A stretch of DNA of 64,000 nucleotides. Origin: Isoetes taiwanensis. Lineage: Eukaryota; Streptophyta; Lycopodiopsida; Isoetales; Isoetaceae. The translations under genes and the position numbers were made by a program. How positions within the stretch are numbered: the first letter of the stretch is position 1; the number at the start of each line of letters is the position of its first letter. The stretch spans positions 11,614,359-11,678,358 of the forward strand of contig JAJEKV010000010.1 of NCBI GenBank assembly GCA_021234155.1. The letters are read 5' to 3'. Shown one piece after another: positions 1 to 64,000 of the stretch. The notes below the pieces were generated by a model, which worked only from the letters and a program-made list of their open reading frames with translations, did no database searches and had not been told where the DNA came from.

Positions 1-1212
1 GGCTTTATGAATTTGGTTAGAAACGACGCGGGGAAGAGGTCGTTAGGCTGAAAGAAAGCTGTTGAGCGAGAACCATCCGACTACGAGAGATTGCATGTTT
101 GATCAAAACAATTTATATTCAATCATTCATGGTGATTACCCACGAACCTTGTCCGGAACGGTTAAGCCCACGAGGACTTTACTTTGGTTATTGCTGATCT
201 TCCCTATGGGTTTAAGCTTAAAGGCGGCGAATCTGACGACCAGCCCTTCAAATTTTCAGAGTTTAATGCTTTTATTGAAGGAATTAAGCGGATCTCAACG
301 GCCAAACATTGGCGTTTAGTTACGTTCCATTCGAGCATGCGATCGGCTTGGTGGAATCGGCTTTCAAAAATCACTTTGGTTCTCGGTTCGGGCGGGATAT
401 GAAAACCTTATGCGGTAAGTCTTATTCGAATACAATTACTTTTCTCTTTAATAGCGTAGTGTGTATTAGGAATAGTATTTCTGTTTACGGTTTTGAAGTG
501 TTTTCTTGTTTTTGCTAATATCACTTTATATGCTTCACTAGGTACAAAGCGAACATCAACTACCATGGTGGAGGACCAAGGTTGCTTTCGACAAGGTAGA
601 GTACCTTCATGTAGCTTATTGGGTTTTGATGGGAAGAGGACCATGGACCACTTTAACAACTGCCTTTGTCAAAACTTTTCAAGCGTCCTAGAGTTTCCAG
701 CGGTCTTACGAGAAAGTGCGGGACCCAAGTGCACAAAGGCGGGGATTGTGAATCACTACCGAAACCAAAAGCTCATCAACCATCTCACGGACATGTTCAC
801 CGGCGTCAGGAGATTGGGTACTGATGCTTTCTCACGTTTACGGTACTACTATCGCATGTGCACTTAAGAAGGGGCGCAAGCTGTGTAGCCGTGGATATTG
901 ATAAGGAGAATTTTGTGCATTTTTGAAGATGAGGCCTGGCTGCCTTACCTACTTTACGGATGAAAATCGGGGAGTTAGGGGCCAAGTCTTCATCGATTAT
1001 GCTAAACTAACGTCCTCGAGAGATCTGACCTCCATTCTCGGCTCACTAGGCGATGAGGCAACCTTTGCGAGCTTAAAAAGTAGCTTTAGCTACCATTCGA
1101 AGAACAAGGAGGATACAAAACTCAAGTCCGATAAAGGAGGCGGATAGAAACGAAGGGCGAGATGATGGAGAGCGACAAAAAGAATGAGGAGGACTATGAT
1201 GTAGATCTTTGA
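1..1212 (+). pseudogene. 3' part of ParB-methyltransferase element gene (copy M1)
   Basis: This is a diverged copy of the last exons of the intact gene at 50940-54522; base 1 corresponds to about 53297. The motif IV region reads ADLPYGFKL near 190-215. A GTAAGT...CTAG intron follows at 415-541 and holds a relic of the element palindrome (TATTCGAATAC). After it come the stretch KLINHLTDMFTG and a degraded motif I (DAFS, then a frameshift). The C-terminus ends in DVDL before a TGA at 1210-1212. Reading frames are broken in several places compared with the copy at 53.4-54.5 kb. The 5' half (ParB-like part and DUF7869 partner) is outside the window or missing. Family assignment rests on the better copy. 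Confidence 0.75.
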
Positions 1213-1520
1213 CTCTCTTTGCATATTAAAATTATCATTATTTATTACAATGAATCTTCAATATTGATGTACAACAATTTATTAAAAACATAGTACTTTT
1301 TTTTCCTTTCTATTCTGGTGCTTGTTTTTTGTAATGCTTTCAGTCTCTTCAAGTCTATGCCTAAATTTTGCTACTTTTATGATTTGTGTTTCCTAAGTAC
1401 AAAGTTTTCGTCTAATAATGGGCCAAAATGGCATGAAAAAAAATGCAAACCTCTAGAAATTCTTAACAACTATCAAAAAGGCTTATTTTAGAAACTTGGT
1501 GTTTTTTAAAGGGAATCTTT

Positions 1521-1569
1521 GAAGCGGGGTGATGCAACACTCCCGTTTAATTTGCAATCGTGTTCACAA
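1521..1569. repeat. Right-end remnant of the TIR element with target-site copy (M1)
   Basis: The stretch ends in the same terminal sequence as the intact element (AATTTGCAATCGTGT, ending 1563), followed by TCACAA at 1564-1569. The subterminal hairpin seen in the intact copy is present but one arm is damaged. The downstream flank is the same as at 54882, so this is the same insertion event carried along by duplication. Confidence 0.75.
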
Positions 1570-1662
1570 CAAAAGCCCTTTTTTCGTGCATGTGGTGCAT
1601 AATGGTCAACAACCAATGGCTCATAACAAAAGCCCTCTTTTTGTGGCCTTGAAGGGCGCATG
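1564..1662. repeat. Minisatellite flank of the element, about 62-bp units
   Basis: Roughly one and a half units containing GGTCAACAACCAATGGCTCA and CAACAAAAGCCC. The same unit is repeated more fully at 46347-46487, on the other side of the intact element. It is the sequence into which the transposon inserted. Confidence 0.65.
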
Positions 1663-2514
1663 TAGTGCAGTTTCCCCGCCGGCAACACATTTCTTATCAT
1701 AACTTTTGATCCAGAGCTCTGTTTGAGATGATTTTTATTGCGTTGGAAAGCTCTCTCCGAGATCTTTTTGATGGTGTATGATATGGATATGTTTGGTTAA
1801 GTTATATATGCTAAAACAGCAATTTCTCGGCCGGGTTTGGTAGGTTTTCACATCCTACCGGTGATTATCTGAGGTTAAGCTATTGGATATTGTTTTATGG
1901 CTCATTCGAATGAAGCTTGCAAAAATTACCATGCATTTTTAGATTTTGAGGCAGTTATTAAGCAAATTCCACGGCTTCTAGATCCTTGTGCTAACAAGCA
2001 GAAAAGTTTCCCACTTTGGTTTCTCACCACAAGAATCCATGGAGGCCAAAGGCCCCGAAGGGGCCAAAAGTTTTTTCTAGTTTTTTTCTGGTTTGAATTC
2101 TAAAATTTTTGTCACCTAGGAGGCGTCCCTAAGGCCAGAAAGGGAACCAAATTTTTGCAACACAAACCATTAACATCCAACATATAAAAATTAAACCCCC
2201 CAACACATAACAACCATTGACATTAACAACCAACACATAACTACCATTGACATTAATTAACACAACCATTGGGTCCAACACATTTAAATTAAAATCCCCC
2301 TTAAACCCCCTTTGGTTTGGATGCATATTCACGGGGGTGGCGTGGGGCAGCGAGAGCCCTCATAATTGTATTTTGCGCATTACAAAATCAACACCATATA
2401 GTATTCGGAAATCTTATAGTATTTTGCAAATCTTGTTATCTGATTATAGCAAATTTTGTACTTGCATACCCCACAAGCGAGGAACTTTACGTACGGTGTA
2501 GATTAAGGAATAAG
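1663..2514. other. 3' flank of the M block; no gene seen; short tandem repeats at 2158-2290
   Basis: This non-coding flank recurs at 16290-17190 and 55000-55855. Positions 2158-2290 hold imperfect tandem copies of a roughly 30-bp unit around AACACATAAC and ACCATTGACATTAA. No convincing open reading frame or RNA gene was recognised. Confidence 0.6.
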
Positions 2515-4440
2515 GGGTGTCGAAAACATTGAATCCTTTGATGCCCTCCAGCCAGTATGACCAACCCCAAGAAACTACACATTCTCATTAATCACGTAGT
2601 TTCATGGGGTTGATAAAACGGCTAAAAATTATCAAAGAATTCAAAATTCACAACATCAGAGATGTTATGATATATTCTTTTTTTTACTATCCTTATTATA
2701 CATACCTTTTGATAATTTAAGACCTATAAAATTATAGCATCTTTGTATCGGAAGGTGCGTACATACCTTTTAGGCGTTCTTTTTGCCACGCCACAAATGT
2801 GCCACGCTCTCCCGATTATTGTCGCCACCGGGATGTCTTCTTGGAAGAGCTTCATCGTCATAGTTGCAATTTATAATGCTCACTTTCTGGCTTGTTTCCA
2901 AGAGGGCCGCCATGGCACTTAGATTGAGGGTCGGTCTTGATTTTATATAATCCAAGTCGGCGCTTCAAACTACTTGTTAATAGATAGCATTCTTCTCGGT
3001 AACGATAATTGAAAATATTAAAGAATGATTTCATGAGCGGTCTTCAAGAATATAATATGTTTCAAAACGGTCTTCAAATCCTACTCACCATAGTTAAGTA
3101 GGCATGATAGCGTGTCGATCGGTCGGAGGCGATCGCTAAAGTCGAGGCGATCGATCGGTCGAGGAAGGCCGAGTTGATCGAGCAAGGAGGCGGTCGGCCG
3201 GGAAGAAGTCGGCGAGTCGATGCGGTTTCTTGAAAAATTAGGTGGCGAATGAATAATTCGGCGTGCCACATAGGCGTTTCTTGAAAATAATAAAAATAAA
3301 TATTCGTGGATGTGCTTTAATAAGAAAATTAAGTTTTTTAATTGGAAATGAGCAGGATAAGCGGTTAATATAGGCGAGATAAATTGTAATTTAAAATCGG
3401 ATAGCAATCTGACGGTTCAGATAATGCACCCATACGCATAAATTTGAATCGCGTCCCATAACATTACATTGAACATTCTGGCGATATGGTGTCTGGAGGA
3501 TCTGGCGCAATGAGAGGTAGAAGCGGAGGAGAGGTAGGGAGGGAGGCTGACGGGCCCTTTCGGAAGTTCACGAGCGGTCGGCGACAACTTTCGAAGCGGG
3601 TATTTACTATTTCTTCTCGATTTCTCACGGTTTACGTATTTATTTTTAAGTTTTGTCTCTTCATGCATGTCTTTTTTATCATTTTTTTCTTTTGTCTCAC
3701 GTGTTATTTCTATTTTTTATATTGTTTTACGTGTCATTTCTCTTTGCTTTTACTACCTTGTTTTGTATGTTTTTTGTTCTAATCTTCTCCTCTACTCTGT
3801 GTTTTTTGTTTTTTGTTTTATAATCTTCTCCTGTATTCTCGGTTCAGTATATTGTAGACCGTTTAATTAGAGTTTCTTGCACTTGTTTGTTTTAATAGTT
3901 CCGTTACGTATTCTCGGTTCTTTCGATAAGTCTTTTTCTAGCCTAGTATGTCTCTTGTAATATAGAGGCGTCGTGGGGCCTCTCTTGCATGAGCCTCTTG
4001 AGCCACGACCTCTGTAGGCTTGTTGGGATCATTACCTCAGGGAGGTAATGGATCTGGCGGACTTCGGTTATGCCCCTTGTCAGGCATTAACCTCGGTGTA
4101 CTTGTGATTATGTATATAAGCTTGTGCGGTATGTCGGCATCCTTATTGCTACTAAAGTTTTCCCCGAAACCCTTGGTGAGGGGGTTTTAATCTGGTAGTA
4201 TCGCTGTTGCTCTCTCTCTTTGTACTTGGGTCCCATAGGCGGTTGGTCTCGTGGACGATAAAATCATATTCTATTCTATTCTATTCTAAAAACACGCTTC
4301 GGTAGCGATTTATAATATAGAGCGTCATGAACCCCTGATTGTTTTTGGCTGTCTCTGCTACTTTTCTTGTATACCATGCTTGTTTTCCGTAGTAAGGCTT
4401 CTATCAAAAGCTCGGCGTGATTTCATTACTCACCATATGA
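2515..4440. other. N1 block upstream region, no recognised gene
   Basis: This region recurs in five copies (11660, 17191, 26617 and 55856 start the others). It contains a poly-pyrimidine tract at about 3640-3850 and a conserved stretch ending at about 4440 just before the ParB-like coding segment. Its position and T-richness suggest 5' untranslated or promoter sequence, but no promoter element was identified with confidence. A 302-bp insertion sits inside it (separate entry). Confidence 0.5.
3986..4287. mobile_element. 302-bp insertion with ATTCT tail, present in N1, absent in N2 and N4
   Basis: Alignment by eye shows the flank GGCCTCTCT joined directly to AAAAACACGC at about 13102 (N2) and 28089 (N4), while N1, N3 and N5 carry about 300-315 extra bases. 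The inserted piece ends in a run of ATTCT repeats and has no open reading frame. A short simple-repeat tail is typical of retroposons such as SINEs, but I could not find clear pol III boxes or an unambiguous target duplication. Deletion from N2 and N4 is the alternative. Confidence 0.5.
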
Positions 4441-5592
4441 TTGTAACTTCGGGGATCCTCTAAAAATGTGAAAAAAAAAAGCAAAGCTGCGCGAGGTCAA
4501 AGGGACATCGGCATCGAAAAAACCAAAACGGAGGAAAATATATCGATTCTGGATTTGGCCGCGTTGTGACCATGGGACGATCTGGCCAGGAATAATAAAG
4601 GCTCAGGTAGAGCCTCAGGTGTCGAGAAGAAGATTTACGAGAGGGCTCACGAATGGTATGTGGAGATCTTCAAGACTAGCGGAAAGAGCAGATGTTATGT
4701 TCATGTCTAGATTTAAAGAAAACAGATCAAATGAAGAAACAAGGTATTACGATCACATGTGAAAAAACGGGGCGATTCATCTTTGTTCCATTATTACTTG
4801 AAGCGAATTGAGAAAAATAAAAAGTATTGAAGAAGTTAAATTACTGCGGTGCGGTTCCTTTAAAAGAAACAGCCCTAAGAGCGGATGAGGCCTTGAGATA
4901 ACCTCTTCAAATTTGTTTGGTCGGTGGTGAACCATTGACACCAAAAAATATGTGAAGGTCTCTCGGTGTGAGAAGAGCAATCGATTACAAGGCCGTCGAC
5001 TAGTGTGTACCTACAAGCTTTAAAAAGAGAAGGAAGATGCAAGTTCTAGAGGCGGGGAAACACCCGGGCGTTCTCGCATTCTGAGATATGACTAGTGATA
5101 GCGATAAAGGCGAAGGCAGGTTAGAGGCCATGAGCAAACTCAAAGTATGCGGACAAGTATATCAGGCCTTAACTTCATGCATCGGTCCATGTCGGCGAGG
5201 CTTTTCAAATCCACGAAGGCTATGTTTGTCGGCGAGAAGATACGACAAAGCGACCGCATAATGGAAATAGTCAACGGCATGATAGAAAACCAGGCGGGTG
5301 CCAATGCGGCGAGATGTGGTGCCTTTTGATATGAAAGGCGAAAAAGGTGTTGATATGGAATAAACTTGAAGATTTAATTGGCAACCTGGATATTCACTTC
5401 ATGATAATAGATGGCCAACATTGATAGAAATGAGAAAGGTTTTGATCAGTCAAGCACAAAAAACTGGAAATCAGTTATTCTATAGACTATACTCAGTCAG
5501 AAATTGCCGGTTCCTCAGTGGCTCAACAACGGCGGCGAGAATTAGCGAAATCGGCTCTTGAATGACATGGGAAAGACATTCCTATACAAAAG
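4441..5592 (+). pseudogene. ParB/sulfiredoxin-like coding segment, lineage 2 (copy N1)
   Basis: Translated pieces in changing frames include KKIYERAHEWYVEIFKT near 4630-4680, GLNFMHRSMSARLFKSTKAM near 5165-5225, and HFMIIDGQH at 5394-5420. The last motif resembles the DGxHR core of ParB/sulfiredoxin-fold proteins, which bind DNA or hydrolyse CTP/ATP in other systems. The segment ends at a splice-donor-like AAAAG/GTATTT at 5592. Unlike N2 and N4, it is followed by a P block, not by the downstream methyltransferase-like exons, so this copy is truncated. Frames are interrupted several times. The family call is a motif-level inference. Confidence 0.5.
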
Positions 5593-5635
5593 GTATTTTA
5601 TTTTCCCACACATAGCTAGTCTGGAACTTCCAAAC

Positions 5636-5742
5636 CGCGCCAGGCGCGATTTGCTGCTTTAATGTGCATGTCCTATAGCGTTCCAAATCGCACCAGGCGC
5701 GTTTTCGTTAATCACGTACTTACAGGAAACGCGCCTGGTGCG
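5636..5742. repeat. Cluster of three CGCGCCAGGCGCG palindromes
   Basis: Near-perfect 13-bp palindromes lie at 5636-5648, 5689-5701 (one mismatch) and 5730-5742 (one mismatch), each embedded in AAAT/TTTT-type flanks and about 40-50 bp apart. They follow the splice-donor-like end of the ParB-like segment, so they sit in or just after intron sequence. Confidence 0.75.
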
Positions 5743-5829
5743 ATTTCTTCATGTGGCATATGTGACCTAAAATGCATAAAAACATATAGTAAGTTAGCAT
5801 ATCCAAATAACATTTCCCTAGCATATCCA

Positions 5830-6200
5830 AATAACATCTCCCTAGCATGAGTTAACCTATAATATATTAACCTATAATAACCTTAAATGTTGTAACCTTA
5901 GAAACAACTTTTAAGGTTATTATAGGATTAACAATTACAGGTTAGAAGTTAATTATAGGTTATTATAGGTTAGAAGTTTTAAGGTAGGTTATTATAGGTT
6001 AAAAGTTAAGGTTAGAAGAAGTAAGTTTACAACTTTTAAGGTTAGAAGTTATAAGGTTAAAATTTCTAACCTTAAATAAATATAACCTTAAAACTTCTAA
6101 AACTTAAAACTTCTAAATTCTAATTCAAACCCTTAAACTTAAAACCTTAACTATTAACTTATAACCTTAAAATATTACCTTAAAATTTCTTATCTAACAT
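5830..6200. repeat. AT-rich AACCTTA/TAAGGTT degenerate repeat (P1)
   Basis: A low-complexity tract of AACCTTA, TTATAGGTTA and their complements. It starts as one strand-sense and ends as the other, so it could fold back on itself. Copies lie at 20505-20870, 40325-40690 and 59210-59578. Confidence 0.8.
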
Positions 6201-6987
6201 ATATAAGCGGTGTGATTTTTGTTTGAAAAATAGGTTCCTAATATTTCGTCATTTGAGAAGGGCTCTCAGGTGGACCGTTAGTTTTAGCCATTTTTTTTTT
6301 TTCTCCCTTATTTTCTTTGTCCCTGCGTGGTGGTAGGGAACTAGTTCTTTGCATCCCTGTTCCACCATAGCCGGAAACTCAAGCATTGGGGCTAGGAAAT
6401 TTCAAGGGCCAAATCCATGCATATGCGCTTTCTGGTGCGCGAGAGCGTTTCTTTCTTTGGGCAAAGTCTAGGTACTCGAGTGGCAAACGCTTTGAATGTG
6501 GGTTTATATATATTTACGGAAAAGCTCGGATCATTACCCGATGTCGGCGCCTATTACGATGCATAACGAGAATCTTTTTAGCTTTTTGAGGCCAAGGGGA
6601 AACTATTTGTCTTTGTCTTTGCTAAATCTCGTTTCGGCATTGTAGAATTTATGCGGATAGCAACGAGAGCTTAGCCCAAAAGCAGCTATGTTTCGGCATT
6701 GATCGACTTCCGAGATCGCATCGTAGAAGAACCAAATTTAAAATTGAGAGTGTACGAAAGGGAAACTTTCGAAAGGGAAACGAGTTGTTGGGCACAAACA
6801 TGGCGCACCTTAATCTTCAATCTCTAGAAGCTTTTGGTAGTTCAAAGAGGTAGTCTAAAAGAGGGGAGCACTTGAATGGCGATCTTAGAAGCGGCGGTGT
6901 ATGAACTGGGTTGCATCAAACAATGTGTTCGCAAAATCTTCTCCGTTAGCAAGGTCCATCAGCTGAAGATGATGAAGAAGCCTAAAT
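6201..6987. other. P1 spacer, weakly coding-looking, not recognised
   Basis: The sequence is conserved in all four P blocks and contains short open stretches, but nothing I can assign. It may be further captured exon sequence upstream of the ABCG fragment. Confidence 0.3.
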
Positions 6988-7206
6988 GACCCCATTGCAG
7001 AGTTATTCTCGGAGCTAACAAAGAGAGAAAAGGCTGCTGGTATTGTTCTGGAAGCTGATGTTGACCTTTATATGAAGGTATTTCCATTTGTCAATAACTT
7101 TTCTGCTATTCAAGGTTATATTTTGTATGTGCATAACATGTTTTTCCTTCACAGGCCCAGGTCGTCACAGATTATATATTGAAGAGTCTTTTATGCAAGA
7201 AAGTCT
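6988..7206 (+). pseudogene. PDR-type ABCG transporter fragment (P1)
   Basis: Two exon pieces are separated by a GTATTT...CACAG intron (7078-7154). The first reads ELTKREKAAGIV then ADVDLYMK; the second reads AQVVTDYILKSLL. This matches the stretch of plant full-size ABCG (PDR) transporters between the first Walker A and the first ABC signature, which typically reads LSRREKEAGI...D-D-YMK...VVTDYILK-LGL. The Walker motifs, the ABC signature and all membrane segments are absent here. It is a short captured or relic piece, not a working gene. Confidence 0.75.
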
Positions 7207-7964
7207 ATTTCAGTTTTCTTAAGGATAAGTGCTCACGCAAACTTCCGCGGTATTGTGCGATCTGGTTTCGAATTTCTTGGATCCCGCCCGGTTCGGATCG
7301 TTTCTTAAGCGATTCTGAGAAAGGGCGGGGTCACCGCAATCCGACGTTACTAACTAAGAGGACCCTGAAAGCCTTTGTTACGAGATTAGAGATGGCAAAT
7401 ATTAGAAAACCCCTGTTTTGAGCTCTGGCCGAATATCAGAAATGTCCTCCCTGCTCGGCCAGAAGAATCTAAATCATCATAATTTGGATGCTCTGCTCTG
7501 CCTATGGTGCCAGCTGTGGGCAATTTTGTGCTTAGTACCTTTAAGCTTGGGTGTAAAAGGTACTTGCTCTGCAAGCAATCCCTGCTCTGGATCTTGAGCA
7601 AGGTCAGATGTCGAAGCCTAAGCGAGGCCCAAGCTGTGAATCTAATGGGGCATGCTGGAAGCCCTAAGTGAGGCCCAAGATGTGAATCTGGTGGCTCATG
7701 CAGGAACCCAGATTGTTAGAACTCCACAAGCTCAAAACAATGGTTCGGTTATGACATTTTTCCTAACGGGCATTGCAACCAGGTAAAAAACCCATTTCTC
7801 TAAAGCATCAAGATGCTCTATACCATCTCCTCTCCTCTATCAAATTTATGTCTGTGGAAGAGCCGCTGCAGCATCCCAGTGCCATTTCTGAGGACTCTGT
7901 TTTTCAGTCTCATCAGAGTTTCTGAGATTTCTGAGATTTTTTTGGTCTGAGACCTGCACTTAAA
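7207..7964. other. P1 spacer between ABCG and CYP704 fragments, unassigned
   Basis: Short open stretches on both strands are shared with P4 at near identity, but no family was recognised. Part of it may be exon or intron sequence of the captured loci. Confidence 0.3.
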
Positions 7965-9080
7965 ATGATCAGTCTGGCAGCTTCGGAATTGGGTTCTTCT
8001 CCATCAGGGATGATATTTGCAGCAAGATTCGGAGTTGCAGGTTTTCTAATTTACCTCTTTATCCTCCACTGGCACGTGGCACAGACCTGCATGCCTGAAA
8101 ACTCTTCCTGTGTTTGGAATTTCTATAGAGTTAGTAAAAATTATCATCGTATGCATGATTGGCTACTAGAATAGTTTGAGCAATCTACCTTTAAGCCCAT
8201 GCGGATTGAGGATATGCCTATCTTGTGGACCACGAGCGTTGAACACATTTTGAAGATCAACTTCGAGAATTATCTAAAGGTATTCATAGTTTACCTCATC
8301 ATTTTAGTTTCAATTGTGGTCATTTGGGATCTAATTCTAATTGATCTATCAATTAGGGAGAACAATTTCATGAAGTGATGGAGGTTCTTTTAGGTGATGG
8401 CATTTTTAATTCTGATGGAAGCTCTAGAAGACAAAGGAAAGCTGCTAGTTTTGAATTTGCATCTACAGTTTTGAGAGATTTTAGCACACTGGTATTAGGA
8501 ATTATGCTATAAAGCTCTCAAGCATTATCCAGGGTTCAATTGCAAGAGAAACTACATTTGACATGCAGGTAAGGAGACATTTTACCCTAAATCTGTCTTC
8601 CAAGTCCTTATACTAAAAAAACTTTGATGCCAATTTCGTGTCTAATGTTAAAATTGACCAAGTCTATGTCAATTTCATCATCTAAGTTTTGTATGAACAA
8701 TTTACACCAATCTATTCATCTTATCCTTGATTTGCAGGACCTGTTTATGCGCATGACCCTAGACTCTATATGCAAGCTTGGATTTGGAGTTGAAATAGGA
8801 ACTCTGTCTCCATCGCTTCCAGAGAATCCATTTGCAATTGCATTTGACAATGCAAATGCCATTATTTAGATATTTGTGGACCCTTTTACGGAGAATCAAG
8901 CACTATTTTAACATAAACCGGGAAGCATTACTCCATAAAGAGTGCAAAAATTGTAGATGAATTCACCTACAAAGTGATCAGAACAAGAAAGAGATTGGAA
9001 ACAATTAAAGCCATGTCTGCATAAAAGTGGAGTCTCGGAAATAAACTAGGTAGGGGGATATTAAAACTGAAATTATATGT
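7965..9080 (+). pseudogene. CYP704-family cytochrome P450, N-terminal half (P1)
   Basis: Three exons can be traced. Exon 1 (7965-8279) has a hydrophobic anchor (FGVAGFLIYLFILHW) and YHRMHDWLLE. Exon 2 (8357-8568) encodes LLGDGIFN and SFEFASTVLRDFS. Exon 3 (8738 on) encodes DLFMRMTLDSICKLGFGVEI. This is the order found in CYP704 fatty-acid omega-hydroxylases, which act at the ER. The I-helix, ExxR and heme-cysteine regions are absent. An in-frame TAG after YHRMHDWLLE is shared by all four copies, and exon 3 here has an extra frameshift near 8866. Confidence 0.85.
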
Positions 9081-10062
9081 TAGCGAAGGTCATCTAAGGT
9101 TGGAGATGGAGTAAAATGATGCCAGTCTTTGGCAAATCTGATAAGCCATTTTGATTTTTCATTCCTAACAATATTCTTAGGACTTTGAGCAAATAATCAC
9201 CTTTTGTAATTCCTCTCATCAATAACATTTTTTATAAGCAACTTTCGCATCTATTTGACCTCCAGGGCAGCTTATTATAAGAATCACTCGATATCAAAGT
9301 TTTAATATTCCCAACAAAATTACCCATGACATGCATTTGCCATCTTGCACTTTGAAATCTAGATGTTTGAAGTGCGATATCATGTTGGGAGAGCGTGTTA
9401 TGCCTTGTGGTAGATATTAGATATTAGTATGATATCATGTTAGAGGACATGCTAATCAATATGTATTTTGTGACTAAAGAAATCTTTCAATGAGAACTCT
9501 AGCATTGAAATGGCATTTTTTCTTAGATAATGTCAATTATTATGCAACCATGTCATTTTAAGGTCTTCTAAAATACATATGAAACTTCTAATGTTAATTC
9601 CCATTTTGAATCCCATTTTGAGATATACTATAGATTAGGTTGGAGATGTTTTTTTTACCCCAAGTCAAGGTGACACAAATTCCCTTGCAATGCATTTTAG
9701 AAAAAAATGTTAGTGACCTCCCTCCCAGGTGCATTGAGGAAACGAGAAATGTTCATGGCCTTGGTGTACGATAAATTTCTTGTAACTTATAACCTTAACC
9801 CCTTGTAATAAATTTTTGGCGGCAGTTATTATGGCTGGATGCCAATTTTAAAGTAGTTATTACTTTCAATTTACACTCCCTTCCGAACTTCTGGTGCGAT
9901 TTCAACTTAAGTGATTTTTCGAACAATCTCTCTACAATCTCGGTGTGAAACTACGCTTACAATCGTCTGGAAGCTTTCGAGATTTTCGAGCTTCTCGGCT
10001 TCGGCTTCGGCTAAAGCTTTTGGATTGGCTAAAGCATTTCGGAGCCGGCCGGTAAGTAATTT
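9081..10062. other. P1 non-coding stretch
   Basis: AT-rich sequence conserved across P copies; includes a repeated GATATCATGTTAG at about 9380 and 9433. No gene seen. Confidence 0.5.
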
Positions 10063-10300
10063 TTGAGCCGGCGGCCCCAGGCTTCCCGAGTTTACGGCTC
10101 TATGTGGCTTCTACAATCTTTCACGCTTTTTCTCGTGGCTTTTAAACTACCTACAATCTTACGTTTTTTCTCTGTAGCTTTTCGGCTTCTACAATCTTAC
10201 GCTTTGGTTTTACGCTCAAAGGTTTCTACAAAGCTTTTCGGCTCAAAGGTTTCGGCTTCTTCGGCTCAAATCAACTTTTGTTTTCGACTTTTGGTTTAGT
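10063..10300. repeat. Tandem repeat around GGCTTCTACAATCTT (P1)
   Basis: Imperfect copies of a roughly 40-46-bp unit containing GTGGCTTTTCGGCTTCTACA. The family recurs at 24766-24930, 44610-44770 and 63537-63680. Open frames through it are low-complexity Ser/Phe/Leu-rich and are repeat-derived, so I do not call a protein. Confidence 0.7.
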
Positions 10301-10500
10301 CTTGAAGGCAAAGGCTCAAATCTCAGAATGAGAAAACAAAGAGGTTAGTATTTCATGTTCTTTACTTAAAAGTCGTTATCTTATTCTTGTTTTTATTTTG
10401 GTATTTGAAAGTTACGTTCTATCGCTTTATCGGTATATATGAGCTTGAGGGGTTAATCAAGGGGAGTGCTTGGCTTAGACTTTTAGATGCATGGGTCCGC

Positions 10501-10870
10501 CCGGCTTGACACCTTGATATATAGATCTATTGTTTATAAACATCCTCTATTGCTTATAAACATGTTCTATTGCTTATATGATCTTGCTCTATGATCTTGC
10601 TCTATCTATTGCTTATAAACATGTTCTATTGCTTGTATGATCTTGCTCTATGATCTTGCTCTATCTGCTCTAAATAATGAACCAAAACAATGAACTAAAT
10701 AATGAACTAAACAAGGAGTATTATTATTATATATCTGTATTTATCGGTTCTTATTCTATGCTCTATCGTTCTATGAGTTCTTATTACGCTCTATCGCTCT
10801 TAGATTTGCTCTATCTATTTCCACGGCCCCGTTATTATTTTTCGCATTTTTTTTCTATAGATGATATGTT
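10501..10870. repeat. Short tandem repeats TCTATTGCTTATAAACATG / GATCTTGCTCTAT (P1)
   Basis: Interleaved short repeats with units of about 13-35 bp, shared with 25200-25510 and 45050-45340. The unit TATCTGCTC in the 45-kb copy appears here as TATCGCTC or similar, an example of the site-specific corruption noted in the findings. Confidence 0.65.
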
Positions 10871-11129
10871 AGAATGAAATCGGCTTGCAAGCATTCTAGT
10901 TGGCTTCTAATTTCCCACTAGGTTAATCAAATGGCGCCCGGGGCGTTTCTAGTTGACCTTTCTATTTATCTCGACTTTATACAAATCGGCGGTAGCGTGT
11001 GAAATAGATCGTGAAAAAAAAAAACAATATAGCAAGCGGCGCTGGCGGTTTTTGGATTTCTATATTTAGAATCATTTACAGGGGAGAGGAATATCATTTG
11101 CTAATTAGTTAATTTCTTCGTTCTAGTGC

Positions 11130-11495
11130 ATTACACATAGGCTTCTAGTTCAAATATACTTCCACGGACTGACCATCAAAAACGGACCACGTACAAGATA
11201 CTACTTAATGTTTGTTCAAAACATTTTAAAGAGTTGGACAAGCCATATGGCGGTCTGTATCGGGGGCCATGGGAATTGTCGCATCGCCCGGACATATCGA
11301 CCCCTCATGCTCTTAGTAAGGCTCATGCCAACAAATAAATCTGAGGCTTTTGATTAGAATTATCAAGGATCGATACAACACTCGATTTGGGACTTCGACA
11401 TTAGCGAGGGGCGAAGGGATGATGTCATATCAGTGGTCAGGTGGGACTTTACTTCGGTATTGGGCGATGAAGTGGGCCTATCGCGACATTTTGTA
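11130..11495 (+). pseudogene. Degraded copy of the 124-codon ORF (P1)
   Basis: This corresponds to the better copy at 45670-46041. Recognisable pieces include TTGGACAAGCCATATG and the region encoding KDRYNTRF, but indels break the frame. It lies directly before the N2 block, so it could be an upstream exon of the N-Q gene. Confidence 0.5.
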
Positions 11496-11659
11496 GAGAT
11501 ATGTAGAGCAAGCTATGTTAGTTGAGAAAAGAACTTCGCTTGGCATTTTCAAAAAGGAAAAATGTACATATATTTCTTTTGAATATAAATACAATCTGGC
11601 GCTGGTAATTTGCAACTTAAACTTTTAAGTCAACGCTTATTTTATTATGTTTTTATATG

Positions 11660-13250
11660 CAATGTGAAAACATTGAATCCTTTGATGCCCTCCGGCCGGT
11701 ATGATAACCCCAAGAAACTACATTCTCATTGTCGTAGTTTTCATGGGGTTTAAACGGCTAAAAATTTATCAAGAATTCAAAATTCACAACATCCGCCTTG
11801 AGATGTTATGATATATTCTTTTTTTACTATCCTTATTATACATACCTTTTGATAATTTAAAGACCTATAAAATTATAGCATCTTTGTATCGAAGATGCGT
11901 TTTATACCTTTTAGAGCGTTCTTTTGGCCCGCGCCACAAATATTGCCACGCTCTCCCGTTATTATTGCCCGCAGGGATGTCTTCTTGGAAAAACTTCATC
12001 GTCATAGTTGCAATTTATAATGTCTCCTTTCTGGCTTGTTTCCAGAGGGGGCGCATGGCACTTAGGTCGAGGGGTCAGGTCTTGATTTTATATAATCAAG
12101 TCGGCGCTTCAAGTTTCTTGTTAATAGATAGCATTCTTCTCGGCCCGATGAGTGAAAATATTAAAGAATGATTTCATGAGCGTCTTCAAGAATATAATAT
12201 GTTTCAAACGATCTTCAAATCCTACTCACCATAGTTCGGCCCGACATGATAGCGTGTCGATCGATCGAAGGCGTCGCTAAGTCGGCGTTCACGTCCGGTC
12301 GAGGCGGATTGATCGGCGAAAGGTCGGCCAGGAAGAAATCGGCCCGAGTCGATCGGTTTCTTGAAAAATTAGGTGGCGAATGAATAATTCGGCGTGCCAC
12401 ATAAAGCGTTTCTTGAAAATAATAAAATAAATATTAGTGGATGTGCTTTAATAAGAAAATTAAGTTTTTAATTGGAAATGGCGGGGATAAGCGGTTAATA
12501 TAAATGAGATAAATTGTAATTTAAATCGGATAGCAATCGGCGATTCGAATATGCACATCATAAATTTGAATCAGCGTCCCCATTGCATTATTCGATCATT
12601 GCGGTGATATGGTGTCACGGAGGATAAAGCAATGAGAGGTAGAAGCGAGAGGAAGCGTAGAAGGCGACGGGCCCAACACTTCGAGGAAAGTTCACGAACG
12701 GTCGATAACACTTCGAGGCGGTATTTACTATTTCTTCTCCCGATTTCTCACGGTTTACGTATTTATTTTTAAGTTTTGTCTCTTGTCGTGTCTTTTTTAT
12801 CATTTTTCTCTTGTCTACGTGTTATTTCTATTTTTTATATTGTTTCTGTGTCATTTCTACTGCTTTTACTACCTTGTTTTGTATGTTTTTTGTTCTAATC
12901 TTCTTCTCTACTCTGTGTTTTTTGTTTTTTGTTTTATAATCTTCTCCTGTATTCTCCAGTTCGTATATTGTAGACCGTTTAATTAGAGTTTCTTGCACTT
13001 GTTTGTTTAATAGTTCCGTTTACGTATTCTCGGTTCTTTTCGATAAGTCTTTTTCTAGCCTAGTATGTCTCTTATAATATAGAGCGTCTGTAGGGCCTCT
13101 CTAAAAAACACGCTCGGCGCGATTTATAATATAGAGCGTCATGAACCCCTGATTGTTTTTGGCTGTCTCTGCTACTTTTCTTGTATACCATGCTTGTTTT
13201 CCGTAGTAAGGCTTCTATCAAAAGCGCTCGGCGTGATTTCATTACTCACC
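11660..13250. other. N2 block upstream region, no recognised gene
   Basis: Same sequence family as 2515-4440 but without the 300-bp ATTCT-tailed insertion (uninterrupted site at about 13102). Contains the poly-pyrimidine tract at about 12770-12960. Confidence 0.5.
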
Positions 13251-14385
13251 ATATGATTGTAACTTTCGGGATCCTCTAAAAATGTGAAAAGAAAAGCCAC
13301 GCAGGAGAGTCAAAGGGACATCGGCATCGAAAAACCAAACGGAGGAGGAAAATGTATCGATTCAGATTTGGCACCGCGTTGTGACCATGGGCGATCACGC
13401 CGGAATAATAAAGGCTTTCGGTGAAACCTCAGTGTCGAAGATTTACCGGAAGGCTCACGAATGGTATGTGGAATCTTCAAGACTAGCGGAAAAGGCGGTC
13501 TTATGTTAGATGTCTAGATTTAAGAAAGCAGATCAAATGAAAAACAAGGTATTACGATCATATGTGAAAACGGGGCGATTCATCTTGTTGCGTGTGCTTC
13601 AAGCGGTCGAGAAAAATAAAAAAAGTATTGAAAAAGTTAAATTAACTGAATACCCGGTTCCTTTAAAGAAACGACCCTAAAAACGGATGAGGCCTTGAGA
13701 TAACCTCTTCAAATTTGCTGGTCGGTGGTGAACCATTGACACCAAAAATATGTGAAGGTCTCATTTTGTGAGAAGAGCAATGTTACAAGCCGTCGGCTAG
13801 TGTGTACCTACAAGCTTTAAAAAGGAAGATGCAAGTTCTAGAGCGGGGAAACACCGGGGCGTTCTAGGCATGAGATATGACTAGTGATGGCGATAAAGCC
13901 GAACCCGGTTAAGAGGCCATGAGCAAAACTCAAAGTATCTTGCGGACAAGTATCCAGCGGGCCTTAACTTCGTGCATCGGTCCATGTAAACGAGCTTTTC
14001 AAAATCCGCGAAGGCTATGTTTGTCGGTGAAGATACGACAAAAGCGTACGCAATGGAAATAGTCAACGACATGATAGAAAACCGAGGCAGGTGCCAATCT
14101 TGCGGCGAATGTGGTGCTGCACGATATGAAGGCCGAAAAAGGGTGTTGATATGGAATAAACTTGAAGATTTTTGGTAGCACGGATATTCTTCATGATAAT
14201 AGATGGCCAACGATGCGCAGAAACGAGAAGGTTTTGGTCGATTAAGCACAAAAAGCGGAAATTTATTCTATAGACTATACTCTTTCGAAATTGCCGGTTC
14301 CTCGGTGGCTCAACAACAACCCGGCGAAATTAGCGAGAAATCCCGGTTCTTGAATGACATGGGAAGAACATTCCTATACAAAAAG
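13251..14385 (+). pseudogene. ParB/sulfiredoxin-like coding segment, lineage 2 (copy N2)
   Basis: Same segment as N1. The FMIIDGQ core (14193-14210) and the closing exon border AAAAAG/GTATTT (14385) are recognisable. This copy is followed by a palindrome cluster and then by the Q-block exons, which I take as the natural gene order. Several indels break the frame relative to N4. Confidence 0.45.
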
Positions 14386-14414
14386 GTATTTTTATTTTTC
14401 CCACACATAGCTAG

Positions 14415-14740
14415 AGTGGAACTTCAAACCGCGCCGGTAGCGATTCTTTACTTTAATATTGCATGTCTATAAGCGTTCCAAATGTCGCACCCGGTAGCGT
14501 TTTCGTTACTCCGCCTACGGGGAAGCGGCGCTGGCGCGAATTTCTTCATGTATGCCACATGAAGAAATCGCGCTTTTGAGATTTCTGTAATGCATTGATT
14601 AGCAGCGCTGGCGTTGTTATTTGTTTTTGTTTACAAAGCCGGATTTACTTTGCGCTGGCGATTTCTTCATCATGAAGAAATGGCGCTGGCGTTCTTCGTA
14701 AAATGGCGTGATGCTGTTACCCCGCCAGCGTTTATTGTTT
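14415..14740. repeat. Palindrome cluster of the CGCGCCAGGCGCG family, with hairpin
   Basis: At least six GCGCTGGCG- or GCGCC-GGCG-like cores occur in about 300 bp, between the ParB-like segment and the Q-block exons. The arms are mostly damaged by loss of one or two central bases relative to 45519-45580. A further inverted pair TTTCTTCATG / CATGAAGAAA lies at about 14541-14570 and again near 14660-14690. Confidence 0.6.
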
Positions 14741-14780
14741 TCCGCGACCTGTCTATTTTATTTATCTAACTGGCCCATAT

Positions 14781-15889
14781 TTGCCGGTCAGGTATGTGGG
14801 CGATTCGCGGCTTCGCTACCGTAACAAATGGATCGAATATGGAAAACCAATCTGGAAACCCGGAACAAGGGGCAATCTAAAGAGTGCAATTCAAATTACT
14901 AGAAAGGACGGCATGCCCAAACCCGAGGACAAGACTAAGGGGCACCGGATCAAAAGAAACAAAAAAGGGATGCACAAGGTGGCTCGAGAGAAGATCAAAA
15001 GCGGTGCCAAGGATGCACGCAAATTATTTTTTCTTCGACCGGGTATGGGAAAAGTGTGAGCGAATTTTTAGGGGCCTATCTGGAACGGAAATTTGCCCGG
15101 TGCACCGTATGGCGGGTTTCCCTCATAAAATCGTCTATCTATTGATATAGGTATCCGCGAAATGAGAGCACAAGGATTGGATGATCACGAAATTAATCCT
15201 TTCTTCTAGATAGTTACATCTCGAAAAAGGATTTTGTCTACAAAGCGTCTGCTTGACAAAGCACTTGACATCTATGTCGAAGATGCATCGTCATTAAAAA
15301 TATGAAGATCTGAAAAAGGCTATTGGCGAAGAAGCGCAAAGGCTCCACGGGGAGACTTCAATTATCCGAGAGAGAGAGGCTTAATGCAAAAATACAGCGT
15401 ATCTAATGATACATTATTAAGAAATATGTGTTTTTGGTCAAAAAATTTTTGTGGAAAGCGACAAAGGAAGCGAAGAATGTGGCAACTCTTAAGAATTCAC
15501 CGCGACAGTGAAGTCGACCTAAAAGAAAAGTTGCTTTGGTGAAGAAGGCAGCGCCCGGAAAGAGGAGTCTCCTTTTTTTCTATAAGGTGTCCACTTGTTT
15601 ATAAGTGAACATACGGGCTGATGGATGTTGGGCCAACCGACATCACTCTATTTGTTCTTGATAAGCGTGCGCGAGATGGACACAAGATGATTCACGACAC
15701 CTTCTTCAACATATCACGTGGTTTCTGGCTGAGATGCATCATACTATCGTGGCGGTTTGCCACTTTCAAAAGAGAACAAGGAGGATACAAAACTCAAGTC
15801 CCGGTAAAGGGCTTGAGATAGAGCAGAAGGGCGTGGCAGGGTGAGAGAGCAGCAAAAAGAATGAGGAGGACTATGATGTAGATCTTTGA
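14781..15889 (+). pseudogene. Q2: lineage-2 downstream exons fused to the lineage-1 C-terminus
   Basis: The open stretch 14781-15059 is Lys/Arg-rich (for example GMHKVAREKIKSGAKDARK). Further coding runs follow: RAQGLDDHEINPF near 15170-15205 and GPTDITLFVLD near 15630-15662. The last resembles an amino-methyltransferase motif IV strand with the catalytic loop lost to a frameshift. At about 15768 the sequence jumps from this gene into the last exon of the lineage-1 gene (REQGGYKTQVP, then DVDL and TGA at 15887-15889). The Q4 copy continues differently at the same point, so this is a chimeric junction. Confidence 0.5.
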
Positions 15890-17190
15890 CTCTGCATATT
15901 AAAATTATCATTATTTATTACAATGAATCTTCAATATTGATGTACAACAATTTATTAAAAACATAGTACTTTTTTTTTCCTTTCTATTACGGTGCTTGTT
16001 TTTTTTGGCAATGCTTTTCGAGTCTCTTCAAGTCTATGCTAAATTTTGCTACTTTTATGATTTGTGTTTCCTAAGTACAAAGTTTTAAGAATCTAATAAT
16101 GGGCCAAAATGGCATGAAAAAATGCAAACCTCTAGAATTCTTAACAACTCTATCAAAAGGCTTATTTTAGAAAACGTGTTTTTTTTAAAGGGAATCTTTG
16201 AAGCCCGGGGTGATGCAACCTCCGTTTAATTTGTCGTGTTCACAACAAAAGCCCTTTTTTTCGTGCATGTGTTGCATAATGGTCAACAACCAATGGCTCA
16301 TAACAAAAAGCCCTCTTTTGTGGCCTTGAAGGGCGCATGTAGTGCGGTTCCCCTTGACAACACATTTTCTTATCCTTAACTTTTTGATCCGAGCTCTGTT
16401 TGAGATGATTTTTTATTGCGTTGAAGCTCTCTAGATCTTTTTGATGGTGTATGATATGGATATGTTTGGTTAAGTTATATATATGCTAAAACAGCAATTT
16501 CTCGACCCGGGTTGGTAGGTTTTTTCATCCTACCGGTGATTAATCTGAGTTAGCTGTTGGATATTGTTTTATAGCTCATTAGAATGGAAGCTTGCAAAAA
16601 TTACCATGCATTTTTTAGATTTTGAAATGGGTTATTAAGCAAATTCCGGCTTCCTAGATCCTTGTGCTAACAATGAGAAAAAGTTTCCCCTTTGGTTTCT
16701 CACCCACGAAGAATCCATGGGCCAAAGGCCAAAGGCCAAAAAGTTTTCTAGTTTTTCTGGTTTGAATTCTAAAATTTTTGTCACCTTGGGAGGCGTCCCT
16801 AAAAGGCTTGAAGAAACAAAGTTTTGCAACACAAACCATTAACATCCAACATATAAAAATTAAACCCCCAACACATAACAACCATTGACATTAACGATCA
16901 ACACATAACTACCATTGACATTAATTAACACAACCATTGGGTCCAACACATTTAAATTAAAATCCCGCCAGCCCCCTTTGGTTTGGATGCATATTCGCGG
17001 GGGGTGGCGTAGAGCGGCGAGAGCCCTCATAATTGTATTTTGCGCGTGCAAAATCAACACCATATAGTATTCGGCTTGAAATCTTATAGTATTTTGCAAA
17101 TCTTGTTATACGGTATAGCAAATTTTGTACTTGCATACCCACAAGCGAGGAACTTTCGTGCGATTGTAGATTAAGGAATAAGGGTGTTCG
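15890..17190. other. M2 block 3' flank, with element right end at 16196-16239
   Basis: Matches 1213-2514 and 54523-55855. The element right end is at 16239, followed by TCACAA at 16240-16245, then minisatellite and tandem-repeat flank. No gene seen. Confidence 0.6.
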
Positions 17191-19099
17191 AAAACATTGA
17201 ATCTTTGATGCCCTCCGCCCCGATTATGATAACCCAAGAAACTACACATTCTCATTAATCGTAGTTTCATGGGGTTGATAAAACAGCTAAAAAGTATCAA
17301 AATTCAAAATTCACAACATATCCTTGAGATGTTATGATATATTCTTTTTTACTATCCTTATTATACATACCTTTTGATAATTTAAGACCTATAAAATTAT
17401 AGCATCTTTGTATCGGGAAGGTGCAGTACAGGCGTTTGGAAGAGCGTTCTTTTGGCCACGCCACAAATGTGCCACGCTCTCCCAGTTATTATTAGCCAGG
17501 GATGTCTTCTTGGAAGAACTTCATCGTCATAGTTGCAATTTATAATGCTCACTTTCTGAAACTGTTTCCAAGAGGACGCCATCATGGCACATAGATTGGG
17601 GGTCAGGTCTTCGATTTTATATAATCCAGAGTCGGCTTCAAAACTTACTTGTTAATAGATAGCATTCTTCTCGGTGATAATTGAAAATATTAAAGAATGA
17701 TTTCACATGAGCGGTCTTCAGAATATAATATGTTTCAAAACGGTCTTCAAATCCTACTCACCATAGTTGGTAGACATGATTAGCGTGTCGTCGGTCGAAG
17801 GCGATCGTAGCTAAGTCGAAGTCGATCGATCGGTCGAGGCGAGTTGATCGGCAAAGGAGGCGGTCAGCCGGGAAGAAATCGGTGGTCGATGCGGTTTCTT
17901 GAAAAATTAGGTGGCGAATGAATAATTTACGTGCCACATAAAGCGTTCTTGAAAATAATAAAATAAATATTCGTGGATGTGCTTTAATAAGAAAATTAAG
18001 TTTTTTAATTGGAAATGAGGCGAGGGATAAGCGGTTAATATACGTGAAGATAAATTGTAATTTAAAATCGGATATAATCGGCAGTTCGGATAATGCACCC
18101 ATTATAGCATAAATTTGAATCGGCGTCCCATAACGTACATTCGAACATTGCGCGATATGGTATGCGGGGATCTGGCGCAATGAGAGGTATTTGCGGAGGG
18201 AGGCGTAGGGAGGGTGGGCGGCCGGGCCAGCACTCGGGAAGTTCTGAGCGGTCGGCTGACACTCGGGGAAGCCGGTATTTACTATTTCTTCTCGATTTCG
18301 GGTTTTCGTATTTATTTTTAAGTTTTGTCTCTTTATGCGTGTCTTTTTATCATTTTCTCATCTACGTGTTATTTCTATTTTTTATATTGTTTTACGTGTC
18401 ATTTCTCTTTGCTTTTACTACCTTGTTTTGTATGTTTTTTGTTCTAATCTTCTTCTCTACTCTGTGTTTTTGTTTTTGTTTTATAATCTTCTCACGTATT
18501 TCTCGGTTCGTATATTGTAAATAGTTTAATTAGAGTTTCTTGCACTTGTTTGTTTAATAGTTCCGTTTACCATTCTCAGTTCTTTCGATAAGTCTTTTTT
18601 TCTAGCCTAGTATGTCTCTTGTAATATAGGCGTCTGTGGGCCTCCTCTTGCATGAGCTCGCGAGCCACGACCTCTGTAGGCTTGTTGGGATCGTACCTCA
18701 GGGAGGTAATGGATCTGGCGGACTTCGGTTATGCCCCCAATCGAGGCATTAACCTCAATTTTGTACTTGTGATTATGTATATAAGCGTATGCGGTATGTC
18801 GACATCCTTATTGCTACTAAGGTTTTCCCAAAACCCTTGGTGAGGTTTTTAATCGGTAGTATCGCTTTCTTTGCTCTCTCTCTTTGTACTTGGGTCCCAT
18901 AGGCGGTTGGTCTCCGTGAACGATAAAATCATATTCTATTCTATTCTATTCTAAAAAACCATTTCAGTAGCGATTTATAATATAGGCGTCATGAACCCCG
19001 ATTGTTTTTGAGCATCTACGCTACTTTTCTTGTATACCATGCTTGTTTCCGTAGTAAGGCTTCTATCAAAAAGCTCGGGTGATTTCATTACTCACCATA
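17191..19099. other. N3 block upstream region, no recognised gene
   Basis: Third copy of the N upstream region; poly-pyrimidine tract at about 18320-18490. Carries the ATTCT-tailed insertion. An uninterrupted frame at 18162-18524 is a low-complexity product of the T-rich tract, not a gene. Confidence 0.5.
18650..18952. mobile_element. About 303-bp insertion with ATTCT tail (N3 copy)
   Basis: Same insertion as at 3986-4287, at the same position in the N block, so N1 and N3 share one event. Confidence 0.5.
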
Positions 19100-20250
19100 T
19101 GATTGTAACTTCGGGGATCCTCTAAAAATGTGAAAAGAAAAGCAAAACTGCCCGGTCAAGGGACATCGGCATCAAAAAAAAACCAAACGGAGGGAAAATG
19201 TATCGATTCTTGATTTGCTTTGCGTTGTGACCATGGGGCGATCTGGCCAAGATAATAAAGGCTTTCGGGTAGAATACCTCAGGTGTCGAAGAAGATTTAC
19301 GAGGAGGGCTCACGAATGGTATGTGGAGATCTTCAAGACTAAGCGGAAGAGCGAGATGTTATGTTCATGTCTAGATTTGAAACGAGATCAAATGAAGAAA
19401 CAAGGTATTACGATCACATGTGAAAACGGGGGCCGATTCATCTTTTAAAATTATTACTTGAAGGCGAAGATGGGAAAAATAAAAAGTATTGAAGAAGTTA
19501 AATTGCTGCGGTGCGGTTCCTTTAAAGAAACTGACCCTAAGAGCGGATGAGGCGCGGATAACCTCTTCAAATTTGGCTGGTCGGTGGTGAACCATTGACA
19601 CCAAAAAAATATGTGAAGGTCTCGGTGTGAGAAGAGCAATCGATACAAAGGCCGTCGGCTAGTGTGTACCTACAAGCTTTAAAAGAGAAGGAAGATGCAA
19701 GTTCGGGGAAACACCGGGCGTTCTCGCATTCCGAGGATATGACTAGTGATGGCGATAAAGGCGAGGCAGTTTAGAGGCCATGAGCAAACTCAAAAGTATG
19801 CGGACAAGTATCTTGGGCCTTAACTTCATGCATCAGTCCATGTCGGCGGGCTTTCAAATCCACGAAGGCTATGTTTGTCGTGAAGATACGACAAAGCGTA
19901 CGCAATGGAAATAGTCAACGGCATGATAGAAAACCGGGCGAGGTGCCAATCTTGCGGCCGGATGTGGTGCCTTTTGATATGAAGGCGAAAAAGGTGTTGA
20001 TATGGAATAAACTTGAAGATTTAATTGGCAACTTTGGATATTCACTTCATGATAATAGATGGCCAACATTCGGTATGAAGCGTGAAGGTTTTGATCGATC
20101 AAGCACAAAAGCGGAAATCGGTTATTCTATAGACTACTTTCGATTCGAGAAATTGCGGTTCCTCGATTGGCTCAACAGCGTATTGACGAGAATTAAAAGC
20201 GAAATCGGTGGCTCTTGGAATGACATGGGAAAGACATTCCTATACAAAAG
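19100..20250 (+). pseudogene. ParB/sulfiredoxin-like coding segment, lineage 2 (copy N3)
   Basis: Includes KIYEEGSRMVCGDLQD-type remnants, LNFMH near 19830 and the DGQH core region at 20040-20069. The exon border is at 20250 (AAAAG/GTATTT). It is followed by a P block as in N1. Indels are frequent; an open frame of 149 codons (19871-20320) results from a shifted frame and is not the native protein. Confidence 0.45.
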
Positions 20251-20504
20251 GTATTTTATTTTCCCACACATAGCTAATGCGGAACTTCCAAGCCCGCGCC
20301 CGAGGCGATTTCTTTGCTAATGTGCATGTCCTATAAGCGTTCCAAATGTCCCGGCAGCGTTTTCGTTAATCCGCGTACTTACGAAAGCGGCACAGTGCGA
20401 TTTCTTCATGTGGCATATGTGACCTAAAATGCATAAAAACATATAGTAAGTTAGCATATCCAAATAACATTTCCCTAGCATATCAAATAACATCTCCCTA
20501 GCAT

Positions 20505-20870
20505 GAGTTAACCTATAATATATTAACCTATAATAACCTTAAATGTTGTAACCTTAGAAACAACTTTTAAAGGTTATTATGGATTAACAATCCCACAGGT
20601 TAGAAGTTAATTATAGGTTATTATAGGTTAGAAGTTTTAAAAGGTAGGTTATTATAGGTTAAAAGTTAAGGTTAGAAGAAGTAAGTTTACAACTTTTAAG
20701 GTTAGAAGTTATAAGGTTAAAATTTCTAACCTTAAATAATCTACCTTAAAACTTCTAAAACTTAAAACTTCTAAATTCTAATTCAAACCCTTAAACTTAA
20801 AACCTTAACTATTAACTTATAACCTTAAAAATATTACCTTAAAATTTCTTATCCTAACATATATAAGCGG
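20505..20870. repeat. AT-rich AACCTTA/TAAGGTT degenerate repeat (P2)
   Basis: Second copy of the tract at 5830-6200, nearly identical. Confidence 0.8.
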
Positions 20871-21655
20871 TGTGATTTTTGTTTGAAAAAAATAGGTTCC
20901 TAATATTCCGTCGGTGAGAAGGGCTCTCCGATTGGACCCGTTAGTTTTAGCCATTTCTGTTTTTTTCTCCCTTATTTTCTTTGTCCCTGCGTGGTGGTAG
21001 GGAACTAGTTCTTTGCATCCACTGTTCCACCATAGCGGAAAAGCTCAAGCATTGGGGCTAGGAAATTTCAAGGGCCAAATCCATGCATATGTGCGCGCTA
21101 AGGCGGAAGTGCCGAACCCGTTTCTTTCTTTGGAGCAAAGTCTAGGTACTCGGTGGCAATACGCTTTGAATGTGGGTTTATATATATTTTTGCACAGGCG
21201 GATCATTGCCCGATGTCGGAGCCTATTACGATGCATAGAGAATCTTTTTAGCTTTTGAGGCCAAGGGAAACTATTTGTCTTTGTCTTGCAAATCTCGTTT
21301 CAGATTGTAGAATTTATCACGGATAGCAGCGAGCTTAGCCCATGGCTATGTTTCGGCGTGATCCGGTGCGGTCGCATCGTAGAAGAACCCAAATTTAAAA
21401 TTGAAATTATGCGAAAGGAAAAACTTTCGAAAGGGAAGCAGTTGTTGGGCACAAACATGGCGCACCCATAATCTTCAATCTCTAGAAGCTTTTGGTAGTT
21501 CAAGAGGTAGTCTAAAGCTGGAGGGGCACTGCTTGAATGGCGATCTTAGAAGCGGCGATTTGCGGCCTGGGTTGCATCAAACAATGTGTTAAGCCAAAAT
21601 CTTCTCTCGGATTAACAAAGGGTCCATCGGCAGAAGATGATGAAGAAGCCTAAAT

Positions 21656-21880
21656 GACCCCCATTCGAGAGTTATTCGGAGCTAACAAAGAGAAAAAGGC
21701 TGTTTGGTATTGTTCAAAGGCGATGTTGACCTTTATATGAAGGTATTTCCATTTTGTCGATAGCACTACGCTATTCAAGGTTATATTTTTTGTATGTGCA
21801 TAACATGTTTTTCCTTCCACGGGGCCAGTCGTCACCAGATTATATATTGAAGAGTCTTTTATGCAGAAAGTCTATTTCGG
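21656..21880 (+). pseudogene. PDR-type ABCG transporter fragment (P2)
   Basis: Same two exon pieces as in P1 (first exon ends at 21742), with more damage: the intron acceptor region and the first exon carry several indels. The second exon still encodes DYILKSL. Confidence 0.6.
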
Positions 21881-22621
21881 TTTTCTTAAGGATAAGTGCT
21901 CTGCAAAACTTCGGTATTGTGCCGATCACGGTTTTAGAATTTCTTGGATCCTTGATTTCGGATCGTTTCTTGGGCGATTCACGAAAGGCGGAGTGCGGGA
22001 ATCAAGCGTTACTAACTATGAGGACCACGAAAGCCTTTGTTCACGAGATTAGAGATGGCAAATATTAGAAAACCCCATTTTTGAGCTACAGTAGAATATC
22101 GGAAATGTCCTCCTGCTTTCGGCGGGAAGAATCTAAATCATCATAATTTGGATGCTTTCTGCTGCCTATGGTGCAGTGTGGGCAATTTTGTGCTTAGTAC
22201 CTTTAAGCTTGGGTGTAAAGGTACTTGCTCTCATAACAATCCACTGCTCACGGATCTTGAGCAAGGTCGGATGTCGAAGCCTAAGCGGGGCCCAAAGGCA
22301 TGAATCTAATGGGGCATCTTTGGAAGCCCTAAGTGAGGCCCAAGATGTGAATCGGTGGCTCATCACGAGGAACAGTTGTTAGAACTCCACAAGCTCAAAA
22401 CAATGGTTCGGTTATGACATTTTTCCCTACTTGGGCATTGCAGCAGGGTAAAAACCCATTTCTCTAAAGCATCAAGATGCTCTATACCATCTCCTCTCCC
22501 TATCAAATTTTATGCGTGGAAGGCGACTGAGCATCAGTGCCATTTCGGGGACTCTGTTTTTCGAATCTCATCAGGAGTTTAAGAGATTTCTGAGATTTTT
22601 TGGTCGAGACCTGCACTTAAA

Positions 22622-23745
22622 ATGATCGGTCTGGCAGCTTGAATTGGGTTCTTCTCCATCGGGGATGATATTTTGCGGCAAGATTGGGAGTTGCGGGTTT
22701 TCTAATTTACCTCTTTATCCTCCAGCGGCGTGGCACAGCACGGACATGCATGCGAAAACTCTTCACGTGTTTGGAATTTCTATAGAGTTAGTAAAATTAT
22801 CATCATTATGCATGATTGGCTACTAGAATAGTTTGAGCAATCTACCTTTAAGCCCATGCACGGATTCGGATATGCCTATCTTGTGGACCACGAGAGCGTT
22901 GAACACATTTTGAAGATCAACTTCCGGAATTATCCTAAAAGGTATTCATAGTTTACCTCATCATTTTAGTTTCAATTGTGGTCATTTGGGATCTAATTCT
23001 AATTGATCTATCAATTAGGAGAACAATTTCATGAAGTGATGGAGGTTCTTTTAGGTGATGGCATTTTTAATTGCGATGGAGGCTCTAGAAGACAAAGGAA
23101 AAGCGCTAGTTTTGAATTTGCATCTGATTTTTGAGAGATTTTTAGCATGCTTGGTATTAGGAATTATGCTATAAAGCTCTCAAGCATTATCAACGTTCAA
23201 TTGCAAGAGAAACTACATTTGACATGCGGTGGGGAGACATTTTACCCTAAATCTGTCTTCCAAGTCCTTATACTAAAAAACTTTGATGCCAATTTCGTGT
23301 CTAATGTTAAAATTGACCAAGTCTATGTCAATTTCATCATCTAAGTTTTGTATGAACAATTTACACCAATCTATTCATCTTATCCTTGATTTACGGGGTT
23401 TTGTTTATGCGCATGACCCTAGACTCTCTATATGCAAGCTTGGATTTGGAGTTGAAATAGGAACTCTGTCTCCATCGCTTCGGAGAATCCATTTGCAATT
23501 GCATTTGACAATGCAAATGCCATTGTTACCTGAGATATTTGTGGACCCTTTACGGAGAATCAAGCACTATTTTAACATAAACCCAGGAAGCATTACTCCA
23601 TAAGGTGCAAAAATTGTAGATGAATTCACCTACAAAGTGATCAGAACAAGAAAGAGATTGAAGCAATTAAAGCCATGTCTCTGCATAAAAGTGGAGTCTC
23701 GGGGAAATAAACTAGGTAGGGGGATATTAAACACGAAATTATGTT
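22622..23745 (+). pseudogene. CYP704-family cytochrome P450, N-terminal half (P2)
   Basis: Same three exons as P1. The TAG after the MHDWLLE region is retained; exon 2 has lost bases around the GDGIFN and KSASFEF segments. Exon 3 has a damaged start (the acceptor TTTGCAG reads TTTACGG), an example of CAG altered at a splice site. C-terminal half absent. Confidence 0.75.
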
Positions 23746-24765
23746 GGCTAGAAGGTCATCTAAGGTTGGAGATGGAGTAAATGATGCCGGGTGCTGGCAA
23801 ATCAGTAAGCCATTTTGATTTTCATTCCTAACAATATTCTTAGGACTTTGAGCAAATAATCACCTTTTTTGTAATTCCTCTCATCAATAACATTTTTTAT
23901 AAGCAACTTTTGCATCTATTTGACCTCGGTAGCGACTTATTATAAGAATCACTTTCGATATCAAAGTTTTAATATTCCCAACAAAATTACCCATGACATG
24001 CATTTGCCATCTTGCACTTTGAAATCTAGATGTTTATACGATGATATCATGTTAGGAGAAGCGTGTTAGCATTGTGGTAGATATTAGATATTAGTATGAT
24101 ATCATGTTAGAGGACATGCTAATCAATATGTATTTTGTGACTAAAGAAATCTTTCAATGAGAACTCTAGCATTGAAATGGCATTTTTCTTAGATAATGTC
24201 AATTATTATGCAACCATGTCATTTTAAGGTCTTCTAAAATACATATGAAACTTCTAATGTGAATTCCACATTTTGAATCCCATTTTGAGATATACTATAG
24301 ATTAGGTTGGAGATGTTTTTACCCCCAAGTCAAAGGTGACACAAATTCCCTTGCAATGCATTTTAGAAAAAGAAATGTTTGACCTCCCTCTGATTGCATT
24401 GAGGAGAAATGTTAGCGTGGCCTTGGTGCGATAATTCTTGTAACTTATAACCTTAACCCCTTGTAATAAATTTTTGGCCGGTTATTGTGGCTGTGATGCA
24501 ATTTTAAAGTAGTTATTACTTTCAATTTACCTCCCTTCGAATTAAGTGCGATTTGAACTTAGGGGCGTGCTTTTGAACAATCTCTACAATCTCGGTGTGA
24601 ACTTACGGTGTCAATCTCTCTACAATCTCGGCTTCGGCTTCGAGATTTTGAGCTTCTCGCTTTCGGCTTTATTCTAAAGCTTTTCGGATTGGCTAAAGCA
24701 TTTCGAGCTTAAACTACGGTAAGTAATTTTTTGAGCCGGCCTTAGGCTTCGAGTTTTGGCTCTAT

Positions 24766-24930
24766 GTGGCTTCTACAATCTTCTGTTTTTTCTCTGTGGC
24801 TTTTCGGCTTCTACAATCTTCTATTTTTTCTCTGTGGCTTTTACCGAGCTTCACAATCTTACGCTTTTGGTTTTTTTACGGTTCAAAGGTTTCAGCTCAA
24901 AGGCTTTTCGGCTTCAAAAGGCTTTTCTCG
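24766..24930. repeat. Tandem repeat around GGCTTCTACAATCTT (P2)
   Basis: Second copy of the family described at 10063-10300; here three units are clear. Confidence 0.7.
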
Positions 24931-25199
24931 GCTTCTTCTCGGCTCAAATCAACTTTTGTTTTCGATTTTTGGTTTCGGCTTGAAGGCAAAGGCTCAAATC
25001 TCGGGTACAGAAAACAAAGAGGTTAGTATTTCATGTTCTTTACTTAAAGTTTGTTATCCTATTCATGTTTTTATTCTAGTATTTGAAAGTTCTGTTCTAT
25101 CTTTTTATCATTTATATATGAGCTTGAGGGGTTAATCAAAGGGAGTGCTTACTGGCTTAGACTTTTAGATGCATGGTCCTATCTTGCCTGACACCTTGA

Positions 25200-25510
25200 T
25201 ATATAGATCTATTGTTTATAAACACCCTCTATTGCTTATAAACATGTTCTATTGCTTATATGATCTTGAACTTCTATGATTTTGCTCTATCTATTGCTTA
25301 TAAACATGTTCTATTGCTTGTATGATCTTGCTCTATGATCTTGCTCTATCTGCTCTAAATAATGAACCAAAACAATGAACTAAATAATGAACTAAACAAA
25401 ATTATTATTATTATATATCTAGCTATCGGTTCTTATTCTATCAGCTCTATCACGTTCTATGAGTTCTTATTACGCTCTATCGCTCTTAGATTTGCTCTAT
25501 CTATTTCCAC
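25200..25510. repeat. Short tandem repeats TCTATTGCTTATAAACATG (P2)
   Basis: Copy of 10501-10870. Confidence 0.65.
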
Positions 25511-25779
25511 GGCCCATTATTCTATTTTTACGCATTTTTTTTTCTATAGAATGATATGTTAGAATGGAAATCGGCTTGGCGCATTTCTAGTTTGACTTCT
25601 AATTTCCCACTAGGTTAATCAAATCGCGCCCGCGTTCTAGCGTTTCTAGTTGACCTTTCTATTTATCTGACTTTATACAAATCGGCGCCCGGTAGCGTGT
25701 GGAAAAAACTATTGAATTTTGTATATTTAGAATGCGTTTTGGGTGAAAAAAACAATATAGTTAATTTCTCCGTTCTAGG

Positions 25780-26440
25780 CGTTTGGATTTCTAGTTCAAA
25801 TTTAGACCATCAATTTTTGGACCGGGGGAGAGGAATATCATTTGCTAATTGGACAAGCCATTAATTTCGGGGCCATGGGAATTCTAGTGCATTGGACACA
25901 TCGGCTCCTCATGCTCTTAGTAAGGTTCAACAAATATACTTTGATTAGGATTATCAGGATCGATACCATAATTTGAGATCTCCTTTTGTCCCCATAAAGG
26001 ACCAATAGAATGACTACTCTACAAATACTACTAATAATTGTCATTTGTAGTTTTTTCAAAACATTTAAAAGAGAGTTTGGACAAGCCATATGAAAAGATC
26101 TTTCAAGTCGGGGGCCATGATGTATTTCAATACAAGCCATATGCATAACCTTAAAAATATGGGATATATTTACATCCCAAAGATATAACAATGGTTTCAT
26201 TAAGGCTCTTGCCAATCCAAAACAAAATGTTGAGGTTTTTTTATTAGGGGTAGTTCAAGGATTAATACAACATCTGGAATAAAATTTGGAGCTCTTCTCG
26301 ACATAAAAAGCTGATGGGCATCCCATAATGGGACAAAGGATCAAATGTCATATCGATTTGGTGGTCGACATTTGCGAGGGGGTGGGATTTGTCATATTGG
26401 GTGGGATGAATTGGGCCTATGGGCCTATGTGACATTTTGT
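25780..26440 (+). pseudogene. Rearranged copy of the 124-codon ORF (P2)
   Basis: Pieces of the ORF occur twice and out of order: GGACAAGCCAT appears at 25852 and again at 26081, and GGGCCATG at 25872 and 26112. Unrelated filler lies between them. The copy is about 290 bp longer than the one at 45670-46041. Confidence 0.45.
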
Positions 26441-26616
26441 AGAGATATTTAGAGCAAGCTATGTTAGTTTAGAAAGAACTTCGGCGCTTGGCGCATTTTC
26501 ACAAAAGGAAAAATGTACATATATTTCTTTTGAATATAAATACAATCTCGGCGCTGGCGCAATTTGCAACTTAAACTTTTATGTCCGCTTATTTTATTAT
26601 GTTTTTTTTATATGCA

Positions 26617-28229
26617 ATGTCGAAAACATTGAATCCTTTGATGCCCTCCGGCCCGGTATGACCAACCCCAAGAAACTACACATTCTCATTAATATGTAGT
26701 TTCATGGGGGGTTGATAAAACTTAGCTAAAAACTATCAAAAGAATTCAAAATTCACAACATCACTTGAGATGTTATGATATATTCTTTTTTTTTTACTAT
26801 CCTCATTATACATACCTTTTGATAATTTAAGATCTATAAAATTATAGCTTCTTTGTATCGAGGAAGGTGCGTACATACCTTTTAGGCATTCTTTTGGCCA
26901 CGCCACAAATGTGCCACGCTCTCCCCGATTGTGTCGCCACGGGGATGTCTTCTTGGAAGAACTTCATCCTCATAGTTGCAATTTATAATGCTCACTTCTG
27001 GCTTGTTTCCAAGAGGGGCCCATGGGACTTAGATTCGGGGTCAGGTCTTGATTTTACATAATCCAAGTCGGCGCTTCAAGTTTCTTTGTTAATAGATAGC
27101 ATTCTTCTCGCTGATAATTGAAAATATTAAAAGAATGATTTCACATGAGCGGTCTTCAAGAATATAATATGTTTCAAAGCAGTCTTCAAATCCTACTCAC
27201 CATAGTTCGGCCCGACATGATAGCGTGTCGATCGGTCGAGGCGATCGCTAAGTCGAGGCGGTCGATCGATCGGTCGAGGCCGAGTTGATCGTGAGCGAGG
27301 GTCGGCCGGAAGAAGTCGGCGAGTTGATCGGTTTCTTGAAAAATTAGGTGGCGAATAAATAATTGGCGTGCCACATAAGCGTTTCTTGAAAATAATAAAA
27401 TAAATATTTGTGGATGTGTTTTAATAAGAAAATTAAGTTTTTAATTTGAAATGGCGGGATAAGCGGTTAATATAAGGCGGGATAAATTGTAATTTAAAAT
27501 CGGATGCAATCGCCGGTTCGGATAATTCACCCATGCATTATAAATTTGAATCGCGTCCCATAACATTGCATTCGATCATTGCGGTGATATGGCGTCCGGA
27601 GGATCTGGTATAATGAGAGGTAGAAGCGGAGGGAGAAGTAGGAGGAGAATGGGCGATGGGCCAACACTCGGGGAAGTTCTGAGCAGTCGACAACACTTTC
27701 GAGGCGGTATTTACTATTTCTTCTCGATTTCTCACGGTTTACGTGTTATTTTTTAAGTTTTGTCTCTTATGTTTGTGTCTTTTTTTATCATTTTTCTCTT
27801 GTCTGTGTTATTTCTATTTTTTATATTGTTTTACGTGTCATTTCTCTTGCTTTTTTACTACCTTGTTTTGTATGTTTTTGTTCTAATCTTCTCCTCTACT
27901 CTGTGTTTTTGTTTTTGTTTTATAATCTTCTCTGTATTCTCCGGTTAAGGTATATTGTAGGACCGTTTAATTAGAGTTTCTTGCACTTGTTTGTTTATAG
28001 TTTTGTTACGTATTCTCAGTTCTTTCGATAAGTCTTTTTTCTAGCCTAGTATGTCTCTTATAATATAAAGCGTCTGTAGGGGCCTCTCTAAAAAAAGCCT
28101 TTCGGTAGCGATTTATAATATAGGCGTCATGAACCCACGATTGTTTTGTTGTCTGCGCTACTTTTCTTGTATACCATGCTTGTTTTTCCGTAGTAAAGGC
28201 TTCTATCAAAAGCTCGGCGTGATTTCATT
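26617..28229. other. N4 block upstream region, no recognised gene
   Basis: Fourth N upstream copy. Lacks the ATTCT-tailed insertion (uninterrupted site at about 28089). Poly-pyrimidine tract at about 27740-27930. Confidence 0.5.
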
Positions 28230-29393
28230 ACTCACCATATGATTGTAACTTTCGGGATCCTCTAAAAATGTGAAAAGAAAAGCAAAACTGCTTGCGGGTC
28301 AAGGGACATCGGCATCGAAAAACCAAACGGAGGAAAAATGTATCGATTCTGCAGATTTGGCACCGCGTTGTGACCATGGGCGATCTGACCCAGGAATAAT
28401 AAAGGCTTTCAGGTAGAGCCTCAGGTGTCGAAGAAGATTTACGAGAGGGCTCACGAATGGTATGTGGAGATCTTCAAGACTAAGCGGAAGAGCAGATCTT
28501 ATTTTCATGTCTAGATTTAAGGAAAGCAGATCAAATGAAGAAACAAAGGTATTACGATCACATGTGAAGAACGGGACAATTCATCTTGTTCCGTATTACT
28601 TGAGGCGGGTGAGAAAAATAAAAAGTATTGAAGAAGTTAAATTACTTGCGGTGCGGTTCCTTTAAAAAAACGACCCTAAGAGCGGATGAAGTGCGGATAA
28701 CCTCTTCAAATTTGGCTGGTCGGTGGTGAACCATTGACACAAAAAAAATATGTGAAGGTCTCTCATTTTGTGAGAAGAGCAATCGATTACAAGGCCGTCG
28801 GCTAGTGTGTACCTACAAGCTTTAAAGAGAAGGAAGATGCAAGTTCTAGAGGCGGGGAAACACGGGCGTTCTACGCATTACAGATATGACTAGTGATGGC
28901 GATAAAGGCGAGGCGGTTGAAGGCCATGAGCAAATTCAAAGTATGCGGACAAGTATCCTTTGGGCCTTAACTTCATGCATCCAGTCCATGTCGACAGGCT
29001 TTTCAAATCCACGAAGGCTATGTTTGTCAGCAGAAGATACGACAAGCAGCACGCAATGGAAATAGTCAACAACATGATAGAAAACCAGGCGGTGCCAATG
29101 CGGCGGATGTGGTGCCTTTTGATATGAAAGGCGAAAAAGGTGTTGATATGGAATAAACTTGAAGATTTAATTGGCAACTGGATATTCACTTCATGATAAT
29201 AGATGGCCAACATTGATTGGAAGTATGAGAAGGTTTTGATCGATCAAGCACAAAAAGCTGGAAATCGGTTATTCTATAGACTATACTCCGTCGAGAATTG
29301 CGGTTCCTCGGTGGCTCAACAACGGCCCGGCCGAGAATTAGCGAAATCGGTAGCGCTCTTGAATGACATGGGAAAGACATTCCTATACAAAAG
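28230..29393 (+). pseudogene. ParB/sulfiredoxin-like coding segment, lineage 2 (copy N4, best preserved)
   Basis: Visible stretches include KKIYERAHEWYVEIFKTK at about 28430-28485 and SHVKNGTIHLVPYYLRRVRK at about 28555-28615. Then follow LNFMHPVHVDRLFKSTKAMF and YDKQHAMEIVNNMIENQ at about 28970-29090, and HFMIIDGQH at 29186-29213. The arrangement (basic helical region, FDM, then IDGQH) fits a ParB/sulfiredoxin-like fold. The exon ends at 29393 before GTATTT. Downstream Q4 exons suggest one gene coding for ParB-like and methyltransferase-like parts. A few frameshifts remain and may be sequencing error. Confidence 0.55.
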
Positions 29394-29439
29394 GTATTTT
29401 ATTTTCCCACACATAGCTAGTCACGGAACTTCCAAACCG

Positions 29440-29700
29440 GCGCCCGGCGTGATTTCTTTGCTAATGTGCATGTCCTATAGCGTTCCAAATCGCGCCCGGC
29501 GTTTTCGTTAATCACATACATGAAGAAAGCGGCGCTGGCGATTTCTTCATGTTTTCTTCGTAAATATGTGATTAAGCAGCGCTGGGCTGGCGTTTATGTT
29601 GTTATTTGTTTTGATGGATTTACAAAGAAGCGGCGATTTGGCGCATTTCATTTCATGTAAATCCGTGGATTTCGAAAATGCTCGCGCTGGCGGCATTTTA
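29440..29700. repeat. Palindrome cluster of the CGCGCCAGGCGCG family (Q4)
   Basis: Five or more GCGCC-GGCG and GCGCTGGCG cores lie between the ParB-like exon and the next coding stretch, in what the exon border at 29393 makes an intron. Same position as 14415-14740. Confidence 0.6.
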
Positions 29701-29729
29701 TATTGTTATTGCTTTCCGCGGCTGTCTAT

Positions 29730-31120
29730 TTTATTTATCTAACGGCCCATATTTTGCGGTCCGTTATGTGGAAGGCGATTCGACGCCTTTCGTACCAATG
29801 GATCGAATATGGAAAACCAATACCGACCCGGACAAAGGGCAACCTAAGAGTGCGAATTCAAATTACTAGAAAGGACAACATGCCAAACCATATCTGAGGA
29901 CAAGACTAAGGGCACCGGATCAAAGAAGAAAAAAGGGGATGCACAAGCGCTCGGAAGATCAAAGCGGTGCCAAAGGATGCCGCAAGATTGTTTTTTTCTT
30001 GACCCGGGTATGGGAAAAGTGGAGCGAATTTTGGGGGCGCCTATCACGGAAAAGAAGTTGCCGGTCGTATGGCGGGGTTTCCTCCATAAAATCGTCTATT
30101 TTTGATATAGGTATCACGAAATGAGAAAGGCACAAGGATTGGATGATGTAGAATTAATCTGTTCTAGATAGTTGCATCGAGAAAGGAAGTTGTCTACAAG
30201 AAAAGCGTCTGCGACAAAGCACTTGACATCTTTCGAAGATGCATGCGAATCGCTAAAAATATGAAAGTCTGAAAAAGGCTATTGGCGAAAGAAGCGCAAA
30301 GGCTCACGGGGAGACTTCATGTTATCGAGAGATAGGCTTAATGCAAAAGTACAAGCGTATCTAATGATGACATTAAGAAATATGTGTTTTGGTCAAAAGA
30401 TTTTTGTGAAGCGACAAAGGCGAAGAATGTGGCAACTCTTAAGGGGATTCACCGCGAAAGTGGCGTCGACCTAAAAAGAAAAGTTGCTTTGGTGAAGAAG
30501 GCCCGGAAGAGGAGTCTCCTTTTTCTATAAGGTGTCCACTTTGGTTATAAGTGTGCCATACGGGCGTGGATGATGGGCCAACCGACATCACTCTATTTGT
30601 TCTTGATAGCCGTGGTACGAGATGGACACAAGATGATTCTGACACCTTCTTCAACATATGCGGTGGTTTTGGCGAGATGCATTATACTATCGTGACGGTT
30701 TGCCACTCAGGCATGTCCCTACGCATATGCACTAGGCTTCGCGCAAATGATCTCGAATGCATTAAAGTGATGAGGCAAAAGCGGTAATGATAGATGAAAA
30801 CAAAGATAGTGAGTTTAGTACCGAAAGTAAGATCTCACATGTGCTAGTCCTTATGATAGCCATTATGGATGATAAAGAATATGAAAGACTCAAGGGGAAA
30901 CGGGAAGGTGAGAAGATTGCTTGGCGGTGCTATCGGCTAGATGAACCCCTAGTGAAGAATGTTTTTATGTGAATTCAATGCGAAGACAAAGGGAAAGGGA
31001 CTGCGGATGTGGATGTTGACTTTATAGAGGGCCGAAGAGGAAGAGGAAGAAAAGCTGGAGTCGACCATGTTCTTAATTCACCAATCAAGTATGAGCTCTT
31101 GCGGTAGCATAAGGGGAGGC
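29730..31120 (+). pseudogene. Lineage-2 downstream exons, possibly methyltransferase-like (Q4)
   Basis: Coding runs in order: SYQWIEYGKPI at about 29795-29825; a Lys-rich stretch; GLDDVE near 30140-30155; and DDGPTDITLFVLD at about 30569-30608. Next come YTIVTVCHSGMSLRICTRL near 30683-30740, then an open run 30787-30972 and a Gly/Arg-rich end (EGRRGRGRKAG) near 31030-31060. The DITLFVLD strand and the later HSGM resemble, in order and spacing, TLVIADLPYG and FHSSM in the lineage-1 methyltransferase. I could not find a clear motif I (FxGxGT), so catalytic competence is doubtful. Confidence 0.4.
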
Positions 31121-31779
31121 TGAATAAGTCTGCGGGTTTTCTTTGGCCCTTCGAGTTTCGATTGAAGTCTTACGCCCTTTAGAGACAACGTGTTGGGAGT
31201 TTCATGTTGGAGGTTATGTCGGCGGGGAACCTTTGAAGCTAGCTAGGAAATGCCAAAGTGTGGTCTCGATGGTCAAGCCAAGGACTTCCTTGATATTTTT
31301 TAGAAAGTGCTAGAGGTGGCACCTAGGGTCCGATAGGTAGTGCAAGAAATAAAGCTTCCACCTCTAAGTCCGAATTACCTCGGATCACGGGCTGCGAGCG
31401 GGGAAGAAATGAAAGCGGATGGAGCACATAAAGATGAATTTCGACAACCAGTAGGTTAACTATCGGCCGAGATCGTGCCTATACTTCCAATCACATTGGA
31501 AAATCCATTTGAAAGGGATGTAGAAGCGCCAAACCAAGAAGACAAAATCAAGATGATCTGATGGATTGAAAGCTCTAGTCAGGTTAGCATAAAAAGTAAT
31601 GAAGTATCAACCATAGTTCAAACACTAAGTGATGTGGTTGACACTTCGGCGGACCAAAGACAACCGAGAGTAAGCTCATCATTCGCGGAAGTTGAGCGAG
31701 GAACGAGAAAGGTATGTTCTTCAAGCGAAATGAAAATCGCGTCGGTAGCGATTTCAATTTTCTTTTCCTTATCTCACAA
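31121..31779 (+). other. Probable continuation of the lineage-2 gene with palindrome-bearing intron at 31711-31779
   Basis: Broken coding-like runs (for example GFLWPFEFRLKSYAL near 31135-31180) lead to a GTATGT...CACAAG intron-like segment at 31711-31779. It holds AAATCGCG and TAGCGATTT arms, a relic of the lineage palindrome. Confidence 0.35.
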
Positions 31780-32024
31780 GTGTGTGCTTTCTTATTCTGG
31801 ACCTAAACCCGGTTTCCTCCAAAATTACGGTGTTCGATTTGAATGGAGTGCTCGCAAAAGCGTTACCTAAAGCACAATTCGACCTATCATGGTATGCACG
31901 AAACCATTTGAGACCACGTATGAAATGGGTATATCAGCCATATATCGAAGGAGATGTTAGACCAAGCTTTCACTTTTATTTCATTGTGCAATTTGGCAAG
32001 GGGATGGACCAAGTATATATCTGA
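31780..32024 (+). pseudogene. HAD/FCP1-like exon fragment
   Basis: An open run contains ITVFDLNGVL followed by LRPRMKWVYQPYIEG. FDLNGVL is a common plant variant of HAD motif I (DxDGT/V), and a following R-P is typical of FCP1-homology domains. Only this N-terminal portion is visible, and the second Asp of the usual DxD is Asn. It could be the last part of the lineage-2 element gene, joined by the palindrome-bearing intron, or an independent fragment. Confidence 0.45.
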
Positions 32025-32112
32025 ACCAGTTTGAGTGAAGTTATGAATTACATTAGTTTGGGCATCTGTTTGGGACCAAAAGCAAATGTATTTCATTTAA
32101 AACCGAAGGATC

Positions 32113-32355
32113 ACGATAAGGAGGGTAAAAATATAGGCGGTGAAATCTTGCATTATCGACATGATGGATGACTTGGGCTTCGAAGGATTCATTTTAAATT
32201 GCTAGAATGTTGATGAGCTTGGCTAGATTTGGAACCTCCTTTCCCTTCAATGAGATCCATGATCACTAAATCCACCATCCTATCATCCTGAAAATATGTA
32301 ACACCCTAAAAAATGCTTGATTTTCTGCTAAGCTTCATTGGTGTCATGCACTCAA
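32113..32355. repeat. Direct repeat pair, first copy
   Basis: Shares ATCGACATGATGGATGACTT, a following CTAAATCCACCATC and AAGCTTCATTGGTGTCATGC with 33000-33193. The pair is about 880 bp apart and diverged by indels. Confidence 0.6.
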
Positions 32356-32999
32356 ATTCATACCCTCACCCTATAGCCCCTAACCTTCACCCCAATCCGG
32401 TTTACTTTTTACAAAGGAAATGCGAAAACTTGTATCATTGTTGTTTTGGTGATTTGGTGCTACTTTAAAAGTTGGTGACATGGAATTAAGACACTAGAAT
32501 ACTCTTTTGATATTTTATCTTTCAAGCTTGAAGTTTGTGCTTCTATTGTTCATATAGTTTAAACATGTTTGTCTTCACTAGATGCATTTATGTTCTATCA
32601 CCAAGTTCACGTTCGTTAGATCATAAATATTTATTGTTAAAAAGGGTATAGTAGTAATAATACAAATAAGATTGGGGGGAAAAAAACGTTTATATATAAG
32701 GAAAGGACTACTTTTGTGATGCATTTTTGGCATGTAAATGTATGATATGGGTTGCATTTCCTTACCACTAAATTATTACAAGGGGTTTTGATATAAAAGC
32801 CACCGTATACAATAGGTTTTGGGTTACATGAGTACTTGGATTTATCCACCTATAGTATAGGTGAACCTTAGGAGCAATTTGGTCGTCGATGGGAATAGAA
32901 CAAAAATATCTGATTGTTTTGAGAGTATTTTTTTGCGGTATTTTTTTAGAGATTGGGCATATTGCTTTGGGTCTGAGCAAATGTAAAAGTCATTTGGAT

Positions 33000-33193
33000 A
33001 AGGCGTCGGGTAAAAAATTTCGGCGTGAAATGCTATCGACATGATGGATGACTTTCAGCGTTGGGAGAAAGAGACATCATTATAATTGATGATGGCTTTT
33101 GAATTGTTTTCAATTTCGAGCGCGTCACTAAATCCACCATCTATCAGCGTTACCACATATGATTTTACGCTAAGCTTCATTGGTGTCATGCAA
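33000..33193. repeat. Direct repeat pair, second copy
   Basis: See 32113-32355. The order of the shared blocks is the same, with a shorter spacer here. Between the copies (32356-32999) no gene was recognised. Confidence 0.6.
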
Positions 33194-35319
33194 AGAGAAA
33201 AACGAAAAAGCGGCGAGATATACAAACACTATAACAACGTGGGACATGGAAAATTGACATGGACCTTTTTTAACTATCGTCTAGAAATTTTAATTTTTTT
33301 TGATATAGAATGTATCCACAGGAAATACACTTTCCATAAAATTTTGAATATGAAATATACTTTATACCAAACACATTCGAATATATTGTGTTCTTATATC
33401 GGCATTATTGGTTACATTATGCATTATTGTTTTTATATTATGTGTATGGTTTTGCTATACTTGCAATAATTTGTATGTATATAAAGTCAATAATTTAGGT
33501 GTGTATAAATAGGTATGCATGAAATTGGCAAACCATCGGCCGACCTCATATACGCTTGTTATTATGGCACATTCTATTACGCAAGATGAACCATGCGGAC
33601 CTCTGCGGTGTGCGAGCTAGAAATAGAACTTCGGACTGGCTTGATGTCGTTGCTATGAATCCAGATCCGCTTCTATCTGTTCCCTTTGATGTTGTAATCC
33701 ATCTTATATGGAATCGAGCATGGTTTGTTCATGATCGACGGGGATCTCCGACAGCACTGCCGCTTTGTCGGCGATGAATCGGATTAGTTTTTAGGTTTAT
33801 GTTCCATTATAATGCGTTATTCATGCCAGAAAATCGTCGCCGCAGCCAGCGATTTGAACCTAAAAAATCTGTTTTTGTAGCAACTTGTTATTTATAAGTA
33901 AAGCACTACAATTTCAATGTTTAGATTTCGTTTTGCCGTCCAGGTGATAGTGCAATTAATAAGCAATTTCCTACTTTTTATATTGCCAACATTACGTCAT
34001 AATATGGGTCATTTGCATCGAATATTTGAATGCCTTTGCATTTCAACATAAAAATGCATCTTCCTAGCGAAAATGAACTTCGGTGCAAAAGTGTGGTTAA
34101 TTCAATATAATGGTCAACAAAAGGCTTATCACAGTAGCGATTTTGGAATAGACATAATCCCAATTTAATTGAATGATGGCTTTATACAACTTCTACGATC
34201 CCATCAAGGTTGAAATGAGGTGCCAATACTAACATGCCCAACATTGGTATACTTGAGGCGGAGATGTCGTTGAAGGCACAGCGTCTACCATAAATGGCAG
34301 AAATTTGCGGAACTTGGATGGCATGCAGGGGAGAGTTGCTAAGGTGGGCAAGACCACAAATCATCCCCATCTTGGCTAGCCTCTTCAATAGAACACTTCA
34401 AGGGAGGTTTTATGGGTCCAAAGGGGACTTCAATTTTCCTCCGTCTTGTTTACATGTACTCAAAGTAAAGGTTAGGCCTAAAGGGATTAGATGGGCTTGA
34501 TGAAGAAGACCTAGCAACAAGCTTTATTGTTGAGACAATTTGCACAATATGTGGAAAGGAGATAATGTCAAGCTTGTATGGGACAAAGGTGTAAAGCTAG
34601 AAAAAACTTGCTAGGAGTGGTCTATGCCATGGAAAAGGAAGGATTTTATATGGTTACCTTTGAAGGTCTAATTTAATGTATATGTAGCTTTTTAGGGCAT
34701 TTACAAAAATGTAGATTACATCATTAGCACATATAGTTATATGGTATTCAATGTGTGAAAGGTTTTTTTTTGCTAAGCTAGGGCTTAACTCCCTATGGTC
34801 ACCCGATTCTTGGTGATAATATCTTTCATAACATTGAAGAGACAAACTTAAAGAGTACCTTTTTATTACAATCTTTGCATGCCAGCTGCAGACATTGATG
34901 TTTGTGCCATTCTTCATCTTCTTCTTTAGGAAGGACCATTTGCCTCAAAAATCACTAGTGGATTTATAAACATGGTTCTTAGCTTTCTGAAGTTTACCAT
35001 CACCACAAAAGCACAATTACAATTGCATTCTTTGTACCCCATTTGGATGCATTACGATTTTTTTGTTGAGTGCTTGCATCACATACTCAAAGTGCATGTG
35101 ATATTGGCGACAGGTCTCTCTTTCTTTTAAGCGCCTCACAAAAGATGGCTTGACAATTCAAATGTCTTGTTTGTGAAATCTTCATTTCATTGAATTCCTT
35201 TTTTTGAATGCCATGTAAAATTGCAACTATAAACAAAGCGAAATCTGAGTTCAAAAAAATTAAAAGCCGACAATATAGTAAAAGCGAGAACAAAGCGGTA
35301 AAACATATAAATCATAATA
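33194..35319. other. Unique AT-rich region, no recognised gene
   Basis: Short open stretches exist at 33556-33777 and 34294-34500 on the plus strand, but they match no family I know and have no visible exon context. Not part of the array. No terminal repeat like that of the 46488-54875 element was found here. Confidence 0.4.
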
Positions 35320-36012
35320 ATTACCGAGAAATTTCAAGCGGTTGTATTGGATGATCAATTTTTTCACCATCTTTTGTAACAAACTTTCTCACATGCTTCT
35401 GTATGGTGAGACTCTTGTGTTTTCATGTCGAACTTGTATGTGAAATTCTTAACCTCATGGAGTTATTGCATCTGATCTCTTTTTCCTTGAAAACATTGAC
35501 CACGGACCACATTCTTGTTACGCCATTACTCTTCTTAAGTTCTTTGCAACAACAGATTTTCTTGATACATGAAGGAAGTGCAAGCTGGTGGTGGATTTTG
35601 TTTGTTTTGTTGAAGATACCATTTGCAATGTGGACTTTCTTGCTTGCATTATATACATCTTCCTTAGTTTCTTTTTGCTGATTGAGTGTCTCTTGAACAT
35701 TTCTAATTACATTCTTCATGACCTTGCTTTGATCATGATCAACAAAAATCCACCTCGATGGCAATTTCTTCTTCACTCTCTTCACAAATCGTGCACCACC
35801 GATTGCCTTATCCCCTTCTTTCAAAGGCTTTGTGATATTATTGAAATAATCGTCCAAATTCTTGGACAATTCTTGAAACCTTTCGCACTCAAGCATACAT
35901 CAACTTGAGGCTGGATATTTTCTTTCTCCCTCTCTCTATCTCTTTTCCTCTGTCTAGATTGCCTTCTTCTCTCGGCTTGAATTTCGGAAAATTTGAAGTC
36001 GCTTTTCTTCAT
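35320..36012 (-). CDS. Unknown basic, coiled-coil-like protein
   Basis: The start at 36012 gives MKKSDFKFSEIQAERRRQ followed by a strongly basic/charged run (QRKRDREREKE), as in a nuclear localisation or bZIP-like basic region without a leucine zipper. A one-base shift near 35890 joins it to a frame reading CERFQELSKNLDDYFNNI and then KKKLPSRWIFVDHDQSKVM. The frame runs to a stop at 35423; another shift would add KHVRKFVTKDGEKIDHPI down to about 35330, followed by GTAATT. No domain was recognised. It lies downstream of, and on the same strand as, the DUF7869-like gene at 37390-40247, so it could be another gene of that element. Confidence 0.45.
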
Positions 36013-37389
36013 CTAAATCGATCTTGATTGATCCATTTAGAATCGTGTTGTGCATAGAATTGTGTTTGTACGAGGAGAAACCGTGCTGCACAAAGAAAAT
36101 GTGATGAGGGTACAACACGGATCATGCTTCCGCCATTGCCAAATCTATTCACTCTCCATGCCATCTCACAACAACCCGCCAAATTGATTACGTCTGCAGA
36201 ATTTGATTTTTGCGGGTAGCCATCATCGATCAGGAAGCAATTTGCTAAAAGCGGATCATCAGCGTTCCAGCTCTCCAAGCACCTCAAGCACAGCCGGACC
36301 AAGCCTGCAGGTGGCGTCGGACGGAGTGCTTTGTACTAATATCTAACTTAGACACTGTGGCCTTGCCCGCCAATTTTTCTTTATTGTTCTCTTTGCACGA
36401 TTTTTTCTAGTAAGCCCTTTATTTTTCCTATTTTTCCTTTGCTTCACTTTTGCCATATTTTTTCCTAGTTTGCTCATTCTGTTGAGGTAGATTCCTCTTC
36501 TATCGGCCGGTTGTTTGTATCATAGGACCCATCCTAAGGAATGCCCATTTCTTGATTCGTCAAAGGATCATGTTAGAATTCATATGTTGTTAGGGTGGGC
36601 TATATCAAATGATCCTCCTCATGTTGGAAATGATCTAAGTTTTTTTTTTTATCATTTTAGACACCATTTATTGAAGCGATGCTCTCAATGCTTGAGAGCT
36701 ACTTGCGTGCCTTAGCTTCACTTGGATTATGACCGAGCACAATCTTATGTCAATTTAAAAAAAGAGAGCTATTTGGGTTTTTCTAACTTTCCCCGCCGAG
36801 CAACGGTGACAATTTGGCCATCTTCTGCATCTTTGCCAGTGCTATTTTGAAAGAAGGGTTACAAGGGGAGGCCTTCATGTTCAGCCATGTAAAGACCTTA
36901 AATCTTTGGCTCGGGCGGAGTAGTTGACCCATTTCGAGGTCACAGGCGGTCAAACAAGACAAAGCTTTCGGCAAAAAGACAAGAAGGCACAATACATTGT
37001 AGCATATCGGTGGAAAATATTCTCTTGCCTTAATGTCGGCATCCTTAGACATTTTTAAGAAGAGTGTTACACAAACCCTTGCAACCTATAGGAGGTAACA
37101 TCTCCTTTCAACAATGGGTACAACATATTATAACCATCATTCAATTAAATTGGGATTATGTCTTGATTTTGGGACAAATTTCATATTACCAAGTTTTTAG
37201 TAACTTGATTAAAGTCACTATCGTTAACATATAATCACACACCTTAATATAAATTCACACCTTAACTTCAAATTACAAAATCATATATCATGAAACTCAA
37301 GTAGTACACAACTTTTTATTAATTGTGATTGATACATAATGCTTGTTTTCATTTTCCACCCCGGCATCCCCAAGGATATGAGAACCTTA
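36013..37389. other. Spacer between two minus-strand genes
   Basis: Open minus-strand stretches at 36009-36302 and 36783-37052 have no recognised similarity. A T-rich segment at 36370-36480 precedes nothing obvious. No gene is claimed. Confidence 0.35.
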
Positions 37390-40247
37390 TTCCTTACATC
37401 ACGAAAGTATTGTAACTCTCATTTGTTTTACTTGGAATAGTTTTTGGAGTCCACGGTACAATCTGGTTTCAATGTCTAGCCAAAGATCATGACCACTAGG
37501 ATTTCTCCTCCACCTCTTTGTCCAACAATCTAAATATCTTTCTTTATCGGTGACATTACTCAAGTGATGTCTTTGGACACCACTATTCCATAGCGCACCT
37601 TATTGAAGTTAACATCACCTTCTTCTTTGCAAATATCAAGATAGTGTATCCCAACCACCTTTGGATAGGTACATTCTTTGGTTTTACTACTACAAATTGG
37701 TGGCACTCCCGTCGATTAGAAGGTTCATAACAATCTATGCCTAGATATTTTGGCCTATCCTTCTTAGGACCAACATAGTGTTTATTAGATTGAGGAGGAG
37801 CATATGCCTTCACAATGCTACTAATGGTACCATCATCTTCGTCGGCACCAGCTAATGTTTTCCACTTACTTTTTAGGGAACCACCCTTCTTTCAGCTCTT
37901 ACGAGGATGTGTCTACCTCATCAACAAGTTGATCACCTTCTTCCAATAATCTATCAATGCGATTAGTCTCATCTAAATTAGTTTGCCAATGCTTGATGTA
38001 GTCATTGATGCCATCCTTAATCAATCCCAATTGCTTGACTTCTTAGGTTGGTTTTAGAGCTTTTGGTTGACCGGGAGGTATCATAGGCTTGCCATTTGCA
38101 TCCACAGTGCCAAATTTTTGCCCACCTCTCCACTTCTCCTCACGAAGGTCTCATTTTCCATTGCATGATTGGAATCCCTTCTCTCACCCAAAAAGTGAAT
38201 TGAAGGTCTAGAATGACCTTCCATGTCGAGAGCATAACCATCCACAAAACTCTTCCAATCAGGCACTTCTTCTATGAGAGATCCTATAGGAGATGGATTT
38301 GTACATCCATGAAATATTTCCAATAGCACAGGAAAGTTGGTAGCTGTCTGCTTTGTCTCAATACATGACTATATTTTTCCAAACAATGCGTCCACATCCT
38401 CATGGTATATGCGGGCATTAGGAACCCCAAATTGACTCTTTCAAAAATACCCATAGGTGTTAAGTAGGATAGGAAAGAAAACATCCACCTGTTCTTATTT
38501 TGACCAGCACAATTATCTAGTTGCAAGAGGGCTTTTGCAGGCGGATCTCGAGGTTAAGCCGAGATGTTGAAGCTCAACATGTTCATTAGGTCCATTACTC
38601 CTAAACCTTGCCTTGCTAAACTTTTCAATACTATTAGGGGTTCCATCCAACAATGCACTATGTAGTGCACGGCTGGCTATAGGATCACGGAGGTGACCAT
38701 TGTAACCTTTATCATAATTTCTTAAACACCTCATGATACTCCCAATGTGAAAATACGGACCATCACTCCACAACTCTAAGCTGAAACGACCATAGTAGAT
38801 TACGAAGACTGCCCATGCAATATTGCTTGATCATTGAAATCTGCAAAGGGTATGATCTTCCACATGACTTAGGAATGTACTTGAATTGTGGAAGACAAGT
38901 CTTACATTGGTCCATTTTATCATGTATAAGACATAGATAGTTATTAGGTTCCATTGCGGATAAGGTCCTCCACATCCAATAAGTTGATCTACATGATAGT
39001 TGATGTCATATGGTCCTTCATATGTTCCCTTATCTTTGCCCTTAGACTTGGTTGCGAGTCTTATCTAGTATCTCCTTGACAACACATAAATTGCACTTGG
39101 CAAAGTTGTTTTGAAGTTGCTATGGTCACATGCTTGAAATGCTTATTCCTTAGCCTACTAAAAGCTGGGCTGGGATATAGAGGCCACTCCCAAGTTCGAA
39201 GCAATGCATTTATTTCCTCTAATATGCTCTTACGGGTACAATTGGATGGCAATCTCTTTTCAACAATAACTCTACCACTGTTCATCCTTCTTACTCTTAT
39301 GTGGCATGTTTTCTGCATTGAAATCCACATATCTTTCAAATATTTCCTTTCGGCTATAGTTCTTGAGGTAGGCCTTACAGGGCCGGTGTTCCCCATACAA
39401 TGCAATTTTACTACCATTTTCATGTCTCTTTTTCGGTTATTGCCAAGAAGGGTTGGAATTCCATGTATAGCCATCCATGCTTTTGAACATATCCACTTTC
39501 CATTCAATGGGAATCTTTTCTTCTTTGATCTTTCATCTGAATTGCATAGCCAAATATGGTGTACATGAAATTCCTCCTGCTATCACACTTATGTTCACGA
39601 TATGTAGCTCTTGCTACCACCATCTCCTCTATTGTGAACATTCTAATACAGGAGGCCCAACAACATTCACTTCCTCTAACCTTCATCGGGGCCGGAGAAC
39701 AATCATGTCGACTTGCATCTTTTGGTGGGATAATGTTTGAAAGTTGGAAGTGGCCTCTGCTACAACTTGTGTGAACATTATTGACAATGGTTCTACATCT
39801 ATAGGAAACATGTAGTTTCCCCTCCAGTTGAATATTGTCCCTAGGCCATGCAACAATAGTTGGAACCTCTAGTTGCTTCACACAAGCAAAGGCATTCTTG
39901 TTTTGCACGAACCCTTTTCCTTCCAATTGTCATATAATTTTGAGATTGCCACACCCTAACTTTGTCCTCCCCTAATCTTTCATCATTCCTTTGCATTGAT
40001 AGGATTTGCTAGAACAATAATCCCTTCTCCTCTTGCCTCTCACATTGCATGCATGGGATCTTGACCTTTTGTTTTCAATGGGCAATTATAAAAGTACAAT
40101 TTCCTTTTCTTTGGCATCATCCTTTTCATTTACGGTCTTTTCCTTTCCTTTGCCATCATCTTTGTCATCTTCATTAGTTAGGATTTTTTTCCTTGCCTTG
40201 ATCGGCATCATTGGGGGCCTTGGGGGATTTAGCATTTTGCATGCCAT
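37390..40247 (-). pseudogene. DUF7869-like transposon protein gene, degraded (lineage 2)
   Basis: A start at 40247 (MACKMLNPPRPP) opens a Lys/Asp-rich N-terminus. Then come SKAWMAIHGIP near 39470, RPTSRTIAERKYLKDMW near 39340-39390, and DKMDQCKTCLPQFKY near 38880-38920. QLDNCAGQNKNRWMFSFL at 38469-38523 is the hallmark motif of DUF7869 proteins and matches QLDNTTRENKN in the gene at 46881-50110. Downstream, GYALDMEGHSRP, RWLGYTILIFAKKK and LDCWTKRWRRNPSG (about 37490-37530) complete a normal-looking C-terminus. Several stops and shifts interrupt the frame, partly introns. The usual GHTHDQID motif after the QLDN block is degraded (MPAYTMRMWT), so this copy is probably dead. Its 5' end abuts the P3 block exactly. 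Confidence 0.7.
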
Positions 40248-40324
40248 TGACCTAAAATGCATAAAACATATAGTAAGTTAGCATATCAAATAACATCTCC
40301 TAGCATATCAAATAACATCTCCCT

Positions 40325-40690
40325 AGCATGAGTTAACCTATAATATATTAACCTATAATAACCTTAAATGTTGTAACCTTAGAAACAACTTTTAAGGTTA
40401 TTATAATTAACAAATTTAGGTTAGAAGTTATTATAGGTTATTATAGGTTAGAAGTTTTAAGGTAGGTTATTATAGGTTAAAAAAGTAAAGGTTAGAAGAA
40501 GTAAGTTTACAACTTTTAGGTTAGAAGTTATAAGGTTAAAATTTCTAACCTTAAATAAATATAACCTTAAAACTTCTAAAACTTAAAACTTCTAAATTCT
40601 AATTCAAACCCTTAAACTTAAAACCTTAACTATTAACTTATAACCTTAAAATATTACCTTAAAATTTCTTATCCTAACATATATAAAAGC
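40325..40690. repeat. AT-rich AACCTTA/TAAGGTT degenerate repeat (P3)
   Basis: Third copy of the tract; begins about 80 bp from the start codon of the minus-strand DUF7869-like gene. Confidence 0.8.
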
Positions 40691-41472
40691 GATTAATGAT
40701 TTTTTGTTTGAAAAAATAGGTTCCTAATATTTCGTCATTTTGAGAAGGGCTCTCCGATTGGACCGCGTTAGTTTTTGGCCATTTTTTTTTTTTTTTTTCT
40801 CCCCCTTATTTTCTTTGTCCTACCCGTGGTGGTAGGTAACTAATTCTTTGCATCCTGTTCCACCATAGCGGAAGCTCAAGCATTGGGGCTAGGAAATTTC
40901 AAGGGCCAAATCCATGCATGTATGCTCACGGTGAGTGCCGGGGACCCGTTTCTTTGTTGGAGCAAAGTCTAGGTACTCGATTGGCAATACGCTTTGAATG
41001 TAGGTTTATATATATTTATACGGAGGCTCGGATCATTACCCGATGTCGGGTGCCTATTACGATGCATAAGGAATCTTTTTAGCTTTGAGGCCAAGGGGAA
41101 ACTATTTGTCTTTGTCTTTGGAAATCTCGTTTAGTTAGTAGAATTTATCGGATAGCATGAGCTTAGCCAAAACAGCTATGTTTCGGCATTGATGGGCTGC
41201 CGGCATAAATTAGAAGAACCCAAATTTAAAATTGAGGTGTCACGAAGGGAAACACTTTCGAAAGGAAGCCGAGTTGTTGGGGCACAAACATGGCCGCACC
41301 CTTAATCTTCAATCTCTAGAAGCTTTTGGTAGTTCAAAAGGTAGTCTAAGGCAGGGGAGCCTGCGAATGATCTTAAACGGCGGTGTATGAAAGCTGGGTT
41401 GCATCAAACAATGTGTTATAAAATCTTCTCCGTTTGCAAGGTCCATGTGAGAAGATGATGAAGAAGCCTAAA

Positions 41473-41690
41473 TGACCCCATTCTGCGAGTTATTCACCGG
41501 AGCTAACAAAGAGAAAAAAGGCTGCTGGTATTGTTCTGAAGGCGATGTTGACCTTTATATGAAGGTATTTCCATTTGTCAATAGCTTTTACGCTATTCAA
41601 GGTTATATTTTGTATGTGCATAACATGTTTTCCTCCCACGAGGCCAGTCGTCACTGATTATATATTGAAGAGTCTTTTTATGCAAGAGAA
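41473..41690 (+). pseudogene. PDR-type ABCG transporter fragment (P3)
   Basis: First exon 41473-41564, second from about 41642. Damage relative to P4 is confined largely to CAG/CTG positions (GCAGAG reads TGCGAG). Confidence 0.65.
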
Positions 41691-42451
41691 AGTCTATTTC
41701 AGTTTTCTTAAGGATAAGTGCTCGCAAACTTGCGGTATTGTGTGCGATCACGGTTTAGAGATTTCTTGGATCACTTGCTTGATTCCGGATCGTTTTCTTG
41801 GCGATTACGAAGAGGCGAGGTGCGAATCGGCGTTACTAACTATGAGGACCACGAAAGCCTTTATTCTACGAGATTAGAGATGGCAAATATTAGAAACCCC
41901 ATTTTTGAGCTCTGGTAGAATATCAGAAATGTCCTCCACTCGGCCGGGAAGAATCTAAATCATCATAATTTGGATGCTCTGCTTTCTGCCTATGGTGCCG
42001 GTGTGGGCGATTTTTGTGCTTAGTACCTTTAAGCTTGGGTGTAAAAGGTACTTGCTTTCCATAAACAATCCACTCACGGATCTTGAGCAAAGGTCGGATC
42101 TTCGAAGCCTAAAAGCGAGGCCCAAAGGCGTGAATCTAATGGGGCATCTTTGGAAGCCCTAAGTGAGGCCCAAGATGTGAATCTGGTGGCTCATCACGGG
42201 AACCAATTGTTAGAACTCCACAAGCTCAAAACAATGGTTCGGTTATGACATTTTTTCCTAGCGGGCATTGCAACCCAGGTAAAAAACCCATTTCTCTAAA
42301 GCATCAAGATGCTCTATACCATCTCCTCTCCTCTATCAAATTTATATACGTGGAAGAGCTGCGGCATCCAGTGCCATTTCTGAGGACTCGTTTTTCAGGT
42401 CTCATCGAGTTTACGAGATTTACGAGATTTTTTGATGCAGGACACACTTAA

Positions 42452-43572
42452 AATGATCGGTCTGGCGGCCGAGTGGGTTCTTCTCCATCGGGGGATGATA
42501 TTTCTGACAAGATTCGGAGTTGCGGGTTTTCTAATTTACCTCTTTATCCTCCTTTGCGTGTGTACGGACTGCATGCTGAAAACTCTTCTGTGTTTGGAAT
42601 TTCTATAGAGTTAGTAAAATTATCAGAGTATGCATGATTGGCTACTAGAATAGTTTGAGCAGAAATCTACCTTTAAGCCCATGCACGGATTCGGATATGC
42701 CTATCTTTGTGGACCACGAGAGCGTTGAACACATTTTGAAGATCAACTTCCAGGAATTATCCTAAGGTATTCATAGTTTACCTCATCATTTTTAGTTTCA
42801 ATTGTGGTCATTTGGGATCTAATTCTAATTGATCTATCAATTAGGGAGAACAATTTCATGAAGTGATGGAGGTTCTTTTAGGTGATGGCATTTTTTAATT
42901 ACGATGGAGAGCTCTAGAGAAGACAAAGGAAAAGCTGCTAGTTTGAATTTGCATCTGAGTTTTGAGAGATTTTAGCACACTTGGTATTAGGAATTATGCT
43001 ATAAAGCTCTCAAGCATTATCATTATCCGTTCAATTGCAAAGAGAAACTACATTTGACATGCGGGTAAGGAGACATTTACCCTAAATCATCTTCAAGTCC
43101 TTATACTAAAAAACTTTGATGCCAATTTCGTGTCTAATGTTAAAATTGACCAAGTCTATGTCAATTTCATCATCTAAGTTTTGTATGAACAATTTACACC
43201 AATCTATTCATCTTATCCTTGATTTGCGGGGACTGTTTATGCATGACCCTAGACTCTATATGCAAGCTTGGATTTGGAGTTGAAATAGGAACTTCTGTCT
43301 CCATCGCTTCGGAGAATCCATTTGCAATTGCATTTGACAATGCAAATGCCATTGTTACCACGGATATTTGTGGACCCTTTACGGAGAATCAAAAGCTATT
43401 TTAACATAAACCGGGAAGCATTACTCCATAAGGTGCAAAAATTGTAGATGAATTCACCTACAAAGTGAGTCGAACAAGAGGCGGTGATTGAAGCAATTAA
43501 AGCCATGTCTACGCATAAAAGTGGAGTCTCGGGAAATAAACTAGGTAGGGGGATATTAAACTTGAAATTATA
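42452..43572 (+). pseudogene. CYP704-family cytochrome P450, N-terminal half (P3)
   Basis: Three exons as in the other copies. Exon 2 keeps the TAG that replaces the Trp codon in DGELWRRQRK, shared with P4. Exon 3 acceptor reads TTTGCGG for TTTGCAG. The C-terminal catalytic half is absent. Confidence 0.75.
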
Positions 43573-44609
43573 TTAGCGAAGGTCATCTAAGGTTGGAGAT
43601 GGAGTAAATGATGCCGGTCTTTGGCAAATCTGATAAGCCATTTTGATTTTCATTCTAACAATATTCTTAGGACTTTGAGCAAATAATCACCTTTTGTAAT
43701 TCCTCTCATCAATAACATTTTTTATAAGCAACTTTAGCATCTATTTGACCTCGGTAGCGGCTTATTATAAGAATCACTTTCGATATCAAAGTTTTAATAT
43801 TCCCAACAAAAATTACCCATGACATGCATTTGCCATCTTGCACTTTGAAATCTAGATGTTTGAAATGCGATATCATGTTAGGGAGGGCGTGTTATGCTTG
43901 TGGTAGATATTAGATATTAGTATGATATCATGTTAGAGGACATGCTAATCAATATGTATTTTGTGACTAAAGAAATCTTTCAATGAGAACTCTAGCATTG
44001 AAATGGCATTTTTCTTAGATAATGTCAATTATTATGCAAACATGTCATTTAAAAGGTCTTCTAAAATACATATGAAACTTCTAATGTGAATTCCACATTT
44101 TGAATCCCATTTTGAGATATACTATAGATTAGGTTGGAATGTTTTTTACCCCAAGTCAAAGGTGACACAAATTCCCTTGCAATGCATTTAGAAAAATGAA
44201 ATGTTGGCGGCCCTCCCTCCACCGGTGCATTCGAAAAAGAAATGTTATGGCCAACCTTAATAGAAATTCTTGTAACTTATAACCTTAACCCCTTGTAATA
44301 AATTTTGGTGGTTATTTATGGCAGTGCAATTTTAAAGTAGTTATTACTTTCAATTTTACACTCCCTTCGAACTTACGGTGCGACTTGAACTTAGAGGCGT
44401 GCTTTTGAACAATCTCTCTACAATCACCGGTGTGAACTTACGGGTGTAAACACAATCTCTCTACAATCTACAAATTACCGGGAGCTTTTAGAGCTTCGGC
44501 GGTGGCTTTTAAATTTCAAAAGCTTTTCGGATTGGCTAAAGCATTTGAGCTTAAACCACGGTAAAGTAATTTTTGAGCCCCGGCTTCCGGCTTTTCGAGT
44601 TTTACGGCT

Positions 44610-44770
44610 CTATGTGGCTTCTACAATCTTACCTTTTTTTCTCTGTGGCTTTTAGAGCTTCTACAATCTTGTTTTTTCTCTGTGGCTTTTCGGCTTCTAC
44701 AATCTTCTGCTTTGGTTTTTCTGCTCAAAGGTTTCTACAAAGCTTTCGGCTCAAAGGTTTCTCGGCTTCT
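44610..44770. repeat. Tandem repeat around GGCTTCTACAATCTT (P3)
   Basis: Third copy of the family at 10063-10300. Confidence 0.7.
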
Positions 44771-45049
44771 TCTCAGCTCAAATCAACTTTTGTTTTCGAC
44801 TTTTGGTTTCGTCTTGAAGGCAAAGGCTCAAATCGAGTCTGAGAAAACAAAAGAGGTTAGTATTTCATGTTCTTTACTTAAAAGTCTGTTATCTTATTCT
44901 TGTTTTATTCTAGTATTTGAGAAGATTACATTTCTATGCTTTATCACATTATATATGAGCTTGAGGGGTTAATCAAAGGGAGTGCTTCTTGGCTTAGACT
45001 TTTAGATGCATGGTCCTATCTTGCCTGACACCTTGATATATAGATCTAT

Positions 45050-45345
45050 TGTTTATAAACATCCTCTATTGCTTATAAACATGTTCTATTGCTTATATGA
45101 TCTTGCTCTATGATTTTGCTCTATCTATTGCTTATAAACATGTTCTATTGCTTGTATGATCTTGCTCTATGATCTTGCTCTATCTGCTCTAAATAATGAA
45201 CCAAAACAATGAACTAAATAATGAACTAAACAAGGAGTATTATTATTATATATCTGCGCTATCTGTTCTTATTCTATCTGCTCTATCTGTTCTATGAGTT
45301 CTTATTCTGCTCTATCTGCTCTTAGATTTGCTCTATCTATTTCCC
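45050..45345. repeat. Short tandem repeats TCTATTGCTTATAAACATG and TATCTGCTC (P3)
   Basis: Best-preserved copy; TATCTGCTC and TATCTGTTC units are intact here and serve as the reference for the corrupted copies at 10.7 and 25.4 kb. Confidence 0.7.
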
Positions 45346-45410
45346 TGGCTTCGTATTCTATTTTTCTGCATTTTTTTTTCTATAGAATGATATGTTAGAA
45401 TGGGCGAAAT

Positions 45411-45580
45411 CGCGCTTGGCGCATTTCTAGTTTGGCTTCTAATTTCCCACTAGGTTAATCAAATCGCGCCAGACGCGTTTCTAGTTTGACCTTTCTATTT
45501 ATACGGCTTTATACAAATCGCGCCAGGCGCGTGTGAAGTAGATCTGTGAAAAAAACAATATAGCAAACGCGCCTGGCGCG
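45411..45580. repeat. Four CGCGCCAGGCGCG-family palindromes upstream of the 124-codon ORF
   Basis: At 45411-45423 (CGCGCTTGGCGCA), 45465-45477 (one mismatch), 45519-45531 (perfect) and 45568-45580 (perfect, CGCGCCTGGCGCG), about 50 bp apart. This is the cleanest cluster in the window. Confidence 0.85.
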
Positions 45581-45669
45581 TTTTGGATTTCCTATATTTA
45601 GAATCATTTTCTGGGGAGAGGAATATCATTTGCTAATTAGTTAATTTCTCTCGTTCTAGTGCATTACAC

Positions 45670-46041
45670 ATGGCTGCTTCTAGTTCAAATATACTTCCTC
45701 TGGACGACCATCAACGCTGGACCCTGTACAAGATACTACTTAATTGTGTTGTTCAAAACATTTAAAGAGAGTTGGACAAGCCATATGACAGTCTGTATCA
45801 GGGGCCATGGAAATGCTACCATCGCATCACTGGACATATGCGGCTCCTCATGCTCTTAGTAAGGCTCATGCCAACAAATAAATACGAGGCTTTGATTAGG
45901 AGTATCAAGGATCGATACAACACTCTGATTTGGAGACTCGACATTCGCAGGGACGAAGAGGATGATGTCATATCAGAATGGTCCAGGTGGGACTTTACTC
46001 GGTATTGGGCCGATGAAGTGGGCCTATGCGACATTTTGTAG
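45670..46041 (+). CDS. Unknown small protein, about 124 codons with one in-frame stop
   Basis: The frame opens with MAASSSNILPLDDHQRWTLY and closes with WADEVGLCDIL before TAG at 46039-46041. One TAA near 45760 (AACATTTAAAGAG) interrupts it; related copies have an extra T or A at this homopolymer, so it may be a sequencing or recent error. The product is mostly helical and charged (IRSIKDRYNTLIWRLDIRRD). No family was recognised. Palindromes flank it on both sides (45411-45580 and 46080-46158), and in P1 and P2 it lies directly upstream of the N block. It may therefore be a first exon or an accessory gene of the lineage-2 element. Confidence 0.5.
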
Positions 46042-46079
46042 AGATGTGTAGAGCAAGCTATGTTAGTTCAGAAAGAACT

Positions 46080-46158
46080 CGCGCTTGGCGCATTTTCACA
46101 AAAGGAAAAATGTACATATATTTCTTTTGAATATAAATACAATCTCGCGCCTGGCGCA
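46080..46158. repeat. Two CGCGCCTGGCGC-family palindromes downstream of the small ORF
   Basis: At 46080-46092 and 46146-46158, each with one or two mismatches to the perfect palindrome. Confidence 0.75.
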
Positions 46159-46346
46159 ATTTTGCAGCTTAAACTTTTAAGTCACGCTTATTTTAATATG
46201 TAGCATAATAACAGGGGGTTTTCTTTGTGTTTTTGTACGCTTTTCACTAAGGTTTTCCTATGATTTCGTGATGTATTCAAATGGATGTACTAATGCGTAC
46301 ATCTAGAGTGCACCATTTCTGAGCCATTGATTTTAGCCTTTTTTTC

Positions 46347-46487
46347 CAATGGTCAACAACCAATGGCTCACAACAAAAGCCCTTTTTTTGTGCGTGTGGT
46401 GCATAATGGTCAACAACCAATGGCTCACAACAAAAGCCCTTTTTTTGTGCATGTGGTGCATAATGGTCAACAACCAATGGCTCACAA
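46347..46487. repeat. Minisatellite, about 62-bp unit, target of the element
   Basis: Two full units and part of a third, containing GGTCAACAACCAATGGCTCA and CAACAAAAGCCCTTTTTTTG, in direct orientation. The array is broken at TCACAA by the left end of the element and resumes after the right end at 54876. Confidence 0.85.
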
Positions 46488-46511
46488 ACAAGATTGCGTA
46501 TTAAACGGGAG
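46488..46511 (+). repeat. Left terminal inverted repeat
   Basis: 24 bp, pairs with 54852-54875 at 21 of 24 positions; mismatches at positions 4, 11 and 12. Confidence 0.85.
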
Positions 46512-46880
46512 CAAATCATTGAAACGAGAGCAAAAGGAATATTCCACAAAGATTCCTTTTTTTTTACGAAAAAGGGGGTAAAATGAGGTTAAAAAAAAAA
46601 AAGATGCATGAAATTCTATTTTGACCCCCCCCCCCGAAATGACTAAATTTTTTTTGCAACGAAGGAATTGACTTTTTTAAAGTGTCACTTTTCTTAGCAA
46701 AAAGAATGTTCTTAAAGTATGTTTTAAAGAGAAACTCTAATTTCAGACTCCCTAAAAAAGAGGATAAAATATTTAACAAAAAAAATTGAAGTAAGTCTCA
46801 GAATTGAAAACGTAGTATTCTCAAAATTTGAAGATAGAATCTTCATATTCACATCAAAATTTACAGTCTTTTTCTAAGAC
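46512..46880. other. Left subterminal region of the element
   Basis: AT-rich with long A and T runs and a C run of about 11 at 46625-46636. No gene; likely 3' untranslated sequence of the DUF7869 gene. Confidence 0.5.
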
Positions 46881-49800
46881 TCAGTTATGTGCAAAAGTGT
46901 GAGGAGTGATGAGAGAGGGATCCAGGACGTCCTCATGTTCATTTATGCCATCGTCATCACCTTCACTTCTTTTTGATCCTTTCGAGGAAGTGCTTGAGTT
47001 ATCTTCCTCATCACTATCACCGCACTTGAAGCAGACGGTGAAGAAGGTATTGTCACCACCTTCTTCATCATCTTCTTCATAATTACAAGTTTTTTTTAAG
47101 CAAATTGATAGTCTTCGCCTGATTGCGTACAAGCGATTGTCGATTTCAATTTAAAATCATAGCACAATATAGTCACGTCATTAAGGTTATTTCGTCCCTA
47201 CAACCCACCTTCTTGGACTTTCTCCCTTTTCCTTGGCTTCTCATTTCTAACTCATATCTACCTTCAAAAGCATTTTCTGAGCGTGTTGCAAGCCAATGAA
47301 TCTTGAGTTTAGTGACTAAGCCTTCCTCCTTGACTGTGTCAAGCACTTTTGCTATCCAGAACGGTCGACCTTTGTCATCCTCCTCAGTCGGAAGAGCAAT
47401 TAGCATACCTTTGGTAATTTTACGTGATATTACCTTGGGGCTCATTCCTGCGTCTTGGTCCGAGGTACATGACTCGGTCCTCCTCGTCTTCTACTTCAGG
47501 TGCAAATGTAGCACTGCTTGGACCTGCTTGGTGCTGGGGTTGATGGAAGGTGTTAGGCCATTGAAATGGTTCTTGCAACTGTCTTAGAGCTATGTTTTGT
47601 ACAACAATTTTCTGTTCGAGAAAGAAATTACTCCACCACATCCGATCTTCTTCTAAGAAGTACTTAAAGCCTGAGGAAATTCCATTTTCAATGGCTTTTA
47701 AGGATGACTCTGGGGTACTTTTCTTCTGCTTGGACTCCTTAGGATTTTTGAGAGGAAGTTGCTCAGCACGTTCTATGAAGGAAGTGTCTGGAATATATTT
47801 AAGGAAGCGTAATCCCTCTGGCGGACTCCAGTCCTTAGTTGTGGTATACTTCTTCCCCTGTAAGAAGCTTTGGCCATCCTTCAAGTAGAACTTGATATGA
47901 TGTTGAAAGGTGAGATCATTCAACTTGTTCTCAGCTTGTTCTCTGTTTGAACGTTGAGAGAAAACAAACTCTCTGAAATCAGCAGTCTCTTTAAGAAGAT
48001 CGACCACTGGAGTAGGAGTGTAAGAATCTTCAATAATTGAACTAAAGAAGGAAGAAAGCCTTCTTCCTTCTAAGGCGCCGTAAAAAATCTTGAACATTTG
48101 GTCAATCTGATCATGAGTGTGGCCTACAAGTAAGAAACCGAGCTTCACTTTTCTAAAGATCCCTAGCTCCACTAACATGGCACAGTACGCAAAGAGTGTT
48201 TGATTCTTGTTCTCCCTTGTAGTATTGTCAAGTTGCAGATAAAGCACTGGTGGTAATTGCTCTTGCTCGCACAGGACCTTGTTAAGAATTGTAATTGTGA
48301 GGTTGGGGTCACCATGCAAGTTTGGATACGTCAAAAAAACTTTGCACCTTAGACTTCCTTTGAAGACCATAGCTCCTACAAGGTGGACCTTAACAAAACA
48401 TTCCTCTGGCACATCTTTAGGAATGTTCAAGAAATGTGGTAGAGTTGTTTTTTTTTTGGTCCATTCCATCAATCACAACAGACATGTATTGCAGTGGACG
48501 TTCAAGAGCTTTTTTTCTATGCTTGGCAAGCTTTCTTCTCTCTGCTGCTTGTTGTTCACGATGTCTGGCAAGGTTTCATTTGCACAATATCTGTAGAAGA
48601 AATCAGGTCAAAGCATTTTCTCTGAAACAAGTGAGAGATTGGAGAACATGAACTTACTTCTTTCGACCTCTGTCTTTGCAGTTTCTCGTTGACTCTTTAA
48701 TTCTGCACACCTCGAGCAAACAGACATTCTATGTTTTCTAGGAATTTTCACAAGACCGAATTCAAGACCACGGTGAAGTGTGAGTAAGAGATGTCTTTGA
48801 AGCTGAGTGCAAGTCTCTTTGTACTCATTAAAACATCTTTTTGGTGATGTTATCAGTTAAAAACGATACATGTTGTTAGGTAGCTTCTCACATGTTTCTC
48901 TAAAATATTTCTCCATCCATGACACAAAGAAGAAGGGCATGCATGGTTACAACTCTTCTTGGTCCACAATGATCATCGATTCTTTGGATTTTTGTCCGAG
49001 TCTTTTGTGTATTCTAGACATTCTTGTGGACCCTAAACGGTGGACAACCATAAAACATTTCCTGCAAACTTCTTGACGGTTAATGTAGTGCAAGAAGGTG
49101 TTATTCTTGGTCCGGTCTTACATGATAAGCTAAGTAGGCATTCAGTGCGCCAATGTCATGGAACTGAAGTTGTCTCTAAGCGCTTCGTAATTTAGCCATG
49201 TTAAGTCTGTTGATGCAACCCAATGAGCAGCATTTAGTTCTCAAAAAGTCTCCTCATTTTGTGTTCATCCATAAGATTTCTTCTTCTTGCAGAGGAGCAA
49301 GCCCTCAAACCAAAATCCACCTTGAATTTCTTTGAAGATTGGCTTGAGAACATGTAATCTCTTTGTTCCTCGTTGGTGTCTTCATCTTCCATGAAACTTC
49401 TACTACTGGGGGTGACTTCCCTCATCGAAAGTGGTGTGCTTGTAGAGGAAAATAGACCACGTGAAGTTGTTCCGAATAGGCGGGGGTACAAGTTGTTAAA
49501 GGGTGGTGATGGCCCATAAGAGGTTGTGGCATCACTGTTCTTGTACCATCTTGAAAAGGAGTTCTTGCAAACATCTCCTTTAGAGCGGACCGAATTCGCA
49601 AATCCATGTGTCACAACCCTTGTTGTGTGAAGAGGAGTGCATAGCCGGAGCTTCGTCCTCATTTGTAGTGAAGTCCCGTGAGAGAAATTGTAGTGAATCT
49701 CACAGTCTTCAGGTTTTCTGTGGTTCCTTGTATGTTTGCAACCAAGGGAGGCTTAAACTACAAAAAGGGGGTAGCTTGTTCTTGAGCACCCTTTGTTGTG

Positions 49801-50110
49801 GAGCTTCTGCAGGTCAGGGGATGGAGCAAAGGGTGGTGGCAGCCCGTCCAACTAGTGGTGATTCTTTGGAAGGAGATGCCGGTGTCGCCTACGTGACTTG
49901 GTGGACGGTTGGAAGGGTGGTGGAAGTCCATTACGTCTTTGGACTTCGGTGTGTCTTCGAGAAGCAAGAACGATGAAGCAGAGGTAGGAGTCCGAGAATT
50001 CCGGTCTTCGGGAGAAAGCGGCGTTGGTCCCAAAGCGTGTCCTCGAGAACGGGACGAGCTTGAGACAACAAAAGGTGGTGGAAGTTTGTTTGACGGCGGT
50101 TTGTCATCTT
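46881..50110 (-). CDS. DUF7869 domain protein, putative transposase of the element
   Basis: The N-terminal part (about 50110-49234) is Ser/Pro-rich and disordered-looking. Next come INRQEVCRKCFMVVHRLG near 49030-49085 and HRMSVCSRCAELKSQRE near 48680-48735 (Cys pairs, zinc-ribbon-like). A 67-bp GTAAGT...CTACAG intron is at 48591-48657. The long core frame 47420-48472 encodes NIPKDVPEECFVKVHLVGAM, QLDNTTRENKNQTLFAY and VGHTHDQIDQMFKIFY, the DUF7869 hallmark. After a one-base shift near 47435, a C-terminal stretch (GRPFWIAKVLDTVKEEG, KIHWLA) resembles the small chromo/BAH-like tail of this family, and an acidic tail follows (46881-47132). D and H/D residues of the hallmark could form an RNase H-like DDE site; that role is inference. 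No full start codon is fixed. Confidence 0.8.
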
Positions 50111-50457
50111 AAGAACTGCAAAATAGTGTAGAGTTTAGATAATGTTTTCATCGCAGAGCTTTTCTTATTCCGAATACAAGCCCGCCTACTAAAAAGTAGA
50201 ACTTCCCGCAACAATTAAGCGAAAGGCAAACTAAAAGCTATTCGAATACACTAGAAGGATAGTAAGGTTAAACGTATTCCACTTCACATAGAAAAAGAGC
50301 AAGACGGAATGGACACCTTTAAAAGGAAATTTTGGCGCCTTGATTTATGTATTCCGTCCTCGAGCTGAAGTCGCCAAAGCGCTTTCTCAATATAATATTG
50401 ACTGTATTCGATACTCATAGAAAACATGGAGAGGTGGTAAGAAAGTACAAGGTACAA
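50111..50457. promoter_or_regulatory. Divergent intergenic region, left part
   Basis: Lies between the 5' ends of the two divergent element genes. Scattered TATTCGAATAC and TATTCC half sites at 50168, 50240, 50273 and 50402. No TATA box assigned with confidence. Confidence 0.4.
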
Positions 50458-50722
50458 TCATTTGTGTGTCCGTTTCATTAGGAATACATTCGCCTTTCGA
50501 AGGGCGAAAGTGTATTCCGAATACGTTAATATTCCCTCGGCGAGAACACACTTTCTTTTTCGAGGGAGGGAAAGTGTATTCCGAATTTTCGTATTCCTAA
50601 TACACTTCGCTTGAGGAAAGAAGGAAAGTGTATTCGAATACACTTCGCCTTGAGGAATATGTAGCCCTAATACACGTTAAGCCTTCCCTCAAAGGCGAAA
50701 AGTGTATTCCGAATACACATTT
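50458..50722. repeat. Array of GTGTATTCCGAATACAC palindromes in the divergent promoter region
   Basis: Best copies: 50510-50524, 50628-50643 (perfect, without central base) and 50702-50718 (perfect 8+1+8). Degraded ones are at 50480, 50574 and 50600. Spacers carry a second inverted sequence (TTCGCCTTTCGAAGGGCGAA at 50489-50508), so the whole array can fold into successive hairpins of about 60-70 bp. Confidence 0.8.
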
Positions 50723-50939
50723 GTGTTTTTTTGTTTTGTAAGTTTGTTTTTCCTTGATTTTTGTAGTGACTTTAGTTGTTTTTTTCGCTTTTAAAACTTG
50801 TTTAGACCTGTTTTTTGTCAAGATTGCAGTGTTGTTTTGGCATTTTTGGTCCTCTTTTTGCCTTGTTTTTTCCTTTTAAAGACATTTTGTATTCGGAATA
50901 GTTTTTTGCCAATCGCTTTCTCTAACAAGATCGTGTTTT

Positions 50940-53900
50940 ACACAATTTATTTGGTAATGCACAAGAAGGCAGAAGAAACAACACAAGAGGACCGTTAAAA
51001 TCCCAACGTAAAACCGCGACCCACGAGAGAAGGGTTGAGGAGACACATGCTACCGCCATCTACTTAAAAACTTTCAAACTCAATGGTTTTTACAAGGGGT
51101 ACTTCGAAAGTACAAAGACACTTACTTTCCTACATGTCCGCAATGGTCTTTGGAGCAAAAGGTACGATGAGAGGGAATTTGTTTGCATGGGCACCATCCA
51201 GTCCGGAGTGAAGTAGCCGGGGAGTCCGCCGGTGAGGGAGATTGTCTTTTCAGACATCCCAAGGCTTTATTCATGTTGATGAATCCTATTTTAGAGTGGT
51301 GAAAGTAAATCCTCGCCCTCTTTACAAGTATGTTGCTCACTACATCAAGAAGAGGTCGCCGCCATCATCAACTATGTTCGCTAATAACGAGTTTAAGACT
51401 TCCCTACAAATGAGTCCGGGAGCCCGAGGAAGAGGATGAGCAAGGAAGCCCGGAAGTTCCTCATCACAATGCAGGAGTCCATCCGCGAGTTCCGGCGAAA
51501 GGCCACCGTCACCACCACCAAAGAAGCGGCCAAGGGACACAATTGCTGCTAAAGAGCCTAAAAAAAAGCAGACGGCCTTAATTGCTGCAGAGGATATTTC
51601 CGAGGAACCTAAGAAGAAGAAGGGGAAGGGTAAAGCACCGGTGTTGCTATAAAAGAAAAAAAAGTTGACAAGACAGCTGAAAAGATGGAAGAGATTAACC
51701 TGCACAAGTTTGTGCAAGGTGTAATTTATTTATGATCACTTCAATGAAGCTTCCACCAAAAATGAAGCTGGTGAAAGGCCACTTCAGGTTCGAAAATTTA
51801 TGCCGATCACTTAAGGAACCTGAAAAGACAGAATAAGGAGCAATCCAAATGCTCACGCGGGCCAATTGTTGTCCTTGTTGGAGGGAAGAGTGCAAAACCC
51901 CCGGGACTATGATAGAGAAAACGCTGGTAGAGACCTACACTCACTACGCCTTGGGAGGCAATCACGCCTTTAAGGCAAGAAGGCAACTTTATAAAGAGAA
52001 GAAGAACCCGAGGTACCTCTCCGTCCCCGCGCTATTTCATCGTGGTCTTCACCGATGAAGAAGCGAAAATCGCTACTTAACACCCACAATGCCGACGACA
52101 ACGAATATAAACTAAAGATGAGCTTAGGTCGACAAGATCCGGTTCATGCATGTGGAGTACGTAATATTCAAGGAAAAGTATGGGTGAGGACTCAAGAAGC
52201 CAACATTTTTTTTGGAGCTTAAGGAGGCTTGTGCTATTGAATGTTGCTTAAAAATATGACGAGGCCAACAAAAGGCGCTCTCATTGGCTGTCATGACAAT
52301 TGGTTCCGATTAGCTTTTAGAGATGGCAAGGTAAGCACAAAATGTATTCGAATAGCAAATCAACTATTTAACGTGAATCTTCTTGAACAGATTTGGGAAC
52401 TCCGTGACCAGATATTTACAATGTTTGGCGAGGGAGTTAAAGAGCAAGGGAAAGGAGACAAACTAAGAAAAAAAATGACGCACGTACCCAAAAAGAAATG
52501 ACCATTACCGCCCTGAGGGAGGAAATGCGGAGCTTCTCACACATTGGAGCTTCTCGGCGACTTCTCCAAAAGTTGTTGATAAGGAGTTTAGCCTAGAAGA
52601 AATGTCAAAGGAATTACACAAGTAAGTTCTCGACACAAACATTAGTTATTGCATGTTAGATTCCCAAAAACATCGGCATTGGCTAGTGTATTCGAAACAC
52701 ATGCCTTTCTTTACGAGGGCAATGTGTATTCCGAATACACATTGCTTGTCTCTAGAAAGGCATTGTGTATTCCTCGAATACACTACATTGCCTTTTGGTG
52801 AAGGAAGGCATGTGTATTCGGAATACACATTGCTCTTCCGAATGTTGGAAGTGTATTCCGAATACACATCGCGTTCCTTTAGAGAAGCAATGTGTTTGTC
52901 CCCAGAGAACTATTTTCGCATATTGTTTCGAGGTAGCATCAAAAGTTAACCGGTTTGTATTCCGAATACAATTAGCTTGACTTGTAAAGATTTTTTTCTT
53001 TTACGTTGCCTTCATTCTTTTCGTTTAAACTCATTGTTTCCTTAACGTGTGCAGCCAAAAACGTCATAACATGTCAAACATGTTTGATGGAGCAACTAAA
53101 CGTCGACACATGGGAAAGGTGCAAGGAACTCTACCCAATTGCCACATCCGACGAGCGCATTGTCCAATATTCACCAAATTTTGAGGGATGGGTAATTACA
53201 CTTAGAATTCCTTCTCTCATAGACAAACGATCTCTTCGCAGGTTGTTGTTTTGTTTTTCTTAGAGCAAAAAGAAAAATAAAGACCTACCAAGAGGGCTTT
53301 ATGAATTTGGTTAGAACAAAGACGGAAGAGAGGTCGTTAGTTGAAAGAAGAACCTTGAGCCGTAACCATCCGATTATGAAAATTACGCATGTTTGATCAA
53401 AACAATTTATATTCAATCATTCATGGTGATTGCACGAATTTGTTGGAACGGTTAAGCCACGGGACTTTACTTTGGTTATTGCTGATCTTCCCTATGGGTT
53501 TAAGCTTAAAGGCCGGCACCGCTCTGACGACCAACCCTTCAAATTTTCAGAGTTTAATGCTTTTATTGAAGGATCAAACAAGATCTCAATGGCCAAACAT
53601 TGGCGTTTAGTTACGTTCCATTCGAGCATGCAATCCGCTTGGTGGAATCCAGCTTTCAAAATCACTTTGGTTCTCCGATTCAGCGGGGATATGAAAAATT
53701 TTGTTTGGTAAGTCTTATTCCTCGAATACAATTACTTTTCTCTTTAATTTTGTTTTAGTGTGTATTCCGTAATAGTATTTCCTTGACTTGTTTTGAAGTG
53801 TTTTCTTGTTTTTGCTAATATCACTTTATATGCTTCACTAGGTACAAAACAAACATCAACTACCATGGTGGAGGACCAAGGTTGCTCAAAGAAGGTAGAG

Positions 53901-54522
53901 TACCTTCATGTAGCTTATTGGAGTTTTGATGGGAAGAGGACCATGGACCACTTTAACACCGGCAAAGATGCCAAATTTTTTTTCAAACGCCCTAGAGTTT
54001 CCAGCAGTCTTACAAAAATTGCAGGACCCAAGTGCACAAGGCAGGATTAGAATCACTACCGTAAAACCACAAAGCTCATCAACCATCTCCCGGACATGTT
54101 TTGGCGCCCGTGAGATTGGGTACTTGATGCTTTCGGCGGTTCCGGGTACTACTATCGCATGTGCACTTAAGAAGGGCCGCAATTGTGTAGCCGTGGATAT
54201 TGATAAGGAGGCCGCGGCATTTTGTGAAGATGAGACCGGCTGCCTTACCTACTTTACTGTGATGAAAATCGAGGAGTTAGGGGCCAAGTCTTCATCCGAT
54301 TATGCTAAACTAACGCCCTCGGAGATACATGCCTCCATTCTCCGCTCACTAGACGATGAGGCAACCTTTGTAGAGCTTAAAGAAGTAGCTTTAGCTACCA
54401 TTCCAGAAGAACAAGGAGGATACAAAACTCAAGTCCCAAGAAAAGGAGCAGATAGAAATCGTATGACGAGATGGCAGAGAGCAAAGAAAAAGAATGAGGA
54501 GGACTATGATGTAGATCTTTGA
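50940..54522 (+). CDS. ParB/sulfiredoxin-like plus beta-class amino-methyltransferase, element gene
   Basis: 5' exons: YLKTFKLNGFYKGYFES near 51059-51110 and YDEREFVCMGTIQSGVK near 51163-51213, then a Lys-rich linker. The ParB-like part has GPIVVLVGGKSAK near 51861-51900 and HYALGGNHAFKARRQLYKE near 51934-51990. Three introns with GT/AG borders follow: 52331-52390, 52622-53054 and 53708-53841. Methyltransferase motif IV is TLVIADLPYGFKL (ADLPYGF at 53481-53501). Motif I is LDAFGGSG plus TTIACALKKGRNC, split by one base at about 54145, followed by VAVDID. IV before I is the beta-class order of N4-cytosine/N6-adenine DNA methyltransferases. Stop TGA at 54520-54522. Frameshifts at about 51230, 53900 and 54145 may be errors. 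The start codon is not fixed. Likely role: modification of element or host DNA (inference). Confidence 0.75.
52686..52976. repeat. Array of GTGTATTCCGAATACAC palindromes inside the 433-bp intron
   Basis: Perfect 17-mers at 52724-52740, 52812-52828 (centre G) and 52851-52867; the first is the core of a 27-bp perfect palindrome (52719-52745). Partial copies at 52687, 52768 and 52958. Spacing is about 40-45 bp or multiples. All are within the intron 52622-53054. Confidence 0.85.
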
Positions 54523-54832
54523 CTCTTGATATTAAAATTATCATTATTTATTACAATGAATCTTCAATATTGATGTACAACAATTTATTGAAAAAACATA
54601 GTACTTTTTTTTTCCTTTCTATTCCGGTGCTTTGTTTTTGTAATGCTTTCAGTCTCTTCAAGTCTATGCCTAAATTTTGCTACTTTTATGATTTGTGTTT
54701 CCTAAGTACAAAGTTTTCGTCTAATAATGGGCCAAAATGGCATGAAAAAAAATGCAAACCTCTAGAAATTCTTAACAACTATCAAAAAAGGCTTATTTTA
54801 GAAACTTCGTGTTTTTTTAAAGGGAATCTTTG

Positions 54833-54860
54833 AAACGGGAGTGATGCAACACTCCCGTTT
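54833..54860. repeat. Right-end hairpin, 11-bp perfect stem
   Basis: AAACGGGAGTG (54833-54843), loop ATGCAA, CACTCCCGTTT (54850-54860). The outer arm is also part of the terminal inverted repeat, so the right end carries a second inverted copy of its own tip. No equivalent hairpin is seen at the left end. Confidence 0.8.
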
Positions 54861-54875
54861 AATTTGCAATCGTGT
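54852..54875 (-). repeat. Right terminal inverted repeat
   Basis: Pairs with 46488-46511; followed by TCACAA at 54876-54881. Confidence 0.85.
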
Positions 54876-54881
54876 TCACAA

Positions 54882-55855
54882 CAAAAGCCCTTTTTTCGTG
54901 CATGTGGTGCATAATGGTCAACAACCAATGGCTCATAACAAAAGCCCTCTTTTTGTGGCCTTGAAGGGCGCATGTAGTGCAGTTTCCCCGCCGGCAACAC
55001 ATTTCTTATCATAACTTTTGATCCAGAGCTCTGTTTGAGATGATTTTTATTGCGTTGGAAAGCTCTCTCCGAGATCTTTTTGATGGTGTATGATATGGAT
55101 ATGTTTGGTTAAGTTATATATGCTAAAACAGCAATTTCTCATATGGTTTGGTAGGTTTTCACATCCTACCGGTTTTTAGACTTGATTGCGCTTATTGGAT
55201 ATCCTTTTTATGGCTCATTGCGAATGAAGCTTGCAAAAATTACCATGCATTTTTAGATTTTGCTTATTATTAAGCAAATTCCACGGCTTCTAGATCCTTG
55301 TGCTAACAATGCAAAAGTTTCCACTTTGGTTTCTCACCACAAGAATCCATGGAGGGCAAAGGCCAATAAGGGGCTCAAAAGTTTTTCTAGTTTTTTTCTG
55401 GGTTTGAATTCTAAAATTTTGTCACATGGGAGACGTCCTAAGGCTTGAGGTATGTTCCCAAATTTTTTTTTTGCAACACAAACCATTAACATCCAACATA
55501 TAAAAATTAAACCCCCAACACTTTTGAACAACCATTGACATTAACAACCAACACATAACTACCATTGACATTAATTAACACAACCATTGGGTCCAACACA
55601 TTTAAATTAAAATCCCCTTAAACCCCCTTTGGTTTGGATGCATATTCCATCGGAAAATTGTGAACATTCTAATACGGCGAGAGCCCTCATAATTGTATTT
55701 TCTAATGCACAAAATCAACACCATATAGTATTCCGCTTGAAATCTTATAGTATTTTGCAAATCTTGTTATACAAAGATAGCAAATTTTGTACTTGCATAC
55801 CCCACAAGCGAGGAACTTTACGCAATGGTGTAGATTAAGGAATAAGGGTGTCGAA
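54882..55855. other. 3' flank of the element (M5), no gene
   Basis: Minisatellite remainder to about 54960, then AT-rich sequence and the AACACATAAC-type short tandem repeats at about 55478-55600, as in M1 and M2. Confidence 0.6.
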
Positions 55856-57799
55856 AACATTGAATCCCTTTGATGCCCTCCACCAATTATGACCAACCCC
55901 AAGAAACTACACATTCTCATTAACCCTTCCTTCATAGTTTCATGGGGTTGATAAGATACACCTAAAGAACATCAAAGAATTCAAAATTCACAACATCATA
56001 GGAGATGTTATGATATATTCTTTTTTTTACTATCCTTATTATACATACCTTTTGATAATTTAAGACCTATAAAATTATAGCATCTTTGTATAAAGGTGCG
56101 TACATACCTTTTAGGCGTTCTTTTGGCCACGCCACAAATGTGCCCACGCTCTCCCGATTGTGTTGCCACGGGATGTCTTCTTGGAAGATTTTTCATGCTT
56201 TCATAGTTGCAATTTATAATGCTCACTTTACGTATTTAGCTTTTTCAAGAGGGACGCCATGGCACTTAGATTCGTGGTCCGGGTCTTGATTTTATATAAT
56301 CCAAAGTCGACGCTTCAAGCATACCGTTAATAGATAGCATTCTTCTCCAGCATGACCATAATTGAAAATATTAAAAGAATGATTTCACATGAGCAGGTCT
56401 AGAAAGAATATAATATGTTTCAAGAACGGTCTTCAAATCCTACTCACCATAGTTCGCCGACATGATAGCTAATAGTCGACTCGACATCCTTGAGGAGGCG
56501 ATCGCTAAGTCGAGGCTACGGGCTGATCACCGAGGAGGCGTCAAGTTGATCAGGCAAGGAGGTGCCCAACCAGGAAGATTTCAATAAGTCGATCGCGGTT
56601 TCTTGAAAAAATTAGGTGGCGAAATGAATACGCTCCACAAATAATGCCACATAGGCGTTTCTTGAAAATAATAAAAATAAATATTCGTGGATGTGATTTT
56701 AATAAGAAAATTAAGTTTTTAATTGAAATGAGCATTTGGATAAGCGGTTAATATAGGTTCAGATAAATTGTAATTTAAAATCGGATAAATGTTCAATTGT
56801 TCGGATAATGCACCCTCAAACATAAATTTGAAGTTGCGTCCCATAACATTGCATTCGAACATTGCAGCGATATGGTGTCCGGAGGATTGGCGCAATGAGA
56901 GGTAGAGGCGAGGGAGAGGCGAGGGGAGAGTCACGACGGGCCAACACTCGAGGAAGTTCCTGAACAGTCGAGAAAAGACTGTGAAGGTGTATTTACTATT
57001 TCTTCTCGATTTCTAAAAATTTTTACGTGTTATTTTTAAGTTTTGTCAAAAAATTGTCTTTTTATCATTTTTCTTTTTCCTTTTGTTATTTCTATTTTTT
57101 ATATTGTTTCGTGTCATTTCTATCGCTTTTACTACCTTGTTTTGTATGTTTTTGTTCTAATCTTCTTCTCTACTCTGTGTTTTTGTTTTTGTTTTATAAT
57201 CTTTCTCCTCGTATTCTCGGTTAAGTATATTGTAGACCCATTTTAATTAGAGTTTCTTGCACTTGTTTGTTTAATAGGAATTTTCGTATTCTCCAGTTCT
57301 TTTCGAAAGTCTTTTTCTAGCCTAGTATGTCTTTTGTAATATAGAGCGCCTGTAGGGCTCTCTTGCATACTTGATTTACTTCGAAAGCACGGCCTCTGTA
57401 GGGCTTGTTGGGATCAAACATCAAGGAGGTAATGGAACATGGACTCGGTTATGCCCCATGTCAGACATTAACCTCAATTTGTACTTGTGATTATGTATAT
57501 AATCTTATGAAATATGTCAAAGCATCCTTATTGCTACTAAGGTTTTTTTTTGTGATGCAAACATGGGGTTTTTAATCCCGGTAGTAATATCGCTTTGCTC
57601 TCTCTCTTTGTACTTGGGTCCCATTTAATTTTGGGTCTCCGTGGACGATAAAATCATATTCTATTCTATTCTATTCTAAAAACATGCGATTTATAATATA
57701 TGACGTCATGAACCCCCGATTGTTTTGGTCATCTCTTGCTACTTTTCTTGTATACCATGCTTGTTTTCCGTAGTAAGGCTTCTATCAAAAGCTTAAGAG
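55856..57799. other. N5 block upstream region, no recognised gene
   Basis: Fifth N upstream copy, with the poly-pyrimidine tract at about 57040-57210 and the ATTCT-tailed insertion. Confidence 0.5.
57364..57677. mobile_element. About 314-bp insertion with ATTCT tail (N5 copy)
   Basis: Same insertion and position as at 3986-4287 and 18650-18952. Confidence 0.5.
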
Positions 57800-58957
57800 T
57801 GATTTCATTACTCACCATATGATTGTAACTTTCGGGATCCTCTAAAAATGTGAAAAGAAAAGCAAAGTTCACAGGTCAAGGGACATCGGCATCGAAAAAC
57901 CAAGAACGGAGGAAAATGTATCTTGTTGCAGATTTGGCACGTTGTAGACCATGGACGATACGACCGAATAATAAAGGCTCGGGTAGAGCCTCCGTGTCCG
58001 TAAGAAGATTTACCGTGAGGGCTCGAATGGTATGTGGAGATCTTCAAGACTAGCTTATAAAGACAGATGTTATGTTCATGTCTAGATTTAAGGAAACAGA
58101 TCAAATGAAGAAACAAGGTATTTCGATCACATGTGAAGAATGGGCGATTCATCCGTTTAGAAATTTGAAGCGGTCGAAAAATAAAAAGTATTGAAGAAGT
58201 TAAATTATCCAAAGGTTCCTTTAAAGAGACAAAACCCTAAGAACGGATGAGGCCGCAGATAACCTCTTCAAATTTGGCTGGTGTGGTGAACCATTGACAA
58301 AAAAATATATGTGAAGGTCTCACCGTGAGAAGAGCAATCAAGACAAGTTTTGATTTAAGAACTAGTGTGTACCTACAAGCTTTAAAAGAGAAGGAAGATG
58401 CAAGTTCTAGAGGCAGGAAACACCCGGACGTTCTAATGACATGATATGACTAGTGATGACGATAAGGCGAGCAGGCGTTAGAGGCCATGAGCAAACTCAA
58501 GAAGTATGGACAAGTATCCACTTGGGCCTTAACTTCATGCATCCAAGTCCATGTCGACGGGCTTTTCAAATCCACGTAAAGGCTATGTTTGTCGCCAGAA
58601 GATATCGACAAGCAAAGACGCAATGGAAATAGTCAACAAAGATGATAGAAAAGAGGTTCAGGGTGCCAATGCCCGCAGATGTGGTGCCTTTTGATATGAA
58701 GACGAAAAAAGGTGTTGATATGGAATAAACTTGAAGATTTAATTGGCAACCGGATATTCACTTCATGATAATAGATGGCCAACATTCAAGACTTTAAAAG
58801 AAGGTTTTGATCATCAAGCACAAAAACTGGAAATCGGTTATTCTATAGACTATACCAAAGCAAAATTGCGGTTCCTCAGTGGCTCAACAACAGCAGCAGA
58901 ATTAGCCGAAATCAGCGCGCTACTGAATGACATGGGAAAGACATTCCTATACAAAAG
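57800..58957 (+). pseudogene. ParB/sulfiredoxin-like coding segment, lineage 2 (copy N5)
   Basis: FMIIDGQH core at 58758-58784 and exon border at 58957 (AAAAG/GTATTT). Followed by degraded CGCGCC-type palindromes at about 59040-59115 and a P block, as in N1 and N3. Many indels. Confidence 0.45.
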
Positions 58958-59209
58958 GTATTTTATTTTCCCACACATAGCTAGTCTGGAACTTCCAAAC
59001 TATGGCCGCCGCGATTTCTTTTTAATGTGCATGTCCTATAATTTGTTCCAAATCGCACCATAGCGTAGCGTTTCCATCCTTACAGTGAAACGCTTAAGAA
59101 GATTCAGCGATTTCTTCATGTGGCATATGTGACCTAAAATGCATAAAAACATATAGTAAGTTAGCATATCCAAATAACATTTCCCTAGCATATCCAAATA
59201 ACATCTCCC

Positions 59210-59578
59210 TAGCATGAGTTAACCTATAATATATTAACCTATAATAACCTTAAATGTTGTAACCTTAGAAACAACTTTTAAGGTTATTATAGGTTAGCAA
59301 TTTTTAGGTTAGAAGTTAATTATAGGTTATTATAGGTTAGAAGTTTTAAGGTAGGTTATTATAGGTTAAAAGTTAAGGTTAGAAGAAGTAAGTTTACAAC
59401 TTTTAAGGTTAGAAGTTATAAGGTTAAAATTTCTAACCTTAAATAAATATAACCTTAAAACTTCTAAAACTTAAAACTTCTAAATTCTAATTCAAACCCT
59501 TAAACTTAAAACCTTAACTATTAACTTATAACCTTAAAATATTACCTTAAAATTTCTTATCCTAACATATATAAAGCA
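59210..59578. repeat. AT-rich AACCTTA/TAAGGTT degenerate repeat (P4)
   Basis: Fourth copy of the tract at 5830-6200. Confidence 0.8.
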
Positions 59579-60377
59579 GTGTGATTTTTTGTTTGAAAAA
59601 ATAGGTTCCTAATATTTCCGTCGCTGAGAAGGGCTCTCCAGTGGACACGTTAGTTTTTGGCCATTTCTGTTTTTTTTTTCTCCCCTTATTTTCTTTGTCC
59701 TACACGTGGTGGTAGGGAACTAGTTGCTGCATCCCTGTTCCACCATAGCCAGAAGCTCCAAGCATTGGGGCTAGGAAATTTCAAGGGCCAAATCCATGCA
59801 TGTCTGCCGCTCTGGGCGGTGCCGCCAGGGCCGTTTCTTTGCTGGAGCAAAGTCTAGGTACTCCAGTGGCAACTTCTGCTTTGAATGTGGGTTTTATATA
59901 TATTTGCTTCTGGAAGCTCAGATCATTGCCGATGTCCCAGGCGCCTATTCTGATGCATAACAGAATCTTTTAGCTTTTGAGGCCAAGGGGAAACTATTTG
60001 TCTTTGTGCTGCTAAATCTCGTTTCAGATTGTAGAATTTATCTGGATAGCAACAGAGCTTAGCCCAAAACAGCTATGTTTCAGCATTGATCAGACTGCAG
60101 ATCGCATCGTAGAAGAACCCAAATTTAAAATTGAGAGTGTACGAAAGGGAAACACTCGAAAGGGAAACAGAGTTGTTGGGCACAAACATGGCCGCACCCT
60201 TAATCTTCAATCTCTAGAAGCTTTTGGTAGTTCAAGAGGTAGTCTAAGGCAGGGAGCCTGCGGAGCGGCAGTCTTAGAAGCGGCAGTGTATGAAACTGGG
60301 TTGCATCAAACAATGTGTTCGCAAAATCTTCTCCGTTAGCAAGGTCCATCAGCAGAAGATGATGAAGAAGCCTAAAT
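59579..60377. other. P4 spacer, weakly coding-looking, not recognised
   Basis: Same as 6201-6987. Open stretches include KIESVRKGN and, in another frame, GHKHGRTLNLQSLEAFGSS near 60178-60235; no family recognised. Confidence 0.3.
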
Positions 60378-60600
60378 GACCCCATTGCAGAGTTATTCTC
60401 GGAGCTAACAAAGAGAGAAAAGGCTGCTGGTATTGTTCCTGAAGCTGATGTTGACCTTTATATGAAGGTATTTCCATTTGTCAATAACTTTTCTGCTATT
60501 CAAGGTTATATTTTGTATGTGCATAACATGTTTTTCCTTCACAGGCCCAGGTCGTCACAGATTATATATTGAAGAGTCTTTTATGCAAGAAAGTCTATTT
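60378..60600 (+). pseudogene. PDR-type ABCG transporter fragment (P4, best copy)
   Basis: Exon 60378-60467 encodes DPIAELFSELTKREKAAGIV then PEADVDLYMK. The intron is 60468-60544. The next exon encodes AQVVTDYILKSLLC from 60545. Same reasoning as for P1; only this short inter-motif stretch of the first nucleotide-binding domain is present. Confidence 0.8.
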
Positions 60601-61352
60601 CAGTTTTCTTAAGGATAAGTGCTCTGCAAACTTCACGGTATTGTGCCGATCCTGGTTTCCGAGATTTCTTGGATCACCGCCAGTTTCGGATCGTTTCTTA
60701 GGCGATTACGAAAGGGCAGGGTGCAGATCCGACGTTACTAACTATGAGGACCCTGAAAGCCTTTGTTACGAGATTAGAGATGGCAAATATTAGAAAACCC
60801 CTGTTTTGAGCTCTGGCCGAATATCAGAAATGTCCTCCCTGCTCGGCCAGAAGAATCTAAATCATCATAATTTGGATGCTCTGCTCTGCCTATGGTGCCA
60901 GCTGTGGGCGATTTTGTGCTTAGTACCTTTAAGCTTGGGTGTAAAAGGTACTTGCTCTGCAAGCAATCCCTGCTCTGGATCTTGAGCAAGGTCAGATGTC
61001 GAAGCCTAAGCGAGGCCCAAGCTGTGAATCTAATGGGGCATGCTGGAAGCCCTAAGTGAGGCCCAAGATGTGAATCTGGTGGCTCATGCAGGAACCCAGA
61101 TTGTTAGAACTCCACAAGCTCAAAACAATGGTTCGGTTATGACATTTTTCCTAACGGGCATTGCAACCAGGTAAAAAACCCATTTCTCTAAAGCATCAAG
61201 ATGCTCTATACCATCTCCTCTCCTCTATCAAATTTATGTCTGTGGAAGAGCCGCTGCAGCATCCCAGTGCCATTTCTGAGGACTCTGTTTTTCAGTCTCA
61301 TCAGAGTTTCTGAGATTTCTGAGATTTTTTTGGTCTGAGACCTGCACTTAAA

Positions 61353-62484
61353 ATGATCAGTCTGGCAGCTTCGGAATTGGGTTCTTCTCCATCAGGGATG
61401 ATATTTGCAGCAAGATTCGGAGTTGCAGGTTTTCTAATTTACCTCTTTATCCTCCACTGGCACGTGGCACAGACCTGCATGCCTGAAAACTCTTCCTGTG
61501 TTTGGAATTTCTATAGAGTTAGTAAAAATTATCACCGTATGCATGATTGGCTACTAGAATAGTTTGAACAGAAATCTACCTTTCGCCCATGCCTGGATTC
61601 AGATATGCCTATACTGTGGACCCTGAGAACGTTGAACACATTTTGAAGATCAACTTCCAGAATTATCCTAAGGTATTCATAGTTTACCTCATCATTTTTA
61701 GTTTCAATTGTGGTCATTTGGGATCTAATTCTAATTGATCTATCAATTAGGGAGAACAATTTCATGAAGTGATGGAGGTTCTTTTAGGTGATGGCATTTT
61801 TAATTCTGATGGAGAGCTCTAGAGAAGACAAAGGAAAACTGCTAGTTTTGAATTTGCATCTACAGTTTTGAGAGATTTTAGCACACTGGTATTAGGAATT
61901 ATGCTATAAAGCTCTCAAGCATTATCCAGCGTTCAATTGCAAGAGAAACTACATTTGACATGCAGGTAAGGAGACATTTTACCCTAAATCTGTCTTCCAA
62001 GTCCTTATACTAAAAAAACTTTGATGCCAATTTCGTGTCTAATGTTAAAATTGACCAAGTCTATGTCAATTTCATCATCTAAGTTTTGTATGAACAATTT
62101 ACACCAATCTATTCATCTTATCCTTGATTTGCAGGACCTGTTTATGCGCATGACCCTAGACTCTATATGCAAGCTTGGATTTGGAGTTGAAATAGGAACT
62201 CTGTCTCCATCGCTTCCAGAGAATCCATTTGCAATTGCATTTGACAATGCAAATGCCATTGTTACACAGATATTTGTGGACCCTTTCTGGAGAATCAAGC
62301 GCTATTTTAACATAAACCAGGAAGCATTACTCCATAAGAGTGCAAAAATTGTAGATGAATTCACCTACAAAGTGATCAGAACAAGAAGGGCAGAGATTGA
62401 AGCAATTAAAGCCATGTCTCTGCATAAAAGTGGAGTCTCAGGAAATAAACTAGGTAGGGGGATATTAAACTTGAAATTATGTTA
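61353..62484 (+). pseudogene. CYP704-family cytochrome P450, N-terminal half (P4, best copy)
   Basis: Exon 1 (61353-61672): membrane anchor, YHRMHDWLLE, then after a shift YAYTVDPENVEHILKINFQN. Exon 2 (61751-61965): EQFHEVMEVLLGDGIFNSDG, a TAG at the expected Trp of LWRRQRK, then ASFEFASTVLRDFS. Exon 3 (62135-62484): DLFMRMTLDSICKLGFGVEI, NPFAIAFDNANAIVTQIFVD and FWRIKRYFNINQEALL. CYP704 enzymes hydroxylate long-chain fatty acids, for example in sporopollenin or cutin synthesis. The I-helix, K-helix and heme-binding loop are missing, and exon 3 runs into unrelated sequence, so it cannot be functional. Confidence 0.9.
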
Positions 62485-62498
62485 ACTGAAGGTCATCT

Positions 62499-62543
62499 AA
62501 GGTTGGAGATGGAGTAAATGATGCCCCGGTGCTGGCAAATGCA
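62499..62543 (+). other. P-type ATPase-like motif KVGDGVNDAPVLANA
   Basis: Fifteen codons read KVGDGVNDAPVLANA, containing the GDGVNDAP hinge signature of P-type ATPases, directly before GTAAGC (splice-donor-like). No surrounding ATPase sequence was recognised. Corresponding positions in P1-P3 carry the same reading up to damaged bases. It may be a third captured exon scrap or a coincidence. Confidence 0.3.
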
Positions 62544-63536
62544 GTAAGCCATTTTGATTTTCATTCCTAACAATATTCTTAGGACTTTGAGCAAATAATC
62601 ACCTTTTGTAATTCCTCTCATCAATAACATTTTTTATAAGCAACTTTCGCATCTATTTGACCTCCAGCGCAGCTTATTATAAGAATCACTCGATATCAAA
62701 GTTTTAATATTCCCAACAAAAATTACCCATGACATGCATTTGCCATCTTGCACTTTGAAATCTAGATGTTTAGTACGATATCATGTTAGGAGAACGTGTT
62801 AGCACTGTGGTAGATATTAGATATTAGTATGATATCATGTTAGAGGACATGCTAATCAATATGTATTTTGTGACTAAAGAAATCTTTCAATGAGAACTCT
62901 AGCATTGAAATGGCATTTTTTCTTAGATAATGTCAATTATTATGCAACCATGTCATTTTAAGGTCTTCTAAAATACATATGAAACTTCTAATGTGAATTC
63001 CACATTTTGAATCCCATTTTGAGATATACTATAGATTCAGTTGGAGATGTTTTTTACCCCAAGTCAAAGGTGACACAAATTCCCTTGCAATGCATTTAGA
63101 AAAAAGAAATGTTCGCGGCAGCCTCCCTCACAGTGCATTCAGAAAAGAGAAATGTTCGCGGCGGCCTTGGTCGCCGCGATAAATTTCTTGTAACTTATAA
63201 CCTTAACCCCTTGTAATAAATTTTCGCGGCAGTTATTATGGCGCGGTACGAATTTTTTAAAGTAGTTATTACTTTCAATTTACACTCCCTTTCGAACTTC
63301 TGGTGCGATTTCGAACTTAGGGCGTGCTTTTCGAACAATCTCTCTACAATCTCGGTGTGAACTTCTGGTGTGCGCTTACAATCTCGGCTTCTCGGCGCTT
63401 CTCGAGATTTTCGAGCTTTCTGGCTTCTTCGGCGCTTTTCGGCCTAAAGCTTTTGATTGGCTAAAGCATTTCGAAGCTTAAACTACGGTAAGTAATTTTT
63501 CGAGCCTCGGCTTCCGCTTTTGAAGTTTTCGGCTCT

Positions 63537-63680
63537 ATGTGGCTTCTACAATCTTACGCTTTTCTCTCGTGGCTTTTCGGGCTTCTACAATCTTATGTTT
63601 TTCTCCGCGGGCTTTCGGGCTTCTACAATCTTCTGCTTTGGTTTTTCTGCTCAAAGGTTTCTACAAAGCTTTCGGCTCAA
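63537..63680. repeat. Tandem repeat around GGCTTCTACAATCTT (P4)
   Basis: Fourth copy of the family at 10063-10300. Confidence 0.7.
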
Positions 63681-63959
63681 AGGTTTCTCGGCTTCTTCTC
63701 GGCTCAAATCAACTTTTGTTTTCGACTTTTGGTTTCGTCTTGAAGGCAAAGGCTCAAATCTCGGGTACAGAAAACAAAGAGGTTAGTATTTCATGTTCTT
63801 TACTTAAAGTCTGTTATCTTATTCTTGTTTTTATTTTGGTATTTGAAAGTTCTGTTCTATCTGCTTTATCTGTTATATATGAGCTTCAGGGTTAATCAAG
63901 GGGAGTGCTTACTGGCTTAGACTTTTAGATGCATCAGTCCTATACTGCCCCAGCACCTT

Positions 63960-64000
63960 GATATATAGATCTATTGTTTATAAACATCCTCTATTGCTTA
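63960..64000. repeat. Start of the TCTATTGCTTATAAACATG repeats (P4), cut by the window end
   Basis: Matches 10513 onward; the array clearly continues beyond the window. Confidence 0.6.

Follow-up and report, generated by a model that had tools for sequence, protein, structure and literature searches.

A decayed transposon of probable Sola type in Isoetes taiwanensis with a DUF7869 gene, a divergent ParB-like methyltransferase gene and arrays of palindromic sites

The analysed window, a 64,000-nucleotide stretch of contig JAJEKV010000010.1 of Isoetes taiwanensis, contains at positions 46487–54876 a decayed, old copy of an abundant DNA transposon with terminal inverted repeats (TIRs), 8390 bp long. 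Its left TIR, AACAAGATTGCG... (46487–46511, plus strand), and its right TIR (54852–54876, minus strand) pair over 25 nt with 22 complementary positions (88%), one base longer than the 24-bp repeats (21/24) of the initial annotation, which had recognised the inverted repeats correctly. The element is flanked by the target-site duplication (TSD) CACA on the left (46483–46486) and on the right (54877–54880). The flanks of copies elsewhere share exactly 4 bp; thus the previously proposed 6-bp duplication TCACAA is ruled out by the full copies as well as by further ones, and the earlier span of 46482–54881, rightly assigned to a transposon, is narrowed to the limits given above. All nine full copies (the window copy counted) carry exact 4-bp TSDs, start with AACAA and end with TGTT. 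Both ends were found in 17 of 20 further copies tried, with the same AACAA and TGTT, and in both sets small differences lie beyond AACAA; 16 of the further copies have an exact 4-bp TSD and the 17th agrees at three of four bases, against none of 272 mismatched flank pairs used as a control. The expected constancy of ends and TSDs among other copies was thereby confirmed, as was the empty site proposed within a minisatellite: when the flanks are joined without the element and one CACA, 78 of 80 bases match the adjacent minisatellite unit. That this is a TIR transposon is practically certain.

Both genes of the window element are broken in frame. The longest open frame does not exceed 350 aa in any of the nine full family-A copies, compared with 857 aa in the related locus L016 and 987 aa in L015. 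Errors of assembly may account for some of the frame breaks, because the assembly is based on Nanopore reads, albeit polished with Illumina reads.

The first gene (46881–50108, minus strand) encodes a DUF7869 protein, with a low-complexity N-terminal part extending to about 50108; it was delimited by open reading frames and by tblastn with sister proteins, which covers pieces of 46881–49425. The DUF7869 domain itself (PF25273, E = 1.4e-43, above the model cutoff) lies at 47843–48406 on the minus strand, as derived from the residue numbers of the match, in agreement with the initial identification, and includes LDN and HTHDQID motifs. An IDGMDQ motif is located just upstream of the domain in another frame, at about 48470–48500 as read from the sequence. 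Three aspartates in the arrangement D-80-D-39-D are kept in 22/26, 26/28 and 22/28 alignment rows, decayed copies included. For L016 compared with L006, which is the least decayed copy of family A, the dN/dS ratio is 0.10, and it is 0.18–0.24 with four others, these estimates being disturbed by frame breaks; such values indicate that purifying selection acts on DUF7869 between subfamilies. The aspartate pattern and the selection support the earlier proposal that DUF7869 is the transposase of the element, which very probably holds. A profile search of the PDB with DUF7869 gave no match at E up to 10, and single-sequence AlphaFold2 prediction for the window open reading frame yielded an unusable model (pLDDT 35). 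At the thresholds used, relatives were absent from viral contigs, prokaryote genomes, phages and the PDB, and DUF7869 is mentioned in no paper found in the open-licence PMC literature.

The second gene runs divergently on the plus strand. Its ParB-like part, broken in frame, occupies 51094–52336, as located by tblastn with the L016 protein and by ParB similarity. It is followed by a middle exon with approximate limits of 53058–53193, lying in the open reading frame 52988–53263, whose counterpart (exon MT_d) is present in six of ten sister loci at 35–66% identity. Open reading frames, tblastn and comparison with sister copies define two further exons: one with motif IV at 53295–53711, and a frame-broken one for the AdoMet-binding region at 53840–54522. 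Motif IV reads DLPYGF in the window copy and DIPYGF in L009, L012 and L016. In beta-class amino-methyltransferases motif IV precedes the AdoMet-binding motif I. The same order, DIPYGF and then DAFSGSGTT, is found in the exons of L009 and L012, the only copies in which the AdoMet motif is readable in frame. Up to E = 1, Pfam matched none of the window open reading frames of this gene, and PF01555 exceeds its cutoff in both sister copies whose last exon was scanned (L012, E = 2e-15; L009, E = 5.4e-15). The best PDB matches are MboIIA (2e-10), RsrI (4e-9) and CcrM (9e-7). By these sequence features the second gene encodes a beta-class amino-methyltransferase. No dN/dS value is given for it because synonymous change between the sister subfamilies is saturated.

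Of the identity first assigned to this gene, the methyltransferase half thus stands through PF01555 in the sister exons, and the ParB half corresponds to a weak sequence similarity. An NCBIfam ParB model matched one of two sequences scanned (E = 0.0021, far below the model cutoff in score), and 11 of 14 weak plasmid matches of this part are annotated as ParB family. A profile comparison gave P = 1.2e-4, a value that is not independent because the four proteins compared had been preselected by similarity, with no unrelated control profile. Pfam found no ParB match in the sister-copy exons scanned; relatives of this part were confirmed in no viral contig, and none were found in phages, nor was there a meaningful PDB match. 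The similarity, weak and consistent, points to a ParB-like domain, and the two parts would be joined by splicing into one protein.

The two genes of the window element are divergent and each stops about 0.35–0.4 kb from a terminus, DUF7869 near 46881 and the methyltransferase near 54522, as the initial annotation had described. The same divergent pair, together with AACA...TGTT ends and 4-bp TSDs, is present in five complete sister elements (L009, L010, L012, L016 and L018) among ten other DUF7869 loci fetched. Element ends were not found at the other five, and the right ends of F11, F13, F14, F15 and F17 were not found in relaxed searches and longer stretches; the same procedure recovered two of several ends overlooked by an initial de novo TIR scan. 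When the 150 top matches of each gene family are considered, 24 DUF7869–methyltransferase pairs lie within 15 kb of each other, 22 of them divergent; 500 random placements gave a mean of 0.54 pairs and never more than 4. When every tenth rank of the 150 methyltransferase matches listed was sampled, 10 of 15 had DUF7869 at a distance of 4.2–7.2 kb (nine divergent), and the remaining five had none in the 3-kb stretch cut. Conversely, no methyltransferase lies within about 17 kb of two of the ten DUF7869 loci, and at two others only a piece is present. A rough first look at the genome gave 9909 DUF7869 candidates and 1444 PF01555 candidates. The pairing is therefore non-random yet not universal. 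The two genes lying mostly apart, loci lacking TSDs and copies with other ends were all searched for, and the reading as an element withstood the search; the recurrence in sister families is in line with the methyltransferase being an accessory gene.

All 15 elements examined contain clusters of the palindrome GTAT-N5/6-ATAC, whose spacer is specific to each family, both in the interval separating the two genes and between exons of the methyltransferase gene. In the window, array 1 (50512–50716) lies between the divergent genes, with sites at 50512, 50591 (an imperfect palindrome) and 50704, and array 2 (52726–52969), with sites at 52726, 52814, 52853 and 52957, lies between methyltransferase exons, probably in an intron. 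The elements have 4–26 sites each (n = 15), where the null mean does not exceed 0.25, and the 55.6 kb of the window outside the element contain a single site. Among 4+6+4 palindromes the arm GTAT is the most frequent (130, versus 44 for the next arm), and the 18-bp version of family B occurs 4415 times in the genome versus 0 for its control. Of five arrays picked from the genome-wide 18-bp list, four adjoin DUF7869 or ParB-methyltransferase coding sequence, two of them by short or weak matches; the fifth (L092) has no element coding in 3.6 kb. Counts in 15 sampled stretches (L075–L089), zero in 13, are mostly uninformative because these stretches mainly cover the DUF7869 core. Helical phasing of the sites shows moderate concentration only (resultant 0.38–0.50 at 10.5 bp). 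The arrays look like parS-like binding sites or methylation sites, and are what is new in these elements.

EnSpm/CACTA transposons have 3-bp TSDs and CACTA-type ends and are ruled out by the 4-bp TSD and AACA...TGTT ends. TSDs are 8 bp long in hAT and 3 bp in PIF/Harbinger elements. They measure 7–12 bp in MULE and 2 bp in Tc1/mariner elements (PMC10741241); all four superfamilies are ruled out by the 4-bp TSD, and in two of the open-reading-frame scans, that of the window among them, DUF7869 is the sole Pfam match above cutoff. Ginger elements have a Gypsy-like integrase (PMC10741241), and the open reading frames scanned contain no integrase match above cutoff, only noise below it, such as gag_pre-integrs at E = 0.13. 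Sola elements have 4-bp TSDs and DDD transposases (PMC10741241), are mostly 2–9 kb long with variable terminal sequences, and are known from the moss Physcomitrella (PMC10741241; PMC9033089). The Isoetes element is probably of Sola type, as placed by the 4-bp TSD (9/9 full copies, 16/17 further both-ended copies and 5/10 sister loci) and the three conserved aspartates of DUF7869, a possible DDD triad, not by transposase sequence. Size range, variable ends and presence in a moss are further likenesses, whereas the sections on Sola in these two sources mention neither a ParB-methyltransferase nor arrays.

The gene pair, at first thought to be without precedent, has a counterpart in Sola1-1_Ec32 of the brown alga Ectocarpus, described in 2025 in passages of PMC12477816 as a Sola-1 DNA transposon that encodes, opposite its transposase, a protein combining a ParB-like domain with an N4/N6 methyltransferase. 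The Isoetes element likewise has a beta-class N4/N6 methyltransferase gene divergent from that of the probable transposase. It differs in host, a vascular plant instead of a brown alga, and in size, 8.4 kb versus 21.5 kb; palindrome arrays do not figure in those passages, and the likeness is drawn from descriptions rather than from transposase sequences. Accessory ParB-methyltransferases are also reported from DNA transposons of green and red algae (Iyer et al., 2011; Petroll et al., 2025; both as cited in PMC12477816), in other hosts and possibly other superfamilies.

We consider it likely that the locus holds a decayed, high-copy, Sola-type transposon with a DUF7869 transposase and a ParB-like methyltransferase that would have found and methylated its own element via the arrays. 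In such a cut-and-paste element, DUF7869 would adopt an RNase H-like fold and act as a DDD/E transposase cutting at the observed AACA...TGTT ends, with staggered insertion producing the observed 4-bp TSD. The methyltransferase, apparently retained over a long element history because it recurs in diverged sister families, would most likely locate the element through the latter's own GTAT-N6-ATAC arrays and methylate its DNA there, which could serve to control the promoters, to oppose silencing by the host or to label the donor for transposition. Taken separately, self-methylation, as predicted from sequence, is evenly poised, and assignment of the arrays as binding or target sites of the methyltransferase is tentative. 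Rather unlikely is the fullest form, a centromere-like (parS-like) self-address on which the ParB-like methyltransferase would load, at family-specific arrays, and from which an N6-adenine or N4-cytosine mark would spread over the element only. If true, it would mean that a partition module of bacteria had been converted into a system of self-recognition and epigenetic marking in a vascular plant. An amino-methyltransferase encoded by a plant DNA transposon bears on whether 6mA or 4mC plays a real part in plants and on how elements distinguish their own DNA from that of the host. Transposon enzymes of this kind have been suggested to bind their own sequence and to modify it (PMC12477816); the arrays provide a concrete DNA address and so open this suggestion to a direct test, in part with the Nanopore reads behind the assembly.

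A competing explanation of the arrays, which we regard as possible and short of an even chance, is that they are bound at a bidirectional promoter by the transposase or by a transcription factor of host or element, the methyltransferase having an unrelated, general target. The position of array 1 between the divergent genes would suit this, as would F11 and F13, which have five and three sites beside the DUF7869 gene and no detectable methyltransferase; these two, however, may be truncated elements that formerly had one, since they carry family-B left ends and sites. Such sites would not be expected to form further arrays between methyltransferase exons, nor to lie, as nearly all do, away from the termini at a distance of 3.5–7.5 kb from the left end (exceptions being single sites in L010, L012 and L018).

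The preferred explanation also competes with two readings of the genes. DUF7869 could be a second accessory protein, the real transposase being another undetected protein or supplied in trans. Neither the PDB search nor AlphaFold2 provided an RNase H fold, and yet DUF7869 is the only other gene recognised in complete elements, its acidic residues have DDE-like spacing and it is under purifying selection between subfamilies (dN/dS 0.10 against L006), which makes this improbable. Still less probable is that the methyltransferase is a passenger, acquired from a bacterium or a phage, that does nothing for the element: a useless gene would be expected to decay, yet the same gene, orientation and exon order recur in sister families saturated at synonymous sites. 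Enzymes of this type are admittedly common in phages, where fusions of a ParB-CTPase fold with N6_N4 methyltransferases are frequent on mobile DNA, according to the portion of PMC12704722 dealing with them; these would resemble the predicted Isoetes protein but are prokaryotic. The C-terminal methyltransferase exon matches 122 phage records, the 20 listed being only 28–33% identical, and two viral contigs; the one phage match inspected is recorded simply as a DNA methyltransferase.

The decayed transposon in the window occupies positions 46487-54876, with 25-bp terminal inverted repeats (22/25 complementary), CACA flanks and two divergent genes: a DUF7869 gene on the minus strand and a gene for a ParB-like methyltransferase on the plus strand. 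Its insertion site is a 57-bp minisatellite of 2.5 copies (46348-46487), and an empty site can be reconstructed, as the flanks joined without the element and with a single CACA match 78 of 80 bases of the adjoining minisatellite unit. The window contains large repeated segments (1-11000, 15773-25704, 40248-46201, and 53295-64000) that are 85-89% identical. Within these repeats, the transposon's right end is found again at approximately 1-1570 and 15773-16240, so the insertion was probably duplicated together with its flank.

Genome-wide searches and counts were performed on a 1.658-Gb assembly of 1110 contigs, which contains an open rbcL that reads as the land-plant type; the published Isoetes taiwanensis assembly is described as 1658.30 Mb in 204 scaffolds and 909 contigs, 1113 sequences in all (PMC8566536). 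A DNA search with each element end listed 40 matches, from 1545 and 1348 first-look candidates, and among the matches listed most start or stop within a few bases of the ends of the element. All nine full copies of this family (family A), including that of the window, start with AACAA, end with TGTT and are flanked by an exact 4-bp target-site duplication (TSD). They are 90.5-95.1% alike, and all look frame-broken, as no open frame in any of them exceeds 350 aa. Another 20 copies were cut around each terminus, and both ends were recovered in 17, the right end being absent from the stretch cut in the other three; the TSD is exact in 16 of the 17 and matches at 3/4 positions in the remaining one, while mismatched flank pairs agreed in 0 of 272 cases. 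Among these 17, L040/L041 differs somewhat in its terminal repeats, with end type and TSD unchanged.

A genome search with the DUF7869 profile (PF25273) gave 9909 first-look candidates, the best 150 matches of which were scored; in control genomes there were no matches (0/14). Ten sister loci were picked within the first 71 places, partly for long ORFs, and are therefore not a random sample. Five of them (L009, L010, L012, L016, and L018) have both AACA...TGTT ends, contain the two genes, are flanked by an exact 4-bp TSD and measure 7978-9568 bp. L017 carries both genes, its right end not being found; L014 and L015 retain only a piece of the methyltransferase gene, and in L011 and L013 no methyltransferase was found within about 17 kb. 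In tblastn pieces, the DUF7869 core shows 50-72% identity to family A in eight of the loci, rising to 91-92% for L015 and L016; for the methyltransferase exons the figure is 27-70%. Among the 150 best matches each to PF25273 and to the N6_N4 methyltransferase domain (PF01555), 24 pairs lie less than 15 kb apart, 22 of them divergent; 500 crude random placements within contigs gave a mean of 0.54 and a maximum of 4. In 15 methyltransferase matches sampled at ranks 5, 15, ... 145, two of them overlapping the 24 pairs, a 3-kb stretch 4.2-7.2 kb away was checked: DUF7869 was present in 10, divergent in nine of these, and absent from that stretch in five. The association is thus strong, yet not universal; by rough first-look counts, DUF7869 is the commoner gene.

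The DUF7869 protein keeps the motifs IDGMDQ, QLDN, and HTHDQID at spacings of 80 and 39, and their three aspartates are conserved in 22/26, 26/28, and 22/28 alignment rows, decayed rows included. DUF7869 would most likely be the catalytic transposase. For the DUF7869 gene, comparing L016 with family A gives a dN/dS of 0.10 against the copy L006 and of 0.18-0.24 against four others; comparisons inside a family give 0.43-0.84, as in decaying copies. Some estimates are uneven (L009 versus L010, dS 0.02 to 0.44 by segment), for which frame breaks may be responsible. A much diverged, stop-interrupted DUF7869 relic at 38225-38969 (minus strand) retains LDN; its third motif, in one of two alignments, is YHEDVD, with glutamate at the third place, and neither a methyltransferase match nor a GTAT-N5/6-ATAC array was found nearby.

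The last exon of the second gene matches PF01555 (E 2e-15 in L012 and 5.4e-15 in L009) and the solved methyltransferases MboIIA, RsrI, and CcrM, as well as, weakly, PvuII (E 0.0036). In beta-class methyltransferases motif IV lies ahead of motif I, and the order in L009 and L012, DIPYGF (IV) followed by DAFSGSGTT (I), is that of this class. Another part of this gene's product is assigned as ParB-like with moderate confidence. That of L016 matched an NCBIfam ParB model at E 0.0021, which is far below the model's cutoff, that of L009 did not match this model, and a phage search gave no matches. Among plasmids, 14 records matched at E 0.1-9, of which 11 carry the annotation ParB family protein, one is unannotated and two are other proteins; profile comparison with four of these plasmid proteins gave P 1.2e-4 at a probability of only 55%, a result that lacks independence, since similarity had guided the choice of the four. 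Between L016 and L006, DNA identity is 75.8% (dS 0.94) in the DUF7869 half, whereas the more distant ParB-methyltransferase half is 62-71% identical with saturated dS. This may reflect module exchange or faster evolution of the latter half, though part of the gap could come from broken reading frames in L006.

Sola1-1_Ec32 encodes its transposase on one strand and a ParB-like plus methyltransferase protein on the other, and it was suggested that such proteins may bind and modify their own transposon (PMC12477816). Sola elements are described as having a DDD transposase and 4-bp TSDs, and as present in Physcomitrella (PMC10741241). The gene pair is therefore already known, and so, probably, is the superfamily; as far as literature searches show, what is added here is the occurrence in a vascular plant at high copy number, the existence of several sister families, and the palindromic arrays.

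These arrays, GTAT-N5/6-ATAC sites not found described in the literature searched, occur in all 15 elements surveyed: nine family-A copies plus L016, L012, L018, L009, L010, and L017, the last covered from its left end onward. First-order shuffles gave a mean of no more than 0.25 sites. Family A carries 7-10 sites per element, L016 four, family B 21-26 and family C 9-10, the commonest spacer being TCCGGA in A and L016, AAATTT in B and GAATTC in C. The window outside the element contains one site in 55.6 kb. The 18-bp family-B palindrome occurs 4415 times in the genome, and a control palindrome with its letters reversed 0 times. A comparison of positions places one cluster in the interval separating the two genes and others between exons of the methyltransferase gene, in stretches taken to be putative introns. 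The arrays may be an address read by the ParB-like enzyme, which would methylate DNA. Alternatively, the arrays could be promoter operators for another protein, since loci without the methyltransferase retain sites near the DUF7869 gene.

Five clusters were sampled at the head of the family-B site list, passing over C7 (a single site) and C16 (visibly 2 kb from a PF25273 match). Four adjoin DUF7869 or ParB-methyltransferase coding, strongly in L091 and L093, as a short DUF7869 piece in L094 (E 2e-9) and weakly in L090 (E 8e-6). The fifth (L092, G000:C5), an array of seven sites with no recognisable element coding in 3.6 kb, is possibly an array-only derivative. L077, one of the rank-sampled methyltransferase loci, carries seven palindrome sites and a DUF7869 piece on the same strand, a layout unlike that of the other loci.

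Follow-up and report, generated by a model that had tools for sequence, protein, structure and literature searches.

The locus

The window (the whole stretch analysed, 64,000 nucleotides of the Isoetes taiwanensis genome, C908:11614359-11678358) contains a complete DNA transposon of 8390 bp (Table 1). The element carries two divergent genes on opposite strands: a presumed transposase gene with a DUF7869 domain, and a gene encoding a ParB-like segment followed by a DNA methyltransferase. Arrays of a palindrome lie in the divergent promoter and in one intron of the second gene.

Table 1. Positions of the element, its genes and its palindrome sites in the window
Feature a	Positions	Strand b	Basis or remark
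Complete DNA transposon copy, 8390 bp	46487..54876	no strand	Ends agree in 20 aligned copies (19 others)
Left terminal inverted repeat, AACAAGATTGCGTATTAAACGGGAG	46487..46511	+	
Right terminal inverted repeat (reverse complement AACACGATTGCAAATTAAACGGGAG)	54852..54876	-	
Target site duplication, CACA	46483..46486 (left copy), 54877-54880 (right copy)	+	
Presumed transposase gene, open stretch, DUF7869 (PF25273)	47423..48472	-	Pfam E 1.4e-43
Promoter palindrome array	50458..50722	no strand	17-mer matches and copy alignment
Promoter array sites c	50510-50526, 50574-50590, 50589-50605, 50628-50643, 50702-50718		
ParB-like/methyltransferase gene	50940..54522	+	GT..AG intron borders; start uncertain, frame broken in the window copy
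Introns of this gene (four)	52331-52390, 52622-53054, 53192-53263, 53708-53841	+	GT..AG borders
ParB-like segment d	51690..52330	+	Weak profile match
Intron 2, relic single site	52331..52390	+	Below the 3-mismatch threshold
Intron 3, second array	52622..53054 (array 52686-52971) e	+	Motif scan, copy alignment
Methyltransferase part	53264..54522	+	DLPYG at ~53483-53497, motif I at ~54120-54170; intron 53708-53841 with relic sites
Duplicated copy of the same insertion, 3′ part (M1 gene)	1..1582	+	Relic sites 415-541
a Positions are those of the window. b no strand, feature without orientation. c The list is not exhaustive. d Better copies read ...GGNHSFKARRQLYKEK...LTDEEAKIVANTHN... e The array was given as 52686-52976 in the first-pass annotation.

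The ends of the element were defined on the 20 aligned copies; 36 of 2007 candidates were scored in the genome search for element copies, with 104 matches. The right end falls on the same base in all 20 copies, within 20 different flanks, and the left ends were located in all 20. An exact 4-bp target duplication is found for the window copy and 18 of the 19 others; the remaining copy differs at one of the four bases. A duplication of 6 bp, the first guess, was replaced by 4 bp according to copy ends and flanks. A 4-bp target site duplication is given for Sola2 in the available part of its description (PMC3627910), and this feature of Sola-type DNA transposons is thus also that of the window element (19 of 20 copies). 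With this duplication and its ParB-methyltransferase accessory gene, the element appears to be a Sola-like DNA transposon whose gene match is to DUF7869. Homologues of the DUF7869 protein number 229, and Riccia (a liverwort), Adiantum (a fern) and animals are among the 120 listed. The name DUF7869 was not met in the limited literature searched.

In the methyltransferase part, copy L020 matches Pfam N6_N4_Mtase (PF01555; E 1.1e-17), and the closest solved structures are CcrM, MboIIA and RsrI. The motif IV-like DLPYG (exon 4) precedes motif I, DAFSGSGTT (exon 5). A DPPY-like motif IV placed before motif I (FSGSGTT) is taken here as the mark of a beta-class N6/N4 DNA methyltransferase. The joined methyltransferase protein gave no match as a query and one match, at 25% identity, as an alignment. 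On the pieces tested, in which some exons are not intact, only DUF7869, N6_N4_Mtase and Cons_hypoth95 (methyltransferase-like) exceed the Pfam cut-offs.

The ParB-like segment is matched by NCBIfam TIGR03764 in copy L010 at E 1.6e-4 and 1e-4, below cut-off (22.1 bits against 143.75). Pfam ParB does not match this segment, nor does TIGR03764 match that of the second family described below. Two fold models of the segment have mean pLDDT values of 37.6 and 42.0 and are unusable. The following exon (52391-52621; SLEEMSKELHK in better copies) looks helix-turn-helix-like by eye, with no supporting family match.

The region around the element is repetitive. Segments 1-10556, 15773-25705, 40248-46201 and 53295-64000 form a tandem or segmental duplication (86-90% identity) of a region with a cytochrome P450 exon (61988-62482; PF00067, E 1e-6); in the 1-10556 copy, the duplication took in the element insertion as well. 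The element is inserted into a 57-bp tandem repeat (AATGGTCAACAACCAATGGCTCACAACAAAAGCCC...; 46348-46487), also present at locus L048. At two other loci, element left ends lie ~60 bp (L002, ~1717-1774) and ~270 bp (L034, ~643-916) from outside palindrome sites, perhaps through self-targeted nested insertion.

The palindrome and its distribution

The recurrent unit in the 20 aligned copies is GTGTATTCCGGAATACAC, a perfect 18-bp palindrome. In the genome scanned (1,658,258,908 bases in 1110 contigs), this 18-mer occurs exactly at 2585 sites (reversed control: 0), and intact half-sites 0-8 bases apart form 5847 pairs (reversed control: 7). The first-pass annotation had recognised palindrome arrays but took a 17-mer as their unit. 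The palindrome stands; the 17-mer, counted genome-wide as that annotation had proposed, has 599 matches over both strands (control: 0) and is a shortened form of the 18-mer. The copy alignment, the genome counts and the CpG dependence of the short forms together rule it out as the motif.

With up to 3 mismatches, the 17-mer has 15 matches over both strands of the window, corresponding to 9 distinct places, against a mean of 0.09 and a maximum of 1 in 100 window shuffles; the arrays are therefore real and well beyond chance, at the coordinates first annotated. Exact copies are found at 50702-50718, 52724-52740, 52812-52828 (minus strand) and 52851-52867, and near copies at 50510, 50574, 50589, 52686 and 52955.

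The 20 aligned copies contain 276 sites (at most 3 mismatches in the half-sites, assigned by site start): 144 in the promoter region (49601-50940), 123 in the intron 52622-53054 and 9 in the intron 53708-53841. None of the 276 lies in an exon, as had been claimed from the window alone. Single or relic sites had also been annotated in introns: those of 53708-53841 are borne out by the 9 sites, and that of 52331-52390 is a relic below the threshold. The site annotated in an intron of M1 (415-541) is likewise present as a relic; it is not independent evidence, since it lies inside a duplicate of the same insertion (1-10556 matches 53295-64000).

Spacing and length were counted on 272 sites from 77 non-overlapping loci of this family (family 1). 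Neighbouring full-length sites are 41 or 42 bp apart, about four helical turns, in 73 of the 79 gaps shorter than 70 bp; among all gaps shorter than 200 bp, 90 of 186 are of 41-42 bp. A fixed 42-bp period holds for family 1 and fails in family 2, and was rejected as a general rule.

Short forms and probable assembly errors

Two bases separate the half-sites in 163 of the 272 sites (CG 112, CA 26, TG 16, others 9), fewer than two in 106, all but one of which keep the CpG, and more than two in 3. Both short forms, the 17-mer and the 16-mer GTGTATTCGAATACAC, occur almost exclusively at sites with a central CpG. Shortening depends on this CpG: short forms account for 105 of the 217 CG-centred sites and for 1 of the 52 others (Fisher p = 6e-12; the 3 longer forms omitted; sister copies with identical surroundings are included, so that the sites are not all independent). 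A flexible half-site spacing is ruled out by the sites without central CpG, which remain 18 bp.

Across the 20 copies, changes of all three kinds (substitution, deletion, insertion) are most frequent at CpG and fade over a few bases, and TG or CA, the products of deamination, account for less than half of the altered CpGs. This pattern is read as methylation-linked nanopore miscalling. According to the available part of its description, the assembly (1658.30 Mb; 204 scaffolds and 909 contigs) was sequenced on nanopore flow cells of type 9.4.1 (PMC8566536). Assembly errors of this kind at methylated CpG are the probable origin of the 16- and 17-bp forms. Miscalls linked to CpG may also explain much of the frame breakage in element copies. 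Broken frames are an unsafe proof of dead copies, because the positions at which copies differ are concentrated within ~3 bp of CpG, with indels and non-deamination changes among them. The same kind of error may make gene models look broken in methylated parts of this assembly (indels and substitutions cluster at CpG in L009-L028).

Central TG and CA forms point to host methylation of many arrays, in which case many copies are probably silenced. The contest of element and host thus seems two-sided.

Association with the element and conservation

All 37 site clusters sampled lie inside relatives of the element when the arrays themselves are masked. The sample comprises 22 of the ~62 listed 17-mer clusters and 15 clusters from the 18-mer and half-site listings; it was taken from the first places listed and is therefore non-random and skewed to low-numbered contigs. 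Two clusters (C21:26 kb and C37) doubled as references, and both also match the window copy. A motif common in the genome independently of the element would have spoken against the first-pass annotation; the motif is common, yet tied to the element in 37 of 37 clusters.

The 18-mer persists between deep lineages. Between copies L069 and L020, one methyltransferase exon has a dS of ~1.8 and the other is past saturation; dN/dS, ~0.06 in the first of these, indicates strong purifying selection on the methyltransferase between these lineages. L069 has spacers unlike those of the window family, and the 18-mer recurs unchanged in its two arrays, which occupy corresponding positions. For the recent pair L020 and L011, dN/dS is 0.62, a value that decaying or miscalled copies would be expected to give; the signal of selection comes from deep lineages and not from recent copies. 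The DUF7869 part of L069 is much nearer to the window copy (dS 0.16), so modules seem to have been exchanged. In L069 and L071, the DUF7869, promoter-array and methyltransferase modules have diverged unequally, which suggests exchange between subfamilies.

Gutted copies keep the arrays. L087 (3778 bp) and L089 have lost almost all of the element coding sequence and retain the ends and the arrays toward both ends (the right terminus of L089 is outside the stretch examined). L088 (3187 bp), also non-autonomous, keeps the left array alone. The left 546-833 bp of these three copies are 81-89% alike and most of their interiors differ; their left arrays share ancestry and represent few events, probably one. 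The interiors may hold captured sequence, like those of Pack-type elements.

A related family with a different palindrome

Of 9902 first-look DUF7869 candidates in the genome, 150 were scored. At one locus (C16), upstream of a DUF7869 candidate, no family-1 site with fewer than 5 half-site mismatches was found. An array of CGGTATAAATTTATACCG lies there between a plus-strand frame leading toward DUF7869 and a minus-strand ParB segment. CGGTATAAATTTATACCG is a different 18-bp palindrome with 4415 sites genome-wide (control: 0). This family 2 was read in three short loci from two places; its ParB segment at C16 is 51% identical to that of the window element.

The two palindromes do not mix at 2 mismatches or fewer: the 77 family-1 loci contain 224 family-1 and no family-2 sites, and the three family-2 loci contain 25 family-2 and no family-1 sites. 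Their placement is similar. Family-2 sites are found in the divergent promoter in L090; in another copy, L091, they lie in the intron that follows the ParB exon. Paired clusters of CGGTATAAATTTATACCG ~1.7-2.1 kb apart occur in 4 of ~15 listed groups (C4, C18, C19, C21). One cluster of C21 directly follows the ParB exon and lies, by homology, in the counterpart of intron 2, which carries a relic site in the window element; the second, read over 651 bp, shows no clear match to coding sequence and, judging from its position, would correspond to the promoter.

GTAT-N6-ATAC is common to both palindromes. The core is TCCGGA and the outer bases are GT and AC in family 1; the core is AAATTT and the outer bases are CG on both sides in family 2. 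Such a difference is the pattern expected if a motif and its reader co-evolve, although two families are too few to establish a code.

Possible function of the arrays

The arrays are a real, conserved and family-specific set of candidate self-recognition sites. Recognition by a protein of the element, as first proposed, is well supported indirectly: the sampled sites are confined to the family, are kept through saturated divergence and in gutted copies, and are replaced by a different palindrome in a family with a diverged ParB segment. The ParB-methyltransferase is a plausible reader. The analogy with parS drawn at the same time is loose, given the weak ParB profile match (E 1e-4, none in family 2).

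The arrays are, on balance, probably cis-acting self-recognition sites through which this Sola-like transposon marks or shields its own DNA, with the ParB-methyltransferase as likely reader. An element protein, most likely this fusion, would bind each 18-bp dyad as a dimer. It would occupy the site clusters of the divergent promoter and of the gene's intron, where neighbouring sites are spaced by about four helical turns. The DNA of the element would then be marked, probably by N6-methyladenine, and/or shielded from host cytosine methylation. A promoter and an intron so marked or shielded would escape host silencing. The element and its non-autonomous copies would thereby keep their capacity for expression and movement, and other parts of the genome would be ignored.

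A broader version is put forward more tentatively, with less than even confidence. The transposons would form a clan with a private address code, in which each ParB-methyltransferase paralogue reads its own GTAT-N6-ATAC palindrome, located in the divergent promoter and an intron of the ParB gene, and adds an adenine mark to members of its family only. If true, this would be a bacterial-derived and convergent counterpart of VANC anti-silencing. In the available part of a source on 6mA (PMC12695648), no information on land plants was found.

Binding by the DUF7869 transposase, or by a second transposition protein, is the strongest of the other explanations and is considered unlikely. The palindromes would then serve complex assembly and control of the divergent promoter, like the subterminal motifs of CACTA/Spm. 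The promoter array does adjoin the transposase gene, and gutted copies keep their end-ward arrays together with the terminal repeats; in the full-length window copy, however, ~4 kb separate the arrays from the left end and ~2 kb from the right, so that they are not subterminal, and in both families the second array lies in an intron of the methyltransferase gene.

Recruitment of a host transcription factor or chromatin protein, with a host operator borrowed as promoter or enhancer, is improbable. All 37 sampled clusters are in the element, so that no host site was seen, and two families have different palindromes in similar places; these observations outweigh the suitability of promoter and intron arrays for an enhancer and of an 18-bp dyad for a dimeric factor.

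It is very doubtful that the arrays act through the structure of the nucleic acid, as cruciform DNA or as hairpins in the introns and 5′ leader, rather than as protein sites. The spacers are often inverted repeats too, so that chains of palindromes are formed; but a structure predicts that pairing is kept and not letters, whereas the exact 18 letters are kept and the paired spacers vary freely. Symmetric double changes in the outer three bases number 12, against a shuffle mean of 5.7 and a maximum of 14, which is not clearly above chance, and all 12 are one form, TTG.

A functionless minisatellite spread by slippage and gene conversion inside the element, suggested by the variable site number and the recently expanded look of the arrays, is hardly credible given that the exact 18-mer outlasts saturated divergence in two separate arrays whose spacers differ, is retained in gutted copies and is absent from exons.

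Comparison with known systems

In bacteria, parS is read by the helix-turn-helix domain of ParB. Bacterial ParB-parS and the window element have in common a ParB or ParB-like segment and palindromic sites of similar length; they differ in that the window protein is fused to a methyltransferase and has a weak profile match, and that its arrays are internal to a transposon. In CACTA/Spm elements, TnpA binds subterminal motif arrays that are kept in non-autonomous copies. Such retention is also seen here; unlike those of CACTA/Spm, the arrays of the window element are internal in full-length copies and partly intronic.

The VANDAL elements of Arabidopsis are MuDR-type transposons, and their VANC proteins are not known to contain a methyltransferase. 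The window element instead encodes DUF7869 and a ParB/methyltransferase gene, and neither a MuDR-type transposase nor VANC was found on the pieces tested. According to the available parts of the sources, VANC proteins bind motifs in VANDAL introns and upstream regions and cause methylation loss (PMC5735166, PMC10398659). The likeness to the present case lies in family-specific arrays of short motifs in introns and upstream non-coding regions (PMC5735166, PMC10398659), quickly rearranged, with different motifs in related families and a tie to an element-encoded protein. The VANDAL motif YAGTATTAY has the letters GTATT in common with the window palindrome. VANDAL motifs are, from the same sources, short and in a single orientation, whereas those of the window element are perfect 18-bp palindromes. 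Binding is proven there for VANC21 and methylation loss for VANC proteins; the reader of the window element is a candidate proposed from sequence.

A close counterpart in gene content is Sola1-1_Ec32 of Ectocarpus, for which the available part of the report describes a gene with ParB-like and DNA methyltransferase domains opposite the transposase, with similar cases in green and red algae, and suggests that proteins of this kind bind the transposon encoding them and modify it (PMC12477816). Both domains and the strand opposite the transposase are shared with the window element, which fits this Sola1 accessory-gene layout (methyltransferase E 1.1e-17; ParB weak, E 1e-4; opposite strands). Sola1-1_Ec32 is algal and no target motif is mentioned for it in that part of the report, whereas the window element is from a land plant (a lycophyte) and has candidate target sites. 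The protein class and the idea of self-binding are thus already in print (PMC12477816). No report of target palindromes, or of the element in lycophytes, was found in the limited literature searched; to judge from that literature, those described here may be the first targets put forward for the ParB-methyltransferases of transposons. The algal genes were reported with a mere suggestion of a target; here, candidate sites are concrete and countable in a plant genome, and the second family with its different site opens the self-marking idea to a direct test in vitro. Its confirmation would mean that sequence-specific self-recognition by transposons arose at least twice, with unrelated proteins.
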